Assembly: GCF_009765965.1 (NCBI RefSeq)
Contig: NZ_LMUL01000011.1
Location: forward strand, 79,173 to 143,172
DNA: 64,000 nt
Direction of reading: 5' to 3'
Origin: Caulobacter sp. S45
GTDB taxonomy: Bacteria; Pseudomonadota; Alphaproteobacteria; Caulobacterales; Caulobacteraceae
Positions 1 to 64,000 of the stretch are shown one piece after another. Made by a program: the position numbers and the translations under genes. Numbering within the stretch: the stretch's first letter is position 1; each line of letters starts with the position of its first letter. Under the pieces are notes generated by a model. It searched no databases. It had not been told where the DNA came from and worked only from the letters and a program-made list of their open reading frames with translations.

Positions 1-1373
1 CCCGCACCCGATTTGCTGGTAGCGACGATGTCACGGTGAGCGGGTGCGCCCGGTGGCTGGCGCCATGATAATCGAAGACGACGGCAATCTCTACGCGTTG
101 CCTAAAAATGGGAAAATAACCGAGCTCTTCAGCGTTCGCTAGATAAGCCCACCAGAGCGCTGATCCAAAGAATCTAAACCTGGTCCACGGCGCAAACGAA
201 ACTCGATGATGCGCTAACCGACACAATGACAGGCATCATCTTCCATCTCACCGTTAGTATTGTTTTACCAGCGTGGGTTTTTCAACGCACGTTCGTAGAG
301 TAATCTTTGCATTTTCGATTGTTATGGTCATGTTCATCGCCTTGTAAGCACGCGCAAGTCGCGTCCTTATGACGTCAGATAAACAAAACCGCCATTATAC
401 AACATGGATCATCTGTTGGCGCATTTACGAGCTTAGTTTCATGCCGTAATGCAGCGTGCTTCATTGTCGGTCTTACGGCTCTTTAGTTCCAAAAGCCGAA
501 ATCAAGTTTTCGGTAAAACGCTTAGCTTAGCGTCGTCCGCGACTGACGTTCAGAACCGGCCATGCGTAAGCGCGCAGCGCCCAAAAAACATGAATGGAAT
601 CGATATTGGGGACGTTCCGGTAACTCGCCTGCGGACCGTCTTTAGATCGCCCAAGGGACGGCGATGCACATCGAGGCGCCGCTGCGGCCAAAGGAGACCA
701 ACCGTTACACAGGACGAAGCCCGGCTTCAGAGCGAGGCGACGACTAAACTCACGATCGTAGCCTAATGATATCTCGGGGTCTGAGCTGGGAGGAGGTCCG
801 GCGCGTCGCCCGTGGAGGCTGGTTCGCGCCGGACTTCCCGCGCCATCGCTTCCCTTTCGGGGACCGGCACGCCGGCACCTTACATAAAGCTTCACCATTG
901 GCGAGCGATTTCTGCGCGCCCCGAAGGATCAGCGGCAGACACGGCGGCTCACAGCTGGACCGACGCCAGCAGGCTGCGACGCCCGCGGACGTGTCCGTGG
1001 GGCCGAAAAGACGTAGGCTGCTCGTTGCACGGATGCGGCTGTTGCGGCTGGACGTAGGCTCCGATTGGAACGGCGCCAGCAGGCCTGGATCTTCCTGCGT
1101 GCGTGATAGCCAATGGGCCCCGTGATCCTCCCGTGATCCTTATGGACGGCATCGTATCAAAGCCGCCTTAGGGGTAGCTTTTCAGACACGCGTTGAGAGA
1201 TGTCCGCTTGAGAGGCGTCGCATCGACGAGGAGGGGACCCCGGGCATTAGGGAAACCGCTGTCGATCACCTCGATTGGCGGCGCAACCTATGTTTCCCAG
1301 CTTGACTTACAAGTGAGCGGTCGAATTGGGGCAACGCGCTTCGGGGGAAAACACGTTCACATCGCGAGAATGC
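1..1373. other. Left-edge region without a recognisable gene
   Basis: I find no open frame here with a recognisable domain. Several frames of 60-120 codons exist on both strands, but they overlap each other, lack convincing ribosome sites and have low-complexity Arg-rich translations typical of GC-rich shadow frames. A very short frame at 65-142 (starting MIIEDDGNLYALPKNGK) looks more protein-like and could be the tail of a decayed gene, but it is too short to name. The stretch from about 100 to 450 is relatively AT-rich. Confidence 0.5.
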
Positions 1374-1685
1374 TTAAGGTTTGAGGCCGCCCCCCGCAAA
1401 CTGAGGGGGCGGAGACCTCAAGGAACACTCGGCGAGCGTTGGAGTTGACGGGGCGTCGAGCTGCTCATAGAAATATCCCACCGGCACCCCAAGGGCGTGG
1501 GCAAGGTGCCACAACCGTTCAGCGGATAGGCGCGTTATACCGCACTCATAATTGTGAATTTGCTGGAAGCCGCAACCCAAGGAACTCGCCACTTTCGCTT
1601 GGGTAAGTTTCAATTGAGTGCGGCGCGCTCTTATCTGCTTTCCGATGTGTAGGTTGACGTCAGGCGACACGGGCCCCTCACTCAT
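1374..1685 (-). CDS. XRE-family helix-turn-helix transcriptional regulator
   Basis: This is a small DNA-binding regulator of about 103 residues. Residues 13-67 form an XRE/Cro-type HTH: IGKQIRARR, then LTQAKVASSLG (helix 2), then FQQIHNYECGITRLSAERLWHLAHALGVPVGYFYE. This is the usual layout of single-domain alphaproteobacterial XRE proteins. The chosen start begins MSEGPVSPDVN; in-frame starts at 1709 and 1775 are possible, and none has a strong ribosome site. The last codons lie in a GC-rich inverted repeat (CCGCCCCC/GGGGGCGG, about 1388-1413), which could act as a terminator although T-rich sequence after it is weak. The target is unknown. A 14-bp inverted repeat lies about 125 bp upstream. 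Confidence 0.8.
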   Translation of the reverse strand: MSEGPVSPDVNLHIGKQIRARRTQLKLTQAKVASSLGCGFQQIHNYECGITRLSAERLWHLAHALGVPVGYFYEQLDAPSTPTLAECSLRSPPPQFAGGGLKP

Positions 1686-2073
1686 CTCAAAACGGTATTT
1701 AGACCGCATGGGAGCAAGGATCGTGCCTCCTAGTTGAGCGAGATAGGCGCTAGCAACCAAAGGCGACGAAATCAAACATTTTCTCGAACTAAGACTCCAG
1801 CGCTAACCTGGGCGGATCGTTTCCTCCAGGAAAAGACTGGGAAGCGATCCGCCGCCTTCGACGCCGTGGGACTGCTCGGAAGTGGTCCAGAGGCGGATCA
1901 AGCGAGCGGAATGGGGCCACGGCGACTATTGTCGTCGACCCCTCAGGCCCACGACAGGGCGACTACGCCTCGCCACGACCGATACCGGGTGACGAACAGA
2001 GGAGACCCGCTTCTCAGACCCCGCGCGGCCCGTTGGCCGCGCGGGATTGATTTACCTACGGTTGGAAAACACC
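1686..2073. other. Intergenic region upstream of the XRE gene
   Basis: No gene is seen. It should hold the promoter of the XRE regulator, and it contains the inverted repeat at 1811-1853. Confidence 0.45.
1811..1853. repeat. 14-bp inverted repeat, possible operator or hairpin
   Basis: The arm ggcggatcgtttcc (1811-1824) is matched by ggaagcgatccgcc (1840-1853). The arms are inverse complements with one mismatch, separated by 15 bases. It lies upstream of the XRE regulator, so an autoregulatory operator is one reading. A transcript hairpin is the other, but no T-tract follows on either strand. Confidence 0.5.
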
Positions 2074-2289
2074 TCATCTGGCGTGTTGGTGCAGGTATCG
2101 AGAAACCACGGGGGCTCCGTCTTTAGGGGCCGAGGCGATTAGGCATTTGCCCGACGACACCTCATGGATGCGGCCATCAGGGGAGAGGGCGAACCGTTGA
2201 TTGGCGCCAAAATGGCATTGCCACAGTTGCACGGGGGTGCCGTCGGCACGGGACGAGCGGCCACGGACATCTAGACATAGGCCACCATC
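2074..2289 (-). pseudogene. Ricin-type beta-trefoil lectin fragment
   Basis: The translation contains GGLCLDVRG, then GTPVQLWQCHFGANQRF, then DGRI and SGKCLIA. This is the classic ricin B repeat signature (CLDV, QLWxC, NQxF, GKCL). Only about one and a half of the roughly 40-residue repeats remain. The frame has no usable start of its own and runs upstream into the 3' end of the phosphatase gene, and it ends soon after the second repeat begins. A complete ricin domain has three repeats and is usually attached to a secreted enzyme. I read this as the decayed tail of a lost carbohydrate-binding protein. Confidence 0.55.
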
Positions 2290-2410
2290 GTCACCGCAAC
2301 GTCGCCGGTTCGATCTCGCCGACCCGGCGCACGGCAGATCGAGATGCTCAGCTAAGGCGGCTCGGCTGCGGGCCACGTGGGCGATAGGCAGGGGCTCGCC
2401 GGTTTTGCAC

Positions 2411-3145
2411 CTACCTCGCGCCTGTTGAGGAAGGGTCGCAAACACGCAGCACATCCACCGGCCCGCCCGGTTGCAGCGCGTCGAACACTCCAACGGTCAA
2501 TACGCCCGTCCAAAATGCGCCCGTGTCCAGGTTCGTGCGATGGGCGAGCAACTCTGGCTCGGCGGCTTCACGCTTGCCCTCCCATTCGGGCGTGTGACCA
2601 TGGACGATATGTTTTCGGCCAGCGAAATCGGCTGGATCGGCGCGCAGGAACCGTTCTCGAATCCACAACAGGGTATGCTCATCCTGGTCGTCCGCAGGTT
2701 TCGATGGGTCCAAGCCGGCATGGACATAAATCCGGTGCTCGTCCTCCAAGATCGTGGGGAGCGCTCTCAGCCAGTCGAGATGAGTTGGCGGAACCAGATG
2801 CATCGCCGCCATTAGCCCGCTCTGGCTCCCGTAGGAGCGAAGCGTGGCCTCACCCCCCGCGTGGATCCAATAAATCGCCTCGTCGGCGTCCCCTAGAAAC
2901 GCCCGGAGCATCATGTCCTCATGATTTCCCTTGAGGCAGACCGCCGCGCTCAGGCGCTGGGCCACCATGAGGCTATCGATCACCTTCGAACTCTGCGGCC
3001 CACGATCGACGTAGTCGCCCAAAAACACCACCCGGCCGGACCTGCCCCCCGCATGCTGATTGATCCTCTCCACAGCTTGGCAGAGCAGATCGTAGCGACC
3101 GTGAATGTCTCCGACGACATAGGTGAGAGTCGGACGGACCGTCAT
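2411..3145 (-). CDS. PPP-family metallophosphatase (copy 1 of 3)
   Basis: This is a calcineurin-like phosphoesterase of the bacterial Ser/Thr phosphatase and Ap4A hydrolase group, about 244 residues. The metal-binding motifs are in order: GDIHGR near the N-terminus, GDYVDRG, GNHE, then IYVHAGL and HIVHGHTPEW towards the C-terminus. The family uses two metal ions to cleave phosphoesters; the substrate cannot be read from sequence. The ATG at 3145 has GGAGC 8 bases upstream and is preferred over an in-frame TTG at 3160. It is closely related to the copy at 62038-62790: both carry LWIRERFLRA, HGHTPxWxGK and HRTNLDTGA. Confidence 0.9.
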   Translation of the reverse strand: MTVRPTLTYVVGDIHGRYDLLCQAVERINQHAGGRSGRVVFLGDYVDRGPQSSKVIDSLMVAQRLSAAVCLKGNHEDMMLRAFLGDADEAIYWIHAGGEATLRSYGSQSGLMAAMHLVPPTHLDWLRALPTILEDEHRIYVHAGLDPSKPADDQDEHTLLWIRERFLRADPADFAGRKHIVHGHTPEWEGKREAAEPELLAHRTNLDTGAFWTGVLTVGVFDALQPGGPVDVLRVCDPSSTGAR

Positions 3146-3706
3146 TGCTGCACGCTCCAAGGATCGTGATGGGGCCTTTTATGTAACTCGCCGCTCGCCG
3201 CTACCCACCCCTAAGCTACCTTCGTTGCTCTATGTCTCCCGTCCAACGGCTGGAAGGCTCTCACGACGCTCGCCAACCGCGAGCGCTTAATCGCGTGTTC
3301 GCGCGGGCGCAACGGCTCGCACTGTAACGAGCAGGCTCCAAGCCGAGGCTTCGCATCGGGGAGGGGGCTGATGGCCGTCTTCCTTAAGGGTCAGCCCTAC
3401 CCCCCGAAAGGCGGGGTGGAAAACGACGCCTCGTCCATATGGTCGAGAAGACGCGATCTCGTCATTTCAGCGGCGACGGCGCTCCAAGGCGTCCCACTCG
3501 GTCGACGCCACCGCGGCGCCTACGCCGCTCGCCTCGTTTCAGGACCGGTGAGCGACAACAGCGCCGACGCCACTCGGCTTTGGCGGTCGCGCCTCTTTGG
3601 ATAAACCCTGGGCTGACCGCGCTCGCCGGAACAAAGGCTCACCGACATCCACCCAGTGACCATTCCAAAGGCCGCTGGATGTCAAAGCGATAAATCTGGC
3701 GCCACC
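3146..3706. other. Gap without a supported gene
   Basis: Nothing recognisable on either strand. The short plus-strand frames here are Arg/Pro-rich and unsupported. The promoter of the phosphatase gene presumably lies at the left end. Confidence 0.45.
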
Positions 3707-4309
3707 TCAATGGTCACTGCTCAGGGGCGACCGACGGGAGCTAGAAGCGTCCGCATTCAGCCGTCCCTCGGCTCTGAGGCGGTACACAGAGGCTATTCCA
3801 ATCCCCAAGCGCCTCGCGATCTCAGCTGCGCCGTGACCCTGAGCCTGTAGGTCGCTGACTTTTGCGACGTCGATCGAGGCCGGCCGCCCCCCCATATAAG
3901 CGCCTCGCGCCTTCGCAGCCTTGATGCCTTCAACCTGGCGCTCACGGCGAGCATTGACTTCGAAATCGAGGAATAACACCAGCATATCGCCAAGGGCCTC
4001 CCCAGAGGGCGTGCGGGTATCGATCCCCTGCTCGATCGCTCTAAGCGATGCATCCTTCGATTTCAGCAGGCTTAGGACGCCTTGAAGCGCACTCATCGAC
4101 TGGCCAAAGCGGTCGAGCCGGGTGACGACGACGCTGTCGCCCGCTTGCAGCTCGGCAAGGAGGGCGGCCAATTTGGCGCCGCGACGCCGCGACTTGGCGC
4201 TTGCGATCTCAGTGACGATTTTGGTGCAGCCCGCCGCCCGCAAACTCGCGCGCTGCGCCACGACGTCGGGATCGGTGCTGCTCGCCCGCGCATATCCATA
4301 ACAGGTCAT
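3707..4309 (-). CDS. Serine recombinase, resolvase/invertase family
   Basis: This is a small serine recombinase (200 residues) that would cut and rejoin DNA at specific sites. The catalytic serine is in the N-terminal motif YGYARASS (Ser10). VVVTRLDRFGQSM and the TPSGEALGDML region match the resolvase catalytic domain, and FEVNARRERQVEGIKAAKARGAYMGGRP the usual linker. The C-terminus carries a Hin-like HTH (GAAEIARRLGIGIASVYR). Length and domains look complete. No transposon genes or clear res site sit next to it, so it may be an orphan or a remnant of a mobile element. Confidence 0.9.
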   Translation of the reverse strand: MTCYGYARASSTDPDVVAQRASLRAAGCTKIVTEIASAKSRRRGAKLAALLAELQAGDSVVVTRLDRFGQSMSALQGVLSLLKSKDASLRAIEQGIDTRTPSGEALGDMLVLFLDFEVNARRERQVEGIKAAKARGAYMGGRPASIDVAKVSDLQAQGHGAAEIARRLGIGIASVYRLRAEGRLNADASSSRRSPLSSDH

Positions 4310-4747
4310 CGATTCCCCACCCTAATGGCGCTCAGACCGATTCCCAAGCTCCGCGCCCTGGCCGTCACCCGGACAGCCACGCCCTTTTAGCCTTCCCCTC
4401 GCGCAGATAAATGCAGCGGACTGAGCGCCATTTCGGCATGCTCTGTCACGCAACCCACACTGCGATCACGGGCGAGGCTCGGGCGGTCATGGCCGCCGAC
4501 CGCCCCAACAGACAGCGCCTCTGGCGGACTGGCTGGCGCCGCCTTGACGCCGCCTTCGAAAACAAGCCTCGCTTCTGCACTGATCGACTGGCCCGCAATG
4601 TGGGGGATCCACCTCAACATGATGCGCAGAGATCGTATGAAACGTCCCCGTTCGCCTGAACCGGGCCCACAGAAAGATCGGGGGGCCGCCGAGCCCCCGT
4701 CCAAGTTGCAATCCTCAGGCCCAAGCCGGACTAGGTTGCTTGGCTCG
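4310..4747. other. Gap between recombinase and glycanase genes
   Basis: No gene supported. It contains the recombinase promoter side and the likely terminator of the RTX glycanase gene at 4681-4698. Confidence 0.45.
4681..4698 (-). terminator. Probable intrinsic terminator of the RTX glycanase gene
   Basis: Read on the minus strand, GGGGGC-TCGGCG-GCCCCC forms a perfect 6-bp GC stem with a 6-base loop, followed by CGATCTTTCTG. It lies about 50 bases beyond the glycanase stop codon. The T-tract is short. Confidence 0.5.
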
Positions 4748-7564
4748 CTAAATGAAGGCGTAGTCTTGACCCGCCACTAGGTGGGTTTGGCTGCCCATCT
4801 CGTGCACAAGAAATTGCCCCAGGACCGAATGGGTCGGGCTCATCACCTGGTACCACTGGAGGCTATCGTTTTCTGAAGTCGTCCCCTGGCCCGAGTAGGA
4901 GGCGAACTGCAAAGTGGCGCCTGAGCCAAATCCGCTAAGATCGAGGAAGTCGTGCTCCGTAGCGGTGCGGGTGAAATCCGAGATTTGAGTGCCGACGGTA
5001 AACCCCGGTTCCAACACGAAAGTGTCGTCGCCCGCGCCGCCCTGAAGGAAATCTCCCCCGACGCCGCCGATCAAAACGTCGTTGCCCGCCGTACCCTTTA
5101 GCGTGTGATTGACGGTGGTCGTTTCCAAGAGCTGGCCCCCAGCGGTTGGAGACGGGATTCCGCTGCTCGCGGGGCTGGACGATGTCGTCGAGGAGGGGGT
5201 GGTCGTCGAAGAGCTAGGTTGGGCGGCGGCCGATGCTGCAAGAGTCCCCGACGACGTTGCAGGCGTGGACGCTGTGGTAGCGGCCGGCGTGGGGGTTGAG
5301 GGGGCGGACGTCGTGGAAGAAGGGACGGCGGAAGTGGAAGCCGCAGTCGCATCGATGAAGGCGAAGTCTTGACCAGCCACTAATTGCGTCTGGCCGCCGA
5401 TCGTGTGGACAAGGAATTGCGCTTCGACCTTATGGTTTGCGTCCTCCACCGAATAATACTGCAAGGCGTCGTTTTGACTCGTGGTGCCCTGGCCGGAGTA
5501 GGAAGCAAACACAAGCGACGATCCGGTGGAAAATCCGCTCAACTGAATGAAATCATGCTCCGTTGCCGAGCGCGTAAAATCGGCAATCTGGGTCCCTATC
5601 GTGACGCCGGGATGCAACACGAAGACATCGTCTCCGGCGCCGCCTTGCAAATAGGCGGCGCCTGAGTTCACGACCAAGACATCGTTACCCGCGCCCCCTT
5701 TCAGCGTCGCGAGGGTCGGCGTGGTCTCAAGCAGCGAACCGTTCGTGGACGGCGCCGCCATCGCGGTGAGAGCGGAAGCTGCCGCAGCGTGCGTCGGAAC
5801 CGAGGTGGCGGCCGTGGCGGAGGGGGACTGGGTTGCGGTTGGAGTCGAGCTCGCGGCGCTGGAGGCGGCGGCCGTCGACGTCGTCGAGGACGAACTTGAC
5901 GTCGTGGCTGGGGTCGTCGTGGCGGGCGCGCTGGTTCCGGTCGAAGTCGAGCTCGTCGTCCCCGAGGTGGCGGAAGCAGCCGTTGTCGGGGTCGAGCTGG
6001 GCGTTGTCGCCGGCGTCGTCGTGGAGGTTGTGCTGGCCCCGGTCGAGGTCGAGCTCGTCGTGCCTGAAGTGGCGGGCGCTGAGGTCGGGGTGGCGGGTGT
6101 GCTGCTTCCCGTCGTGCTCGTCGCGGGCACGCTCACGGGCGAGTCGGCCAAACTATAGGCCCGCACATAATTCACCTGCATCGTCGAGGTGAAGGAAGAG
6201 CTCGGCGTGCTGGTGGCCGACCCCGAAATCGCCAGGTCGATCAGCATATACATGGGCTTGTTCATGTCGGCAGGCGTCGCCTCCTGCGCCACCTGAACGC
6301 CGTCGACATACCAAGTGATGGTCGAAGCGGTCCATAAGACCCCGTAGTCATGAAAGCCCGTCGTGCTGCCCGGCACGTAGCTGGATATGGCGTCCTGGGT
6401 GGCCACGCCGTTGACAACCGAGTGGGCCGTTTCACTGACCGTGTCGGTGCCGTTGGAGGCCTCAAGCACGTCAAGCTCCGGCGGCCAGCTCCCGTCGGCG
6501 GGCAGCAGCCAAAAGGCCGGCCAAGCTCCAGATCCGGTAGGTAGCTTGGCGTCGATGTCGAAATAGCCGTAGGTCTGCTGAAAGGATTCCTTGGTGGTCA
6601 GCAGCCCGGACACATAGCTGTAACCATAGAGCGCCGTCTTGTCGGCGGCAGGTGTGGCGCTGGCGGTAATGCTCAGCACACCGTTGTTGATCGAAAACGG
6701 ATTGAGCCCAAGCGCCGTCGTGCCCGCCCCCGTCATCGTGGGATCGACGTAGATTTCCTTCTCACCATTGGACGTGAGCGTGCGGCTACCTAACGAGTTC
6801 GACGTCGCCCCGTAGCCGAAATTCGTGGTCCAGGTCCCTGAGGTGCCGTTGTTGAGGCTCAACGAGTTAAACTCGTCGTCGAACGTCATTTTCATGGCGC
6901 CCGTATTGACGGCTAATTGAAAGTTCGACGCTGTGAAGTCCGATATCTGCTCATTCCTGAACAAAACAGCATCATTGGCGTCAAGCTGCAGGACAACATT
7001 ACTGCCGACCTGCGTCATCGCCGCCTGCACCTGGGCAAAGGACGTGAAGTTGACGTAGCCGCCGAGCGAGACGACATCATGACCTGCGCCGGCGATGAAG
7101 CCGTCGACAGCATCGTGCCCGGAATTGGCGTCAAAAATGACCGTGCTTTTGCCGGTCCCCAGCTCAATGAGATCGTTGCCCGCGCCCCCGTCGATCGTCT
7201 GGGTGCCCGAACCCTGACCCCAAATGATGTTGGCGCCTGAATTGCCGTAGGCGACGCCATTGCCGCCGATCGCCAGGTTCTCGACGTTGGCGGGAAGCTG
7301 ATAGTCCATCCCATTGATCTTGACTGTATCGACGCCGCCGTTCGGCTTTTCGACGATCTGGTCAAGCGGGCTGTAGACATAATAGGTGTTATCGCCCGCC
7401 CCCCCGACCAGGACGTTGCCGCCATCGGACCAGATCGCTTGGGCGGCGGTAGCGCTGCCCGTGACGGTCGTGCCTGGCGCGGTCGCATAGACGCTGGAAA
7501 CTGGATTGGCGCTGTACGGCAGAGGATTCCCGTAGAAATCCAAGAAAGGATCCGTGGAAGACAT
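4748..7564 (-). CDS. RTX-repeat glycoside hydrolase family 16 glycanase
   Basis: This is a 938-residue secreted beta-glycanase, probably an EPS depolymerase. Residues 1-220 carry degenerate RTX-like repeats (VGGAGDNTYYVYS, IDGGAGNDLIELG). The GH16 domain spans about 226-472, with the catalytic motif ELDVLE at 363-368 (nucleophile Glu363, acid/base Glu368). Then come two Ser/Thr/Ala/Pro-rich linkers, each followed by a related RTX module (LKGGAGNDVL, LQGGAGDDVFVL), the second ending AGQDYAFI at the C-terminus. There is no N-terminal signal peptide, as expected for type I secretion. GAGGG lies 6 bases before the ATG. The nearby ABC/HlyD pair and the TolC-like protein are its likely exporters. 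It parallels ExsH of Sinorhizobium, secreted by PrsDE. Confidence 0.9.
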   Translation of the reverse strand: MSSTDPFLDFYGNPLPYSANPVSSVYATAPGTTVTGSATAAQAIWSDGGNVLVGGAGDNTYYVYSPLDQIVEKPNGGVDTVKINGMDYQLPANVENLAIGGNGVAYGNSGANIIWGQGSGTQTIDGGAGNDLIELGTGKSTVIFDANSGHDAVDGFIAGAGHDVVSLGGYVNFTSFAQVQAAMTQVGSNVVLQLDANDAVLFRNEQISDFTASNFQLAVNTGAMKMTFDDEFNSLSLNNGTSGTWTTNFGYGATSNSLGSRTLTSNGEKEIYVDPTMTGAGTTALGLNPFSINNGVLSITASATPAADKTALYGYSYVSGLLTTKESFQQTYGYFDIDAKLPTGSGAWPAFWLLPADGSWPPELDVLEASNGTDTVSETAHSVVNGVATQDAISSYVPGSTTGFHDYGVLWTASTITWYVDGVQVAQEATPADMNKPMYMLIDLAISGSATSTPSSSFTSTMQVNYVRAYSLADSPVSVPATSTTGSSTPATPTSAPATSGTTSSTSTGASTTSTTTPATTPSSTPTTAASATSGTTSSTSTGTSAPATTTPATTSSSSSTTSTAAASSAASSTPTATQSPSATAATSVPTHAAAASALTAMAAPSTNGSLLETTPTLATLKGGAGNDVLVVNSGAAYLQGGAGDDVFVLHPGVTIGTQIADFTRSATEHDFIQLSGFSTGSSLVFASYSGQGTTSQNDALQYYSVEDANHKVEAQFLVHTIGGQTQLVAGQDFAFIDATAASTSAVPSSTTSAPSTPTPAATTASTPATSSGTLAASAAAQPSSSTTTPSSTTSSSPASSGIPSPTAGGQLLETTTVNHTLKGTAGNDVLIGGVGGDFLQGGAGDDTFVLEPGFTVGTQISDFTRTATEHDFLDLSGFGSGATLQFASYSGQGTTSENDSLQWYQVMSPTHSVLGQFLVHEMGSQTHLVAGQDYAFI

Positions 7565-7699
7565 GAACGTCCCTCGAGAGATTGGGACGGTAACTATCGG
7601 AAGGCTATGAACTCACCGTAATTATATAGACTTAATCAGACAACAACATCCAATGTTAAAACACTATTGCAATCCCGGGCTCATGTTTTGTTAACCAGC

Positions 7700-7933
7700 C
7701 TACAGAGGTTCGGCCCAGAAATGTTCAGGATCGTGGCCAAATCGCCTTACAAGCACTGACGGGCTTAGCGAGCAATCAAATACAGCGGAGTCGGAACCCT
7801 CCGCAAACAACGCCTTGGCGCGGTCCAAGGCGTCGTTGATCGCGTTCGTATGTTGATCAAAGTTGGCGAGAATCGAATCGTCGCGCACCACCTGCCATGC
7901 CTGCTCTGTATGCATCACCTTTATCAAGATCAT
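7700..7933 (-). CDS. Small hypothetical protein, DUF2188-like
   Basis: A 77-residue cytoplasmic protein starting MILIKVMHTEQAWQVV. The pattern of a W-x-V strand followed by an Ala/Asp-rich helix (INDALDRAKALFAEG) is reminiscent of DUF2188-type proteins, but the match is weak. I chose the ATG at 7933 because GGAG lies 8 bases upstream; the longer frame starting at 8122 adds an Arg/Pro-rich segment that does not look like protein. No function can be given. Confidence 0.5.
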   Translation of the reverse strand: MILIKVMHTEQAWQVVRDDSILANFDQHTNAINDALDRAKALFAEGSDSAVFDCSLSPSVLVRRFGHDPEHFWAEPL

Positions 7934-8308
7934 GGCGTTGACTCCGCTCCCGATCGTTTGCTCGCAAGTCGCGGGACCGGGGTCTTGGCTATAACGCGGC
8001 GCGCCGCGATCTGGCTCCGGAACGCGCAGCACTTCGGGCCTAGGTCCCATAAGAGCCGGAAGGCGGATTGGGCGCGATCGCGTCACACCCCGTCGCCGAC
8101 CGATCCCAAACGCAGTTGCCATTTAGTCACGCTAGTCCCGCCCAAAATGAGCGACCGCCCGATCGGCCGGGTCGCAATTCCTCCGGCTTTATATTCCGCA
8201 GGCTGGACCGTGACGCTCTGATCGAGGCTCTCGATCAAAGGGTTCGGTTCCAACGACGCGAGTTCAGCGCGGGCTGCTTGTATCGCGTCTCACCCGTCTA
8301 AAGGGAAT
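7934..8308. other. Gap without a supported gene
   Basis: No supported gene. It presumably carries the promoter of the small protein at 7700-7933 and the 3' trailer of the SGNH gene. Confidence 0.4.
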
Positions 8309-9385
8309 CTAAAGTTGGTGCGGCGTACGGCCGGGCATGGCGGGGCAGGCGAGGGGTTTGTCGCTATCCTTGCCCGCCAGCCGCGGATAGAGCGCGCCGA
8401 AGTCTTGGCCAAGGCGTGCGGTGAGCGCCGCGGCGCCGAACATATTCAGGTGTGCGGGGTCAAACCAATAGCTGGGCTGCGCCAACACGTCGTTGGCTGA
8501 CACTATCGGACCACGACCGCGGTATAGGCTGTCGTCGATAGGGCCAGCCGGCTTGCCGTATCCGGGCAGATAGAGGAAAACGACCTTGACGCCGCGCCGC
8601 GCCGCCTCAGCCACGATCTGATCGACATAGTAGCGCGGTGCACGATATTCATAAGCGTCGAGCTTTGCACCGAGCATATGCAAGCTCTTTTGCCGTGCTG
8701 CGTCTTGCGCCGCCCGTTCCAGCCGATCCCTTGGGTAAACCCGGTCTCGAAGCGGGGTAATGGCGACGCCGCCGACATTTACGATCCGCGTGTTGTCGAC
8801 GTTTGAGCCATCATAATTGCGGGCGTCGAAACCAGCCTTGAGACCAAATTGCCCTGGGAAAAGGCTTTTGAAGCCTAGGGATAGCTGGCGAAAGGGAATA
8901 CGTACGAGGTCATGGACATAGCCAACGTTTATGAATATCGGGGCCGTCAAGACGTCGTGGAGATCAGCGACATACGGGAAGAGGGGATGAGGCTTCCGGG
9001 ACTCGTTTTCCACCACCTCCAGAACAAGCACCTTGACGGGCCTGTTTTTCAATAGCTCCCGCGCGATAATCCAGTGCAGACTGCGGCCATACTCGGGGAC
9101 GGCTAGGTTCACCGCATTGACGCAATGACCTGTGGCCAGGCTCACGCGACGCGACACCTCCGCGGCGTCGACCCCGTTCATCGTGTGAGAGGTGCCGACA
9201 AAGGCGATGTCGATCGGTGTCGGGTCGAAGTGAATCCGTTCGTAGATCCACCCGAGCCGGGCGTAGGCCTCGGTCCGCATCGCCTGCCACCGCACATAGC
9301 GATCATGCGGCAGTAGCGACATCCCAAACAGGGTGGCCGCGGCGACGGCCAATCCAAGACAAACGGTTCGTACAAGGCGCATCAT
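8309..9385 (-). CDS. SGNH-like acyltransferase/esterase partner of the MBOAT protein
   Basis: A membrane-anchored extracytoplasmic protein of about 358 residues. A single N-terminal membrane segment (MMRLVRTVCLGLAVAAATLFGMS) is followed by a periplasmic domain with an SGNH-type serine motif (FVGTSHTMNG) and a C-terminal catalytic Asp/His block (YWFDPAHLNMFG). This resembles the AlgJ/AlgX/DltD-like partners of MBOAT acyltransferases. The start at 9385 lies 14 bases after the MBOAT stop codon, so the two are probably co-transcribed and work together to O-acylate the polysaccharide in the periplasm. A longer in-frame start at 9505 would overlap the MBOAT gene and lacks support. Confidence 0.75.
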   Translation of the reverse strand: MMRLVRTVCLGLAVAAATLFGMSLLPHDRYVRWQAMRTEAYARLGWIYERIHFDPTPIDIAFVGTSHTMNGVDAAEVSRRVSLATGHCVNAVNLAVPEYGRSLHWIIARELLKNRPVKVLVLEVVENESRKPHPLFPYVADLHDVLTAPIFINVGYVHDLVRIPFRQLSLGFKSLFPGQFGLKAGFDARNYDGSNVDNTRIVNVGGVAITPLRDRVYPRDRLERAAQDAARQKSLHMLGAKLDAYEYRAPRYYVDQIVAEAARRGVKVVFLYLPGYGKPAGPIDDSLYRGRGPIVSANDVLAQPSYWFDPAHLNMFGAAALTARLGQDFGALYPRLAGKDSDKPLACPAMPGRTPHQL

Positions 9386-9399
9386 CGGTGAACCGCCCG

Positions 9400-10869
9400 T
9401 CAGAAGTTGAAGTAGAGGAAGATACCGGGGTCGGGCAGTTTCGCCAGGGCGAGAGCGCCGATGAAGCCCAGGAAGACGCCGGTGAAAACCCAGGACAGCC
9501 GCCACTGGAGCGGTCGTAGGGGCGCGCCCTCCGCCTCCTCAGCTCCGGCGATGGCCACGGGATATCGCGCCATCTCCAAAGCGTTAGGTAGAGCGATCGA
9601 ACCGATGAGGGCGACGATCACGCCAACCCAAGCGGCCAATGACGGAGGCGCCGCGGACGCGGCGTGGGCCGCCTGAGGCCAGGGGACCATGGCGCCAAGA
9701 ATCGCAAGCGCGCCGTGGAAGGTGGCGGCGCGAAACAGCACCCAGGCCAGCACGACGGCGATAAAGGTGACACACCAACCGAGGCAGCGTGCGATCACGC
9801 CCTCTAAGACGCCAAAGGCGTTCCGCCAGCCGTGGTTGACGATCAGATAGGCTCCGTGCAGCCCACCCCAAATGATGAAGGTCCAACCCGCGCCATGCCA
9901 TAGACCGCCCAACAACATGGTGAGGAAAAGATTGAGGTAGCGGCGAGCCGGCCCCTTCCGGTTCCCTCCAAATGGAATGTAGAGGTACTGCCGCAGAAAA
10001 CGGGATAGCGTGATATGCCACCGCCGCCAAAACTCGATTATGCTGGTGGATTTGTACGGCGAGGCGAAATTTACGGGTAGACGGATGCCAAACAGTAATC
10101 CCAAGCCGATGGCCATATCGGAATAGCCAGAAAAATCGTAGTATAGCTGCAAGGTATAGGCCAACGCGCCCAGCCATGCTTGGGAGAAGCTTAGGTGAAC
10201 TCCATGTTCCGCAGCTGCGAATATGGGGTTTGCGACAAGCGCGAAGGTGTCGGCTACGACGACCTTTTTAGCCAACCCCAGGATCAAAACTGCGGCGCCG
10301 GTCGAGAAAAACGCAGGTGAAAGCTTACCACGCCCGGCATTTTTAAATTGCGGAAGCATCTCCTTGTGGTGCGTGATGGGCCCCGCAATCAAGTGGGGGA
10401 AAAACATGACAAAAAGGCTGTAGTCCAGGAGGCTGTCGGCGGCCTTCTTTTCTTTATATACTTCCACAAGATAGGCGATTTGCTGGAAAGTGAAGAAGCT
10501 TATGGCCAGCGGAAGGAGTATATGTCTCGCGTTCCAATCCAAGCCGGCAATCGCACTGACAGTGCTCGTGAAAAAATTTGCGTATTTATAGTATCCGAGA
10601 AGACCGAGATTTCCAATAAGTCCGATGATTAAATAGATTCTCGATTGGCGCGGCTTCTTTTCGATAAGCAGACTAATGGCGTAATTTGCGCCGATCGATA
10701 TCAGCATCAATGGAACATAGCTGATTTTCCACCAGCCGTAGAAAACCAGCGAGGCCGCGACGAGCCAAGATTTGGCTAGAACGGCTTTATCGTTCAGTCG
10801 CAGCACGTGATAGATAATAAGAACCGGCGGTAGAAAGCCGAAAAGGAACTCAAGCGAGCCAAACAGCAT
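9400..10869 (-). CDS. MBOAT-family O-acyltransferase (AlgI/DltB-like)
   Basis: A polytopic membrane protein of 489 residues that would pass acyl (often acetyl) groups across the inner membrane to a polysaccharide. MBOAT features include YYDFSGYSDMAIGLG, FWRRWHITLSRFLRQYLYIPFGGNRKG and the conserved His region LGGLWHGAGWTFIIWGGLHG. The length matches AlgI (about 500). AAAGGG precedes the ATG by about 9 bases. It starts 71 bases after the HlyD gene on the same strand and leads directly into the SGNH partner gene, so the secretion and acylation genes may form one operon. Confidence 0.93.
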   Translation of the reverse strand: MLFGSLEFLFGFLPPVLIIYHVLRLNDKAVLAKSWLVAASLVFYGWWKISYVPLMLISIGANYAISLLIEKKPRQSRIYLIIGLIGNLGLLGYYKYANFFTSTVSAIAGLDWNARHILLPLAISFFTFQQIAYLVEVYKEKKAADSLLDYSLFVMFFPHLIAGPITHHKEMLPQFKNAGRGKLSPAFFSTGAAVLILGLAKKVVVADTFALVANPIFAAAEHGVHLSFSQAWLGALAYTLQLYYDFSGYSDMAIGLGLLFGIRLPVNFASPYKSTSIIEFWRRWHITLSRFLRQYLYIPFGGNRKGPARRYLNLFLTMLLGGLWHGAGWTFIIWGGLHGAYLIVNHGWRNAFGVLEGVIARCLGWCVTFIAVVLAWVLFRAATFHGALAILGAMVPWPQAAHAASAAPPSLAAWVGVIVALIGSIALPNALEMARYPVAIAGAEEAEGAPLRPLQWRLSWVFTGVFLGFIGALALAKLPDPGIFLYFNF

Positions 10870-10940
10870 TAAAAATCGCCCTTTCCTCGCGGCGCACTGG
10901 ATCGATCATGCGAATTCGAGCCGCTGTCGGCGGGCCTTAA

Positions 10941-12302
10941 TCAATGTTCCCGAAAGGACTTCCACAGGGATTCAGTCAGCGGATCCAAAAGGTATTGCAG
11001 GGCTGAGCGCTTCTTAAGTGGTATCACGATCTGGGTCTGGAGGCCGGGCTTGAGATGCTCGTTGGCCCCCCGAACTTTTTGGATGGCGGCGAGTTCTCCG
11101 GCGGGCACCACGATTTCGGCCGTGTAGTAGGACGCGCCGGTTTTTTCATCGGTGAAGCTATCGGCGGAAATCCGACTCACAACTCCATTCAAGATCGGCA
11201 TCGCCCGCTCATGGAAGGCCTGAATTTTCACCTCGGTGCGTTGGCCTTGGTGAATGTCGTCCGCGTCGTTTGGCATAATTTGGGCGTTGATAACAAGGGG
11301 CGCTTGGTCGGGCACGATATCGAGCAGCTTCTGACCAGGTGCGACCACGCCGCCGATAGTGAAAACCGACAGCCCAACGACGGTCCCGCTGACTGGCGCG
11401 CGCACCTCTGTATGGGCGACCTGATCGCGAGCCGCCTGGAGCTTGGGCTGCAATTCGCTCAGCTGGTAGTCGACGTCGCGAAGCTGATTGGTGACCTCTT
11501 CGCCGCGTTGACGTTCTCCGGCGGCGATTTGCAGCGACGCCTCGCCAATCTGCTGGTTGACCCCGGCTAGGGTCGCCGCGCTCTGTCCGTTCGTCCCCTC
11601 GAGCTCGGCTGCGGTTCTCTGCAAGGCGCGAACGGTGTTGATCGAGGCGAAGCCGCGCGCGGCGAGGGCCTGAGTGCCGGAGAGCTGGTCTTGGACCAGC
11701 TTTAGCTGACGCGCGTTAGCGGCGATCTGCGCCTGGTAGCCGACCGTCTGCGCGCTAAATTCCGCCTGTCGCTGCCGAAGAACCGCACGCGTCGAGGCCA
11801 TGCTGGCGCCATGGGCGCGATGCTGGGCCAGTTGAAGGGTTTCGGCGCGATCGGCGTCGAGCTTGTCGTCCCCGGTCAAGGTCGCGAAGGAGGCGGGCCA
11901 TACGATCGGTCGCTGCAACGCCTCGGCCTGCAGACGGGCGTCCTGCGCTTGGAGAGAAATGACCTGGGAGGACAGGGTGCGTTCTGTGGCGCGCACCTCG
12001 TCTCCGGAAAGCCGTAGGAGGATATCGCCGGCCCTGACGTGCTGGCCTTCCTTGACGTTGATGACGGCGACCGATCCCCCATCCTTGTATTGTACGGTCT
12101 GGCGATGCCCGGCCACCGCGACCTCGCCTTGCGCAATGGCCGCTGCATCGAGCGGCGTAAGCGCCGCCCAGCCGAGGAACACGACAAAGAAAGCGACGGC
12201 GACCCCTAACCCTGCCCGGATTTCGCCGCCCGGATCGTCTTTGACATCGCCGAGCGCAGCGGAGGCGGCGTCGACGTGGGGATCAAACGATATCTCAGTC
12301 AT
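10941..12302 (-). CDS. Type I secretion membrane fusion protein, HlyD/PrsE family
   Basis: This is the periplasmic adaptor (453 residues) linking the inner-membrane ABC transporter to a TolC-like outer-membrane channel. A short cytoplasmic N-terminus precedes one membrane segment (LGVAVAFFVVFLGWAAL), a lipoyl/barrel-sandwich half (VQYKDGGSVAVINVKEGQHV), a long Ala/Gln-rich coiled coil, then the second half (VRAPVSGTVVGLSVFTIGG) and the HlyD C-terminal block. It begins 12 bases after the ABC gene, with GAG-rich sequence before the ATG. The family partner and location make the RTX glycanase its likely cargo. Confidence 0.93.
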   Translation of the reverse strand: MTEISFDPHVDAASAALGDVKDDPGGEIRAGLGVAVAFFVVFLGWAALTPLDAAAIAQGEVAVAGHRQTVQYKDGGSVAVINVKEGQHVRAGDILLRLSGDEVRATERTLSSQVISLQAQDARLQAEALQRPIVWPASFATLTGDDKLDADRAETLQLAQHRAHGASMASTRAVLRQRQAEFSAQTVGYQAQIAANARQLKLVQDQLSGTQALAARGFASINTVRALQRTAAELEGTNGQSAATLAGVNQQIGEASLQIAAGERQRGEEVTNQLRDVDYQLSELQPKLQAARDQVAHTEVRAPVSGTVVGLSVFTIGGVVAPGQKLLDIVPDQAPLVINAQIMPNDADDIHQGQRTEVKIQAFHERAMPILNGVVSRISADSFTDEKTGASYYTAEIVVPAGELAAIQKVRGANEHLKPGLQTQIVIPLKKRSALQYLLDPLTESLWKSFREH

Positions 12303-12314
12303 CGTCTCACAGCC

Positions 12315-14075
12315 TCAGGGCGTTAGGGCCGGCTGGTCACGCCGGACGACGGGAGTGGGGGGCTGGGGAGCAAGGTCGTTCATGACCTGCTCTCTTGGCC
12401 CAAACGCGGCTACTTGTCCGCCCCTGATGATCATCAGCTTGTCTACGCCGCCTAGGATTCCGGCGCGGTGAGCCACGACGAACACCGTCACGCCTTTGGC
12501 TTTCAGCCGCGCAAGGGTTTGTCCGAGCAACATCTCGCCCTCTGCATCCATATGCGAATTCGGCTCGTCGAGGATCACCACTCGCGGCTCATCAAAGAGC
12601 GCACGAGCCAGTGCGATGCGTTGCAACTGGCCAGCGGACAGCCCGCGCCCAGCCGCCCCCAGCATGGTCTCGTAGCCTTCCGGCAGCCGCAGGATCATCT
12701 GGTGAGCGCCACAACTTTCGGCGGCCGCGACCACCATGGCGTCCAGCGCGTCCTGGTCGGTCTCAAGATATCCGCGGAAACGGGCGATGTTTTCGCGCAC
12801 GGTGCCCTGAAACAGGTTCGAGTCCTGGGGAAGAAAGCCGATGTGGCGGCCGAGCTGCTCCTGATCCCAATCGCTCATGTCCGCCCCGTCGATCCGTACG
12901 TGGCCGCGATCTGGCGACTGGGCGCCGGCGAGCACACGCATCAGGGTGGACTTGCCTGCGCCGCTGGGGCCCACTACGCCGACGATCTCGCCAGGCAGGA
13001 CGATGAAGCTGGCGCCTGAGAGGATCGGGGCGGTCCGGGCTGCATCGAGCACAGTGACCTGCTCGACCTCCAAAAGCGCCCGCGGCGTCGGCAGGCGGGT
13101 CTTGCGTCCCAGCGCGCCGACCCGATCAAGAAGGATGTCGAGCGCTTTGTACGCCCCCCGGGCGCTGACAATTCCCTTCCAAGCCCCCAGCACCTGTTCG
13201 ATCGGACTTAGCGCACGGCCGATCAGCAAGGAGGCGGCGAAGATCGCGCCCCCCGAGAGCTGACGCTCCACTGCGAGATAGGCGCCGACGCCGAGGGCCA
13301 AAGATTGAAGCGCCAGCCGAAAAAATCGAGTGGCGGCCATGTATCCTCCAGCGGCGAAGCTAGCCTCGGCCTGAAGGGAGATGCTCGTGAAGCGATCGTC
13401 TAAATGACGTTGGGTGATCGCTTCGCGCATACCCAGAGCCCGCACGACGTCGGAGGCGGCGACGGACTGTTCGTGGGAGAAGTAGGCCCGAGACGCCGCA
13501 TCATTGGCGGTCTGCAGGCGCGCCTTGGTGGCCCGCTCGTTTAACAGCGTCAGCCCGATCACGATTACAGATCCCGCGATGGCGAGACACCCGAGCACCC
13601 AATGCAACATGAAGCAGACCAGGATATAGACGGGCGTCCAGGGCGCATCGAACAGGGCGATGATCCCCGCACCGGTAAGCGTGGCGCGCAGGGTGTCGAA
13701 ATCGCGCAGAGCGCGAGACGACCGCTCTCCCCCCTCGACCGACCTGAGGGTCGCACGAATGACCGGCGCGGCCAGCACATGGTCCAGCTTGGCGCTCGCG
13801 CGCACGAGCAGCCGCGACCGAACGAGGTCGAGCAGGGTGAGGGTGGCGAGCGAAAACAGCAGAATCACCGTCAAGAAGGCGAGCGTCGCCACGCCTCGCG
13901 TCGGTATGACTCGGTCATACACCTGCAGCATGTAGAGCGTCGGCGCCAGATAGAGTATATTTAGCAGCGCGCTAAATAATCCGGCAAATACCAAGTGCGA
14001 TCTACAGGCTCGTAATGCGCCCTTCAGAGACAATGCGATCGGCGCGCGCCGATCCGCCACAGATATTGCCGCCAT
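12315..14075 (-). CDS. Type I secretion ABC transporter/permease, PrsD/PrtD family
   Basis: This inner-membrane half transporter (about 586 residues) powers type I secretion. The N-terminal membrane domain has about six helices (for example FSALLNILYLAPTLYMLQVYDRV). The ATPase domain has Walker A GPSGAGKST near residue 370, signature LSAGQLQRIALARAL and Walker B VVILDEPNSHMD. The LSAGQ signature and DEPNSxMD are typical of the PrtD/PrsD branch. There is no N-terminal C39 peptidase domain, so cargo is not cleaved. An in-frame GTG at 14084 is an alternative start. It forms an operon with the HlyD gene and is the probable exporter of the RTX glycanase. Confidence 0.93.
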   Translation of the reverse strand: MAAISVADRRAPIALSLKGALRACRSHLVFAGLFSALLNILYLAPTLYMLQVYDRVIPTRGVATLAFLTVILLFSLATLTLLDLVRSRLLVRASAKLDHVLAAPVIRATLRSVEGGERSSRALRDFDTLRATLTGAGIIALFDAPWTPVYILVCFMLHWVLGCLAIAGSVIVIGLTLLNERATKARLQTANDAASRAYFSHEQSVAASDVVRALGMREAITQRHLDDRFTSISLQAEASFAAGGYMAATRFFRLALQSLALGVGAYLAVERQLSGGAIFAASLLIGRALSPIEQVLGAWKGIVSARGAYKALDILLDRVGALGRKTRLPTPRALLEVEQVTVLDAARTAPILSGASFIVLPGEIVGVVGPSGAGKSTLMRVLAGAQSPDRGHVRIDGADMSDWDQEQLGRHIGFLPQDSNLFQGTVRENIARFRGYLETDQDALDAMVVAAAESCGAHQMILRLPEGYETMLGAAGRGLSAGQLQRIALARALFDEPRVVILDEPNSHMDAEGEMLLGQTLARLKAKGVTVFVVAHRAGILGGVDKLMIIRGGQVAAFGPREQVMNDLAPQPPTPVVRRDQPALTP

Positions 14076-14256
14076 GAACGCCACTCGCTATCTCGAGAGC
14101 CGATTGGAAATGCGAACGCGATGCTGGGGTTCGGCAAGGCCGACCGCTTCGGCGAGACAAGGTGTCGCTTTGCTCGATGAAACCGCGACGATCACCTTGG
14201 AGCCTCCACAGCGTTAACCGTTCGACCATGCGCGAAACCGGTTAAGGCGGCGTGTA

Positions 14257-14273
14257 GGCGGCTGTCGGCCGCC
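14257..14273 (-). terminator. Possible hairpin after a glycosyltransferase gene
   Basis: ggcggc-tgtcg-gccgcc forms a 6-bp GC stem just beyond the stop codon of the gene ending at 14285. No T-tract follows, so termination is uncertain. Confidence 0.3.
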
Positions 14274-14284
14274 AAGGCGTTCAG

Positions 14285-15226
14285 TCAGTAAAGCTGCAGG
14301 TCGCGAATTCCCACGAGCCGAGCGATCACGCCGGCGTGGAGTGCGCCACGCACCAGGGCCTTACGCCAACGGGTTGGCGCGGCGACGCCAAGGGCGGCGT
14401 CAACTCCGCAGTAGGCCGCCTTCGATGCGGCCGAGACAATTTGGCTTAGCCGGCCGCCGCCACGAGTGGAAAGGATATGGCCATGGCTCTGGCCCGCCCG
14501 GAACGATCGCTGCAGCAGCCAGCCCAACCTTAGACGCGATGCGGAGGTCGGCTCAGACACCCACGCGTTCGGGCTGAAGGCGAGCGTGGCCCCGTGACTG
14601 AAAAGCTGGTGAAAAAACCAGGTGTCCTCGCCGCCGCTGCGGCCGAACTGGGGGTCGAATTGCAGGGCGCCAATCGTCTTGCGTCGCATCATCACGTTGC
14701 AGGTATAGCCCGTAGCGATCTTGCCGTCTGAGCGCACAACCGGCTGGACCGAGTGCAGATCGGCCTGGGTCGCCCAGGCCGGCGCGTCTTGGGGGTAGGC
14801 GGCTCTGACCGGCCCGAACACGACATCGGCCTGCGCCTCGGACAGAGTGGCCCAAAGGGCGGCCAGCCATCCTGCGTCCGCGGTTTCATCGTCGTCCAGG
14901 AACGCTACAAAGCCGGCCGATCCTGCTGCAAGACATGCGTTGCGAGCGATGGAGATGTTTCGGGCCGGGGCGTGAACGTAGTGGATCGATATTCCCAGCT
15001 CAGCGCCGACGCGCCGCACCAGCCCCTCCGCTGTCGGCGCGTCGTCATTGTCGGCCACGGTTATGTCGAAGCTCGGTGCGCCGAGCTGGGCGGCGATGGA
15101 GCGGAGCGATTGTTCGAGGGACGGTCGACGGAATGTGCAGACGCAGACGTTGACGTCGATCTCGCGGCTGGGCGGGGCGACCAAATCGCGCGCACTGGAG
15201 GGACTTAGATCAAACGGACTTGACAT
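14285..15226 (-). CDS. Glycosyltransferase family 2
   Basis: A cytoplasmic GT-A fold glycosyltransferase of 313 residues that would transfer a sugar from a nucleotide sugar to a lipid-linked EPS intermediate. The N-terminal nucleotide-binding strand is VNVCVCTFRRPSLEQSLRS. The metal-binding motif is FLDDDETADAGWL, and the acceptor-side region includes GRSGGEDTWFFHQLF with the ED pair typical of GT2 enzymes. It is divergent from the GT2 gene at 15278. Donor and acceptor sugars cannot be assigned. Confidence 0.88.
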   Translation of the reverse strand: MSSPFDLSPSSARDLVAPPSREIDVNVCVCTFRRPSLEQSLRSIAAQLGAPSFDITVADNDDAPTAEGLVRRVGAELGISIHYVHAPARNISIARNACLAAGSAGFVAFLDDDETADAGWLAALWATLSEAQADVVFGPVRAAYPQDAPAWATQADLHSVQPVVRSDGKIATGYTCNVMMRRKTIGALQFDPQFGRSGGEDTWFFHQLFSHGATLAFSPNAWVSEPTSASRLRLGWLLQRSFRAGQSHGHILSTRGGGRLSQIVSAASKAAYCGVDAALGVAAPTRWRKALVRGALHAGVIARLVGIRDLQLY

Positions 15227-15277
15227 TGGCGCTCTGAACCGTTCTCACGCGAGGGTGGTAGACTGGGTGCTCATCCG

Positions 15278-16231
15278 TTGACTGACCTCAGTATCATCAT
15301 CGCTGCATGGAATGCGGAAGATAGCATCCAGAAGGCTATCCACAGCGCGCTCGCCCAGCAAGGCCTCGATGTCGAAGTCCTTGTCGCCGACGACGCCTCC
15401 ACAGACGGGACCGCGGCCGCCGTCCAGGCCATAGACGATCCTCGTCTGATCTACGTGCGTCTACCGACCAACGGTGGGCCTGCAGCCGCACGCAACGCAG
15501 CCCTGGACCTGGCCAAGGGCGAGTGGGTGGCGATCTTGGACGCCGACGACACAATGGATGAAGGGCGCATGAGCGTCCTGGTTCGCCTCGGAGAGTTGCA
15601 CAGCGCCGACATCGTCGCCGACAACCTATGGGTCGACCATGCAGGGTCGAAGCGCCTCCATATTGAAGAAGACCTCGATGAGAGCTGCGAAACCCTCACC
15701 CTGCATAATTTCCTGAAGGAAAGCTATCTTTTCGCAAAAAACAAAGGTTACGGGTATCTCAAGCCGGCGTTTCGCCGTGAGTACCTGACACGGAATAAGA
15801 TTCGTTACGACGAGCGACTCCGCATCGCGGAGGATTTCAATCTTGTTATTGAGGCATTGGCGACGGGAGCTAGATACCTGCGGCGCCGTTCGGCTGGCTA
15901 CATTTATTCAAAGCATGCTAGCTCGATCTCCCATCGCCTTAAGCTTGCGGATGTTCAAGCAATGATCGACGCGGATGAGCGATTCATTGTTGAATACGGA
16001 AAGACGCTGACGTCGGTGGAGCGTCAAGTCATGCGACGCCATCTCGCAAGCCTGAAAGACGGGGCCGCTTTCATCACGATGGTGAGCGACATGAAGGCCC
16101 GCAGATGGCTGCGACTTCCTATAACCGCGGCGAGCCGCCCGAGCGCGATACGTCTACTCGCTATTCCCATCTTGGACCGCCTACGCCGGCCGATGATGGC
16201 TCCGCCGCCGGTCAGCCAAGCGGCGCTCTAG
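15278..16231 (+). CDS. Glycosyltransferase family 2 (ExoO-like)
   Basis: A GT2 enzyme of 317 residues beginning at a TTG codon (MTDLSIIIAAWNAEDSIQKA). The motifs are VLVADDASTDGT, then GGPAAARNAALDLAKGEWVAILDADDTMDEGRM, with the DAD metal site, and a downstream LRIAEDFNLVIEAL block. The layout resembles ExoO/ExoW succinoglycan glucosyltransferases and two other enzymes in this window (47055-48023 and 48227-49219). No ATG fits, so TTG is the best start although its ribosome site is weak. The last 4 bases overlap the convergent gene ending at 16228. Confidence 0.88.
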   Translation: MTDLSIIIAAWNAEDSIQKAIHSALAQQGLDVEVLVADDASTDGTAAAVQAIDDPRLIYVRLPTNGGPAAARNAALDLAKGEWVAILDADDTMDEGRMSVLVRLGELHSADIVADNLWVDHAGSKRLHIEEDLDESCETLTLHNFLKESYLFAKNKGYGYLKPAFRREYLTRNKIRYDERLRIAEDFNLVIEALATGARYLRRRSAGYIYSKHASSISHRLKLADVQAMIDADERFIVEYGKTLTSVERQVMRRHLASLKDGAAFITMVSDMKARRWLRLPITAASRPSAIRLLAIPILDRLRRPMMAPPPVSQAAL

Positions 16232-16701
16232 AAGTTCTCATCCTTACAGCCAAGGTTGTGGGCCGCATCCATCGCCCGCGACAGACCACTCAGCTTGAAG
16301 GACCTGGCGGAACGGGTCGGCGAGGGCCGGATGTCGATGCGCTCAGCCTTGACCAAGCTCTCCAACGGCAACGCCACCACGTTCCAAGATCGAAAGTCGA
16401 TCTCGCCTAGGCTTGCATGGAACCTTGCTGAGGCGGCTTCGTCGTCCACGGTCCGAACGCTCATGGCGCTGCCGGAGTCGAGGCGAAATTCGGCCGCGGC
16501 CGTGTCGCCGAATCGGCCAAGCCGAAAGACTATGACGCCCGGGCGATAAGCCATTCCCGGCGCGCCAAGCCTGCAGGTCAGCTTGCCGTTAAAGCCGTCG
16601 ATCCGGGTCTGGACGATCCATTGTTCGACCTTGAGGCTGTGTAGGGGCGGAGTGCTGTGAAGGCTCAATACGGCCAGACCGATCGCTGTGACTAAGATCA
16701 T
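16228..16701 (-). CDS. Hypothetical exported protein
   Basis: A 157-residue protein with a short hydrophobic N-terminus (MILVTAIGLAVLSLHS) that may be a signal peptide or anchor. AGGAA lies 6 bases before the ATG at 16701, which is why I prefer it to the longer frame. I recognise no domain. The mature part contains a beta-rich stretch (GVIVFRLGRFGDTAAAEFRLDSG) and ends with a Cys-containing tail. It lies downstream of the PilZ gene on the same strand, so it may be the last gene of the lasso/PilZ transcription unit; that is inference only. Confidence 0.55.
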   Translation of the reverse strand: MILVTAIGLAVLSLHSTPPLHSLKVEQWIVQTRIDGFNGKLTCRLGAPGMAYRPGVIVFRLGRFGDTAAAEFRLDSGSAMSVRTVDDEAASARFHASLGEIDFRSWNVVALPLESLVKAERIDIRPSPTRSARSFKLSGLSRAMDAAHNLGCKDENF

Positions 16702-16903
16702 CGTTGTTTCCTGGTCTGACGCGTTCCGCAGCGCCGCGCCCCACGGCCTGAGTGAACATCCCCGTCGGGCAATCATACCCGCACGACCCGATCCGCTATT
16801 CGTGGGCCGACCATGGGATCATTGCGTATCCCTGCACGCCTTGCCAGACCGAAGTCTAAGCGCGCGTGTGAAAATGCGCTTTGAGTGGGCCCTGGAACGC
16901 CGC

Positions 16904-17164
16904 TTACTCGGGATCTCGGATCAAGACCACCCCACAGTGGGGGAGGGCGCGCCAGACAACTCGCGCCGCGATCCGTTCCCCAGAGCTAAGCTCCAACTCG
17001 AATGCGTCCGGTACGGCGTCTTCTCGCCTCAGCAATAGGCCTGCGCCGCCTGAACTGATGTCTACGACAACGCAGTCCAGCGAGCCATGGGGCGACCATA
17101 TCCGCGCGCTCGCCCTTGACCGCTTACGCGGGAAGCTGCGCCTTTCCCGGCCAGAATTCAGCAC
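16904..17164 (-). CDS. PilZ-domain protein, probable c-di-GMP receptor
   Basis: An 86-residue single-domain PilZ protein starting at GTG. Both signature elements of c-di-GMP binding are visible: the Arg-rich loop ERRSFPRKRSRA near the N-terminus (RxxxR type) and VVDISSGGAGLLL (D/NxSxxG). A strand with RVVWRALPHCGVVLI closes the barrel. PilZ proteins often link c-di-GMP levels to EPS production, surface adhesion or motility. It lies 102 bases after the lasso nucleotidyltransferase on the same strand, so it may be co-transcribed with the lasso genes, though it could simply be an EPS regulator. Confidence 0.85.
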   Translation of the reverse strand: MLNSGRERRSFPRKRSRASARIWSPHGSLDCVVVDISSGGAGLLLRREDAVPDAFELELSSGERIAARVVWRALPHCGVVLIRDPE

Positions 17165-17266
17165 ATCATCGCTCGCTGGGGCCGGGAAGTCTTATCCGCC
17201 CGATCCGCAAATCTCGATCTCCACCGAGCGCCATGGGCCGGCGGCGCGGTCACTGACCACCCCGGA

Positions 17267-18304
17267 CTATTCACCTTCACCCGCGTTGTATATTCGGCGG
17301 CAGATCTCCGAAGACAACGCCCAACCCACCTCCACCGGATATTGGAACTTGGCGTCGCACAGCGCCCACAGCAGCGCCCGTCGTTTGGGCCAGCCGACGT
17401 CGTCGGCGGCGGGGGTGAGAAGCATCGAAAGCAGGCCGCGATCGGAAATAGCATCTAGGACGACGCGCGGCGTCTTTGGAAACTGGACACAGATCCCGAA
17501 CATGAGCGCAGCGGCTCTCAACCCGAGGTGAAGGGTGCTCGACAGCCGTTGTTCGATCGCCGCGACGAAGAGGCCTTGCAATTCCAGTGGGCTCAGGGCG
17601 AGCAGCTGAGCGGCGATGTCGGCGGCGTAGCCGCCTGCGGGTTCTCGATGCACCAGCGCCTTGGCGACACTGACACAGGCGAGGAGTATGGCGTTTATTT
17701 TCGAAAGGATCGGGACCTCGATTTCGCCCAACCGCACAAGATGAGGTTCAGTCAAGAAGAGCGCTGGCCGACGCGGAGTCGGACAGCCGGGCTGCTGAGT
17801 GCGATGGTGCAGATCGACCGTGGCGAGCGAGACATTGTCGGTCAGCAAGTGTTGCTCGCCCAGGAAGATGCGCCACCAGGGCGATGCGCACGGCTCTGGG
17901 AGCTCGTAGCCTGCGCCTAGGACGCAGTTTCGGGCCGAGACGAAGACCTCGTTCGACACGAGAACGTCGACATCCGACGAGGGCTTGGCGAAGAAGTCGC
18001 CGTACGCCAGTTGCTGAGCGAGCGGGCCTTTAATTACGACAAAGGGAATCGAAGCCGCACTGAGCATCGGCGCCAGCGTGCGAATCGTCAGCAGGTTTCT
18101 TGAATTGAATTGAAGCGCGAGGGTTCGGCTCTCCGCTACGATTGTCTTCAGCCGGTCGGGGAGCGTCATGTCGCGCGCCAAGCCGCGCGCCATCAAAACG
18201 GCCAACCGGTTATGCCGGAGCAGATCGCCCAGCGCCTCCTGGCCATGGGTGTCGACCACCGCCAAGTCAACGCGCGCAGGCGTCTTGAGCAGCGCCGCCC
18301 TCAC
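17267..18304 (-). CDS. Lasso-cluster nucleotidyltransferase family protein
   Basis: A 345-residue protein of the nucleotidyltransferase family often found with lasso peptide genes (PF14907-like). The fold motifs are IPFVVIKGPLAQQLAYG (KG near residue 92) and SSDVDVLV (metal-binding Asp111 and Asp113). In related loci such as pseudomycoidin, I recall this protein acting with the kinase in tailoring the peptide's C-terminal region; its exact reaction here is inference. The only canonical start is GTG at 18304, but the frame stays open and protein-like (PLVVTAP, ISLALELVRAALL) up to 18450 with no ATG, GTG or TTG. GGAGGTAAGGGGAG lies just upstream of that extension, so the true start may be non-canonical or hidden by an error. 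Confidence 0.8.
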   Translation of the reverse strand: MRAALLKTPARVDLAVVDTHGQEALGDLLRHNRLAVLMARGLARDMTLPDRLKTIVAESRTLALQFNSRNLLTIRTLAPMLSAASIPFVVIKGPLAQQLAYGDFFAKPSSDVDVLVSNEVFVSARNCVLGAGYELPEPCASPWWRIFLGEQHLLTDNVSLATVDLHHRTQQPGCPTPRRPALFLTEPHLVRLGEIEVPILSKINAILLACVSVAKALVHREPAGGYAADIAAQLLALSPLELQGLFVAAIEQRLSSTLHLGLRAAALMFGICVQFPKTPRVVLDAISDRGLLSMLLTPAADDVGWPKRRALLWALCDAKFQYPVEVGWALSSEICRRIYNAGEGE

Positions 18305-18712
18305 GAGTTCAAGGGCGAGGCTTATCCCAGGGTCCAGGTCTAATACCGCAGCGCCCGACGGCGCGGTTACAACCAGCGGGCGCGCAATGCGGCGCTGCGG
18401 CGACAGCGAAGCTGAGATGGCGATGTCTGATGTCGAGCTCAGCTGATTCTCCCCTTACCTCCAGAAACGCTGCACCGCTTACGATCCGAACGCGTCTGAA
18501 ACCTTCAAGATCCATGCCAGCGCGCAGCGCGCGCCCGTCGCGCTCCCCCTTGCCCCATTTTGGCGAGGTCTAGGTCCAGTCAACCCCGCGTCGACAACGT
18601 TTAAGCTGACCTGGCGTTTAGCTTGCCTCGTCGCCGGAGGTCAGCAGGGTCGGGAAACGACTGACCGGAATAGCTGAAATGACCGGGACCGGCATGCTAG
18701 CCGTCGAGACCT
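18305..18712. other. Gap between lasso kinase and nucleotidyltransferase genes
   Basis: About 145 bases at the left of this gap (18305-18450) are in frame with the nucleotidyltransferase and look coding. The remaining 260 bases show no gene and could hold a secondary promoter. A GC-rich alternating run (gcgcgcagcgcgcgc, near 18520) is present. Confidence 0.4.
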
Positions 18713-19633
18713 TTAAAGTAACAAATCCGACCTAATGATTGCTGAGGCCTCCCTAATTCTTTCGAGGTCATCCGCTAAACGCAGTCGACGGACGGACCCT
18801 GATGAAGAAAGTCCGGCGAACGCCTTTAGCTGGCGGGTGGCTTCAGCGGGGCCTCGGGGACGGGTGGGGAAGCGGCTCATGTAGGAGAAGCGCATGAGCG
18901 ATTTCAATGCGTCCGCCGGCGCCATAGGGGCCACGGCAGGTTCGCCTCCGCGATCCAGGACAAAAAAACGGCCTGGATGGGCCGTTTCATTGGAAAAGCC
19001 CGCTGTCAGCCGACGAAGCTGCTTTGGAAAATCGGGAACCGGATCCTCCAGCGCAACACTGTTTTGAACGCGAAAGCTGGCGGGCAGGGCGCGATCGACC
19101 TTCATCTGGGGAAAGCCGGGGACGACGACTGGACTCTGTGGATGAGAGACGTCGATTGCAACGATATCGTCAGCGATTAGACGGTGGCCCATCGCAACGA
19201 GAGCGGCCGCCGTTGTGGATTTGCCCGCCCCCTTGTCGCCCATGAAGACCACCGCTTGGTCGCCAAACCCGACGGCGCTGGCATGCAAAACAACCAAGCC
19301 CCGCAGGTGAAGGAGAAGAGCAAGTACAGGACCGATCAGCGGTAGGCGCAGTAGGCTATCTTCAACCCCCGCCTCGCGCATGACGTCGATACGGTTGACG
19401 CCATAGATCGTGAACGCGCCCACTGTCGGCCACGCAAGATGCTGCACGTCCTCACCGAATGTGAATTGCGTGCCCGCCTCGGCATCTAAGGATGCAAATC
19501 CCTCTAGGACAGAGATGGTAAGATCTGCCGAGTTCTCGCCGGTGTAGATTTCGAATTCGGGCATGGGGAGCTCGGACGCGACGACCATACCATAGGCGAA
19601 ATAACGGGCTAACGGCGTCACTTGATCGCTCAT
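18713..19633 (-). CDS. Lasso peptide kinase, HPr kinase-like
   Basis: A protein of about 306 residues related to the C-terminal domain of HPr kinase/phosphorylase. Numbered from a TTG two codons upstream, His119 lies in VVLHASAVG, the P-loop is GDKGAGKST (134-142), and LIADDIVAI carries the Asp157/Asp158 pair. In paeninodin-type loci such kinases phosphorylate the C-terminal Ser of the lasso precursor. The precursor here ends in Phe-Ser, which fits. The gene follows the cyclase by about 60 bases on the same strand. The start is either ATG 19633 or TTG 19639, with AAGG upstream of both. Confidence 0.87.
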   Translation of the reverse strand: MSDQVTPLARYFAYGMVVASELPMPEFEIYTGENSADLTISVLEGFASLDAEAGTQFTFGEDVQHLAWPTVGAFTIYGVNRIDVMREAGVEDSLLRLPLIGPVLALLLHLRGLVVLHASAVGFGDQAVVFMGDKGAGKSTTAAALVAMGHRLIADDIVAIDVSHPQSPVVVPGFPQMKVDRALPASFRVQNSVALEDPVPDFPKQLRRLTAGFSNETAHPGRFFVLDRGGEPAVAPMAPADALKSLMRFSYMSRFPTRPRGPAEATRQLKAFAGLSSSGSVRRLRLADDLERIREASAIIRSDLLL

Positions 19634-19692
19634 ATGCAATTCGACCTTGATAGAAGTTACAAACGACCAGTGACGTCGGCCTGCGCGATCAC

Positions 19693-21627
19693 CTAAGCCA
19701 CGGAAGGCGCCGCCTGCATCGACGATTCAGCCGAACGAAATGTCTCGTTGCGCCGCCATAGGGCTATGGCGGCAGTGCGCCACACCATTTGTACGTCTCC
19801 CCCGTCGGCCTTCACCCCTGCTTTTCGAACGCGATCATAGGCGCCGCGCGCTACTTCTAGGTTAATCCAGCCGCTCATTTCTTCGCTGTCTTCTAAGATC
19901 AAAAGATCCAGCAATGACTGATTGTACGTGATCAGCCCGTTGACGATGTGGGGTCCGAAATCGAACTTGTCGCGCCGCCAGCGGATCGCTTCAGGCAAGA
20001 CCCCGGCCAACCCCATACGCATGACGTAGCGCCCCCAACCGCGCCGAAGCTTTTCGTCCGAAGGCAGGGCAAGGCAAAATTCCACTAACCGCTTGTCCCA
20101 GAACGGATAGCGGCACTCCACGCCGGCCCGCGCCGCAACCACGTCCAGAACTTCGAAGGCATAGGCGTTCAGGTTGGATGTCATCAACGCGAGATGCCGC
20201 TCGCCTTCAGACATCATCATGTCGGGCTCAAGCGACGCCCACCGCCGCCACCGTGTGGCACTGTCGGTCGCCGAGGCAAGGCGGCCGGCGGCCAAGACAG
20301 GTGCGGGGCGGGGAGTTCCAACGTCGGACGAGCTGTTGGATGATTTCAAGCGCCTCTTGATCCGGCGAGCCACGTCGCCGACGCGACTGTAGCGCTTGAA
20401 ATAGTTCCAAACGACCAGGGTCGCGTTGCCGCCGTAGGTCGCGGCCAAGCCGTTCACTTCCATCCAGAGCCGCAACCACTTGGAAGCGATCGCAAGCTCC
20501 ACCAGGCGGCCATAGCCGAACGACACGACCTCGTCGCCGCCGTGCCCATCCAATAAGACGTTCACGCCCTGCATCGCTGCGGCGTGGTGGATGCGCCGGT
20601 TGATCATCAAACTGGGCGCGAAGAACGGGCATCCCTGTTCACCGAGAACCTGTTCAAACCCATCGAATGGATCGTGATGATCCGATGGGACGAATACAGG
20701 TGTTATCGCGCCGCCATCCAGAGCCGCCTCGATGAACGGTCGTTCATTCCACTGAGGCGTTTCGTCAAAGACAGCTGAGAAGGTGATCAGGGGGGGGCTA
20801 TGGGACTGGCTCAGACATTCAGCCGCCACCCTGGCGATGGAGGAGGAATCCAGCCCACCGCTCAACATCGCTCCAAGCTTTTTGGAAGCCGGAAGGCGAC
20901 AGGCGACACTCTGGGTGAAAAGCCGCCGAAACTCCGCATAGGGCGCAGCCGGGGTCTCGGGGGCGGCGAGCTTTAATCCCCAATATCGCCGTAATGACAC
21001 GCCATCCGGCGCCACCGTCAAACAATGCGCCGGGGCTAGACGTTTGATGGTTTTATATAGGGTCGATTCCTGGTCGCACGCCGCGCCGGTGATGAAGTCG
21101 GCCAGCCAAGCTTCGTCCACTGCACTGGCGGCGCCGACGACGCGCGCGAGTGCGGCCACTTCAGAGGAAAACAGAAACTCGGTTTCTGTTACGGTGTAAT
21201 AAAACGGTTTAACGCCGAAATGGTCGCGCGCGCAGAACAGCGTCCCTTTACGCTCGTCCCAGACGGCGAACGCGAAATCGCCGAGCAGATAGTCGGTGCA
21301 ACCCTCGCTCCAAGTCTGATACGCAGCAAGAATAAGCTCGGCGTCGGACATCGCCAGCTCGTCGACGTCGAGTCGCTGCGAGAGCTCCGCTCGATTGTCT
21401 AGTCGCACGTCCGCCGTCAGCACGAGCTCGGATTTTACGAGCGGTTGGGGAGCCGAGCGATGCCCAGGAAGTGTGGCCAACAGGTGATGGCCAAGCTCAG
21501 CCCGGCCCGAAGTCCAGCGGCCGGTTCCGTCAGGCCCCCGGTGGCTCAAGGCGGACTGAAGCCGAGCCATCGCGGCCGAGGCGTCGCCGCTTCGACTAAG
21601 GTCAATCCGACCAAAGACGCCACTCAC
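19693..21627 (-). CDS. Lasso peptide cyclase, asparagine synthetase-like (protein C)
   Basis: A 644-residue enzyme that would adenylate the Asp side chain of the core peptide and close the macrolactam ring. The N-terminal half resembles a glutamine amidotransferase domain, but residue 2 is Ser (MSGVFG) instead of catalytic Cys, so ammonia release from Gln is not expected, as befits a lasso cyclase. The synthetase half has the PP-loop SGGLDSS (256-262) and a C-terminal block with ECRYPFWDKRLVEFCLALP, typical of asparagine synthetase B. Start is GTG, overlapping the stop of the leader peptidase gene as GTGA, which implies translational coupling. Confidence 0.92.
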   Translation of the reverse strand: MSGVFGRIDLSRSGDASAAMARLQSALSHRGPDGTGRWTSGRAELGHHLLATLPGHRSAPQPLVKSELVLTADVRLDNRAELSQRLDVDELAMSDAELILAAYQTWSEGCTDYLLGDFAFAVWDERKGTLFCARDHFGVKPFYYTVTETEFLFSSEVAALARVVGAASAVDEAWLADFITGAACDQESTLYKTIKRLAPAHCLTVAPDGVSLRRYWGLKLAAPETPAAPYAEFRRLFTQSVACRLPASKKLGAMLSGGLDSSSIARVAAECLSQSHSPPLITFSAVFDETPQWNERPFIEAALDGGAITPVFVPSDHHDPFDGFEQVLGEQGCPFFAPSLMINRRIHHAAAMQGVNVLLDGHGGDEVVSFGYGRLVELAIASKWLRLWMEVNGLAATYGGNATLVVWNYFKRYSRVGDVARRIKRRLKSSNSSSDVGTPRPAPVLAAGRLASATDSATRWRRWASLEPDMMMSEGERHLALMTSNLNAYAFEVLDVVAARAGVECRYPFWDKRLVEFCLALPSDEKLRRGWGRYVMRMGLAGVLPEAIRWRRDKFDFGPHIVNGLITYNQSLLDLLILEDSEEMSGWINLEVARGAYDRVRKAGVKADGGDVQMVWRTAAIALWRRNETFRSAESSMQAAPSVA

Positions 21628-22055
21628 GTCGATCGCGGCGCCAGATCCGCGAGTTGGGAAAAGCGGGCGAGGTCGCTGGGCGTGCCGCCAAGGATGACCA
21701 CATCACCGCTGATGAGCCACGCATGGGCCGAAAACTCGCCTGATGCGCCGCGGGCCGCGCCGATGCGCATCTCCGTGCGGTAGCCTCGGCAGGCGAGCAG
21801 ATACTGTCCGGCTAGAGCCTGGGTCAGGCAGGTGGCGCGAGGCACCAAACGCGCGGCAGCGGAGACTCCCCAGTGAACGCGCCGCATCTTCCAGGCGGGA
21901 GGAGCCGCGCTCGCACGGGCGGGCATTAGCTTGCGAATGTGGCGATACGGCGCGAGAAACAGCGCCATGCGGAAGGCTGCGACGGTGAGTAGGCAACCCG
22001 TCAGAAAAACGGCGTCACCGACGCTAGGGATGCGAAGCTTACGAGGCGGGTGCAT
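21624..22055 (-). CDS. Lasso leader peptidase, transglutaminase-like (protein B2)
   Basis: A 143-residue cysteine peptidase of the transglutaminase-like superfamily that removes the leader from the precursor. The expected triad is visible: Cys76 in PRATCLTQALAG, His111 in FSAHAWL and Asp118 in SGDVVILGG. An N-terminal helical stretch (AVFLTGCLLTVAAFRMALFL) precedes it, as in many B2 proteins. It overlaps the PqqD-like gene by 17 bases and the cyclase by 4, so B1, B2 and C are one tightly coupled unit. It would act together with the separately encoded recognition protein. Confidence 0.92.
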   Translation of the reverse strand: MHPPRKLRIPSVGDAVFLTGCLLTVAAFRMALFLAPYRHIRKLMPARASAAPPAWKMRRVHWGVSAAARLVPRATCLTQALAGQYLLACRGYRTEMRIGAARGASGEFSAHAWLISGDVVILGGTPSDLARFSQLADLAPRST

Positions 22056-22353
22056 CCTCGATCCTCAACAAATTGGCGTCGGCCAACTTCTCCAGCCAAG
22101 CGGTGACATCGCTGGCGCATTGCGGACGGCTCACAGCGTAGTGCTGATGGACCTTGTCGATGAGATCGTGCGTGGTGCAGGGCGTTGCGAGCGCAGCCCA
22201 CATAAAGGCCCCAGCCTCGTTCAAGCTGAAGTAGGTGCTGGAACGCAGATCCAGTAACGCCGCGCCGTCCGCCAACTCGCAGGAGACGACCTCCGGATCA
22301 GCCGTGATCAGGCCGGAGAGTTGGCTGCCGCCGTCGATATCAACCTTGCTCAA
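22039..22353 (-). CDS. Lasso precursor recognition protein, PqqD-like RRE (protein B1)
   Basis: A 104-residue PqqD-like protein. In proteobacterial and other split-B lasso systems this winged-helix RiPP recognition element binds the leader's YxxP motif and delivers it to B2. Typical elements are VSCELADGAALLDLRSSTYFSLNEAGAFMW and a helical C-terminus (VTAWLEKLADANLLRI). It starts at TTG with GAGG 7 bases upstream. It begins about 29 bases beyond the T-tract of the terminator following the precursor gene, so its expression depends on read-through. Confidence 0.9.
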   Translation of the reverse strand: MSKVDIDGGSQLSGLITADPEVVSCELADGAALLDLRSSTYFSLNEAGAFMWAALATPCTTHDLIDKVHQHYAVSRPQCASDVTAWLEKLADANLLRIEDAPAS

Positions 22354-22381
22354 ACCGAAGCCTCATCGTCCCGATAGTTCG

Positions 22382-22422
22382 AAAAACGCAAAAAGCGGCG
22401 CAGGACTTATGTCCCGCGCCGC
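22382..22422 (-). terminator. Strong intrinsic terminator/attenuator after the lasso precursor gene
   Basis: On the minus strand GCGGCGCGGGAC-ATAA-GTCCTGCGCCGC forms a 12-bp stem (one G.U pair, 4-base loop) at 22395-22422, followed by TTTTTGCGTTTTT. It lies 25 bases after the precursor stop codon and ahead of the B1 gene. This would give much more precursor transcript than enzyme transcript. Confidence 0.88.
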
Positions 22423-22447
22423 GATCTATCCAACGGCAAAGCGACCC

Positions 22448-22609
22448 TTAGGAGAAGATCGCCGGCTTGCCGCCGGTGAAGGGCACGGGTTGGCCGGCGG
22501 CGAAATTGCCGTCGAACTTCGTGCCGTTGACGCCAGCTTGAGTGATGGCTTCGAAGGTGCCGACCTTCTCGAAGGACGGAGCTTGGTAAGCGCTACGGAT
22601 GTCTTGCAT
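22448..22609 (-). CDS. Lasso peptide precursor (protein A)
   Basis: A 53-residue precursor with GGAGG 5 bases before the ATG. The leader (residues 1-24, MQDIRSAYQAPSFEKVG then TFEAITQ) fits the consensus YxxPxLxxxGxxxxxTx: Tyr8, Pro11, Phe13 in place of Leu, Gly17 and Thr23 at position -2. The core then begins AGVNGTKFD, giving a predicted ring from Ala1 to Asp9, the same first residue and ring size as paeninodin (AGPGTSTPD). A 20-residue tail (GNFAAGQPVPFTGGKPAIFS) follows and ends in Ser, the likely kinase target. A 29-residue core is longer than most lasso peptides. An 8-residue ring starting at Gly2 is a less likely alternative. Confidence 0.9.
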   Translation of the reverse strand: MQDIRSAYQAPSFEKVGTFEAITQAGVNGTKFDGNFAAGQPVPFTGGKPAIFS

Positions 22610-22963
22610 TTGAGCCTCCACGTGGGTTCACGTCTCCGGTTAAGAGAGCGTTAAGCCTCTGTGTCGGAGATGCTGCTCCGAGTCAAGTGTTGTGGCCTCG
22701 GATCTATAGTTTTTCACTCTACACGGGAATATTAAATATTAAGTGTTGGGATGCTATAGAGAATGCGGATCGAATGGTCGCACCCAAGCGTTCGGTCGGA
22801 CCTTCGGGCTAGGTTACAGCAAACCGGCGCCCCGACCGACTCGGCGGTAGCTTGGGCCGAAGAGAGGGCGTTGTCGCCGGCAGCCCTGAACATGGGTTCG
22901 CAAGGCGGCTAGTCACAATACCGACGCCCGCGAAGGGACGTTTTCAAGCATGGGCAAGGCGAT
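22610..22963. promoter_or_regulatory. Divergent promoter region of the lasso locus
   Basis: The 354 bases between the precursor gene (minus) and the exporter gene (plus) must hold both promoters. An AT-rich island at about 22705-22745 includes the perfect odd palindrome AATATTAAATATT (22728-22740), a possible operator or promoter core. A TATAGA (-10-like) hexamer lies nearby on the minus strand. I cannot assign exact promoters. Confidence 0.6.
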
Positions 22964-24847
22964 ATGCGTCTCGGACTGACAAATAGCCGTTTGGAGGGAT
23001 CGGGAGCGCTGCTGTTAGCGAGTTACGTTGTCCGCCTCGCGGGCCGCAAAGTTACCTATGCCCTGCTGTTTTTGTTGCTAGGGAGCCTTACGGAAGGGGC
23101 GTCGGTCCTGCTTCTGATCCCAATGCTGCAGCTGGCCGCGCCCCATCAACATACCGTCGCGGTTGGAGTGAGCCTTCTCGGCAACATTGCGCCCCGGTTG
23201 GCCGTGGGAAAGGCAGGCTTGGTCCCCGTCCTGGTCGCTTTTATCCTGCTTACCTTTGGTCAGGTATTTTTCTCGCGATTTCGCACAATATACACGGCGG
23301 ACTTGCTGTATGGCGTGGTAAATCATATGCGCGTGTCTTTGTTCGAGAGCATAACTCGCGCAAAGTGGACGTACCTACTCAACACCCGCTCGTCCGATTT
23401 AAACCACGCCCTCACCGCCGATATCGACCGTGTTCAGATGGCTGTCGGGCAAATCCTCGCGTTCGTCCAGGCCCTGGTCATTCTATTAGTCTATACGTTG
23501 GTGTGTCTGCTCATCTCGCCAGGCATGACCGTGTTTGCGGCGGTCGTCGGGGGAGTCGGATTGGTGGCGCTTCGCCCGATCCGCAACCGTGCGGCCAGTT
23601 ATGGGGCGACCCTGACAGGGCAGCGACAGGAGCAGTATCGAATCGTATCGGAGTTCCTATCTGGGATGAAGATCGCGAGAAGCTTCAACGCCGAGTCCCG
23701 CTACGTGCATCGGCTGGACGCGACCCTGACCGGAATGCGCAAAGACGCATTACGTTTCATCCGCATATCGACGACCGGCAACATTGTTTTCCAGGTCACA
23801 AGCGCAATCGGTGCCGCGGCGTTCATCTTTATCGCCACGCGGGTGTTCGAGTTGCCGCTCGCAAAAATTGTCGTGCTGATCTTCCTGTTCATGCGCATAT
23901 CGCCCCGCTTCAACTCGCTCCAGTCCAGCATGCAGGACGCGATGTCCAACGCGGGAGCCTTCCAAGCGATGCACGCCCTGCAGCTGAGCTGCGACGCTCA
24001 GCGAGAAGAGGCGCCGAGCGGCGCTGGGCGGGAGCGACGTTTGGTTGGGGCGGTCCGTTTCGACAATGTCTCCTTCCATTACAGCTCTGGCGACGGGACC
24101 AGCGTTGGGACCTTGGCCAAGGTTTCTTTTATGATCCCAGCCAGCTGCATCACCGCGCTGATCGGACCGTCGGGAAGCGGTAAGAGCACGATCGCAGACT
24201 TGGTGCTTGGACTTTTGCAGCCGACAGGAGGCACGATCTGGACCGACACCCGCAGGCTGGGTCCGGCCAACCGTGAAGCCTGGCGAGATCAGGTCGCTTA
24301 TGTTCCCCAGGATGTCTTCCTCTTGCATGACACCATCGCCGAAAATCTCAGGCTCGCCGTTCCAGACGCGACGCCGGCGATGATGTGGGAGGCGCTTGAG
24401 GCCGCCCAGGCGGCTTCGATCGTGCGACGCCTAGACGGAGAGCTTGAGGCTGTGGTCGGCGATCGCGGCATTCGGCTTTCCGGTGGAGAGCGTCAACGGA
24501 TCGCGCTCGCTCGGGGCCTTCTGCGCAAGCCGGAGCTGCTCATCCTCGACGAAGCGACGAGCGCTTTGGATTGGGAGAGCCAAACCCTCATCGCGCGGTC
24601 AATCGAGAGCCTACGCGGCTCGATGACCGTGATTACGATCGCCCACCGTGCGTCTATGATCGCCATGGCGGACTGGGTGGTGTCGATCGACGATGGGAAA
24701 GTTGTCGAAACGGGACCCTACAATCAATTGCGCGACACGCCCGGGAGCTATTTGAGCCGCCTCATTGCCGGCGAGCACGACATAGGAAGCGCTCCGGGCG
24801 CTGGGGACTTGGAGGACGATGGGCAGTTGAGCACCTCCGGGGGGTGA
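22964..24847 (+). CDS. Lasso peptide ABC exporter (protein D)
   Basis: A 627-residue ABC transporter with fused membrane and ATPase domains that would export the mature lasso peptide and give self-immunity. The membrane half spans about residues 15-330. The ATPase domain carries Walker A GPSGSGKST (401-409), signature LSGGERQ (505-511) and Walker B LLILDEATSALD (525-536). AAGG lies 4 bases before the ATG at 22964. It is transcribed divergently from the biosynthetic genes, whereas many lasso operons place it last in the same direction. A general lipid or EPS exporter role is the alternative, but the location argues for the lasso peptide. Confidence 0.88.
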   Translation: MRLGLTNSRLEGSGALLLASYVVRLAGRKVTYALLFLLLGSLTEGASVLLLIPMLQLAAPHQHTVAVGVSLLGNIAPRLAVGKAGLVPVLVAFILLTFGQVFFSRFRTIYTADLLYGVVNHMRVSLFESITRAKWTYLLNTRSSDLNHALTADIDRVQMAVGQILAFVQALVILLVYTLVCLLISPGMTVFAAVVGGVGLVALRPIRNRAASYGATLTGQRQEQYRIVSEFLSGMKIARSFNAESRYVHRLDATLTGMRKDALRFIRISTTGNIVFQVTSAIGAAAFIFIATRVFELPLAKIVVLIFLFMRISPRFNSLQSSMQDAMSNAGAFQAMHALQLSCDAQREEAPSGAGRERRLVGAVRFDNVSFHYSSGDGTSVGTLAKVSFMIPASCITALIGPSGSGKSTIADLVLGLLQPTGGTIWTDTRRLGPANREAWRDQVAYVPQDVFLLHDTIAENLRLAVPDATPAMMWEALEAAQAASIVRRLDGELEAVVGDRGIRLSGGERQRIALARGLLRKPELLILDEATSALDWESQTLIARSIESLRGSMTVITIAHRASMIAMADWVVSIDDGKVVETGPYNQLRDTPGSYLSRLIAGEHDIGSAPGAGDLEDDGQLSTSGG

Positions 24848-24848
24848 T

Positions 24849-24870
24849 CTTTGCCTGACGTCTGGCAAAG
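24849..24870. terminator. Stem-loop between convergent genes
   Basis: ctttgcc-tgacgtct-ggcaaag forms a 7-bp stem between the exporter stop (24847) and the convergent glycosyltransferase stop (24921). No clear T-tract follows, so it is only a candidate bidirectional terminator. Confidence 0.4.
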
Positions 24871-24920
24871 GCAAACCAAGAGCCAACGAGCCGCCTGATC
24901 TCCCCCGGCGTCCATCTGGG

Positions 24921-25772
24921 CTATCGTGACGGCAGGACGCCGAAGCGCCGCTCCATCGCGCGGATTTGGACATCATTGGCGTTGTCGACGACGTTTTTGG
25001 AGTGAAGGCTCTCCTTCTGCGACCGCGGCCAATTCAAAATTCGAAATGGCTCGGCCGTCGTCCTGTAGCGTGCGTCGGCCAATCGCCCCATGAAGTACAA
25101 CCAAACGTCATCTGCGCTGGGACAAAGGCTGAGGAAGGTTTCTTCGTCCATAACCTCGCGGGCCAGGCTGTTAGGCGGGTACATCACCCCCCCGACCCCC
25201 GTGGGAAAGAGGATTTGGGAGCCCTCCGCACACGAGACGTTCCAGCGCCATTTAGCGTAGGGCGACATGGCTCCGCTTAGCTCGAAGGCAGGCATATGGC
25301 CGCGGTGACAGGCGATGTGGGGATTTATTGGATCGACAGCGTCCACCAAGGTCGAGAGCCAATTGGGCGGATAGTACACGTCGTCGTCGGCGGTCACGAT
25401 ATAGGCGCTTGGGAATGCGGCTAAGGCAGGGATGATCTTCTTGTAGCTGCGCAAATCAGCTGTCGCCTTAATCTCGAGGTTCCAACTCTCGAGGCGTCGA
25501 ACCTCCTTCGGCAGCGCGTCCATATCCTGATTGGCGATCCACAGAACCACGTGGTCCGGCTGAACCGTCTGCAGCAGCAACGACCTCAAAGTAAGGTCCA
25601 ACGTCGCGAACCGAGGCGGATACGAGGTAAGTGAGACCACCAGCTGACCATCCGGGAACCTAGCGGTCTCGGATTTCTGTGAGGCTCGGGACACAGCGAT
25701 CGCCGCCGCCCGCGCGCGCACCCCGTTCGATAGCCGATAGGCGGCCTCGCGAGCCCAGGTGGAATTGCTCAT
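24921..25772 (-). CDS. Glycosyltransferase (GT-A fold)
   Basis: A 283-residue probable glycosyltransferase. The core has VVSLTSYPPRFATLDLTLRSLLLQ, then DHVVLWIANQDMD, and the metal-binding motif IVTADDDVYYPPNWL (DDD). These features are shared by EPS and capsule glycosyltransferases with a short GT2-like domain. It lies between the lasso exporter (convergent) and the Wzc-like gene (same strand, 149 bases upstream), so EPS assembly is the simplest role. Glycosylation of the lasso peptide cannot be excluded from position alone. Confidence 0.75.
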   Translation of the reverse strand: MSNSTWAREAAYRLSNGVRARAAAIAVSRASQKSETARFPDGQLVVSLTSYPPRFATLDLTLRSLLLQTVQPDHVVLWIANQDMDALPKEVRRLESWNLEIKATADLRSYKKIIPALAAFPSAYIVTADDDVYYPPNWLSTLVDAVDPINPHIACHRGHMPAFELSGAMSPYAKWRWNVSCAEGSQILFPTGVGGVMYPPNSLAREVMDEETFLSLCPSADDVWLYFMGRLADARYRTTAEPFRILNWPRSQKESLHSKNVVDNANDVQIRAMERRFGVLPSR

Positions 25773-25921
25773 CCTATTCCCCAGCTCTGTGAAGCCATCG
25801 CAACGCGCGCGACACCGCTTCCGATATGGTCAGGGCTCGGATGCGAGGGGTCTTGCCACCGCTCGCAGCGAGCCGCTGCATGGCCGAAATCAGCTATCGA
25901 TCGCAGGTCGCTCTTGGGCGC

Positions 25922-28150
25922 TTAGTTGACGTAATAGTTGCGAACGGCACCGTAATAGTAAGCGCTATCGCCGTAGCCAGATCGCCTTTGCTCGCGCAAA
26001 TTCACCTGGGTGAGGGCGACCCCGGCGATACGCGCGCCGGCGTTGTGAAGCGCGGTTAGAGCATTCTCGACAGCTTGGCTGGGCGTGCGGCTCCACTGCA
26101 CAACGAACAGAACTGCGTCCGCCCGCGCCGACAGCACGCGCGCGTCAGCCACGGCCAAGGTTGGCGGCGTGTCCAAAATCACATGGTCGAAGCTCTGGGT
26201 CAGCTGGGCTAGAAGCTGCGCCATTTCGCGAGTGCTGAATAGATCCTTCTGCCCGACCGGAGCGCTCGACGCGGGAAGGACCCACCCTCCGCTCGCTTCG
26301 TCATGCACCAGAGCATCCTTCAGGCTCGCCTTGCCTTCGAGAACCTCGACGATTCCGACCTCCGTCCGTCCGGTAAATTGCGTCGCGCCGCGGCGGCGCA
26401 GGTCGCAGTCGATCAGAACGGTTTTGGCCCCCGCCAAGGCCATCGTGCGCATCAGGCAGAACGAAGTGACGCTCTTGCCCTCGGCGGGCAGCGAGGAGGT
26501 GACAGCGATCACCTTCGGTGCCGCTGAGCTGTCGCTCGACAACAGCAGGAAGGCGCGCAGGTTTCGGAAACTTTCTGCAAAGCTCGAGAGCGGGCGAGCG
26601 ATCAGATAGTCCTGAGGCTCCATCTTGCGCTCCTTGCCCTTGAGCCGGCCCGTCGACGCCGGCGTCGGCAGCCCCCCCGCATAGGGCAAGCCCAGCTTCT
26701 CGGTCACATCGGTGCCGGTCCTGATCGCTGAGTCCAAGATCTCCAGCATAGCGACGGCGATGACGCCGCACATCGCGCCGAAAACCGCGCCGAAAACGAT
26801 CGCCAATTTGATTTTCGGAGACGACGGAGTGGTCGGAACGGTTGCGGGGGAGAACAGCCGCGCCGTCGGCTGCTGAATGCCCTGTTCAGCTGCGGTCTCC
26901 TTCGACCGGTTCAGAAAGGCTTCGTAGATGGCGCGATTGGCGTCGGCCTTGCGCTGCAGTTCGTTGAGCTCCACCTGCGCTTGCGTGTTGGACGCTAACG
27001 ACCCCTTGGCGCCGCCTTGGCTTTGAGTGAGCGAAGCAAGGCGTTGCTCGGCGACGGCGACCTGGGCGCGCAGGTTGGAGCGAATGCTCTGCGTTTCGAT
27101 CTCGATATTATGTTGAACGGCGCGAAGGCGGTTGTTCGCCTTTTGCACATCGGGATGCATCGGGCCGTATCGCGTGCTCAGTTCGGCCAGATTGCGGTTT
27201 GCGTCGGCTTCCTGGGCGCGAAGATTGCGGATGACGTCGGATTCCTCAACCGCGGTGACGTCGCTTCCTCCACCGCCCGTGCTCAATTGCGCCACGGCGG
27301 TGCTTTCGGCGGCCTTCTTTTCGGCCACATCGGCGCGCGCCTGAGCGATCTCCTGGCTTAATGTAGAGACCTCCTGCTCAGCCAACGTCGCGCCTTCCGC
27401 GCTTAGGAGGCCGTGGGCCACTTTGTACTGCTGGACCTGCGCGTCAGCCGCCTGCAGATCGTTCTGGAGCTTGGTCAGCCGCTCGGTAAGCCATTGATTG
27501 GCGGTGCGGGTCGCATCGAATTTCGTGCTCAACTGAGTGTCGATGAAGGCTTGGCCATAGCTATTGGCGATCCTCGCGGCCTTGGCGGGATCGGTCGACG
27601 AAGCGACGATCGTGATCACGTAGGTCAATCCGGCGCGCTGCACCCGGACCGCCGATTGCAACGTGCTGACCACCCGCTCCTTAATCAAAGGGGAAATCGT
27701 GGCCGGCGTAGGCAGCACGGCTGGAAGTCTCATGATCTTTTTATTATGCGGATCTCGAACGAGAATCGCCGAGTCGAACTCGGGATCCGCATACAGGTTC
27801 AGTTTGTCGGCCACATAAGCCGCGATCGACGGTGAGTTAAGCACCTCAACCTCGGTGTCGACGACCGAGGAATCTGGGGGAAGCGCTTCGCTAACGTCCT
27901 GATCCTTAATGATCTGCTGGACGGCAGGCTGCACCTCCAGGCTCGCCATCGCCGAGTAAACTCGAGTGGCGCGCGAGGACATGTAGGTCGTCAATGCGAC
28001 CACGGCGAGGGCGACGGCGAGGAACACCTTCCAGTGCCGCAGGAAAGCCGAGACCACACGACGCGGGTCGAAGGGCAGCAGGTCTCCGCCGCCGTGCTGA
28101 GCGGCCGCGTGGTGCGAGCGTTGTTGGGAAAGGCCGCTAGTCTCAACCAT
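25922..28150 (-). CDS. Wzc/ExoP-like polysaccharide co-polymerase with tyrosine autokinase domain
   Basis: An inner-membrane protein of about 742 residues that controls EPS chain length and export. An N-terminal membrane helix (VFLAVALAVVALTTYM) leads to a Wzz domain, a long coiled-coil region (about 190-430) and a second helix (LAIVFGAVFGAMCGVIAVAM). The cytoplasmic BY-kinase domain has Walker A SSLPAEGKSV, Walker A' VLIDCDLRRRG and Walker B HVILDTPP. The tail carries six Tyr in its last 17 residues (YGDSAYYYGAVRNYYVN), the expected autophosphorylation cluster. GAGGA lies 5 bases before the ATG at 28150. No low-molecular-weight tyrosine phosphatase gene is seen in the window. Confidence 0.93.
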   Translation of the reverse strand: MVETSGLSQQRSHHAAAQHGGGDLLPFDPRRVVSAFLRHWKVFLAVALAVVALTTYMSSRATRVYSAMASLEVQPAVQQIIKDQDVSEALPPDSSVVDTEVEVLNSPSIAAYVADKLNLYADPEFDSAILVRDPHNKKIMRLPAVLPTPATISPLIKERVVSTLQSAVRVQRAGLTYVITIVASSTDPAKAARIANSYGQAFIDTQLSTKFDATRTANQWLTERLTKLQNDLQAADAQVQQYKVAHGLLSAEGATLAEQEVSTLSQEIAQARADVAEKKAAESTAVAQLSTGGGGSDVTAVEESDVIRNLRAQEADANRNLAELSTRYGPMHPDVQKANNRLRAVQHNIEIETQSIRSNLRAQVAVAEQRLASLTQSQGGAKGSLASNTQAQVELNELQRKADANRAIYEAFLNRSKETAAEQGIQQPTARLFSPATVPTTPSSPKIKLAIVFGAVFGAMCGVIAVAMLEILDSAIRTGTDVTEKLGLPYAGGLPTPASTGRLKGKERKMEPQDYLIARPLSSFAESFRNLRAFLLLSSDSSAAPKVIAVTSSLPAEGKSVTSFCLMRTMALAGAKTVLIDCDLRRRGATQFTGRTEVGIVEVLEGKASLKDALVHDEASGGWVLPASSAPVGQKDLFSTREMAQLLAQLTQSFDHVILDTPPTLAVADARVLSARADAVLFVVQWSRTPSQAVENALTALHNAGARIAGVALTQVNLREQRRSGYGDSAYYYGAVRNYYVN

Positions 28151-28189
28151 CTTAGTCCTCACAGACTTGCAGGGTGCGTCGAGGAAAAT

Positions 28190-29482
28190 TCATCTTTGCA
28201 GAACTATCGCGAAGGCGAGCGTATCGATATTGAAATCCGTTCCGCGCGCCGCCCCTGTCGTAATCAACTTCAGCAGTGTATAAGTCAGATCGAAATTGAC
28301 TGATCGGTTCATCTTGTAGACTACCCCCGCGGTCGCGCCGATGCGACGATCCAGGCGGTCTAAGGATCCAAACGTATCGTATTCCATACTCCCGCTCGCA
28401 GTCAGAATGACATTTCTAAGCAGCTCGTGATCGACTTTTAGCGTCGCGCTGTTGGCCAAGTAGGCTGGGGTCAGTATCAGGCCGCTATTGTCGACGTCAC
28501 GAGAGAGCTTCAGGCTTACAGTTGTCAGTTCCGTAGGGAAGTACTGAAGGTTGCCGTGCACGGTCGGTCCGGACATATCCGGGGTGACCCGATCGACGAA
28601 ATGTTGATCTAGATATCCGACCTCGATCTTTCCCCTTACAAGCCGGGTGAGATCGAAGCTCGCCCCGCCAAGGAGTTCGTATCCCGAGCTTCCTGGATCG
28701 TAAGGCGCGACCGGCGGCTTGATATCATAATCCCGATCGTTTCCGGTCAGGGCGACGTATACAGAGGTGTTTGGGCTTAACGCATAGTCAGCTTGGCCGC
28801 GAAGCTTCAGCTCGAGCACGTTTCGCTGATTCTCTTCCAGAGTTGCGCCGGTAAACGTCGTTGAATTTGTGTAATCGTAATGATCAAACGAACCGTCGAG
28901 AGTGGCTCGGAATCGGCTAAAATCTCTATAGCCGTTCAGGTCCCCGGCGATGACGCTGTATTGCACTGGGGTGCGCGCCGAAGTCGGAGCCGTTTCGTCA
29001 GAGCGGGGCTCCACGTCTTGTTGGTAATCCAAATTGCCGCTAACTTTACTGGCGTGATCCAAGTCGAGACGTCCAAACCCTTGGAGCTCGTAGCTGGTCG
29101 TGCTTTCTTCGCTGAAGCTTAGATATTGCTGCCGATCTATCTTCGCTTTTAGCAAGACAAGGTTTCGCGACCAGTTTGACTGTGCTGTAACTTGAAGTTG
29201 TTCGTCGACGATCCCCGCAGCGCTGTTCCCATTCGCAGTTGCGAAAATATTATCGTCATCGGTGATGGTCGAGGTCAACTTTGGAAAGACCAAGAAACTT
29301 CCGACTTGAAGGCCGAGAGGATCATACTCCGGCTGCGGGCGGTCGGTGACGGCGATATTGCGATCGCGTCGGAAAATATCCTGATCTTGCGCATGGGCGG
29401 TCTTGGCGGCGCACAAGGCGAGCAGCGCCACATTTATCGCCAGGAGGCAGCCTTGGCGATTAACAAAATTTCCCGTCAGCAT
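28190..29482 (-). CDS. Outer-membrane beta-barrel protein of the EPS cluster
   Basis: A predicted outer-membrane protein of about 430 residues. The start at 29482 gives a signal peptide (LAINVALLALCAAKTAHAQ). The mature part begins with PEYDPLGLQVGSFLVFPKL and continues as alternating strands rich in Tyr, Asp and Asn. It ends in TLAFAIVLQR. This matches the beta-barrel proteins (BBP2-like) often encoded beside Wza and Wzc in alphaproteobacterial EPS operons. A frame from 29653 would add 57 Arg-rich residues before the signal peptide and is unlikely. It lies between wza-like and wzc-like genes and may support export or anchoring of the polymer. Confidence 0.8.
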   Translation of the reverse strand: MLTGNFVNRQGCLLAINVALLALCAAKTAHAQDQDIFRRDRNIAVTDRPQPEYDPLGLQVGSFLVFPKLTSTITDDDNIFATANGNSAAGIVDEQLQVTAQSNWSRNLVLLKAKIDRQQYLSFSEESTTSYELQGFGRLDLDHASKVSGNLDYQQDVEPRSDETAPTSARTPVQYSVIAGDLNGYRDFSRFRATLDGSFDHYDYTNSTTFTGATLEENQRNVLELKLRGQADYALSPNTSVYVALTGNDRDYDIKPPVAPYDPGSSGYELLGGASFDLTRLVRGKIEVGYLDQHFVDRVTPDMSGPTVHGNLQYFPTELTTVSLKLSRDVDNSGLILTPAYLANSATLKVDHELLRNVILTASGSMEYDTFGSLDRLDRRIGATAGVVYKMNRSVNFDLTYTLLKLITTGAARGTDFNIDTLAFAIVLQR

Positions 29483-29676
29483 CGGCCGCGAAAACCTGCG
29501 CGGCGGCGCAAGCGCTCGCGCGACGACCGCGAGGCCTGTCGCTTCGCGACATCTGAAGCCGCCCCGTCTCACCCGATGGCGATAGCTTGCCAATAGTCCC
29601 CCTTGCCGTGCCCCCCTGCGAATTGCAGCGCTGCGCTCGGACGTCCTGTTCATGCCGTGCTGGGTCTGCGATCCGA

Positions 29677-30249
29677 TCAGAAGAACCGCTCCGTGATTCG
29701 AATGGTGTCGCCGGGTGCGACAAGCGTACCGGTCGTCAGCTTGTATCGGTGCTCGGCCGACTCATTGGCATGTTTGATGAAGACGTTTTTCATGTTCGCC
29801 CGATAGGTGAAGCCCGAAGCCGTGGCCGCAGCGTTGAGAACGGTGAGGCCCGCTGTGTAAGGGTACTCGCCGGGCTTGTTGACTTCTCCGAGTATGTAAT
29901 ATGGGCGATAGGTCAGGACTTCGATGCTGACCCGAGGATCGCGGAGATAGCCTGCGGCCAGCTTATTGGTCAATTGCACCTGCAGCTGCGAAACCGTCTG
30001 TCCGCCTGCTTTCAAGACGCCGATCAGTGGAAAGGAGAGATCGCCGTCGCTGGCGATGGAGAACTCCCCGGTCAGGGTGTCTTCTCCGTAGACGATAATC
30101 CGCACCTTATCGCCCGCCCCGAGTGTGTAGTTCGGCGTCGCAACCGCCTCGGCCGCAGGAGGCTCAGCACTTGCGGCGCCGGTGTAGGCGACGCTACTTA
30201 CGCTCAACAGGCAAAGCGTTGCGGCAATGGACAAGGCCCAGTTTTTCAT
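29677..30249 (-). CDS. Wza-type polysaccharide export protein
   Basis: A 190-residue export protein. A signal peptide (MKNWALSIAATLCLLSVSSVAYTGAASA region) supports the ATG at 30249. The poly_export domain follows: YTLGAGDKVRIIVYGEDTLTG with ISDGDLSFPLIG-like sequence, then a SLBB-like repeat (YYILGEVNKPGEYPY, GLTVLNAAATASG). It ends with APGDTIRITERFF, the usual C-terminus of short Wza/GumB proteins. It is shorter than E. coli Wza (about 380) and lacks the C-terminal outer-membrane helix, so the neighbouring beta-barrel protein may supply the outer-membrane passage. That last point is inference. Confidence 0.9.
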   Translation of the reverse strand: MKNWALSIAATLCLLSVSSVAYTGAASAEPPAAEAVATPNYTLGAGDKVRIIVYGEDTLTGEFSIASDGDLSFPLIGVLKAGGQTVSQLQVQLTNKLAAGYLRDPRVSIEVLTYRPYYILGEVNKPGEYPYTAGLTVLNAAATASGFTYRANMKNVFIKHANESAEHRYKLTTGTLVAPGDTIRITERFF

Positions 30250-30430
30250 TTCGTAGCGACTCGCAAATTGGCATGACAGCATACGTTAGCGCGACTTAAT
30301 GCATCGTTCCGAAGCGCTCCCCGCCCCCCTGGCCGTTGCGCAGCAAACCCTAGCCCGAATGACCGCCTCGAGCCAGGGGCGGCTAAGCGTTACGCATGTT
30401 CACCGGAACGAGGACGGTTTATGGCTCGAC

Positions 30431-31753
30431 CTATGGCGAAGGGGTGTGCAGGGCGGTCGCCGGACGCAGGGCGGCGGATGGCCTGCGAACGCTTTGCGAG
30501 CGCGAGCGCGCGGCGACGGCGAGGTTTCTAACCTTCCCAAACGCGGTGGCCCCCGCCACGAAAAATAACATCGATCCTGTATCGAATTGAACCATCAGGA
30601 GCGATTCCGTTGGAGCTCGGATGAGGACATAGAGCAAAAATGTCAGCCAAAAGGCGGTGTAAGGACGCGGCCTCATAAAGAGTTGCCGCAGCAGTCCGAC
30701 GAGGGCCGCCATAATGGCCAAGACGAGCAAACACTCGCCGGACCAACCGAGGTTGACCAACATTTCTATGAAGCTGTTGTGGAAATTAAAGCCCATGCGG
30801 CTTTTGATATAGAGGGCGCGCCATAATCCCTCGGCTTCGATGGACCCCTGGCGCCAAAAAGCCCCGTAGCCGTGACCTAGAAGGGGCCGGGCGGCGATAT
30901 AGTCGTGAGCCCGCCGCCACAGATAGGTTCGTCCGGTGAGCGTAGCGTCCTTGTGAAGGACATTGGCCGCGAAGCCCTGAATTGCAGCCGGAAGCGTTTT
31001 GGCGACGAATGCGATAGGCGCCAGGGCGACGGCCAAGCCCGCGACGAGGAAGACGCGGTATTCAAGGCGAACCCTGGAAAGAGTTGCGAGAGCGAAAAGT
31101 ATGCCCGCCGAGGCCACCGCGGCGACGACTGCGCCAGCGGAGCGTGCGAGAAAAAGCGTCGCGACAGCCAGTGGGATGCCGCATAGCCCCATAAGGCGCA
31201 TGCGCCGCGACTGTTGGGCGTCGACGCTAACGGCGATCGAACTCAAGACTAAGAGGCAGGCCACGCTGGCAACGGCGTTCTTTGATCTGACAATGCCGAT
31301 CAGGGCGTTGTCGCCAGCGTGCCGCGCGCCCGCTAAGACGCAGGCGGTCATGAACAAAAAGCTCGCCGCCATAAGCGCAGAAACGGCCTTGCGTTGGTCG
31401 ACGAAGCCCCCGATCAAACACCCGAGGAGCGCAGTAATCATCAACTCCGTGGCGAGTTTGGCCGTCTGCCCAGGCGCATCGGACCAGCAAGTGGAAGCGA
31501 TCGCATAGAGCGGGACCAGGAGAAGCGGCCAGCAGCGAAAAATGGTCTGCGCGCTCACCTTCGGCGCGGCGACGACGCGCCAGACGAGGCAGCCGAGCAG
31601 GCCCAATCCGGTTAGGGTCTGTAACTGGTAGCTATAGAGCATGCAATTGAAGGCGAAAAAGCAAAACCACCATTCGAAAAAGGGGACCACGATCCGGCGA
31701 TCGCTCGGACTACGAGCATAGGAGTTCGGTGATGGCGCAGGGTTTGGCGTCAT
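30431..31753 (-). CDS. O-antigen ligase/Wzy-like polymerase
   Basis: A polytopic membrane protein of about 440 residues with roughly eleven hydrophobic segments. The Wzy_C/WaaL-type region contains GRTYLWRRAHDYIAARPLLGHGYGAFW and, after a loop, FNFHNSFIEMLVNLGWSGE, where the His-Asn pair is typical of O-antigen ligase/polymerase proteins. The start at 31753 is secure because its ATG overlaps the stop of the upstream gene as ATGA. In this EPS cluster polymerisation of repeat units is the likely role; ligase activity is the alternative. Confidence 0.88.
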   Translation of the reverse strand: MTPNPAPSPNSYARSPSDRRIVVPFFEWWFCFFAFNCMLYSYQLQTLTGLGLLGCLVWRVVAAPKVSAQTIFRCWPLLLVPLYAIASTCWSDAPGQTAKLATELMITALLGCLIGGFVDQRKAVSALMAASFLFMTACVLAGARHAGDNALIGIVRSKNAVASVACLLVLSSIAVSVDAQQSRRMRLMGLCGIPLAVATLFLARSAGAVVAAVASAGILFALATLSRVRLEYRVFLVAGLAVALAPIAFVAKTLPAAIQGFAANVLHKDATLTGRTYLWRRAHDYIAARPLLGHGYGAFWRQGSIEAEGLWRALYIKSRMGFNFHNSFIEMLVNLGWSGECLLVLAIMAALVGLLRQLFMRPRPYTAFWLTFLLYVLIRAPTESLLMVQFDTGSMLFFVAGATAFGKVRNLAVAARSRSQSVRRPSAALRPATALHTPSP

Positions 31754-32244
31754 TGCGGAGGTGCCCCGGATCTCAAGCCATAACTGGTTGAACCGTTGGC
31801 TGGCGACGAGTTGGTTCCGTCGATTTGCGAATGGCTTGGAGGCGCCTGATATTGGGTATGGCCGGTCAATTCGTTCTGGTACATCCCGGTGCCTGGATCG
31901 AAGGTCCAAACCAGACCGCTGTCGTCGCGAAGCCGATACAACGAACGCTTCCTAACCGCCGCCGGGGCTACCGCAGCGAGCTTTTTCGCATGCGACGCGC
32001 CCACAACCTCGGTCAGGGCGTCTTCGTCTTCCGTGTCAGCCTTAGGCTTGGGTTGCACATGATAGCCATGCACGGAGGTACCATAGCCCGCAACGCTGAT
32101 GGCTCCATAACCTGGGGCCTTCGGAATCGAGAGCGACGTAGGCGAAGCAGGATCGACCGCCCACGCCGGCGAAGAGCCGACCACCCCAGTTGAGAGGAGG
32201 AGGACCGCCACCCCGCTGGCCAGAAGTTGATTGAACCGAGGCAT
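31750..32244 (-). CDS. Hypothetical secreted protein coupled to the polymerase gene
   Basis: A 164-residue exported protein of unknown family. The signal peptide is MPRFNQLLASGVAVLLLSTG, with cleavage probably after SSPAWA. A Ser/Pro/Tyr-rich stretch follows, then LYRLRDDSGLVWTFDPGTGMYQ and NELTGHTQYQAPP, and a low-complexity tail. GAGG lies 4 bases before the ATG. Its stop overlaps the start of the Wzy-like gene by 4 bases, so the two are made together. A surface or periplasmic helper of EPS polymerisation is possible but unproven. Confidence 0.7.
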   Translation of the reverse strand: MPRFNQLLASGVAVLLLSTGVVGSSPAWAVDPASPTSLSIPKAPGYGAISVAGYGTSVHGYHVQPKPKADTEDEDALTEVVGASHAKKLAAVAPAAVRKRSLYRLRDDSGLVWTFDPGTGMYQNELTGHTQYQAPPSHSQIDGTNSSPANGSTSYGLRSGAPPQ

Positions 32245-32338
32245 GCACCCTCACACGATATCGGCGCTTCTAGCGCAAACCACGATGCGGAGGTAGTGCG
32301 TTAGGCCATATGCCGCCGTAGGCTTCGCCAGCTGTCTC

Positions 32339-33916
32339 TCATTTTGGCAGGCGAACGGTTGCGCCATCGTTCGCGTCCGTGCCGGCGATCGGCGTTGTTC
32401 GGCTCTGGGTCGCCAAGGCGTCGATCGGCGACTCCGAGCTTGCGTGCGCCATGAGCGGCGCCAAGACGGACGCGGGCGGCGCTGAAATAGGCCTTTGACC
32501 AGCGCCTGGCTGACCGGTGCTGTCCAGCGCGCGTAGGACCGGCTCCCAGGGAAGAGCCCCCCGGTTTTTGACCACGTCGAAATTGGCGCTCGCATTGTAC
32601 AATGGGACGTTGGTCAGCAGCTTGTTTGCTTGCAGTCCTCCTGTGGCGAGCAACACGCCCGCCGCATTGAGATAGGCGTCGTGCCGGGCGGCGATGAGTG
32701 AGAGCTGAGCATCGCGCAAGGTCTCTTCAGCGACCAGGGCGTCCAGCGTGCTGCGCAGGCCGGCGAGATACTCTTCCTGCATCCCGCTGGCCTCTATCTG
32801 CGCCGCATCGACCTGGGCCTTTTCGGCGTCGATATTGGCGGTGGACGTCAACATTCCATTCCAGGCGTTGGAGACCGCCTGCACGACACTACGGCGAGAG
32901 GCTTCAATGCTCACCCGGTCGCTGTTGTTCTGCTCCAGCGCCTGACGGATTAGCGAGCCGTTCATTCCCGAGGTGAAAAGCGGTTGGGTCAGCACCAGCT
33001 GGCCTGAAATGACCCGCTCATAGCTATTGCCTAGAAACGGATGAATGCCGCCAACCAGGCCAAGGGTCCCTTGGACGGACACGCTGGGTCGGTAGGCCGC
33101 CCGCGCCGCCCTGATCTGCTCACGTGACTTCTCTTCGGCGTAGATGGCCTGAAGGAGTTGTGGGTTGCCCTGCTCGGCAAGGTCGAACGCTTGGTCAACC
33201 GCCTTCGGCAGGCCGGGGAGGGGAGCCGGCTGGATCAGTGTGCCGGGGTTCTGGCCCACCACATCCGCATACTCGGCCCGACTCGCCTCAAGCTGTGCAG
33301 CAGCGGAATTCACGAGTGCGCGCTCCGCCTCCAGCTGCGCGCGGGCCTGAGCGACATCGGTGCGGGTCGCGTCTCCGCCCTTGAAGCGGGCGTCGGTTTC
33401 ATCAAGCTGATGCTGAAAGACAGCAAATGCGCCTCTTCGCACCTTGAGGCTGTCGAAGTCGCGCACGGTGTCGACATAGGCCTGGATCACGGCGTAAAGG
33501 GTGTTCGCCTCCGCATACCGCAGGCTTTCGCGGCCGCTATCGATTCCGGCGCGCGCCGCTCGCAGGTTGGCGGATAGGCGACCACCCGAGTAGACCGACT
33601 GGGAGACCGTAACGCTGGCCTGACCTTGCTGAACGTCAGGAAAGAAGGTCCCGGTAAAGCTGCTGGTTGGTTCCTTAGTATACGAAGCGGCGAGGTTCGC
33701 GCTCGCCTGGGGTCCAAAGCCGGATCGCGCCTGAGTGTAGGTTTCGTCGAGCGCGCGCAGTTGCGCGCGTTGCGCTTGGAGCGTCGGATTGGACTGATAA
33801 GCCAGGGCGAGCGCATCGGCTAAGGTTTCGGCCCACCCCGGGCTCGGCCCGCCGCCAAGCATCAGGGCCGCAAAAACCAGAGCGCCCCTTGGAAGGTGGG
33901 TGAAACCCAACCGCAT
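32339..33916 (-). CDS. TolC-family outer-membrane efflux protein
   Basis: A 525-residue outer-membrane channel. A signal peptide (GALVFAALMLGGGPSPGWAE) is followed by two TolC repeats: LADALALAYQSNPTLQAQRAQLRALDE with FFPDVQQGQASVTVSQSVYSGG, and AVDQAFDLAEQGNPQLLQAIYAEE with QLVLTQPLFTSGMNG. The C-terminal extension is Pro/Ala-rich. GGAGGGGA precedes the ATG at a suitable distance. It could be the outer-membrane component for the type I system at 10.9-14.1 kb, since no other TolC-like gene is present in the window; that pairing is inferred. Confidence 0.92.
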   Translation of the reverse strand: MRLGFTHLPRGALVFAALMLGGGPSPGWAETLADALALAYQSNPTLQAQRAQLRALDETYTQARSGFGPQASANLAASYTKEPTSSFTGTFFPDVQQGQASVTVSQSVYSGGRLSANLRAARAGIDSGRESLRYAEANTLYAVIQAYVDTVRDFDSLKVRRGAFAVFQHQLDETDARFKGGDATRTDVAQARAQLEAERALVNSAAAQLEASRAEYADVVGQNPGTLIQPAPLPGLPKAVDQAFDLAEQGNPQLLQAIYAEEKSREQIRAARAAYRPSVSVQGTLGLVGGIHPFLGNSYERVISGQLVLTQPLFTSGMNGSLIRQALEQNNSDRVSIEASRRSVVQAVSNAWNGMLTSTANIDAEKAQVDAAQIEASGMQEEYLAGLRSTLDALVAEETLRDAQLSLIAARHDAYLNAAGVLLATGGLQANKLLTNVPLYNASANFDVVKNRGALPWEPVLRALDSTGQPGAGQRPISAPPASVLAPLMAHASSESPIDALATQSRTTPIAGTDANDGATVRLPK

Positions 33917-34361
33917 TCGCTTCGAATCCCCTCCGATAACTCGGCCCGCCGATCAGCCGAATCCACTAAGGTCACTTTGCAGAGTTGCCCAAGGGGAACA
34001 ACCATCTGGCCGAACTTTGCATCGACCTGTCGCGGCGACGCTGCGGGATGAGATGTTAGCGAATCAATTTCTACCCTATCGGTTACAATGACGCGGCATC
34101 TCGTAGGTATGCAAGAGAGGCGTGCTGGCGCCTCCCCGTTCGCGTCGCCGCTGCGGTTTGCCGCCTGCAAGGCTATAGCGTTCGTGGGGAGCTCGCCGAT
34201 CCGTCTTCTGATCCGACCTCTGCCAGTCCGGCGGTTTCGTCAGGAAACGGGGTCCCAAGGCGAGTGATGAGGTCACGACGGCCGGTCCAAATTGCGCGAT
34301 CGAACCTGGACGAAATGGATCGCCGATTGCGGCGGGCATCTGTGGCCTCAGGCGAATGAGC
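33917..34361. other. Gap between TolC-like and phosphatase genes
   Basis: No supported gene. It should hold the promoter of the minus-strand TolC-like gene; no clear terminator seen. Confidence 0.4.
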
Positions 34362-35168
34362 CTAAAGGCTGGTCCTTGCAGGCGTGTCCAGGTGCACTTG
34401 AATCACACACTGCGTATGGCCCAGCAGCCGCACGGCGGAAAGCTTTCCCGTCACATAGGCTCCGGTATCGACGCCGATTCTACGACCCATGAGTTCGACG
34501 TCGGGGGCCGGCGTGTGACCATGCACAATCACCTTCCCCAGAATCTCACTGGACTCGAGGAAATCGCCCCGAATCCACAACATGTCGCGCTCGACCTGCT
34601 TGTTCAACGCGACGCTACAGCGGACGCCAGCATGAACGAAGAAATAGTCATCGATTGTGGCGCTGAGATCGAGATCTTCAAGAAAATAACGATGCGATCT
34701 CGGCATGCTCTTTTCCAAACAATCCCGCGTGGAAACCCACTCTTGCGCGGGACTTTCCTCAGAGGGATTGGTTAAGCCATACGACAACAAAGTCGCATTG
34801 CCCCCTCGCTTGGCCCATTTCGGGCCAAATGCTGGATCGGCAAGAAATTGATTGAGACCTTGTTCATGGTTGCCTTTGAGCGTGATGACCTTAAACTCGG
34901 AGCGATCTTGAAGGTGCGTCACGTAATCGAGCACACCCTTGGAATCAGGCCCGCGATCGATATAATCGCCCAGGAAAATCAGCGTCGCTTTTCCCCGGCG
35001 CTGCAGGCTCGTCGCGTCGACGCGGATTTTCTCGACGATCGCTTGCAGGAGATCCAGCCGCCCGTGAATGTCGCCGATAGCATAGACCAGACGCTTACTC
35101 CTGGGCCAATCGTGCCGAGGCGGTCGCGCTGCGCCCTGGCTGAGTTTCGCCCGACCCAATAGGATCAT
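34362..35168 (-). CDS. PPP-family metallophosphatase (copy 2 of 3)
   Basis: A 268-residue phosphatase with the full PPP motif set: YAIGDIHGRLDLL, IFLGDYIDRGPDS, TLKGNHEQGL, FVHAGVRC and VIVHGHTPAPD. It differs from the other two copies by a longer N-terminus (about 25 residues), a longer middle region and a different C-terminus. AGAGG lies 7 bases before the ATG. Family members hydrolyse phosphoproteins or dinucleoside polyphosphates; the substrate is unknown. Confidence 0.9.
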   Translation of the reverse strand: MILLGRAKLSQGAARPPRHDWPRSKRLVYAIGDIHGRLDLLQAIVEKIRVDATSLQRRGKATLIFLGDYIDRGPDSKGVLDYVTHLQDRSEFKVITLKGNHEQGLNQFLADPAFGPKWAKRGGNATLLSYGLTNPSEESPAQEWVSTRDCLEKSMPRSHRYFLEDLDLSATIDDYFFVHAGVRCSVALNKQVERDMLWIRGDFLESSEILGKVIVHGHTPAPDVELMGRRIGVDTGAYVTGKLSAVRLLGHTQCVIQVHLDTPARTSL

Positions 35169-35240
35169 TGGGACCTCTGGGGCCTTTCCTTACCTATTGC
35201 GATCCTAGATCGCGTTGGATCCGAACGCTTCAGCGACCTG

Positions 35241-35534
35241 CTACGCGCCCGTCTGTCTGTGATAATAGCTGCCCCAGCATACGCCGGTTCCATGGTCGTA
35301 GTATACCCGCGTCGGTCGCATACGCCTGTGAAACCGACGGGCCCATTTGGGGAGAGGCGGCCCGAACCGACTCCATAGCAATAGGACCGCCCTACAGGCC
35401 AAGACGACCGCACCGAAGGCGGCTGCATTCCGAACCGGATGGTCATCCGTCAGCACCATTTTCAAGCCGAATGATAACCAGGCGCAACACAAGAGCCAAG
35501 GAGCCGCTCGATAGAGCTCACCAAAACGAGACAA
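35241..35534 (-). CDS. Small membrane protein with C-terminal CWGSYY motif (copy 1)
   Basis: A 97-residue protein of no family known to me. It starts at TTG with a near-perfect AAGGAGG 7 bases upstream. It has two hydrophobic segments (APWLLCCAWLSFGLKMVL and NAAAFGAVVLACRAVLLLW), a basic stretch (KWARRFHRRMRPTR) and the tail VYYDHGTGVCWGSYYHR. The gene at 44683-45009 encodes a protein of the same plan ending IYDPDSGICWGSYYEE. The conservation of this tail in two otherwise diverged proteins argues that both are real and that the tail matters. Confidence 0.75.
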   Translation of the reverse strand: MSRFGELYRAAPWLLCCAWLSFGLKMVLTDDHPVRNAAAFGAVVLACRAVLLLWSRFGPPLPKWARRFHRRMRPTRVYYDHGTGVCWGSYYHRQTGA

Positions 35535-35810
35535 ATGATCCCCTCCTTGTACCGACACGCGTCCATCCAGGCAAATTTTGCGCCAAATAGCGCCTGGACC
35601 GAAGGCGGCCTCGCTGAGGGACACCGCGACGGTCGTTTCGGCCCCGGATCGGGCCGCGCCCCGCGGCGGAGCCGCCGGTTGAGCGTCGATCGACGAGCCA
35701 GTCGACGATCCGACCGCCTGCACGCTTGCAGATGTCGCTCGGAACTCGCACGAGCTTGAGTCATGAGCGACTGGTGGAGAGCCTGGTGTTTGGCCATGGA
35801 GATTCGGCGG

Positions 35811-36674
35811 ATGAATAGAGCACGCCTCTCGATCCTGATCGCTGTCAGCCTGCTGGCGGCCGGCGCGCGGGCAGCCGAGGCGAAATCGTCGACCGCGGTA
35901 GCGTCGGAGCTCAGCTACCCTCCGATAGACGATCGAAACGCCGCGCGTCGCTGGATCGATCGCATCGACAGGTTTCCCGTCGCTCATATCGCGGCTCTAC
36001 GCGACAGATACGCCATCGCCGTTGCATCCGCCCAGCCCGCTGAGGCGAGTCACCACTGGGAGGTGCAGCTATGGCTGGAGGCGTTGGCCCCGTCCTTCGC
36101 GACCAGTCTTGGCGGCCGCTCGGCTCAAATCGACTTGGATGTTCGCTGTGACCTAGTGCAAGCGCGACCCAAGTCGATGCGCCTTTATGAGGGAAAGGGC
36201 CAAACGGGCGCTTCCAGGGATTTGACCCTGACCCAGGCCTGGTTGCGCGCGGAAAGCGGGCCATACTTGGGCGCGGTGATCACCTACGTCTGTAAACACG
36301 ATCGTCCGTCAAGCGCACCTGCCGTCCTTGCGCCAGCGGGCGTTGCAGCGGCCAGGGAAAAACCATCCGTCGCCCAGGGCCGGTACGAGGCTGCGCCTGA
36401 TCCGAACAGAGATGCGGCGGACGCGCCGTTTGACGTTCAGCTCGGAGCCTACGCCTCGCAAGGGGCGCTCGACAGGGCTTGGGCTAGTTTAAGCGGACGC
36501 CGTCCAGCGTTGACCACTATGGTTCACCTGGGCGCCAGGGCGAACGTTGGCGGCCGCGTCGTGTGGCGCTTACTCGTGTCCGGCTTCCCCACGGCGGAAG
36601 CAGCCATAACATATTGCCAGGCTCTAAAGAAAAATAAGCTTGACTGTTTTGTCAGATCGAACCTTAATCAGTAG
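35811..36674 (+). CDS. Exported SPOR-domain protein
   Basis: A 287-residue exported protein. The ATG at 35811, with GGAG 9 bases upstream, gives a signal peptide (LSILIAVSLLAAGARAAEA). The middle region (HWEVQLWLEALAPSFATSL, VRCDLVQARPKSM) is not a family I know. The C-terminus is a SPOR domain: FDVQLGAYASQGALDRAWASL, then RVVWRLLVSGFPTAEAAITYCQALK and CFVRSN. SPOR domains bind denuded peptidoglycan, so the protein probably sits in the periplasm at the wall. It stands alone on the plus strand among minus-strand EPS genes. Confidence 0.8.
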   Translation: MNRARLSILIAVSLLAAGARAAEAKSSTAVASELSYPPIDDRNAARRWIDRIDRFPVAHIAALRDRYAIAVASAQPAEASHHWEVQLWLEALAPSFATSLGGRSAQIDLDVRCDLVQARPKSMRLYEGKGQTGASRDLTLTQAWLRAESGPYLGAVITYVCKHDRPSSAPAVLAPAGVAAAREKPSVAQGRYEAAPDPNRDAADAPFDVQLGAYASQGALDRAWASLSGRRPALTTMVHLGARANVGGRVVWRLLVSGFPTAEAAITYCQALKKNKLDCFVRSNLNQ

Positions 36675-36720
36675 AGAGATCCCATCTTTTTAAAAGCGCC
36701 AAGCCAGATAAAGCTAAAGC

Positions 36721-37986
36721 CTAGGTAATCATCGACTCTATGGCTGCGGCCATAGCATCGGGTCCAAACCGGGATTGCTGAAGCCTGCGCGCGTTTTGCG
36801 CAAGTTGATGGCCTGAACCAGGATTGCGCGCGAGAGCGATGAGCGCATCGGCAAATTCGGGCATGGTGTCGCCGATTAAGAGGTCTTTACCTGGCTGTGC
36901 GCCGAGCCCTTCGGCGCCAATCGTTGTAGAGACCACAGCTCGACCATAGGCCATGGCTTCCAGGATTTTGATACGCGTCCCGCTGCCGAACAAGACCGGG
37001 GAGATGACAACGTCGCAATCCGCATAGTAAGGCTCAACGTCGGGAACGTTGGCGTGCAACTCGACGCCGGGCGCGTCGCAGGCGCTGCGAAGGCTTGGGG
37101 GCGGCGAAAGGCCGACGACACGCAGGACCGAGCCAGGATGGGCTCGAAGCAGGCGAGGCCAGGCGTGTTCCAGGAAAAGCATGAGGCCGTCGTGGTTGGC
37201 TCGGAAGTTAAGGTTGCCAACGAAAAGAACCCTAAATCGTTTCTCTGAAACGGAGTCGCTGAGGCAGGGCCGGTCGACGATGTTTGGGACGTGTATGGCG
37301 CGGCGCGATCCGAAGGATTTGAGAGCGTCAATATCGGAGTCGTTGGCGACGCTGACGCAATCCCATGTCCCGCAGATTTTACGCTCCGCCGCTTTAAGCC
37401 GCCCCACGTCCAAATGTTGGAGAAGCCGCCATTGTCGGCTCATTTCCAACTTCCTGCTTTCGAGCTCCCTAGCCCGGAAGTGAGACATGATGTCGTCGAA
37501 GTCGCAAACCTTCCGTTCCGCGTGCAGAAGTCCGCGAGCGAGCAGAGCGTCGACAACCCACGCGGACGGCAAGCGACCGGCGAACACAGTTGAGACATCG
37601 CGCACCGGCAATTGCGCGGCGATCGTTTTGTAATCCCGCTCACGCAAGCGTGGGGCGCCATGCGATCCGACGCGGAGGTAATCGAGCCAACCACTTTCGA
37701 TCCGGTTCGGCAACATTGGGGCGCGACGTGCGACCGACGCGTAGTCGGGCAGGGCGATCTTTGTAACGCGCTCGCAAAATGGGGTGATCGAGGCGAGCGG
37801 CCATTCCCCCACGCCCAGGTCCGACTCCCGATAGATCAGGGCGAAGTGCACGCGATCGACCTGACAGAGAGCTTGTAGAAGATGCCAGGATCGTTGTGAG
37901 CCGCCATGTCCGTTAATGGCAGGCGGAATTCGCATCACACATAAAAGCATTGTCTGGCTCACATTTGGTTGCCGAGGCAAAACCAT
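36721..37986 (-). CDS. Glycosyltransferase family 4
   Basis: A GT-B fold glycosyltransferase of 421 residues. The N-terminal half begins MRIPPAINGHGGSQRSWHLLQAL, a typical acceptor-side GT4 opening. The C-terminal half has FRVLFVGNLNFRANHDGLMLFLEHAWP, and the nucleotide-sugar site VISPVLFGSGTRIKILEAMAYGRAVVSTTIGAEGL with the retaining E-x7-E-type motif. In-frame starts at 37986 and 37950 are both possible. The protein would add one sugar of the EPS repeat unit. Donor sugar unknown. Confidence 0.9.
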   Translation of the reverse strand: MVLPRQPNVSQTMLLCVMRIPPAINGHGGSQRSWHLLQALCQVDRVHFALIYRESDLGVGEWPLASITPFCERVTKIALPDYASVARRAPMLPNRIESGWLDYLRVGSHGAPRLRERDYKTIAAQLPVRDVSTVFAGRLPSAWVVDALLARGLLHAERKVCDFDDIMSHFRARELESRKLEMSRQWRLLQHLDVGRLKAAERKICGTWDCVSVANDSDIDALKSFGSRRAIHVPNIVDRPCLSDSVSEKRFRVLFVGNLNFRANHDGLMLFLEHAWPRLLRAHPGSVLRVVGLSPPPSLRSACDAPGVELHANVPDVEPYYADCDVVISPVLFGSGTRIKILEAMAYGRAVVSTTIGAEGLGAQPGKDLLIGDTMPEFADALIALARNPGSGHQLAQNARRLQQSRFGPDAMAAAIESMIT

Positions 37987-38366
37987 GAACGAAACTCAAC
38001 CCAGAGCAATCATGGGTCTGATTAATCGCCTGACGCTTCCCAAGTCACCCGTTTTGGTGTTGAACGACTAAGGGCAGGCTTACCGGCGCTTGCCGCGCTT
38101 TAGTTCGGGATGGCCCTTCCCTAGCCACCAGATTTTTTCAAATCCGGCGTTTGAAATCCGCCTCACGTCTCTGAGCAGCGTGGAAACCATATAAGGCGTT
38201 GGCCCCCGAACCAACGCCATCCCCACGCTCTGCGCGGCATCTCCGATGTGGGTTTGCCTATTTTGAGGCGCCCGACTGCCTATGCCGTCGCAACGAGCCT
38301 TGTTGAGCAAAAAGCCTCGCCCTCGCCACATCTAAAGGTTAATGGTTCCACCTTCCAGGTCGGTCG
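37987..38366. other. Gap with one doubtful small open frame
   Basis: A minus-strand frame at 38080-38331 (83 codons, ending GKGHPELKRGKRR) has no ribosome site or known domain and I do not call it. Nothing else is seen. Confidence 0.4.
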
Positions 38367-38699
38367 GTGCATTGGACGATGGTGATTGGACTGTGGCAGC
38401 TTTACGCATTGTGTGCGCTGGCTTGGCTGTCGGGAACTCTCTTTGGCGTCGCCGCGCCGTGGCGGGCGTTGGGATGGGCGAGGGGCAGAACACTGTCCTC
38501 AGAGGGGTCTTCACCGGGGCGCAAGCGCCGGCGCGGCAGTTACCGGTCTTACGGAAGTTACCCCCGCGCCGCCCGTCCCATTGTGGATTACCTGACCCGT
38601 ATGCGTCCAGCCTTGGTGGCGATGGGAGTCGCAGCCGTATTGGCGTATGCCGGCGATCTCGGCTTCTTTTGGCTTCAACATTCGCATCACGGCTCCTGA
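38367..38699 (+). CDS. Hypothetical two-helix membrane protein
   Basis: A 110-residue protein starting at GTG (or ATG 38379). Helix one is VIGLWQLYALCALAWLSGTLFG, followed by a basic cytoplasmic loop (SSPGRKRRRGSYRS) and helix two LVAMGVAAVLAYAGDLGFFW. AGGT lies just before the start. No family recognised. It sits between EPS genes and could be a small accessory membrane protein. Confidence 0.45.
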   Translation: MHWTMVIGLWQLYALCALAWLSGTLFGVAAPWRALGWARGRTLSSEGSSPGRKRRRGSYRSYGSYPRAARPIVDYLTRMRPALVAMGVAAVLAYAGDLGFFWLQHSHHGS

Positions 38700-38891
38700 C
38701 GCGATTGGAGACGCCCTGATCCGCATCTCTGGACGCAAGCCGAGGCGACGCGCGCTGGCTGTTCGAGACACGGTCTCTGGCGACACGCTAGAATGTTCAG
38801 CATTGATCCAGTTGATGTCGGATCTGGCCAAGCAGCCCTTAGAGTTCGATGACCCTTCGAGGGTCCAAGGGCGAGCCTAGGCAATTAGCTC

Positions 38892-39758
38892 TCAATCTGA
38901 GCCCGGATAATGAAACCAACCGTTCAGGGTGAAACGGGCGGTCTCTGGGTCGGCGCTCGCGGTTTTGACGGGCTCGACTTCGTGGAGCGTTTCGCTGGGA
39001 AAGAAAACGATGCTGTTCTGCTGAGGTAGAATACGAGTGAACCCTGTGTGCGAAAATGTTGCGCCGTCTTGTCGATCGTAGAGAACCAACGCACCTCCCG
39101 AAAACCTTTTAGGGGGAACGTGGAAATAATATACGAAGCTTATAGCTCGGCCCCTATAGATTTCGTCGGTGTTGTTATCGACGTGGGGCTTGAAGAACGC
39201 CCCGTCTCCGTGGCAGGTCGCTTGAAACTCATATTTCTTCAGATCGTCGCGGTCAAATCCAAGAGTTTGCGCCACCTTGTGTTGCTTAAAGTACGCTTTC
39301 ACCTCGGGCATTAATAGAGTGCGTAACTCCTCAACATCCGTGAGGACAGTGGAAATGCGACTTGTGGCTTCTACGCCGGAATAATCCCGATTGTAGATGG
39401 CTGAGGAGACTGCGCCTGACAGTCCCTTTTGCGTCAAGGCGATGATTTGCGCCAAGATCGCATCGTTGACAAACTCGCTCACGCGCACAAAACGCGACGG
39501 GCCGCCCTCAAGTCCAGTCGGTTTCTGCCGGAGTTCTCCGCCAAGAACGGTCGCCAACTCCGCGATATAGGGGTTCTGAATCGCCGGAGGATCCAATTCA
39601 AGAAAGCGCCCGAGGACCGCTCTCGCTTCAGCGATGGCGCCTGCGCGCCGGCAGATCTCGGCCAACTCCCGAAAGGCGACCGCATGGCCGGCGGGCTTGC
39701 TCAGCGCAGACTGAGCGAGCTTTGCTGCGCCCTCAAAGGAAATGTCGAGCGTCATCAT
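38892..39758 (-). CDS. 2OG-Fe(II) oxygenase, prolyl-4-hydroxylase-like
   Basis: A protein of about 288 residues. The N-terminal 80 residues are helical and TPR-like (AVAFRELAEICRRAGAIAEARAVLGRFLELDP). The C-terminal double-stranded beta-helix has the Fe-binding triad: HVD in FFKPHVDNNTDE and the distal His in FFPSETLHEVEPV, followed by an Arg that would bind 2-oxoglutarate (TARFTLNGWFHY). The enzyme would hydroxylate a protein, peptide or sugar substrate using oxygen and 2-oxoglutarate. The start is uncertain; a TTG at 39797 is the longest option. Confidence 0.85.
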   Translation of the reverse strand: MMTLDISFEGAAKLAQSALSKPAGHAVAFRELAEICRRAGAIAEARAVLGRFLELDPPAIQNPYIAELATVLGGELRQKPTGLEGGPSRFVRVSEFVNDAILAQIIALTQKGLSGAVSSAIYNRDYSGVEATSRISTVLTDVEELRTLLMPEVKAYFKQHKVAQTLGFDRDDLKKYEFQATCHGDGAFFKPHVDNNTDEIYRGRAISFVYYFHVPPKRFSGGALVLYDRQDGATFSHTGFTRILPQQNSIVFFPSETLHEVEPVKTASADPETARFTLNGWFHYPGSD

Positions 39759-39843
39759 CGCGCGTCCCACAAGACCACCTATTCTCCTAGCTAGCAATTA
39801 ATCGAGCCGAGGTCGGATGCAATCACCACCGCATACATCCTAG

Positions 39844-40668
39844 GGGCGAGCCCTTGGGCCGAGTGTTGGGTCGTTTCGATCTGTTCGAGATCACAACGGA
39901 GGCCTTAGCCTTCCGGTCTATCCGTTTCCAATCTCGACGGCTTTGGAGGCCTATCGGACAGGCGAAGCGAAAGGCGAGAGACGTGTCGCCAAATTGCGCC
40001 CCGGCGATCTGCGATTTCCAGTTCCGCTCCACTTTATACCCGATGTCCTCGGCCCGGAACTGTGCGCCCGACGTGTCGCAGATCACCAACGTAGCTAGGC
40101 CATGCCGTTGGTTGTGGAACGGCGGCCCGAGAATGGCCTGGAACGCGGCGTGGATAGAAGTTTTAAATCGAGGGAAGACAACGAGCTAACGAACCCGGCG
40201 CTGATCGACGGAATCGTCGATCGAATTAGCCGCCAGATTGGGCCGGAGCCGTGGCGGGCGTTCAAATATCGGCCCATCCGGATCAGGCGATTTTCTTATC
40301 GGGTGCTAGACAGCGGAAATCACGGCCACTACTGGCCGCACCTCGACGATAGCCGGCCGTCGACAGCGCACCGACGGTTCGCCATCTCGATCGATCTGGA
40401 CGACGCCTTTAGCGGCGGTGAGCTTACCTTTCCAGAGTTCGCCACCATACGCTATCGGTTGGCTGCCGAAGCGGCGCTGGTATTTTCCTGCAGCCATGCG
40501 CCATGGCGTGCTGCCGGTCACCGCCGGACCACGCTAAGCATTTCTTCCGTTGTGTACGATGAAGAGGCGCTGGACGTGCATCGAACGGATCACCCCACGC
40601 AGCCTGATGGCGTCCGTATCCCCGACCATCCAAAGGCAATCGGTTTAGGGCGCTGCATTCTGCTCTGA
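39844..40668 (+). pseudogene. 2OG-Fe(II) oxygenase gene interrupted by an in-frame amber codon
   Basis: The downstream part (40102-40668) has oxygenase motifs YWPHLDDS, HRRFAISIDLDDAFSGGELTFPEF and VFSCSHAPW, so it keeps the HxD and distal His. Upstream in the same frame the translation continues with LRPGDLRFPVPLHFIPDVLGPELC, typical of the N-terminal part of this oxygenase family, until TAG at 40096-40098. The open stretch upstream reaches back to 39844 but offers only TTG starts. So the gene is interrupted by one nonsense codon and may also have lost its N-terminus. If translated from ATG 40102, a 188-residue truncated enzyme would result. Confidence 0.65.
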
Positions 40669-40728
40669 GCAGGGCTGAGAGCGGTCTTGATTGGCGGACA
40701 GAACTGGTTGAGGGCCGCAGCGCGCGCG

Positions 40729-40995
40729 TCACCGGCGAAGCACGAGCCACGCTCCCAGACCCATCAAGGCCCACGGCGCGCTGGCGCAGATCCCAATGAC
40801 CACGACCCGTCGGCCGAGCGACCACCGTTCGATTACTGGATCCGGGACCAAGGCCGTGTCAAGCTGCCTTTGTAAGTCCCGCGCCGGCGAGGGCCGCGGC
40901 GCCGATTGAACGTCCGCGAGGGAGGGCTGGACGAGCGGATTAGCGACCCGATCTGCTTTTGGCTCGGCCCTGACGCAGTTTTGCTGAGCGCTCAT
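40729..40995 (-). CDS. Hypothetical single-pass membrane protein
   Basis: An 88-residue protein with AGAGGG 5 bases before the ATG. The N-terminal 60 residues are polar and Pro/Ala-rich. The C-terminus is one membrane helix (VVVIGICASAPWALMGLGAWLVL) ending in two Arg. No family recognised. Confidence 0.55.
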   Translation of the reverse strand: MSAQQNCVRAEPKADRVANPLVQPSLADVQSAPRPSPARDLQRQLDTALVPDPVIERWSLGRRVVVIGICASAPWALMGLGAWLVLRR

Positions 40996-41355
40996 TGTAC
41001 CCTCTTCGAGGTTAAGAATACCAGGGCAGGGTAAGGGTTATGTTGATGCGGAGGGTTAATACCGATTTATGACATGCGGTTCGCCGACAACATCAGCTCT
41101 CATCTCCAGAGGAGGCGCTCTGATCGGTTGGATGGAGTCGACCTCAAAGGAAGGCCCCAGCTTAGCGATTGGGCCCTGCCGCCCTCGCTCGCCGCTCCAG
41201 AGGGAGGCTTTTAACGCGACCTCGACTTGGACATGCATGACCGAGCTGAAAAGGGTTGGCGAAATCGCTGGCGATTTTGGGCCGACGCGAAGTGCGGTGG
41301 CGCAAACTCGGCGATCGGGGCCGGGGGGGCAGCCCGAAAACAAGAACCTCGTCCC
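40996..41355. other. Gap without a supported gene
   Basis: No gene seen. It holds the upstream region of the small membrane protein and the 3' trailer of the ExoA-like gene. Confidence 0.4.
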
Positions 41356-42411
41356 TTAGGGAAGGGTTTTCCGACTCTCGCGCGATGCAACCTGCAAAGA
41401 CGGTCCCTCCCAACCAGCGAAGGCCGCTGGCGGCTGAAGGATCCGGGTCCAAAATCCCATCGACCAGCCAAGGTGCATGGTGATCGCAGCGACGCCAGAC
41501 AGGGCCATGGGGAACGAACGTTCGCGGACAGCGAGTGCGACGCCAAACCCCAGACAGCCAATGACCCAGAGGGCTGCAGGAAGCGCCGCGAGCCCTGACA
41601 CCGATGAGAACGCCGCCAGACACACCGACGGCGCCACAGCCACGGGCAGGATTTGACGGAGTTTCGGCCTTACACGGTGACGTCGTAAGGTTTTGGCGCG
41701 TCCCTGGCCATAGCGATAGTACTGCTTGAATAGCCGCCTCAGAGATTGACGGGGGTGATAGGTGATCGCCAGGGGATCGGCGAGCCAGATACGACCGCCG
41801 CGCTGCATTATCCGGACATCGAGTTCAGCGTCTTCGTTAGCGGGAAAGCCTTCGTCGTACCCGCCAGCGCCGACAAACGCGTCTAGACGGAAAAGGGCGT
41901 GGTGACCGTGGTCCACCCAGCCGCCGCCGCTGAGCCGCCTGTGGGCGGCTCCCCCTGTCCCAAGCACGGAGTTTTGCGCGACAGCGACCGCCGCCTGAAA
42001 CACGCCACGCCCTTGGGTGATCATCGGCACCACCACTGAATCTGCATCGGTCGCCAGACCGGTCTCGATGAGCGCGGAGATGTATCGCTCCGGATAACCG
42101 GCGTGGGCGTCGATCCGGATAAGCCAGGTCTTGCCCGCTCCATGGGTCCGGACCGCTAAGTTGACGCCAGCGCTCTGGGTTCTACGCGGATTTTCGAGCA
42201 ACGCCACGCGGGGATGCTCGACGCTTAAAGCGCGAACAATGGCTCGGCTCTCGTCGGTGCTTCCCCCGTCGGCGACCACGATCCGCGCCTCCTGTGCGGC
42301 GGGATCCTTCAACAGGCTGCTCAGGAGCGATTGGAGATGAGCCTCCTCATTTAGGCACGGAATGACGACGAGCGCGTCCGACCCACCCAGTCCGATCGTT
42401 GCAAGGGTCAA
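41356..42411 (-). CDS. Glycosyltransferase family 2, ExoA-like, with C-terminal membrane helices
   Basis: A 351-residue GT2 enzyme. The N-terminus has ALVVIPCLNEEAHLQSLLSSLL and VVADGGSTDESRAIVRAL, then FPANEDAELDVRIMQRGGRIW (ED-type motif) and a RRLFKQYYRYGQGRAKTLRRH block near the membrane interface. The C-terminal third holds several hydrophobic helices. This plan matches ExoA of succinoglycan synthesis. It starts at TTG, which overlaps the stop of the upstream GT4 gene as TTGA, indicating translational coupling. Confidence 0.9.
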   Translation of the reverse strand: MTLATIGLGGSDALVVIPCLNEEAHLQSLLSSLLKDPAAQEARIVVADGGSTDESRAIVRALSVEHPRVALLENPRRTQSAGVNLAVRTHGAGKTWLIRIDAHAGYPERYISALIETGLATDADSVVVPMITQGRGVFQAAVAVAQNSVLGTGGAAHRRLSGGGWVDHGHHALFRLDAFVGAGGYDEGFPANEDAELDVRIMQRGGRIWLADPLAITYHPRQSLRRLFKQYYRYGQGRAKTLRRHRVRPKLRQILPVAVAPSVCLAAFSSVSGLAALPAALWVIGCLGFGVALAVRERSFPMALSGVAAITMHLGWSMGFWTRILQPPAAFAGWEGPSLQVASRESRKTLP

Positions 42412-43607
42412 TCGGTGCTCCCGTTCAGTGCGTCGACCAAGTTAACGCAATCCCTCCGATCGGCGACAAACAACGCAGCCGGCAAACCGCGCACGGCTTG
42501 GCTCAACGCTTCAAAGGCGGAGGGCGTCAAATCCTTGAAGAACTGGAAAAGGTCGGTCGCTGGGTTTTCCAGAACGACGCCTATCCCATGTTCGCGAAGC
42601 CAGGCTGCGACCTGCACCGAGGCGAGGGCGAAGGGGACAGCACCGAATGCGCCGCCCTCATACAGTCTGTTTGGCAATAGCCAGGAGGAATTTTGTCCCT
42701 CTTCATAGTAATCGAGCAGCCAGCTAAAATGGACATCGCCATAGTGGGACGGAAGATCTCCAGCGGAGTAAGGCCCGAAAAAGCTAATATAATCATTTCG
42801 AGAGATGCGCTCGTCGAAATCGGGGATGATGTCGTAGGCTGGCCGCCCCCTTATGATCACCTCGACGTCGCCCTCCAGCCGATTGACTAAATCGATTAGC
42901 AAATCGAGGCTTTTGCGACAGCGTATGACACCGAACCAGCCAATCCGCCAAGGCATCCTAGGGGCGGACGTCGTCAGAGCCGGTGTCCGCCCGTCCAACA
43001 ACAGCACCTTGTTCTCAACGAGGTAGTCCGGCAGTTCTGTGTGTTGAATGGCCCTGAAATATTCAGCTAAAAAAGCAGGTGAACTTACAACCAAAAGATT
43101 GCATGCCTTAAGAAGGTATCGCTCCAATAACCTGATCGCCCCGCCCTTCACACCCCCGGACAACATGACGCGATGTATGTCGAGACACTCATAGATCAAC
43201 CGTTGTTCAACGCTAGGACTGGACAGCGCCATTGCCCGACGTGCGATGGCCAGCATTTCCAGATTTCGAGCCATTAAAATACTAGCGGATTGAAAGTGCC
43301 GCCTTCGACCTCTGAGGCCGAGAAGTTGCGTGGCGACCGATATGATACGTGACCCCAATTTCGAATTGAAGGTACGTCCGAGATCGACGCAGCTTGCACC
43401 GTCTAGAAGCAGGACCGGCTCAGCGGTTCGACGGAAACCTAAAACCACAACCTGGCCGCCTCCCGCCCTCAGCATTCGCACGCGCCGGAGCACCGCAGGA
43501 TCGGCTAAATCGTGAACGAAATAAGCGATCGGCGCCGGCTTGGTCGGGGCCAGGGGCTGGCTTTCTGGCCGCGGGTCGGCACTTCGCCCATCGACGGACT
43601 CCATCAT
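42408..43607 (-). CDS. Glycosyltransferase, GT-B fold (GT4-like)
   Basis: A 399-residue protein. The N-terminal domain has IAYFVHDLADPAVLRRVRMLRAGGGQVVVLGF, and the C-terminal domain WRIGWFGVIRCRKSLDLLIDLVNRL, then FFGPYSAGDLPSHYGDVHFSWLLDYYEEGQNSSWLLPNRLYEGGAFG. The last block corresponds to the donor site seen in GT4-like EPS enzymes (ExoL-like). Starts at 43607 and 43604 are adjacent. It is coupled to the ExoA-like gene by a 4-base overlap. Donor sugar unknown. Confidence 0.83.
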   Translation of the reverse strand: MMESVDGRSADPRPESQPLAPTKPAPIAYFVHDLADPAVLRRVRMLRAGGGQVVVLGFRRTAEPVLLLDGASCVDLGRTFNSKLGSRIISVATQLLGLRGRRRHFQSASILMARNLEMLAIARRAMALSSPSVEQRLIYECLDIHRVMLSGGVKGGAIRLLERYLLKACNLLVVSSPAFLAEYFRAIQHTELPDYLVENKVLLLDGRTPALTTSAPRMPWRIGWFGVIRCRKSLDLLIDLVNRLEGDVEVIIRGRPAYDIIPDFDERISRNDYISFFGPYSAGDLPSHYGDVHFSWLLDYYEEGQNSSWLLPNRLYEGGAFGAVPFALASVQVAAWLREHGIGVVLENPATDLFQFFKDLTPSAFEALSQAVRGLPAALFVADRRDCVNLVDALNGSTD

Positions 43608-43760
43608 CGCGATGGACCGCTTTCCAGGCTCCTCGGTCGGATCAAAGGTTCGTACGCGCCGGTAGGAGAGCTATGGCCAAATCGGTGCATTTTCGGTGTC
43701 TCCCGCCCGTAGGACTGTGTCTCGCAGACCGGAAGGATTTCGCAAGCGCATCATGCGGCC

Positions 43761-44135
43761 TTAGTCGCCACTCAAAACATCTGGAAGATCGTTGGGATGG
43801 GGTTTCGGCGGTAAGGCGCGCCGCATGGCGTACGTGGCGGATAGTCCACTGAGGGCCCCTAGGCTCTTCACGACCGCGTCATGCCAATGCGCATCTCGCC
43901 CGGGCGCTAAAACCTGCGCCGCCTCAAGCATGATCGCGGCGAAAACCATGGCGACGGCGGTGCGGTAGGGCGACTTGGCGAACCCGATGGCGAAACAGAC
44001 CCCCGCTAGAAAAAAAGCGCCGAATCGTTCCAGATCAGGGCGCCCCGTGTGAGGGCGATAGTGCAAAGGTCCAAGCGTCGCGAAGCCGATCAAGGCCGTG
44101 AGGATCCCTCCGATGAGCAAAGCCCAACCCCGCAT
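43761..44135 (-). CDS. VanZ-like membrane protein (copy 1)
   Basis: A 124-residue membrane protein with three to four helices (ALLIGGILTALIGFATLGPL, FGAFFLAGVCFAIGFA, TAVAMVFAAIMLEAAQVLAPGRDAHWHDAVVKSLGALSG). The E-x-x-Q-x-L-x-P-G-R-x3-x-x-D pattern in the third helix is typical of VanZ-like proteins, common in EPS clusters but of unknown biochemical role. GGGAG lies just before the chosen ATG. A partial paralog lies at the right window edge. Confidence 0.72.
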   Translation of the reverse strand: MRGWALLIGGILTALIGFATLGPLHYRPHTGRPDLERFGAFFLAGVCFAIGFAKSPYRTAVAMVFAAIMLEAAQVLAPGRDAHWHDAVVKSLGALSGLSATYAMRRALPPKPHPNDLPDVLSGD

Positions 44136-44682
44136 CACTCCCTGTGGACTGGAAGCTTGGCGATGGTCAAGCTCACAGCGTCGTTTGCTTGCTAGCGATG
44201 TCCGTCGTCGCACGGCTGACCAGGCCCACTAAATCCATCGACCACGTCGCCTCGGGAGAGCCACGCGCCGCGCGTTGCGATGAGCGCCAGATGTTGGCAA
44301 ATCCAAAACGCCCGAGTCTCCGCCGTTCGACCGGTCTCGGGGGAAAACATGGCGGCGTCGGCGAAGGCGGTTTTCGCGCAAACGAGCGCCCCCGATCCAA
44401 CACCTGGCGTCGGGGGGTTAGCGGCGGTCCGACCGCGCCTGCTTCGTTGGACACGTCTGGAGGCACCCGAGGGATCGGCGCCGGCTCCATTCCTGACCCC
44501 ATTCCAATCACGCCTGGTCGTAAAAACTTCGGGGATAGATCGCCGTGACCACCCCGCTGTGCCCAGACCATCGCAGCACACCGATCGTCCCAGTCGAGGG
44601 CGCAGCGCCAGCGCGTCCAGCCCTGTGGTGAGTTCGCCTCAGCATTGAGGTTCGGGCTTAGAGATTAGAACAACCCCACGCT
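44136..44682. other. Gap without a supported gene
   Basis: Overlapping frames on both strands exist, but none has a recognisable motif or ribosome site. I see nothing else. Confidence 0.4.
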
Positions 44683-45009
44683 TCACTTCGCCTGCCCGCC
44701 GTCCTTCTCATCGGATCGTATTTCCTCGTAATAACTTCCCCAACATATCCCACTGTCCGGGTCATAGATGGCGCGCCGCCTTGGAGGTAGGAGGTGGGCG
44801 CGGCGGAGAAGCTTACGGAGGGGGCGGCCAGCACCAGAGTTCAGATAAAGATCAAATCCTCGAGCGGCAACAGCAAGCGCGACGAAGCATAAAAACGTTC
44901 TGACCGGCGCACCAGCAGATCGAGATATGAAAGCGCCTACACCCAGCCACGCGATATAAGCGAATCGCTTGAACGTGCTCTGGGGAAAGATCGCCAAAAT
45001 CGAGAACAT
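44683..45009 (-). CDS. Small membrane protein with C-terminal CWGSYY motif (copy 2)
   Basis: A protein of about 108 residues, paralogous in plan to the one at 35241-35534. Two hydrophobic stretches (FAYIAWLGVGAFISRSAG, TFLCFVALAVAARGFDLYL) are followed by a basic segment (LRKLLRRAHLLPPRRR), then AIYDPDSGICWGSYYEEIR and a short charged tail. The start is uncertain; an in-frame TTG at 45084 would add 25 residues. Function unknown. Confidence 0.7.
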   Translation of the reverse strand: MFSILAIFPQSTFKRFAYIAWLGVGAFISRSAGAPVRTFLCFVALAVAARGFDLYLNSGAGRPLRKLLRRAHLLPPRRRAIYDPDSGICWGSYYEEIRSDEKDGGQAK

Positions 45010-45315
45010 ACCTTGGTATTTCAACTCCACAGGCCGCCCGCGCGCTGCCTCGGGCTGATGCGACCGAAAACGGTGCGCTAGCAACGCGAACGTCGCATTT
45101 ACACCTTAGGCTATGGCCCAAACCGCTATCGTGCCGTTAACGCGGATTTTTATCCAAAAAATGGCGAGCGGATCGATGTCATAGCGCGCCGCCGGCGAGG
45201 GCCTCGTCCGATCGTCCAGCTGGCCAGCCCGCGGCTGACCCGCCCGAATCGATCCAATTTCGTGAGATAAACTATAGCGAAGTCTAGGATTTCTACAGCA
45301 TGCCCGAAGGGAAAA
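45010..45315. other. Gap upstream of the CWGSYY copy 2 gene
   Basis: No gene seen. It probably contains the promoter of the gene at 44683-45009 and the 3' trailer of the sugar transferase. Confidence 0.4.
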
Positions 45316-45996
45316 TCAATATGAACCCTTTCGCAGCAAGACTGCGGGAACGGTTGCTATTAAGATAGCGATATATACCTTGAAACTATATGATCTTGAG
45401 AAGGCGACGTCCAAAGCAACGCGGCGTCGATAGGATACGTCGTTTCGGCCATTGACCTGCCAGAGCCCAGTTATGCCAGGCCGTACGGAGCAATATTCTT
45501 TGAAATAGCGTCGATAACGCCATACCTCGCTGACGACGATTGGGCGGGGCCCGACAAGGGTCATTTCGCCGCGAAGAACATTTATCAGCTGAGGAATCTC
45601 ATCCAGGCTGGATTTCCTCAGGAAGGACCCAAGCCGTGTGATTCTGGGATCGCACTTCAGCTTATGATCTCGATCCCATTCACATCGAGCGGCGGGATCC
45701 GTTGCGAGAAGGATCTTGAGTCGAGCCTCTGCATGGATCGCCATGCTGCGAAACTTGAGGCAGCGGAACATTCGACCCCCGCGGCCGATACGCGCCTGGA
45801 AATAGAGGGCCGGCCCTCCATCCTCAACCCATATCCCCACCGCGATTGCCACCATTAGCGGCGCAAGGAAAAGCAGCGCTATGGTCGCTAAGATCAAATC
45901 CGCTACGCGCGCCGCCGAGATGCCGCCGGGATTTGCGGTTGGGACGCTAACCGAATTCACAGTAAAGCGGGCGACCGTATCGAGCGCATCCACCAT
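45316..45996 (-). CDS. Priming sugar-1-phosphate transferase, ExoY/WcaJ family
   Basis: A 226-residue enzyme that would start repeat-unit assembly by moving a sugar-1-phosphate to undecaprenyl phosphate. One N-terminal hydrophobic hairpin (VADLILATIALLFLAPLMVAIAVGIW) is followed by the bacterial sugar transferase domain: ARIGRGGRMFRCLKFRSM, then DPRITRLGSFLRKSSLDEIPQLINVLRGEMTLVGPRP and RPGITGLWQVNGR. The short length, without the extra N-terminal domain of WcaJ, fits ExoY. AAGGGG lies 6 bases before the ATG at 45996; longer frames start at 46029 and 46074. Confidence 0.93.
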   Translation of the reverse strand: MVDALDTVARFTVNSVSVPTANPGGISAARVADLILATIALLFLAPLMVAIAVGIWVEDGGPALYFQARIGRGGRMFRCLKFRSMAIHAEARLKILLATDPAARCEWDRDHKLKCDPRITRLGSFLRKSSLDEIPQLINVLRGEMTLVGPRPIVVSEVWRYRRYFKEYCSVRPGITGLWQVNGRNDVSYRRRVALDVAFSRSYSFKVYIAILIATVPAVLLRKGSY

Positions 45997-46110
45997 GATT
46001 TGCCCCTTGCTCACCCCAAATCCTAGCATGGCGGAGAGGCGCGGACCACGCTTTTTTGCAGCGCAACATCGCATGTGCGAACAAAGAAATAGCCGTGCGC
46101 TAAGGACGAG

Positions 46111-47040
46111 CTATCGCCCAGAGGCCTGATCGGAATACCTATAGGCGCGGATATAGGCGATTGTCATGACAGAGGGGAATGGCGTGGTGGCGTCGGGATT
46201 CTTCGGCCAGTAGCCGCCGACAGCGAGGTTGGCGAGCATATACATCGGCACATTCATGTCCGACGGTGTCGGAAATTCCGCGACTGGCTGCCGGTCGACA
46301 TACCAGCGAATGGTTTGGTGGTTCCAGGCCACCCCATAAAGGTGGAAACCGCTCGCAGCGCCTTGAACCTTGACGGGAAAGCTATGGAACTTGGGAACGC
46401 CATTCTCGCGATAATGCGGCGTCGCGTAGATCGTCCCCGGGTCGTTTCCCAACATTTCCATAACGTCGAGTTCTGGCGGCCAGCCGCCGCCGCTTGGCAA
46501 CAGCCAGAACGCCGGCCAAAGACCTCGGCCGGCAGGGAGCTTGGCTTTCATTTCGAAGTAGCCATAGAGCTGGTGAAATGACTGACGGGTGGTGATGAGG
46601 CCAGAGGTGTAGGGAAGGCCCCATACCGAAGGCTTAGCCTGTTCCGGTGTTCGGTCGGCGGTGATGTCAAGCTGACCACCGTGCACCGAAAATGGGCTTA
46701 TACCGAGAGGAGTCGTTCCACCTCCGGTAAAGTTGGGGTCGACGTAGACCTGCTGCTCCCCATTGGAGGGGAGAGTGCGGCTTGCTCGCGCATTTGCGTC
46801 GCCGTACCCGAAGTTCGTCTGCCACTTTCCTGGGTTAAAGGGGCGTGCGTCAAATCCCTGAAAATCACTGGAGAAAGAGAGCGTTAGCGACTCAGGCTCG
46901 GACGGAAGATGGATCGTGCGCTCTTGGGAATTCGAAGCGACGCCGTCCTTGGCGCTAGCGGCTGGGCGGGCGACCATTACCGCGATGCAGGCCAGAATCA
47001 AGGCGCAAGCTGGGCGAACCAAGGACGTCGATGGGCGCAT
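46111..47040 (-). CDS. Secreted GH16 glycanase (Sec-dependent, ExoK-like)
   Basis: A 309-residue secreted beta-glycanase. The signal peptide (ACALILACIAVMVARPAASA) ends near residue 30. The GH16 domain carries ELDVME at 190-195 (nucleophile Glu190, acid/base Glu195). It is paralogous to the GH16 domain of the RTX protein at 4748-7564: NFGYG, SNGEQQVYVDP, GGTTPLGISPFS and YGYFEMKAKLP all have close counterparts there. Having a Sec-exported and a type I-exported GH16 enzyme mirrors ExoK and ExsH, which trim succinoglycan. It is encoded just before the priming transferase gene. Confidence 0.92.
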   Translation of the reverse strand: MRPSTSLVRPACALILACIAVMVARPAASAKDGVASNSQERTIHLPSEPESLTLSFSSDFQGFDARPFNPGKWQTNFGYGDANARASRTLPSNGEQQVYVDPNFTGGGTTPLGISPFSVHGGQLDITADRTPEQAKPSVWGLPYTSGLITTRQSFHQLYGYFEMKAKLPAGRGLWPAFWLLPSGGGWPPELDVMEMLGNDPGTIYATPHYRENGVPKFHSFPVKVQGAASGFHLYGVAWNHQTIRWYVDRQPVAEFPTPSDMNVPMYMLANLAVGGYWPKNPDATTPFPSVMTIAYIRAYRYSDQASGR

Positions 47041-47054
47041 CGGAGGCCTTCTTG

Positions 47055-48023
47055 CTATGCGGAGACGTGAGATGAACGGGCGACACGTCGCGACATCCGA
47101 TCGCGAACGGTCTGAGCGAGGATATAGGAGATGGAGCGGGGTCGGTTTAGCATGTGAAGCACCGCCCGGGTCATCCCTTGCCGTTGGCGAGTGGAAAGCA
47201 CCTCGCGAAGATCGATTCGCTGGCGGATGCTGGCGGCATGCGCGCGCACAGCAATCCGGTCGTCCCGCGTCAAGCCAGACAAATTCGCCAGGTTAAGATC
47301 AGCCTGCAGCAGCGCCTTTAGATCGTCTATGCCGTGCCGTCCGCTCAACGAGGAGGGGCGCTCCACAGCGACATATCCGCAGGCGGTGACCAACTTCATT
47401 CTCGCTCCAGCTGCGAGGGCCGAGGCGTATAAGATATAATCTTCCCCAAGTCGGAGCGAGGGGTCGTATCGAAGGCCATGCCCCTCCAAAAAGGATCGGC
47501 TCATCAGCGGCTTCAAAAATCCCAATTCGCGACGTTCTCGACCAGGCTTAGAGATATTGCCGACTACAAAATGCGAAAAGCTGAGGGCAACATCTAGATT
47601 TTCATTGTCAAAAAGATGGCCGAAAACTTTGTCGGGCGAGGACGCTAGCGAGAAGGCCAGATCGTCACCCAGTAAATCGCAATCATGCCAATGCTCGAGC
47701 ATTTTTGCGAGACGGCCCTCTCGCATGTAATCGTCGGCGTCCAGAACGCAGACGACCGGCGAGCGACTCTTCGACATGGCAAAGTTGCGAGCGGCCGCTG
47801 GCCCTTGATTCTGCTCAAACCGATGAACGCTCAAACGACCACCGACGTCGGCGACATCGAGCGCGAGACGGGCAGTGGCGTCTTGGGACCCGTCATCAAC
47901 CACGACGACCTCTGCGGCTTCCGGTTGAGCCAACGCAGAGCTAACGGCCCGCTGTATAGTATCCCTGGCGTCTTTAGCCGCAATAATGACACAGACGGGA
48001 TTGGACGAAGCCGGAGAGCTCAT
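47055..48023 (-). CDS. Glycosyltransferase family 2
   Basis: A 322-residue GT2 enzyme. VCVIIAAKDARDTIQRAVSSAL opens the fold, then VVVVDDGSQDATARLALDV and NQGPAAARNFAMSKSRSPVVCVLDADDYMREGRL with the DAD metal motif, and LRLGEDYILYASAL further on. It resembles the GT2 proteins at 15278 and 48227, suggesting related, perhaps duplicated, enzymes. Transcribed divergently from the 48227 gene. Sugar specificity unknown. Confidence 0.9.
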   Translation of the reverse strand: MSSPASSNPVCVIIAAKDARDTIQRAVSSALAQPEAAEVVVVDDGSQDATARLALDVADVGGRLSVHRFEQNQGPAAARNFAMSKSRSPVVCVLDADDYMREGRLAKMLEHWHDCDLLGDDLAFSLASSPDKVFGHLFDNENLDVALSFSHFVVGNISKPGRERRELGFLKPLMSRSFLEGHGLRYDPSLRLGEDYILYASALAAGARMKLVTACGYVAVERPSSLSGRHGIDDLKALLQADLNLANLSGLTRDDRIAVRAHAASIRQRIDLREVLSTRQRQGMTRAVLHMLNRPRSISYILAQTVRDRMSRRVARSSHVSA

Positions 48024-48226
48024 AGCGACGCTCCTAACAATAAGACGCTGCTCTGAGGGCTGCGCATTTGGAGCTTGCGGTGAGATCGATCACGTGATGC
48101 ATCCTGACTTTCGCCGTTCTACGCCGGCTGTGGCATAAGGCATTTGCGCTGAGTAGTCACCTAGCGGCCGGCGCACGATTTCCCGCGCTAGCGTGAAATC
48201 CATATCCAAGGCAGAAGGATCCAGAC

Positions 48227-49219
48227 TTGCCTACGATCAGCGTCCTTATCGCGGCGTATAACGCAGAGGGGTTTTTGCACCGGGCCGTGGAGTCGGCTGT
48301 GGGCCAAACGCATCCTCCGCTAGAGGTGATCATCGTCGACGACGCCTCCACGGACGCCACGCTCGAGACCGCTCGCCTGCTCGCCCAGCGTCACGCCTGC
48401 GTACGCATCGTCGCCCTTAGCGAAAATGGCGGCCCCGCAAAGGCGCGCAACGCCGGATTGGATGTCGCGCTGGGCGACTGGGTCGCCATTCTAGATGCGG
48501 ACGACGCCTTTGTCGCCAACCGGCTGGAGACTCTAAATCGCAACATGGGGGCCACGGACGTCGATATCGTCGCCGATAATTTCCGTTTTTTTGACCCCGC
48601 CTCCGATTGGACGAGCGGTCCTGCCTTAGTCGACGAGCGAGAAACCTTTTTGATTGATCGCTACAACTTTGTAGACCATGCCCGACCCTATAACCCCCAA
48701 CCCGACTGGGGCTTATTAAAGCCAATATTTCGCCGAGAGTTCCTTAACACGCACAATTTGCGATACCCGGTGGAGTCTCGACACGGAGAAGATTTTCTCT
48801 TTATCGTGTCGGCGCTGCTCCTGGGCGCGCGTTACCAATTTTTCCGTAACCCTGGATATTTATACACGATCCGAACGTCTGGCATGAGCCGCACGCGACT
48901 GAATTACCAGGCCCAGGTCGACCAGAGCGTCGCATTGCTTTCCCTTGCCGAGGTGAGAGGCGACGCGCGAATGCAGCGCTTGCTAAGACGGCGGATTTCC
49001 GCAGTCAGGCGCCTTGCGGTCGAAAGGCGCTTGGACGACATCGTGAGCGGCGGGGAGCCCGGGCAGCTCGCGCGCGCTTTCCTAAACGCCAACATGTGGC
49101 GGCCCCTTTCCAAGCGGGCCCTGACGAAGACCCGCAGTGCGGTGCGAAAGTGGCGTAGTTCGCGCCAGGTCCGTCCGGGTTCCGACGTTCCCACTGAAGA
49201 GGCCGAAAAACGGCCTTGA
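48227..49219 (+). CDS. Glycosyltransferase family 2 (ExoO-like)
   Basis: A 330-residue GT2 enzyme starting at TTG, supported by AAGGA 7 bases upstream. Motifs: ISVLIAAYNAEGFLHRAVESAV, VIIVDDASTDATLETA, NGGPAKARNAGLDVALGDWVAILDADDAF and ESRHGEDFLFIVSALL. The C-terminal 80 residues are basic and may lie against the membrane. It stands divergent to the GT2 gene at 47055 with a 200-base shared promoter region. Confidence 0.9.
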   Translation: MPTISVLIAAYNAEGFLHRAVESAVGQTHPPLEVIIVDDASTDATLETARLLAQRHACVRIVALSENGGPAKARNAGLDVALGDWVAILDADDAFVANRLETLNRNMGATDVDIVADNFRFFDPASDWTSGPALVDERETFLIDRYNFVDHARPYNPQPDWGLLKPIFRREFLNTHNLRYPVESRHGEDFLFIVSALLLGARYQFFRNPGYLYTIRTSGMSRTRLNYQAQVDQSVALLSLAEVRGDARMQRLLRRRISAVRRLAVERRLDDIVSGGEPGQLARAFLNANMWRPLSKRALTKTRSAVRKWRSSRQVRPGSDVPTEEAEKRP

Positions 49220-49232
49220 GCCGACGCTTGAC

Positions 49233-49252
49233 CCGCCCCCAGAGAGGGGCGG
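49233..49252 (+). terminator. Possible terminator after the GT2 gene
   Basis: CCGCCCC-cagaga-GGGGCGG forms a 7-bp GC stem 13 bases beyond the stop codon. A second small hairpin (ggccg-aaaaa-cggcc, 49201-49215) overlaps the end of the gene. No strong T-tract follows, so confidence is moderate. Confidence 0.42.
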
Positions 49253-49402
49253 CTCTAGGCCACAACCTTAAGCGCGCCAAGCCAAGCGAACGCTCATGAA
49301 AATGTCGGTTTGCGCTCGCGGACCGCTTACAGACACAATGCACCTGTTAATTCGAGCCCGGCTCATGTAGAGCACGGCCGGCCATTGAGGACGAGTGAAG
49401 CG

Positions 49403-50707
49403 ATGCGGGTGACTGTCGTCGGAGCAGGGTATGTCGGCCTTGTATCTAGTGCATGCTTTGCAGATTTTGGCCATGAGGTCACATGCATCGACAACGACCC
49501 TCATAAAATTGATCGCCTAAAAGCGGGGCAAATGCCGATTTTCGAACCGGGGTTAGACCAGCTTGTGGCCACAAATGTTCGCGAACAGCGACTGGTGTTT
49601 GGCACTAACCTCGGCGAGGCGGTGAGCAGTGCAGATGCAGTCTTTGTCGCCGTCGGGACCCCCTCGCGCCGAGGAGATGGGCACGCCGATCTGACTTATG
49701 TTTACGCCGCAGCCGAAGAAATTGCGAAGTCTATTTCCGGATTCACAGTCATCGTCATGAAGTCGACTGTTCCAGTAGGCACAGGCGATGAAGTCGAAGC
49801 AATTTTCGGCCAACGCCACTCTGCAGAAACGTTCGCTGTCGTGTCGAACCCGGAGTTCCTGCGCGAAGGGGCGGCCATCAACGACTTCAAGCGGCCGGAT
49901 CGTGTCGTTGTCGGAACTGACAACGACAAGGCCAAGGCGATCATGAGAGAGTTATATCGCCCTCTTTATCTGAACGAAACGCCGATTGTCTTCACATCAC
50001 GACGGACGTCAGAGCTGATAAAGTATGCGGCCAACGGTTTCTTGGCGATGAAGATTACTTTTATTAATGAAATCGCAGATCTCTGCGAAGCAGTAGGCGC
50101 AGATGTTCAGCATGTTGCGAAAGGTATCGGCCTCGACGGACGGATAGGGTCCAAATTCCTGCATGCCGGCCCTGGCTATGGAGGGTCATGCTTTCCCAAA
50201 GACACCAAGGCGCTGGCCCGGACGGCGGTGGATGCTGGCGTGCCGTTCAAACTGATTGAGACAACCATCGACGTCAACGATAGGCGCAAGACCGCGATGG
50301 CGGAGAAGGTCACCCAAGCGCTGGGCGGGGAGGTGAGCGGCAAGCGTATCTGCGTGCTCGGGCTCACCTTCAAGCCCAACACCGATGATATGAGAGATGC
50401 CCCGTCCCTAACTATCATTCCCGCGCTCCAGGCCGCGGGCGCAGAGATTTCCGCGTTCGACCCGGAGGGGATCGAGGAGGCGCAGCGAGTTTTGACCGGG
50501 GTCAGGTTTGCGTCAGGCGCTTATGATGCTGCGGAAGCCACGGACGCGATCGTTATCGCCACCGAGTGGGATCAGTTCAGAGCCTTGGATTTCACTCGCC
50601 TGAAAGGGGTGATGCGCTCGCCAGTTATGGTGGATTTGCGCAACATCTACCGTCCGGAGGACATGCGCTCGCTTGGTTTCACCTATTCGAGCATAGGCCG
50701 GAGCTGA
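49403..50707 (+). CDS. ugd: UDP-glucose 6-dehydrogenase
   Basis: A 434-residue cytoplasmic enzyme that oxidises UDP-glucose to UDP-glucuronate with two NAD. The Rossmann motif GAGYVGL is at residues 7-13. The catalytic Cys263 is in GPGYGGSCFPKDTKAL, and the substrate-binding NGFLAMKITFINEIADLCE region is intact. The C-terminal domain has LGLTFKPNTDDMRDAPSL. The start at 49403 gives the canonical MRVTVVGAGYVGL opening; the frame extends upstream to 49310 without support. The product implies a uronic acid in the polysaccharide. Confidence 0.96.
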   Translation: MRVTVVGAGYVGLVSSACFADFGHEVTCIDNDPHKIDRLKAGQMPIFEPGLDQLVATNVREQRLVFGTNLGEAVSSADAVFVAVGTPSRRGDGHADLTYVYAAAEEIAKSISGFTVIVMKSTVPVGTGDEVEAIFGQRHSAETFAVVSNPEFLREGAAINDFKRPDRVVVGTDNDKAKAIMRELYRPLYLNETPIVFTSRRTSELIKYAANGFLAMKITFINEIADLCEAVGADVQHVAKGIGLDGRIGSKFLHAGPGYGGSCFPKDTKALARTAVDAGVPFKLIETTIDVNDRRKTAMAEKVTQALGGEVSGKRICVLGLTFKPNTDDMRDAPSLTIIPALQAAGAEISAFDPEGIEEAQRVLTGVRFASGAYDAAEATDAIVIATEWDQFRALDFTRLKGVMRSPVMVDLRNIYRPEDMRSLGFTYSSIGRS

Positions 50708-50853
50708 TAGCGGCTCCGTCGCCCCGACAGCGCCAAAGGCGTCGCTTGTGGGCGAGCGCTCGCTGCGCGCCTCGCCTCGAACGACGGCCAGCGCGCCTGA
50801 GGGCTGCGTTTCGCGGGCGGAGTAGGGGCCCCCTTATAGGACGGCCGAGTGAT

Positions 50854-52371
50854 TCAGGTCTTCTTGGGCAACCAACGCCGTATCGGTGCGGGGAGCGCGC
50901 CCGCAAATCGGGCCTGGAATTCCTGTCCAACCTCAGGCGCAGCCAAAAGCACAAAGGCGGCATAGGTTGGGGGACTGACCAAGCCAATAACGGCGACCGT
51001 CAGAAACCAATTTCCGGAGAAAAACGGGAGCTTCGCAGCAATTATGCCGACTCCCACGCTTAGGCAAGACAGACCGAGCGGTTTCAAATACAGCATCATA
51101 ACTTTCGCTAACGAGACCCCCGATTTGGAGAAAACAGTATAAACGAATACTGGCTGTGTAACTCCATAGAACGTCGCGACCGCAATCGCAACGCCGTATC
51201 CACCAAAGAAAATAGCGGCAGGTATTACTAAGCAAAAGAATATTGGCACCTGGATGGCGCAGTACTTCAAGGTTAGGTGAAACTTCCCCTGAGCAGCAAG
51301 CAGCGATCCCGCGATCCATGACATGCCGTCAAGTGCGATGCCGATGCTCAAAATTTGGATTAAAGGGATGGCGGGCAGCCACTTGGTGTGAAACATGCCT
51401 CTTAGGATCGGATCCGCGGTAGCTGCTTCAAGCAGCGCGATCGGAAAAATGCAGTAAGATAAAAGCTTGGCCGCCTTCAACGCGGCTTCTCCCTGCCGCC
51501 GGGGGTCCGATCTCAACTGGGTGAGAGCAGGAAAGATAACCTGATTAAAGTTGCCCGCCAAAATCCAAACAGGCTGCGCCGCCAGGCGAAAAGCGAAATA
51601 GTACTGACCGAGCGCCACTCGGGTGACAACTAGACCTAAGACAAAATAATCGCCCTGGTTAATAAATCCAATTAATATCGTGGTGAGGGAAGTCGACACG
51701 CTCCTCCCGAAGAGAAACTTCCACTTCTTTATTCGCGGATTAAGATTAAGTCCTCTGCCGGCGACTCGCCAGTAGACGATGGCTCGGATAATAGCGATTA
51801 TGGGAGGGGGAAGGACAAAGCTGTATGCGCCATATCCCCGCCAGGCAAGAAAGATCGTTAAGGCGGTTTGGAAGGTCAACTCTGCGGAACCGTATCCGGC
51901 GATAAAGCCGAAGCGCATTCGCGACCTCAAGATAATCCCGGGGACGCTGGACAACGCCCCAAGCGGCATCGCGACGGCCACAAGCGCGAGCAGACTCACC
52001 AACTGGGGCGCCCGGTATAAGATTGCGGCCGCGGGCGATATCGCGAGCACCAAGCTCGCGGTGATGAGCGATAAGGTCAAGCTTATTCCAAAGGCAGCCC
52101 CCATCCAAAAGCGCATTCGTTCGTGGCGCTGCAGGACGACGTTGTCGACCCCGAAGCTCACAAGTGTCGCGGTCAGGGCCGTCACGGTGTTAGCCAAACC
52201 GATAAGGCCGAAATCCGCCGGCTGCAAAAGCAGCGCGAGGGCAAACTGGCTCACTACGCTCAACGCACGCGCAACCCCGTTCTGAGCCAGGGCGTAGATC
52301 AATCCGTGAAGCGCGCGGCGGCCGAGGTTTCCGTGTTGAGCGTTTGGCGGGCGTTTTGTGTTCAGGTCCAT
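50854..52371 (-). CDS. Wzx-like polysaccharide flippase (PST/MATE type)
   Basis: A 505-residue membrane protein with about twelve helices that would flip lipid-linked repeat units to the periplasm. The N-terminus (ALHGLIYALAQNGVARALSVVSQFALALLLQPADFGLIGLA region) is typical of the PST flippase family, including the LxPxxFG motif that follows helix one. KKWKFLFGRSVSTSLTTILIGFINQGDYFVLG marks the middle. The gene is convergent with ugd. It fits the Wzx role required by the Wzy-like and Wzc-like proteins in the window. Confidence 0.9.
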   Translation of the reverse strand: MDLNTKRPPNAQHGNLGRRALHGLIYALAQNGVARALSVVSQFALALLLQPADFGLIGLANTVTALTATLVSFGVDNVVLQRHERMRFWMGAAFGISLTLSLITASLVLAISPAAAILYRAPQLVSLLALVAVAMPLGALSSVPGIILRSRMRFGFIAGYGSAELTFQTALTIFLAWRGYGAYSFVLPPPIIAIIRAIVYWRVAGRGLNLNPRIKKWKFLFGRSVSTSLTTILIGFINQGDYFVLGLVVTRVALGQYYFAFRLAAQPVWILAGNFNQVIFPALTQLRSDPRRQGEAALKAAKLLSYCIFPIALLEAATADPILRGMFHTKWLPAIPLIQILSIGIALDGMSWIAGSLLAAQGKFHLTLKYCAIQVPIFFCLVIPAAIFFGGYGVAIAVATFYGVTQPVFVYTVFSKSGVSLAKVMMLYLKPLGLSCLSVGVGIIAAKLPFFSGNWFLTVAVIGLVSPPTYAAFVLLAAPEVGQEFQARFAGALPAPIRRWLPKKT

Positions 52372-52919
52372 GGGACTCGCAAATGGCTTTCGAGTTGCAG
52401 GCCCTGGCGGTCGCCAAGTTGGAAGGATGAGAGCCGGATTCGCGAGCCGTTTAGCCTTTCCTGTTCAAGGTGCAAACCCGTCTTTTGGCCCAACCCCGAG
52501 GCAGAGTGACGTTTACACGCCCGCGCGCCTAAGCGATGCGCCAACGCTGAGCTCTACAGCAGATCTCGGCGGACCGAAAAAGACAAATGAACCGCGTGCA
52601 AGTCTGGGGCCATCACCCGAGACGAGAGCGGATTGAGCTTGTCACATGTCATCTGGAACAAAAGCGAACGCCTCCGCAGGCGCCGCTGTGCGCCTTAGGG
52701 CCCCTGATCGAAGGTCAGGGTGTGGCCGCTTTTCTGACGTTGACGGGAGTGATCGTAAGCGCGTTGATTCTTTTCGCGGAAGGATATGTCATATTGACGT
52801 TTAACGTCGGCATCTTGCGGCGCTTTCCTCACCGGGCAAACCGCGAGCGCCTTGTCAACCGTTTGCCGGTTTGACAAAAGCTGGTCAAAATCAATTTCGG
52901 CCTCCGAGGATCACGTCCA
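52372..52919. other. Gap between flippase and GT4 genes
   Basis: The gap carries the divergent promoters of the flippase and the GT4 gene. A plus-strand frame at 52587-52874 contains one hydrophobic stretch (FLTLTGVIVSALILFAEGYVIL) but has no domain and no clear ribosome site, so I do not call it. Confidence 0.4.
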
Positions 52920-53996
52920 TTGAAGATCTTGATGGCGAGCGCCCAAGCCTATCTTCCCCAGGCCTCAGGGGGTGCGCAGTCCAGCACACACGAGTTATCG
53001 GTGGAGCTCATCCAGCGGGGACACGAGGTGGCTGTCATATCCAGCCTCGCGGGAAATGGATGGCTCGGGGTAAGAGACCGGGTGCTGCTGAAGATTGGGG
53101 GGAGGCGCGCGGTGCGCGACGACATAATGGGCTATCCGGCTTACCGAGCCTGGGCCGCGTCAACTGCAGCGAAAGAGGTCGTCCGGCGGGTTCAGCCCGA
53201 TGTCGCTGTTGTCCCGACCTTCAAGGGCGTACCGCTGGCAGCCGCGTTGCTGGAAGCCGGCGTTCCGGTCGTGATCTATCTGAGAGACGTCGAATTCCAC
53301 GAACTTGGGGGCGAACTCGCGGACCTGCGAGGAGTGCGCTTCTTAGCCAATTCTGGGTTCACAGCTCGCCGCTACCGAGAGCAGTATGGCGTGAACGCCA
53401 CCGTTGTTCCCCCTTTCTTTAAAGCCGATCTTTATAAGACGTCGACTTCGGGCCGCTATGTCACGTTCGTAAATCCCCATCGTAATAAAGGGGTCGAAAT
53501 CGCGCTACAGCTCGCCGAACGCTGTCCCGATATTCCATTTTGTTTCGTAGAGGGTTGGAAACTGCCTGAGGCTGATGATCGGTGGCTTAGGCAGCGGCTC
53601 AAAGAAGTCCCCAATGTCTCGGTCAAGCCGCGGACGCCGCGAATGGCGGAGATCTATGCAGAGACCAAAATCCTGCTTGCCCCGAGCCAGTGGGAGGAGG
53701 CGTGGGGAAGGGTGGTCTCGGAGGCGCATTTCAGCGGCATCCCAACCCTGGCGACTCGGATAGGCGGATTGCCAGAATCGGTGGGATTGGGAGGGGTCCT
53801 CATTGAAAGGGATGCACCCATAGAGGCGTGGGTGAACGAGTTGCGCCGGCTTTGGGATGACCCTCAAGCCTATAAGAGGGCTTCTGCGGCCGCAATCCAG
53901 TACTCGCTCAGAGATGAGATCGACCGCGACAAGCAGGTCAATGGCGTGCTGGGGGTGCTCGAAGAGGCGGTCGTCGCTCGGGCGGGCTTGAACTAG
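52920..53996 (+). CDS. Glycosyltransferase family 4
   Basis: A 358-residue GT-B enzyme starting at TTG (MKILMASAQAYLPQASGGAQ, with the GGxQ acceptor-side motif). The donor half has YVTFVNPHRNKGVEIALQLAERCP, then IYAETKILLAPSQWEEAWGRVVSEAHFSGIPTLATRIGGLPE, containing the paired Glu motif of retaining GT4 enzymes. It would add one sugar to the EPS repeat unit. The ribosome site before the TTG is weak (GAGGAT). Confidence 0.9.
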   Translation: MKILMASAQAYLPQASGGAQSSTHELSVELIQRGHEVAVISSLAGNGWLGVRDRVLLKIGGRRAVRDDIMGYPAYRAWAASTAAKEVVRRVQPDVAVVPTFKGVPLAAALLEAGVPVVIYLRDVEFHELGGELADLRGVRFLANSGFTARRYREQYGVNATVVPPFFKADLYKTSTSGRYVTFVNPHRNKGVEIALQLAERCPDIPFCFVEGWKLPEADDRWLRQRLKEVPNVSVKPRTPRMAEIYAETKILLAPSQWEEAWGRVVSEAHFSGIPTLATRIGGLPESVGLGGVLIERDAPIEAWVNELRRLWDDPQAYKRASAAAIQYSLRDEIDRDKQVNGVLGVLEEAVVARAGLN

Positions 53997-54277
53997 CGAT
54001 CAAGGACGACTGACGCCTGCTCGTCGATCCCACCCTCGGCGCGGTCGATCCGGGCGCGCCCGTGGGGTATCTGATCGATTGGGACGGCGAAAGCCCTAAC
54101 GTAGCGGTGAACCCCTCGGGACTTCCATCGACCCCTCACTCTTCCCCCCTCGTCGGCTGCAGGGCGCGCGCCCCAGATGACCCAGCCGAGCAACCAGGGC
54201 TTTCTCGCGCCTGGTGGGCGCGTGAGCGCACAGCAGTGTACCGTCCAGTGTTAGCAACTAGACTTGCTGAAAAACGT

Positions 54278-56326
54278 TCATTTGAGAACCAGGTGTTGGT
54301 GGTCCGGCGGCAAGACTCCTCGAAGTACGTACTGGGCGCCATTCTGAGAGAGATGTTGCTGATCAAAATAGAAAGGCAATCTCCCGTCGCTAAAGCGGCA
54401 ACCCGACTGGTTGCAAAGCTTTTCAGAAAGAGAAACATATCTTACTCCAGGCACCGCCCGCGCGGAGCGTTCGACAATCTGGTCCATCGGGGCCGTGGCC
54501 GGCGTGACCCAAACGCTAGCCGCAGACCCACCTTGCGTTGCGAAGGACGGGGACATGATGTGCTGCAGCTGCTGTCGGAGTGGCATGAGGTCGGTAATGG
54601 TCTGTCGCACCGGGTCGAACTTGAAGCGGGGAACATCTCCAAAGACGACCACAGACTTCCCCGCTTTTAGGAAGGCGCGTTCGGTCGTTTCGAGGGTGTT
54701 GGTCAGGACCACGCCACTGGCGAGGCGGGGTACGTTTGGATCCACATCGATGTAGGCGTCGCTTGGCGTTTCGGACGCTGCGGCCCAGTAGCCCGTAAGG
54801 AAAACGGTCTTGATCCACGGGTCGGCGAGGACAGCGGCGATGGCTTGACGATTGTATGAGGCGCATTGCTGCGCGTGGCCAGGATGATTGGGCATCGCGC
54901 GTGTCGCTCCAAGCAGGGGCGGACACGATGATTTGGTGAACTCAATGAAGCCAAGACCTGCGTGCTGGGCAGCCTGGCGCAACCCGGAGCCCAGCGCGGC
55001 GGCGTGGCTGTCGCCGATCAACGCCACACGAGGGCGAGCGTCGACGGAAGCGCAAGCGGCGGACCGGTCCAGCCGAGCGTCGCCGTAGCCGGCAAGACAG
55101 TTTCCGCGGCCTCTGGCGACCAGATCCTCCACGGCGGCCACCTGCGGGGTCATGCGGTGTGGTAAGCCGTGGGTGAGCTTCAAACCAAAGGGGACAAGCA
55201 GGCTGACCGCAAGGGCGAATGCATATCGCACCAGCGCCTTGCGGTTAGGCATGGCGGCGATGCGGAACGGCCGCTCAATGAACCGCCAGGATAGATAGGC
55301 CAGGACAAACGAGAGGAGGGCGATAAGACCCAGCGTCAGGCTAGAGGGGGCTCCGGCCGAGCAGATCCAGGCGTAAGCCATAAGCGGCCAATGCCAAAGA
55401 TACCACGAGTAGGAGACTAGACCGACGCCAACCAACGGTCGCGCCGACAAGACGCGACGGTTGACGAAGCTACGCTCCGACGCGATTAGGCCGGCCGCGC
55501 CAAGCGCGGGCAAGGCGGCGGCCACGCCCGGAAAGGGCGTTTGTTCGTTGAAAATGATCACAGACAGCAGCAGGCACGCCAGGCTGCACGTCCCGATCAC
55601 CTCGGCGCGCGCGCCGCTGAAACGCGGTCCACCGTCAATTTGCCAGATGGCCAGCAAGGCTCCGATCCCGAGCTCCCACGCCCGGCTTGGCAACAAATAA
55701 AATGCAGCGACGGGTGCTTTGAGAAGCATTATCTCCGAAAGCCCGAAGGAGACGACGGTGAGGCCCGCCATTACCGGCAGTGTCGCCTTTGGAACGAAGC
55801 GCCTCATGAGTAGCAGAAGAACCGGAAAAAAAAGGTAGAATTGCTCTTCGATTCCGAGTGACCAAGTCATCAAAAATGTATCGAGATGGGCGTCGGGAGA
55901 AAAGTAATCCGTACGCAGCCAGAAATGAATATTTGAAACGCCCAGCAACGCATAAGCCACGCTTCCGCTGGAGCGGCGTAGCTCATCGGGGCTTAGAAGC
56001 GCGCATCCCAACGCGCAGGTGACTACGCTGACCGCGATCAACGCCGGCAGTATGCGCCTGGCTCGCCGAGCATAGAATGTAACGAACCGAAAAGTCTGTG
56101 CCCAGGTCTCTCGGTAGACGATCCCACCGATCAGGTATCCAGAAATAACAAAGAAGATATCGACACCGACAAAGCCGGAATGGAAGGGTTGCAGGCCTGC
56201 GTGAAAGAGAACGACTGAAATGACGGCGACGGCCCTGAGGCCGTCGATGTCGGCGCGATAACGGGGGGAGGCCTCGCGTTCGACTACGTCCACGGATCGC
56301 GCATCATCGAGCGCTTGGTCCATCAC
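54278..56326 (-). CDS. Acyltransferase-3/SGNH fusion protein (OafA-like)
   Basis: A 682-residue protein of the OafA/YrhL type. The N-terminal membrane domain has the acyltransferase-3 signature YRADIDGLRAVAVISVVLFH and GFVGVDIFFVISGYLIG, with about ten helices up to residue 370. The C-terminal periplasmic SGNH domain has ALIGDSHAAALGSGL (catalytic Ser) and YFDQQHLSQNGAQY (Asp/His). Such proteins O-acetylate surface polysaccharides. Adjacent starts at 56326 and 56323 cannot be separated. Confidence 0.93.
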   Translation of the reverse strand: MMDQALDDARSVDVVEREASPRYRADIDGLRAVAVISVVLFHAGLQPFHSGFVGVDIFFVISGYLIGGIVYRETWAQTFRFVTFYARRARRILPALIAVSVVTCALGCALLSPDELRRSSGSVAYALLGVSNIHFWLRTDYFSPDAHLDTFLMTWSLGIEEQFYLFFPVLLLLMRRFVPKATLPVMAGLTVVSFGLSEIMLLKAPVAAFYLLPSRAWELGIGALLAIWQIDGGPRFSGARAEVIGTCSLACLLLSVIIFNEQTPFPGVAAALPALGAAGLIASERSFVNRRVLSARPLVGVGLVSYSWYLWHWPLMAYAWICSAGAPSSLTLGLIALLSFVLAYLSWRFIERPFRIAAMPNRKALVRYAFALAVSLLVPFGLKLTHGLPHRMTPQVAAVEDLVARGRGNCLAGYGDARLDRSAACASVDARPRVALIGDSHAAALGSGLRQAAQHAGLGFIEFTKSSCPPLLGATRAMPNHPGHAQQCASYNRQAIAAVLADPWIKTVFLTGYWAAASETPSDAYIDVDPNVPRLASGVVLTNTLETTERAFLKAGKSVVVFGDVPRFKFDPVRQTITDLMPLRQQLQHIMSPSFATQGGSAASVWVTPATAPMDQIVERSARAVPGVRYVSLSEKLCNQSGCRFSDGRLPFYFDQQHLSQNGAQYVLRGVLPPDHQHLVLK

Positions 56327-56336
56327 TTAACCCTCG

Positions 56337-56990
56337 TCACCTGTCGGGTACTGCGCCGGGGGTTCCACCCCCGGCGAAAGCGCCAACGCGCCAGTTGGCT
56401 CCCACACTTCGTCGCGAACTGCAAATCGTTCCCCGCTCCCATCCTATATCGCGTATGGTTTGCAAATTGGAGCGTCCGAATCGCCAGTTGCCGTCGCGGA
56501 CATAGCCCTTCGGCTGGCACGCTATAGCTGACGAGCTCGACGGCTCGAAATGGGAGGGTGCCGAACGACCCCGGAGGCGCGCCTCTGGCTCCTCGCAGGA
56601 GCGGGTGTCACGCCAAAGCCATCGCCCGTGATGTTCGATTTCAGCGGCGCCGTCCGCCAATCTGCGACCGGGAGCGCGCCTCACCACCACCCCAAGGGAG
56701 GCCGCCATCGTCTTCCGATCGGAAATGGACCGGCTAGTCATTCGTGAACCAACCTTAATCCGGCGTGCCTTAGGGGAGGTCCGATCTTGATTTTTCCGAC
56801 TGAGGAGATTGGTCGCTTCGACAACCCCTTCGAGCCCCAGGTCCGGTTTGCTGGGACCGTGGATCGAGCGGCATAGCCGACAGTAATAGACGATTTGACC
56901 TTCAAATCGCGCGAATCGCTTTTGAGACATTGTGGCTCGGGTGACGGAGACCTGACCCGTTTCGGGGCACTCTGCATATATTCGGGGCAT
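56337..56990 (-). CDS. Doubtful zinc-ribbon-like open frame
   Basis: Only the N-terminal 45 residues look like a protein: MPRIYAECPETGQVSV, then QIVYYCRLCRSIH. The CPxTG plus CxxC spacing is reminiscent of small alphaproteobacterial zinc-ribbon proteins. The remaining 170 residues are Arg/Ser-rich and look non-coding, so the true gene, if any, may be much shorter or frameshifted. No ribosome site is evident. Confidence 0.3.
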   Translation of the reverse strand: MPRIYAECPETGQVSVTRATMSQKRFARFEGQIVYYCRLCRSIHGPSKPDLGLEGVVEATNLLSRKNQDRTSPKARRIKVGSRMTSRSISDRKTMAASLGVVVRRAPGRRLADGAAEIEHHGRWLWRDTRSCEEPEARLRGRSAPSHFEPSSSSAIACQPKGYVRDGNWRFGRSNLQTIRDIGWERGTICSSRRSVGANWRVGAFAGGGTPGAVPDR

Positions 56991-57603
56991 GGTGGCTCCT
57001 CATGCGCAGCGTCAAGCAAGCGACATGCCGGTTCGGTCTATCGGAGCTCATGAAGCTGATTGGAGATCGTCCGAGTTGTGTGGCCGGCCAGCCAATCTTT
57101 AGCCGCGGGTCGTGGGGTAGCCACAGGTTCGCGAGCACAGGCGACGTCGCCGAGATGGGCTGCATTGGCGCCCTGCTTAGCAGCGCCGACGAAATTTCGG
57201 GCCGGCGGTCGGCCGCTTCGTTGCGGGGGCGGAGGAGTTTGCGGGGGTAGACCGGTCTCCGCAAGTGTGTCCTGATGATTCATGGACGCACGCCACGAGA
57301 TCGAGCTTGCCGTCTGGAGGCGGAATCGGCCCAGGTTGCCTCGGCCCGTCACCCTATCCGGGCTCGCGCGATGGGCGTTGGCGTCGCTGACCTATCGCCC
57401 CCAACCGCGAACCGACGACGAGTGGTGGAACGAGCAGATTTGAGCCAACGGGGAGTATGGCCCTTGCGGGTAACCGGCTTCCATCGCAGTCGGGGTAGGC
57501 CTGGGCTTTGTCTGCTTAAGCTATCAAGCCGCACTAACTAGACCGCCGATGAGCAAGCGCCGACCCTTGGGCAAGGCGTGGTGTAGCCTTGATGCGCGCT
57601 TTA
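56991..57603. other. Gap left of the IS element
   Basis: No supported gene. Before the IS insertion the right end of this gap directly followed the acyltransferase gene that now ends at 58645. Confidence 0.4.
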
Positions 57604-57689
57604 GAGCGTGACCGTGTCTGATTGAATCTGGATTCCGCTTTTGAGCGGATCGTGATTCAAGATGCAGGCTGGGCAGGAGGCCAGCTTGC

Positions 57690-58112
57690 ATGGCGCGTCC
57701 GTACTCCAAGGATTTGCGAGATCGAGTGGCGGCGTTGGTGGTGTCTGGCGCCACGTGTCGTGAGGCGGCGGCGCGATTTGGGGTTGGCGTGGCGACGGCG
57801 GTTCGCTGGTCCCAGCGGCTTCGCACGACCGGCAGCGCAGCGGCCAAGCCGATGGGCGGAGCCCGGCGGCGCGCGCTGGCCAGCGAGCGGGAGTGGCTGC
57901 TGGCCCGGATCGCCGAGAAGCCGGATCTGACGCTGCGGGCGATCCAGGCGGAGTTGGCGGCGCGATCCGTCGTGGTCAGCTATGACGCGGTGTGGCGCTT
58001 CTATCTACGCGAGGGAATGACCTTCAAAAAAAAGCCTGCACGCCGCCGAGCAGGATCGGCCGGACGTGGCCAGGAAGCGGGACCGCTGGAGACGCCACCA
58101 GAAGCGTCTTGA
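57690..58112 (+). CDS. IS630 transposase, N-terminal frame (HTH domain)
   Basis: This 140-codon frame carries the helix-turn-helix region: YSKDLRDRVAALVVSGATCREAAARFGVGVATAVRWSQ, then a linker and IQAELAARSVVVSYDAVWRFYLREGMTFKK. The frame leaves the family sequence at an A8 run (58026-58033). Skipping one base there joins it to the next frame and restores the usual family sequence FKKSLHAAEQDRPDVARK. Single-frame relatives read straight through at this point. So production of the full transposase needs slippage at the A run, or the element is inactivated. Confidence 0.85.
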   Translation: MARPYSKDLRDRVAALVVSGATCREAAARFGVGVATAVRWSQRLRTTGSAAAKPMGGARRRALASEREWLLARIAEKPDLTLRAIQAELAARSVVVSYDAVWRFYLREGMTFKKKPARRRAGSAGRGQEAGPLETPPEAS

Positions 58113-58632
58113 TCCGCGCCGCCTGGTGTTCATCGACGAGACCTGGGCCAAAACCAACATGACCCGCATCCACGGCCGCTGCGCTCGCGGACAGCGGCTC
58201 CTGGCCAAGGTCCCCCACGGCCACTGGAAGACCCTGACCTTCCTGGCCGCCCTGCGCTGCGACCGGATCACCGCCCCCTTCGTCCTGGACGGGCCGATCA
58301 ACGGCGACTGGTTCAAGGCTTATGTCGAACAGGTGCTGGTCCCAACCCTGCCCCCCGGCGATGTCGTGGTCATGGACAATCTGGGCAGCCACAAGGCCGC
58401 GGCGGTCAGGCAGGCTATCCGAAAGGCCGGCGCCCACCTGATCTTCCTACCGCCCTACAGCCCCGACCTGAACCCCATCGAGCAGGTCTTCGCCAAGCTC
58501 AAGGCCCTCCTGCGCAAAGCCGCTGAGCGAACCGTCGAAAACACCTGGCGGCGCATCGGCCAACTCCTCGAACACTTCTCAGCGACCGAGTGCGCAAATT
58601 ACCTCGTCAACTCAGGATATGCTCCAAGCTGA
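58066..58632 (+). CDS. IS630 transposase, C-terminal DDE frame
   Basis: This frame encodes the catalytic domain with all three acidic residues: Asp in LVFIDETWAKTN, Asp in VVVMDNLGSHKA and Glu in NPIEQVFAKLKALLRK. Coding in this frame really begins just after the A8 run (58026-58033), so the ATG at 58066 is not necessarily a native start. The stop lies 13 bases inside the right inverted repeat end. Confidence 0.88.
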   Translation: MARKRDRWRRHQKRLDPRRLVFIDETWAKTNMTRIHGRCARGQRLLAKVPHGHWKTLTFLAALRCDRITAPFVLDGPINGDWFKAYVEQVLVPTLPPGDVVVMDNLGSHKAAAVRQAIRKAGAHLIFLPPYSPDLNPIEQVFAKLKALLRKAAERTVENTWRRIGQLLEHFSATECANYLVNSGYAPS

Positions 58633-58644
58633 TACGGTCACGCT

Positions 58645-59679
58645 CTAGAGCGACGCGGCCGGGTAACGTCTCGCGGTTGTCAGTTGTTTATAAAACCGAT
58701 TGATGGCCATTCCAGCAGGACCTTCAATATAGGTGAACGATAGGTGCGCGAGTCCAAGGGACGCCAACACGACGACGGTAAGGCTGAACCAATCGGGCGC
58801 GCCCAATCGCGTCAGCATCTTCAGGGTCGAGACACCCAGCGCTTGGTGCAACAGATAGAGCGAGTAGGATCGAAGGCCGATCCAACCGAGCGGTCCCATC
58901 ACCACTTTGATCCGCAAGGCGAGCATCATCAGCAATGCGCCGCCAAGCGCCCCGATATAGGCCACCATCGCCCAATGGGGGTGAAAGGCCGGGTCATAGC
59001 GTAAGGCCCCAAAGGGGAGCGTGATAAGCGCCACGCCGGCGCAAACCCACCCCACCCTCCTTTTCTCGTAGATCAGTAACCAAGCCGACATTCCGAGGAG
59101 AAACAAAGGCATCCACTTCGCCGCCACGGCTGCATCTGCAAATGCCGTGCGCCCAGCCGCGGCGATTCCTGCTCCTATGAGCGTAACGGCGACCAAGCCA
59201 AGCCAGTAATGGCGCCGAAAAACCGCCAGAGACACAGCCGTAAACCCGTAAAACAGCAATTCGGGTGTTAGTGACCAGTAACTTGGATCCACTAAACGGT
59301 GATGCCCGCTGTACAGCGTTATGTTTTTGATGTAATCAAGAATTCGATGGGGGAAAATTGGAGAGCCCACCCAGTTTAGAAACAACCACGTTGAGCTCAT
59401 CCAAAATAAATAGGCTGGGTATAATCGCGCCACCCGTTTAACAAAAAATTCAATAGCATTTCCGGATGAACGAGCCGTCATGCTAATCGCAATGCCGGAT
59501 ATTATAAAGAATAGTTCGACCCCGAATCGGCCTACCTGCGCCACGGCAGGCGTATGAGTTAAGCCCGTCCAGGCAGTTTCGCTGGTATAATGATAGGCGA
59601 GCACGCTGCAGATCGCGATGCCCCGGAACGCGTCAATGGTCGGATTTCGTTCATGACCCAGCGCCTTCGTCATCGTCAC
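58645..59679 (-). CDS. Acyltransferase family 3 membrane protein
   Basis: A 344-residue polytopic protein of the acyltransferase-3 family without an SGNH domain. Signature sequences are NPTIDAFRGIAICSVLAYH and GRFGVELFFIISGIAISMT, with about ten helices. It would acylate a polysaccharide or lipid. The IS630 element sits exactly in its stop codon: the present stop is TAG (TA of the target duplication plus the first IS base), and removing the element would give TAA at the same place. The protein is therefore unchanged, but its 3' untranslated region is now IS sequence. Confidence 0.9.
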   Translation of the reverse strand: MTMTKALGHERNPTIDAFRGIAICSVLAYHYTSETAWTGLTHTPAVAQVGRFGVELFFIISGIAISMTARSSGNAIEFFVKRVARLYPAYLFWMSSTWLFLNWVGSPIFPHRILDYIKNITLYSGHHRLVDPSYWSLTPELLFYGFTAVSLAVFRRHYWLGLVAVTLIGAGIAAAGRTAFADAAVAAKWMPLFLLGMSAWLLIYEKRRVGWVCAGVALITLPFGALRYDPAFHPHWAMVAYIGALGGALLMMLALRIKVVMGPLGWIGLRSYSLYLLHQALGVSTLKMLTRLGAPDWFSLTVVVLASLGLAHLSFTYIEGPAGMAINRFYKQLTTARRYPAASL

Positions 59680-60052
59680 CGTTCATTTCGCACCTGCGAG
59701 AGGCGGTAAAGATCATCGGTCGTTAACGACGGCAAGGGTCTCCCCAACATCAACGTCCCGGTGGCCGACGATTCCTGTTTGGGACGCCAGAAGGCGGGAC
59801 CAACGCGCCGGGAGGCAGCTCGTCAGGTTCTTGTGACCGTGAGCAATCTCGGACGGCCTGGAACGCCTGCGACCCGGTTCCGACCCAATTGCTGGATGAC
59901 CGCCTACGCGCCTGGCGCGACCCGGACGGTTCGTTTGGACGCGCGGGGATGTGCGTCTGCGACAGACTCAACCGCAGGGCGATAACATTTCACAATGTAG
60001 CAATATATTGCAATGATGATACATTCGAGCCTCGGCTCTCTGGGGTAAACAG
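59680..60052. promoter_or_regulatory. Divergent promoter region with a 12-bp palindrome
   Basis: No gene. It separates the divergent acyltransferase and GT2 genes. The right part turns AT-rich and contains the perfect palindrome GCAATATATTGC at 60000-60011, about 42 bases before the GT2 start. This may be an operator or part of the promoter. Confidence 0.5.
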
Positions 60053-61216
60053 ATGCCGGTCGCAGACGTTCTAATTCCGGCCTTCAACGCCGCATCGACG
60101 GTCAGGCAATCGCTGCTTTCCATTCAGCAGCAAACGGTGCGAGATATTAAAATCATCGTTGTGGATGACGGCTCCACCGACTCGACGCCTCAGATCCTGG
60201 CGGAAATTGCCGCGACCGACCCGCGCGTGCAGGTCATCTCCAAGCCGAATGGCGGCATCGTGGAGGCGCTGAATATCGGTTTGACGTTTTGCGAGTCGGC
60301 CATCATTGCGCGACATGATGCAGATGACATCGCAAGGCCTGAGCGCTTCGCGCTCCAGCTCGCCTATCTCGACCTTTATCCGGATTGCCTAGCTGTCTCC
60401 GGCTCGGCCCGCCACATCGATCAAAACGGACACGCCTTGGGCACCATAGCCGTCATGGGTTGTCCGAGCCGCGCCGACCCAAACTGGGCGCCCGTGCGAG
60501 AGCCCTATCTTATGCACCCCTTCTTGATGGTCCGCCGGGCGGCGATGGAGGCGGTTGGCGGATACAGGTACGTTTGCCACGCGGAAGACGCAGATCTTTA
60601 CTGGCGTCTAAGTGAGATCGGCGTTTTACATAATATGTCTGACATACTTGGCGACTATCGGATACATCCAGATAGCATTATGAGTAAGTCGATCCTAAAT
60701 GGACGGGTCTCAGCTGTCTCATCGCAGTTGTCTGGAATTTCCGCACTGCGGCGGCGGGCGGGGCGAAACGATCTTTCCTTCGACGTCTGCGCAAAGGCCG
60801 TTATGGACGCGGCCACTGACCTACGCCGCATGATCGAGCTGGTTTCGGGCGAGCTTGACGCAGAGGAGGTGAGGCGATTGATGGTCGATGTCGCCGGCAA
60901 AATGCTAGAACTTACCAGTTACCGACCTTATGAACTGCAACTGTCTGATTGCCAGTTTATCAATAAGGCGATCAAAGATAGTGCCGCTAGACTGCCATCT
61001 TTGAATCGTCGGCAACTCTATCATCAACGCCTGCTTGCGATGTTGAGATTGATCCTGAAGAAGGATTTCGCGTCGGCCTATGCGCTATCACCGATAAACG
61101 CCTATCCCCGCGTCGCTCAGTACGCGCTGGGCGTCGGGATCAAAAAGATCTTCCCCGCGCTGGGAAGGAAGCCGGCCGCCCCGATTTGGGTCGGTCTATC
61201 GGGTGAGCCTCTGTAA
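60053..61216 (+). CDS. Glycosyltransferase family 2
   Basis: A 387-residue GT2 enzyme. Motifs: ADVLIPAFNAASTVRQSLLSIQQQ, KIIVVDDGSTDSTPQILAEI, NGGIVEALNIGLTFCESAIIARHDADDIARPERF and YVCHAEDADLYWRLSEIG. The C-terminal 150 residues are helical and may govern membrane association or acceptor choice. Start ATG 60053. Sugar specificity unknown. Confidence 0.9.
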   Translation: MPVADVLIPAFNAASTVRQSLLSIQQQTVRDIKIIVVDDGSTDSTPQILAEIAATDPRVQVISKPNGGIVEALNIGLTFCESAIIARHDADDIARPERFALQLAYLDLYPDCLAVSGSARHIDQNGHALGTIAVMGCPSRADPNWAPVREPYLMHPFLMVRRAAMEAVGGYRYVCHAEDADLYWRLSEIGVLHNMSDILGDYRIHPDSIMSKSILNGRVSAVSSQLSGISALRRRAGRNDLSFDVCAKAVMDAATDLRRMIELVSGELDAEEVRRLMVDVAGKMLELTSYRPYELQLSDCQFINKAIKDSAARLPSLNRRQLYHQRLLAMLRLILKKDFASAYALSPINAYPRVAQYALGVGIKKIFPALGRKPAAPIWVGLSGEPL

Positions 61217-61417
61217 CGGCGAGATCGCTAGGCTGTCGTCCGAGAACAACCCCGGCTCTCACAGGTAAACCTTGCCGGCAAAGGCGTCCCAGGCCTGGAA
61301 AGGCGGGGGTAGCTGGCTTGCCCGATGGGATCCTGGGAAGGCGACGGGTCGGGCGGCGCTAACTCTCGCTGTCTTCCTAGGCCGCTTGAGGCCGCCAGCT
61401 AAGCTTTTGGCACCCGA

Positions 61418-61696
61418 TCAGACGTCCCCTCCAGGGCCCGAGGGAGGGGGCTGGCCGATGTAGGGATGGTTGCGCGCCCAATTCGCCTTGCCGATCTCGA
61501 CCATGCGCTCCCGACGCATGCAGCCGCAGCTTCCCACACTGCCACGGCGAAGCTCATTGACCGTCGCGCGAACCGAGCCGCCGCAGTCGCAAATGCAAAG
61601 CCAGGTCAGCTTGCCACTAGGCGTGTGGCCATCGCAGCAGATCGCGACCAACCGCTCAAAGCGTAGATGGGTCAAATCCGCACGGGGTTTTGGCAA
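61418..61696 (-). CDS. Small Cys-rich zinc-ribbon protein, phage/plasmid-type
   Basis: A 92-residue protein starting at TTG. The pattern LRFERLVAICCDGHTPSGK, then LTWLCICDCGGSVRATVNEL and GSVGSCGCMRRERM gives CxCDCG and SCGC pairs, typical of small zinc-binding proteins common in phages and mobile regions. Function unknown; nucleic-acid binding is plausible. It is the only phage-like gene in the window. Confidence 0.65.
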   Translation of the reverse strand: MPKPRADLTHLRFERLVAICCDGHTPSGKLTWLCICDCGGSVRATVNELRRGSVGSCGCMRRERMVEIGKANWARNHPYIGQPPPSGPGGDV

Positions 61697-62037
61697 TCGG
61701 AATTCCCAATTCGGCGGGCGCGGCCTAGTTGCGGAGCGACACCCTCCCAGTCAAGGAAAAGCGTGCGATTTCACGTGTGCATATCATAGATGCCCCCTTT
61801 GCGATCATGGCCTCGGCAACGCCGGCGCCACGCACCGCAGCGGCCGGGATTCTCCATAAGCGGAAGGTATGGTATGGTGCTCTGTCAAACGGTGCTCATC
61901 GGATCGAAATGCCTCGGCCACAGCGTTTATCATGATGCAAAGTGGCGATACCTCGGCTTCTTACTTTATGGTTCACTGGGCGCGGCGCGCGCCCGCCTTA
62001 ACCTCAATGACATCGCGTTTGGGGTGAGGGTGCCGAG
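61697..62037. other. Gap upstream of phosphatase copy 3
   Basis: No gene supported. It should hold the promoter for the phosphatase gene and that of the minus-strand zinc-ribbon gene. Confidence 0.4.
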
Positions 62038-62790
62038 ATGAAAACCTATGCTGTTGGCGACATTCACGGCCGCCTCGACCTGCTGATGTTGGCTCTCGAA
62101 AAGATCGAGGCTCATGCGCGGGGCGAAGTTGCTCGGCTAATTTTTCTTGGCGACTATATCGACCGCGGTGAAGAGAGCCGCGCTGTAGTCAGCGTGCTGA
62201 AAGAACTAGAACAGTCTCCCAACGTTCATTGCCTGCTCGGAAATCACGAGGAGATGATGCTGGTGGCGATCCGTGGTCGTGACCCCCGTGATCTGAATCG
62301 TTGGATAAACAGTGGAGGGGACGAGACGGTCAGGTCTTACGGTGGACGCGGACTGGGCGACCTAAGCGATTTGGATGTCCTTCCGGAAGAGCACGCAGCC
62401 TGGTTCGAGAGCTTGCCGACGCTGATCTCTGATCATAACCGGATCTATGTTCATGCTGGCCTGATGCCACGGGTGCCCGCTATCGACCAGGATGACGAAA
62501 TCAAGCTTTGGATTCGTGAGCGCTTTCTTCGGGCTAAAAATCTCAAAGCGTTTCCGGATGGGAAGCACATCGTGCACGGCCACACACCTCAGTGGAAAGG
62601 AAAGCCCGACGCCGATCAGCCCGAACTGCTCGATCATCGGACCAACCTCGACACGGGCGCATATGCGACGGGCGCCCTTACCGTTGGCGTCTTCGATTTC
62701 GAGCGACCTGGCGGCCCGACCGAGCTTCTGGTCGCGCGGATCCAAGCCACGCACCTAGATCCGACATCGCCTGCAACCTTGATCGATTAG
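62038..62790 (+). CDS. PPP-family metallophosphatase (copy 3 of 3)
   Basis: A 250-residue phosphatase with GDIHGRLDLL, IFLGDYIDRGEES, LLGNHEEMM, IYVHAGLMP and HIVHGHTPQW, the complete PPP metal-binding set. Alignment by eye with copy 1 at 2411-3145 is close along the whole length, so these two are recent paralogs or were acquired together. They stand near opposite ends of the window, on opposite strands. Substrate unknown. Confidence 0.92.
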   Translation: MKTYAVGDIHGRLDLLMLALEKIEAHARGEVARLIFLGDYIDRGEESRAVVSVLKELEQSPNVHCLLGNHEEMMLVAIRGRDPRDLNRWINSGGDETVRSYGGRGLGDLSDLDVLPEEHAAWFESLPTLISDHNRIYVHAGLMPRVPAIDQDDEIKLWIRERFLRAKNLKAFPDGKHIVHGHTPQWKGKPDADQPELLDHRTNLDTGAYATGALTVGVFDFERPGGPTELLVARIQATHLDPTSPATLID

Positions 62791-63022
62791 TCGGCAAACG
62801 GCCGGCGCACGAACCCACTGGACCGCTTAGGAAGGCGCGAGCCTGGCGGTTACGGTCTGCGGCTCGTCGATAAAGACCGCTGAGCGCTCCGTTGGGCAAG
62901 CTTAGTGCCTATCACTTCCAAAATGGGCATCAACCGACGAGCCGCTTTACAGACACGCCAACGGCGATCTGGCGTTGAGGCCGATCAGCTAGGCGGGGGG
63001 CGGCTTGAGGTCCAGCCGGGGG

Positions 63023-63352
63023 TCAACGCGCCATTGCATTGGCCGCTCCGTTCGTTTCATCCCCATCGGTTGACAAGCGACGAGGCGCTATGCGCCGCAG
63101 CGGGGGTCCGGCTGGCTCCTCATCATCTGCATCCGGGCGATCGTTCGCCGGGGAAAGCCAAGACTGGGTCATGGGCTTCTGGACAAACGAAGTCATGAAC
63201 TGGGCGGCCGCGACGCCGCCAAGCGCGATCGCCACAACGATGATGGCGCGCACAACAAACCGCCTTGCGTTGAAGAGGCGCTGCGACCAGATCGCATTCG
63301 CCGCCGAAACGGGCGGCTCAAAAGCCTGTTGGTGGCGGTCGGTCTGTTCCAA
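63023..63352 (-). CDS. Hypothetical single-pass membrane protein
   Basis: A 109-residue protein starting at TTG. Residues 30-55 form one membrane helix (FVVRAIIVVAIALGGVAAAQFM). The tail is acidic then Arg-rich (DRPDADDEEPAGPP). No family recognised. The opposite strand is also open over the same span, so this call is tentative. Confidence 0.4.
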   Translation of the reverse strand: MEQTDRHQQAFEPPVSAANAIWSQRLFNARRFVVRAIIVVAIALGGVAAAQFMTSFVQKPMTQSWLSPANDRPDADDEEPAGPPLRRIAPRRLSTDGDETNGAANAMAR

Positions 63353-63373
63353 AAAACCTACTCTTTAGCTCCA

Positions 63374-63616
63374 TCAAAATAGCTTGGGCTGTTTTCGAGC
63401 AAGAGTCCACATCCGTGCTGCTGAGCGTGAACCCGGGAGGTCGTTCGTATAGCTGAGATGTGGGGGCCAAAGCTGTGTCTGTACACTATAGGAGAGGCGT
63501 TCTGGTGAATCCCCGAGGGCGTGGGGCGCAAAGGCCGAGGCGGCTATGGATAACAAAGCGATAACAATTATCGCGTCTTCAACGGATGGGCCAAAGCTTA
63601 GGAGGTTGGAAACCAC
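63374..63616 (-). CDS. Doubtful small exported or membrane protein
   Basis: An 80-codon frame starting at GTG with one hydrophobic stretch (AIIVIALLSIAASAFAPHAL) resembling a signal peptide, followed by an unremarkable tail. No domain and no clear ribosome site. It could be chance. Confidence 0.25.
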   Translation of the reverse strand: MVSNLLSFGPSVEDAIIVIALLSIAASAFAPHALGDSPERLSYSVQTQLWPPHLSYTNDLPGSRSAARMWTLARKQPKLF

Positions 63617-63673
63617 GAATTTTCACCTGCTGTGAAGCAGTGGGCCCTATGACGGGGAATGTAGCAATGAGAG

Positions 63674-64000
63674 ATGACAATGGGCGCCGCACATCTCAAG
63701 ACTATGGTTAGAATGATGCTGTTTCCGGGCGTTCTCGCGCTCGCGATAGCGGCCTTACTTTCCAAGCAAGAGGTTGTCGCCGCGACCATTCCTTGGGAGC
63801 ATGTGGTTCATGCTGTGATGTTTTACGTCATCACAATGGGCCTATTTCTTGCGTTTCCAAGGTCACGCCGTATGGATATTGTTGAGTCGACCTTGCTGTG
63901 CGGCATCCTCTTCCAGATCGTCAGCCGGGGACTGGGGCGGCAGTGGCATCTGGTCGATATCATTGCAGACGCGGTCGGCGCCTTTGCGGTGATCGCTCCC
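63674..64000 (+). CDS. VanZ-like membrane protein (partial, copy 2)
   Basis: The gene runs off the right edge; 109 codons are visible. Starts at 63674 and 63680 are in the same frame. Three hydrophobic segments are seen: LFPGVLALAIAALLS, HVVHAVMFYVITMGLFLAF and VESTLLCGILFQIVSRGL. The pattern of a membrane-embedded His pair early and a GRQWHLVDIIADAVGA block later matches VanZ-like proteins and copy 1 at 43761-44135. The C-terminus is missing from the window. Confidence 0.65.
   Translation, partial: MTMGAAHLKTMVRMMLFPGVLALAIAALLSKQEVVAATIPWEHVVHAVMFYVITMGLFLAFPRSRRMDIVESTLLCGILFQIVSRGLGRQWHLVDIIADAVGAFAVIAP

Follow-up and report, generated by a model that had tools for sequence, protein, structure and literature searches.

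Positions 17267-24847 of the DNA analysed here, a 64,000-nucleotide stretch from Caulobacter sp. S45 (the window), raise two questions: do they encode a complete lasso peptide locus, and what would its product do among exopolysaccharide (EPS) genes? A complete lasso peptide locus within an EPS region is a supported reading, and the best one, of the window. At a probability of roughly 0.68, we favour a kinase-type lasso cluster. In this reading Ser29, the last residue of a 53-residue precursor, is the likely target of the HprK-like kinase; the B2 peptidase with the RRE would remove the 24-residue leader, and the cyclase would link Ala1 to Asp9. Decoration of the phosphate is the likely task of the nucleotidyltransferase, and the predicted exporter is the ABC protein, which probably releases the product into the exopolysaccharide around it. 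Each of these enzymatic steps, their order and the threaded shape of the product we infer from characterised relatives.

Gene set and coding integrity

An earlier note on this DNA had described a complete locus, and indeed the seven genes that it named are all in place: precursor, RRE, B2 peptidase, cyclase, HprK-like kinase, nucleotidyltransferase and ABC exporter. The gene order given there needs one amendment, the exporter being divergent and outside the operon.

22964-24847, plus strand: ABC exporter D, 627 aa, divergent from the operon (PF00005, PF00664)
22448-22609, minus strand: lasso precursor A, 53 aa (NF033521 above cut-off; GGAGG upstream of the ATG)
22451-22537, minus strand: coding stretch of the core, with C-terminal Ser29 and a predicted Ala1-Asp9 ring
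22395-22422, minus strand: terminator-like hairpin between precursor and RRE genes, 12 pairs then TTTTT
22039-22353, minus strand: RRE (B1), PqqD-like, 104 aa (PF05402; TbiB1)
21624-22055, minus strand: leader peptidase B2, 143 aa; Cys76, His111 (NF033537, PF13471)
19693-21627, minus strand: lasso cyclase C, 644 aa (NF033535)
18713-19639, minus strand: HprK-like peptide kinase K, 308 aa, or 306 aa if begun at the ATG at 19633 (PF07475)
17267-18304, minus strand: nucleotidyltransferase N, 345 aa; Asp111, Asp113, Asp164 (PF14907)

In profile searches four proteins of the locus match NCBIfam lasso models, three of them above cut-off, so that its parts are visible to standard annotation and it can hardly be called previously hidden, as had been claimed. 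The precursor scores 20.9 bits against NF033521 (lasso_leader_L3, cut-off 19), B2 68.9 bits against NF033537 (cut-off 33) and the cyclase 608 bits against NF033535 (cut-off 525). The RRE reaches 63.3 bits against PF05402 PqqD (GA 23.4) and matches TbiB1 in the PDB (E 9e-9); against the lasso PqqD model NF033530 it scores 53.2 bits, under the cut-off of 70. The kinase (PF07475, 36.1 bits, GA 33.3) and the nucleotidyltransferase (PF14907, 72.4 bits, GA 31.2), which has an NTase fold, complete the set.

The active-site motifs are kept. The SGGLDS and HGGDE motifs of the Asn-synthetase-like cyclase are found in the window and in 17/17 aligned proteins, and the place of the GATase Cys2 is taken by Ser in the window and by Ser or Thr in 14 of the 17, three being unclear. 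Cys76 and His111 of B2 are invariant in 17/17 aligned B2 proteins; Asp118, the third residue proposed earlier, is present too, but its catalytic role is unsupported because Asp occupies this position in only 7 of the 17, as counted on the alignment. The Asp triad of the nucleotidyltransferase is kept in 17/17 aligned proteins and likewise in a set of 53. Moreover, His117, Lys138, Asp155 and Asp156 of the kinase (numbered from the ATG) are invariant in 39 sequences, and match the His-Lys-Asp-Asp motif described for lasso kinases (PMC9266682).

Could the locus nevertheless be decayed or silent, with no peptide made? The nucleotidyltransferase lacks an ATG at its predicted start and lies 408 bp from the kinase gene, and the cyclase found no match in two other genomes of the same genus that were listed, which makes the locus patchy among close relatives. 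This reading is very unlikely, however, since none of the seven reading frames is interrupted, each matches its family, the motifs are kept, and the nucleotidyltransferase aligns with its relatives from near its GTG.

Precursor, ring and modification site

The precursor consists of a 24-residue leader, MQDIRSAYQAPSFEKVGTFEAITQ, and a 29-residue core, AGVNGTKFDGNFAAGQPVPFTGGKPAIFS. The leader motif proposed earlier, YxxPxLxxxGxxxxxTx, stands in its YxxP and in the Thr at -2, whereas the following part reads YxxPxF and not YxxPxL. The sequence marks by which we class a cluster as lasso are present: a YxxP leader with Thr at -2, an Asp or Glu at core position 7-9 (here Asp9), and a B2 peptidase together with an Asn-synthetase-like cyclase.

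No relatives of the precursor turned up in a word-based search of 5.77 billion proteins. Kinase and cyclase searches near this family gave 87 related loci (80 kept of 118, plus 7), and the named relatives among them we take to be Alphaproteobacteria. An exporter homologue is present in all 87 and an open precursor in 86, the exception, L096, being cut by a contig end, so the concern raised earlier, that the precursor might be absent or broken where the enzymes are kept, is not borne out. Core position 9 is Asp, and the last residue Ser, in 86/86 of these precursors; the former supports the nine-residue Ala1-Asp9 ring that the earlier note had predicted. That relatives with this gene set share the design of the precursor places the locus beyond chance. 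Cores of the relatives have 24 residues in 83/86 cases, so that the 29-residue core is long as had been remarked, yet less unusual than that remark implied, two relatives having 30.

The 93-nt interval between the precursor and RRE genes folds at -39.7 kcal/mol, and its hairpin is a possible attenuator, the signal being weak, with one such hairpin found against 0.9 expected in shuffles.

With positions counted from either core end, the C-terminal position is the only one that holds Ser or Thr in 87/87 cores, the window's included (38 distinct cores). The window combines two marks of a kinase-bearing lasso peptide with a C-terminal phospho-Ser, an HprK-like His-Lys-Asp-Asp motif and Ser as last residue. 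Experiments have shown that PadeK, ThcoK, SyanK and likewise PsmK, whose precursors end in Ser, phosphorylate that C-terminal Ser, and that addition of a hexose to it needs PsmN (PMC9266682). Phosphorylation of the peptide at its C-terminal Ser is thus likely. Ser29 is likely rather than proven as the kinase site, because position -9 (Thr21 in the window) is nearly as conserved, with Ser or Thr in 86/87 cores, and BsfK modifies Ser3 (PMC10368454). That the target is instead Thr21 or the ring residue Thr6, whose position holds Ser or Thr in 76/87 cores, seems unlikely beside the invariant terminal Ser.

Since known lasso kinases phosphorylate the C-terminal Ser, the expected mass is likely shifted not by -18 Da only but also by +80 (perhaps +162). 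A search at -18 Da alone, as suggested before, could miss the product, because both the kinase and the nucleotidyltransferase are expected to act on the peptide, most likely at that Ser. The predicted [M+H]+ is 2834.43 for the cyclised peptide, 2914.39 with phosphate, and 3076.45 with phosphate and hexose.

Exopolysaccharide neighbourhood and distribution

The EPS setting proposed for the locus is real: exopolysaccharide genes were found between about 14 and 56 kb of the window, coding for Wzc, a beta-barrel porin, Wza, Wzy, a sugar transferase, Wzx and several glycosyltransferases, among them the following.

24921-25772, minus strand: glycosyltransferase-like protein, encoded between the exporter and Wzc genes (PF00535, 23.9 bits, narrowly passing GA 23.3)
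25922-28162, minus strand: Wzc/Wzz-like chain-length protein with ATPase domain (PF02706, PF13807, PF13614)
28190-29653, minus strand: beta-barrel porin 2, BBP2_2 (PF10082, 297 bits)
29677-30282, minus strand: Wza-like polysaccharide export protein (PF02563, 81 bits)
30431-31909, minus strand: Wzy-like polymerase/ligase (PF04932)
45316-46074, minus strand: initiating sugar transferase (PF02397)
50854-52371, minus strand: Wzx-like flippase (PF13440)

Counts were made with tblastn, because false frames in GC-rich DNA made some ORF calls wrong. EPS marker genes lie at 84/87 related loci against 1/60 control regions (0/20, 1/20 and 0/20 in three sets), counts obtained with the window's own proteins as queries, which may favour its nearer kin, and from loci that are not 87 independent events, 69 being Mesorhizobium-type (MAGs and L041, L053 and L084 were grouped with Mesorhizobium by their precursors). 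One 20-region set was picked at round coordinates and not by a random number generator, 19 of its regions being taken from five g14 genomes and the other from the window's own genome. By genus-level group the markers occur in 10/12, or 9/11 if group g14 is Brevundimonas. A second draw, taken from the nucleotidyltransferase alignment (two families), gave markers near 9/13 loci, or 8/12 without the repeat of L095, since L228 shares its precursor and is very likely the same record. Going by this gene neighbourhood, with related gene sets adjoining EPS genes in many other bacteria, the slime (exopolysaccharide) layer may be where the peptide acts.

Mobile cargo tends to collect in EPS loci, so that the neighbourhood may not reflect function. 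A lasso peptide secreted as an antimicrobial or a signal, placed by chance in such a hot spot of cargo insertion, is accordingly a possible, though less probable, reading. The spread of the genes is patchy, with the kinase family in 15/385 genomes of the class (E <= 1e-35) and the nucleotidyltransferase in 7/298 and 8/295 (two families), and EPS markers were not found at three Sphingomonas-like loci of the second draw nor at two or more control regions that hold a near-complete cluster of this sort: L119 has exporter, kinase, cyclase, nucleotidyltransferase and B2, and L177 has all of these plus the RRE. Patchiness among the Bacilli relatives has been read as typical of biological-conflict genes (Popov 2026, PMC13381572). 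Against an incidental position, however, EPS markers were found at only 1/20 other lasso-B2 regions of the class, and not at one of these 20, L169, the second lasso locus of the same genome; EPS genes flank the cluster on differing sides in different groups; and in Mesorhizobium the precursor is present in 105/146 genomes and its core is under purifying selection (dN/dS 0.03 for the leader and 0.25 for the core, 65 distinct sequences).

A bolder form of the slime-layer reading makes the peptide a covalent part of the exopolysaccharide, a slime bearing knotted peptides. The kinase and nucleotidyltransferase would activate the C-terminal Ser as a phospho-nucleotide or phospho-sugar handle, by which neighbouring glycosyltransferases or the ligase would attach the lasso to the polymer. 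We regard this as quite improbable; if true, the recurrence of kinase-type clusters at polysaccharide loci in two phyla would mark a single function.

Relation to known lasso systems

The locus itself is a new member, and kinase-type clusters of such design are already known. For Bacilli, PMC13381572 states the roles of kinase-type lasso peptides to be unknown and has already published their link with capsule loci. The EPS tie is seen in Bacilli and also in several groups of Alphaproteobacteria, and is uncommon at other lasso loci, which makes the question of role testable; Mesorhizobium, as culturable legume symbionts, is well suited for this.

Three known types were considered and set aside. 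The paeninodin clade proper has a WxxP leader and is found in Bacillota, whereas the window's leader reads YQAP and its named relatives are presumably Alphaproteobacteria; the linear polyphosphorylated peptides (LPPs) have no cyclase and a SipW-like peptidase, and the window has a cyclase and B2; the Bsf-type has Ile or Val at -2 and Ser or Thr at core position 3, and the window has Thr-2 and Val3.

As described in PMC13381572, the paeninodin/Bacilli clade and the LPPs share with the window an HprK-like kinase, an NTP transferase and an MsbA-like exporter, and their clusters are often sited within loci for capsular polysaccharide. The same source states the paeninodin clade to be restricted to Bacillota, with RREs that favour Trp leaders, unlike the YxxP leader here, and describes the LPPs as lacking a cyclase. 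The bsf cluster of the Gram-negative Bradymonas sediminis has the same A, B1, B2, C, D, K and N set, although with Ile at -2, a C-terminal Asp and a kinase acting on Ser3, where the window's peptide ends in Ser (PMC10368454). Pandonodin also has a long tail, of 18 residues against a predicted 20 here, but its cluster is described with the A-D genes only, to which the window adds a kinase and a nucleotidyltransferase (PMC7549694, PMC9266682). These two genes are shared with pseudomycoidin (psm) of Bacillus pseudomycoides, which carries phosphate and hexose on its C-terminal Ser; the two are likened by description, and the psm host, unlike that of the window, belongs to the Bacillota (PMC9266682). 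SyanA/SyanK of Sphingobium yanoikuyae, likened to the window by description, is also proteobacterial, with a precursor that ends in Ser and a kinase that (poly)phosphorylates SyanA (PMC9266682).

Gene set and precursor design

The seven lasso genes that the earlier note had claimed in the window are all there, with open frames and with profile matches that place each in its own family. Its description of the locus as hidden does not hold, as NCBIfam lasso models exceed their cut-off for the precursor, the B2 peptidase and the cyclase, and the locus is therefore visible to standard annotation. The RRE falls under the cut-off for the lasso PqqD models and far over that for PF05402, with TbiB1 as its top PDB match. 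A terminator-like hairpin lies 3' of the precursor, before the RRE gene, and could be an attenuation signal; the evidence is weak, since one hairpin was found and 0.9 is expected from shuffles. Directly downstream of the nucleotidyltransferase, at 16904-17164, is a small PilZ-domain protein (PF07238), a domain that often senses c-di-GMP.

A word-based protein search with the window precursor returned only itself, and a search of genome contigs gave no match beyond the window. Relatives were gathered with an alignment of 39 kinase homologues (out of 120 listed), which gave 80 loci, the best 80 of 118, and a further seven loci were added from genomes of the same family that have the cyclase, which 8/199 do, the own genome included. 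A second draw with a nucleotidyltransferase alignment matched 7/298 and 8/295 genomes of two families, the two centres included, and added 13 loci, of which L228 is very likely the L095 record again.

According to tblastn, the exporter, cyclase and kinase each occur in all 87 related loci, the RRE and B2 in 86 and the nucleotidyltransferase in 85. The precursor is present in 86, the exception (L096) being truncated by a contig end, and every one has Asp at core position 9 and Ser as last residue. Of their cores, 83 are 24 residues long, two have 30 residues and one has 23. The two ends of the window core align with these, through Asp9 at one end and through Thr -9 and the final Phe-Ser at the other; between Asp9 and Thr -9 it has five residues more than the 24-residue cores. 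The window precursor aligns with those of relatives at up to 45% identity. In the second draw a precursor was found in 11/13 loci, all 11 with Asp9 and final Phe-Ser; the remaining two are L218, which matches the nucleotidyltransferase and kinase but shows no cyclase, and L226, where no precursor was found. It is well supported that the window locus is a new member of the kinase-bearing lasso clusters, whose product is likely a C-terminally phosphorylated peptide, possibly sugar-bearing.

For 65 distinct Mesorhizobium-type precursor genes, uncorrected distances give a leader dN/dS of 0.03 and a core value of 0.25, with 0.40 in the ring and 0.19 in the tail; 105/146 Mesorhizobium genomes carry the precursor, two as weak matches. 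The low ratio and wide presence show that the gene is maintained under selection in Mesorhizobium.

Exopolysaccharide neighbourhood

Profile matches place the window in a Wzx/Wzy-type exopolysaccharide (EPS) locus. Six window proteins (Wzc, BBP2, Wza, Wzy, sugar transferase, Wzx) served as markers in tblastn at 1e-4, and at least one was found in 84/87 related loci, against 0/20 other kinase homologue regions, 1/20 other lasso B2 regions and 0/20 arbitrary regions. Marker-bearing groups are Mesorhizobium, Brevundimonas, the genus-level group g14, Porphyrobacter, Aurantiacibacter, Salinarimonas, Luteovulum, Cereibacter, Pseudoroseicyclus and an alphaproteobacterial bin, that is 10/12 groups, or 9/11 if g14 is Brevundimonas; with groups treated as independent, 10/12 versus 1/60 controls gives a Fisher p of 1e-9. 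The side of the cluster bearing the markers varies between groups, which argues against a single inherited block. In the second draw, markers occur in 9/13 loci (3/6 and 6/7), or 8/12 minus L228; L227, a 6.8-kb contig, has none.

Markers are absent from the Sphingomonas (L074) and Sphingobium (L081) loci. These two, and the Sphingomonas-like loci L215-L217 of the second draw, which also lack markers, have sugar genes but no full export system: ManC adjoins L081, and GT2 and GH16 adjoin L074. A GH16 glycosidase gene lies near the nucleotidyltransferase in L074 and in L215-L217, whose precursors resemble that of L074. GH16 also occurs in the window EPS locus (46111-47040).

Against the EPS reading, near-complete clusters that include the nucleotidyltransferase occur without any EPS marker in L119 and L177, both among the controls. 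They favour the alternative that the placing of the lasso peptide in an EPS locus is incidental; they make this explanation slightly more probable, though still the less likely one, and slightly reduce confidence in the main reading. That reading as a whole, a lasso cluster with C-terminal phosphorylation and export probably into EPS, is given a probability of about 0.68.

Other loci and known systems

Further features, in other regions and in or beside the window EPS region, are as follows.

L169 (own genome, contig C12 400000-419900), 5272-10598: a lasso locus in addition to that of the window, B2 match above cut-off; no EPS markers across the 20-kb region
L169, 10479-10598, minus strand: candidate precursor, 39 aa, Ile at -2, named by eye
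L169, within 5272-10598: fused B, cyclase, peptidase-like protein, named by eye
L218 (G884:C8:5000-24900), about 9700-11100: nucleotidyltransferase within an EPS locus, along with a weak match to the kinase
Window, 10941-14084: type I secretion HlyD- and ABC-like proteins, by eye
Window, 32339-33916: TolC-like outer membrane protein (PF02321)

The cyclase, B1, B2 and exporter are all undetectable in L218, which may be a linear phosphopeptide system. Within 35 kb of one genome, regions L124 and L138 (G514:C3) hold three homologues of the kinase plus matches that resemble the cyclase and B2; they would represent another subfamily of kinase-bearing clusters.

The recurrent EPS neighbourhood is the broader point that deserves follow-up. 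No published account of a lasso-EPS link in Alphaproteobacteria was found in a partial coverage of the literature, with subscription journals mostly outside it. In Bacilli, Popov 2026 (PMC13381572) describes paeninodin-type lasso and LPP clusters as often lying within capsular polysaccharide loci, and their roles as unknown.
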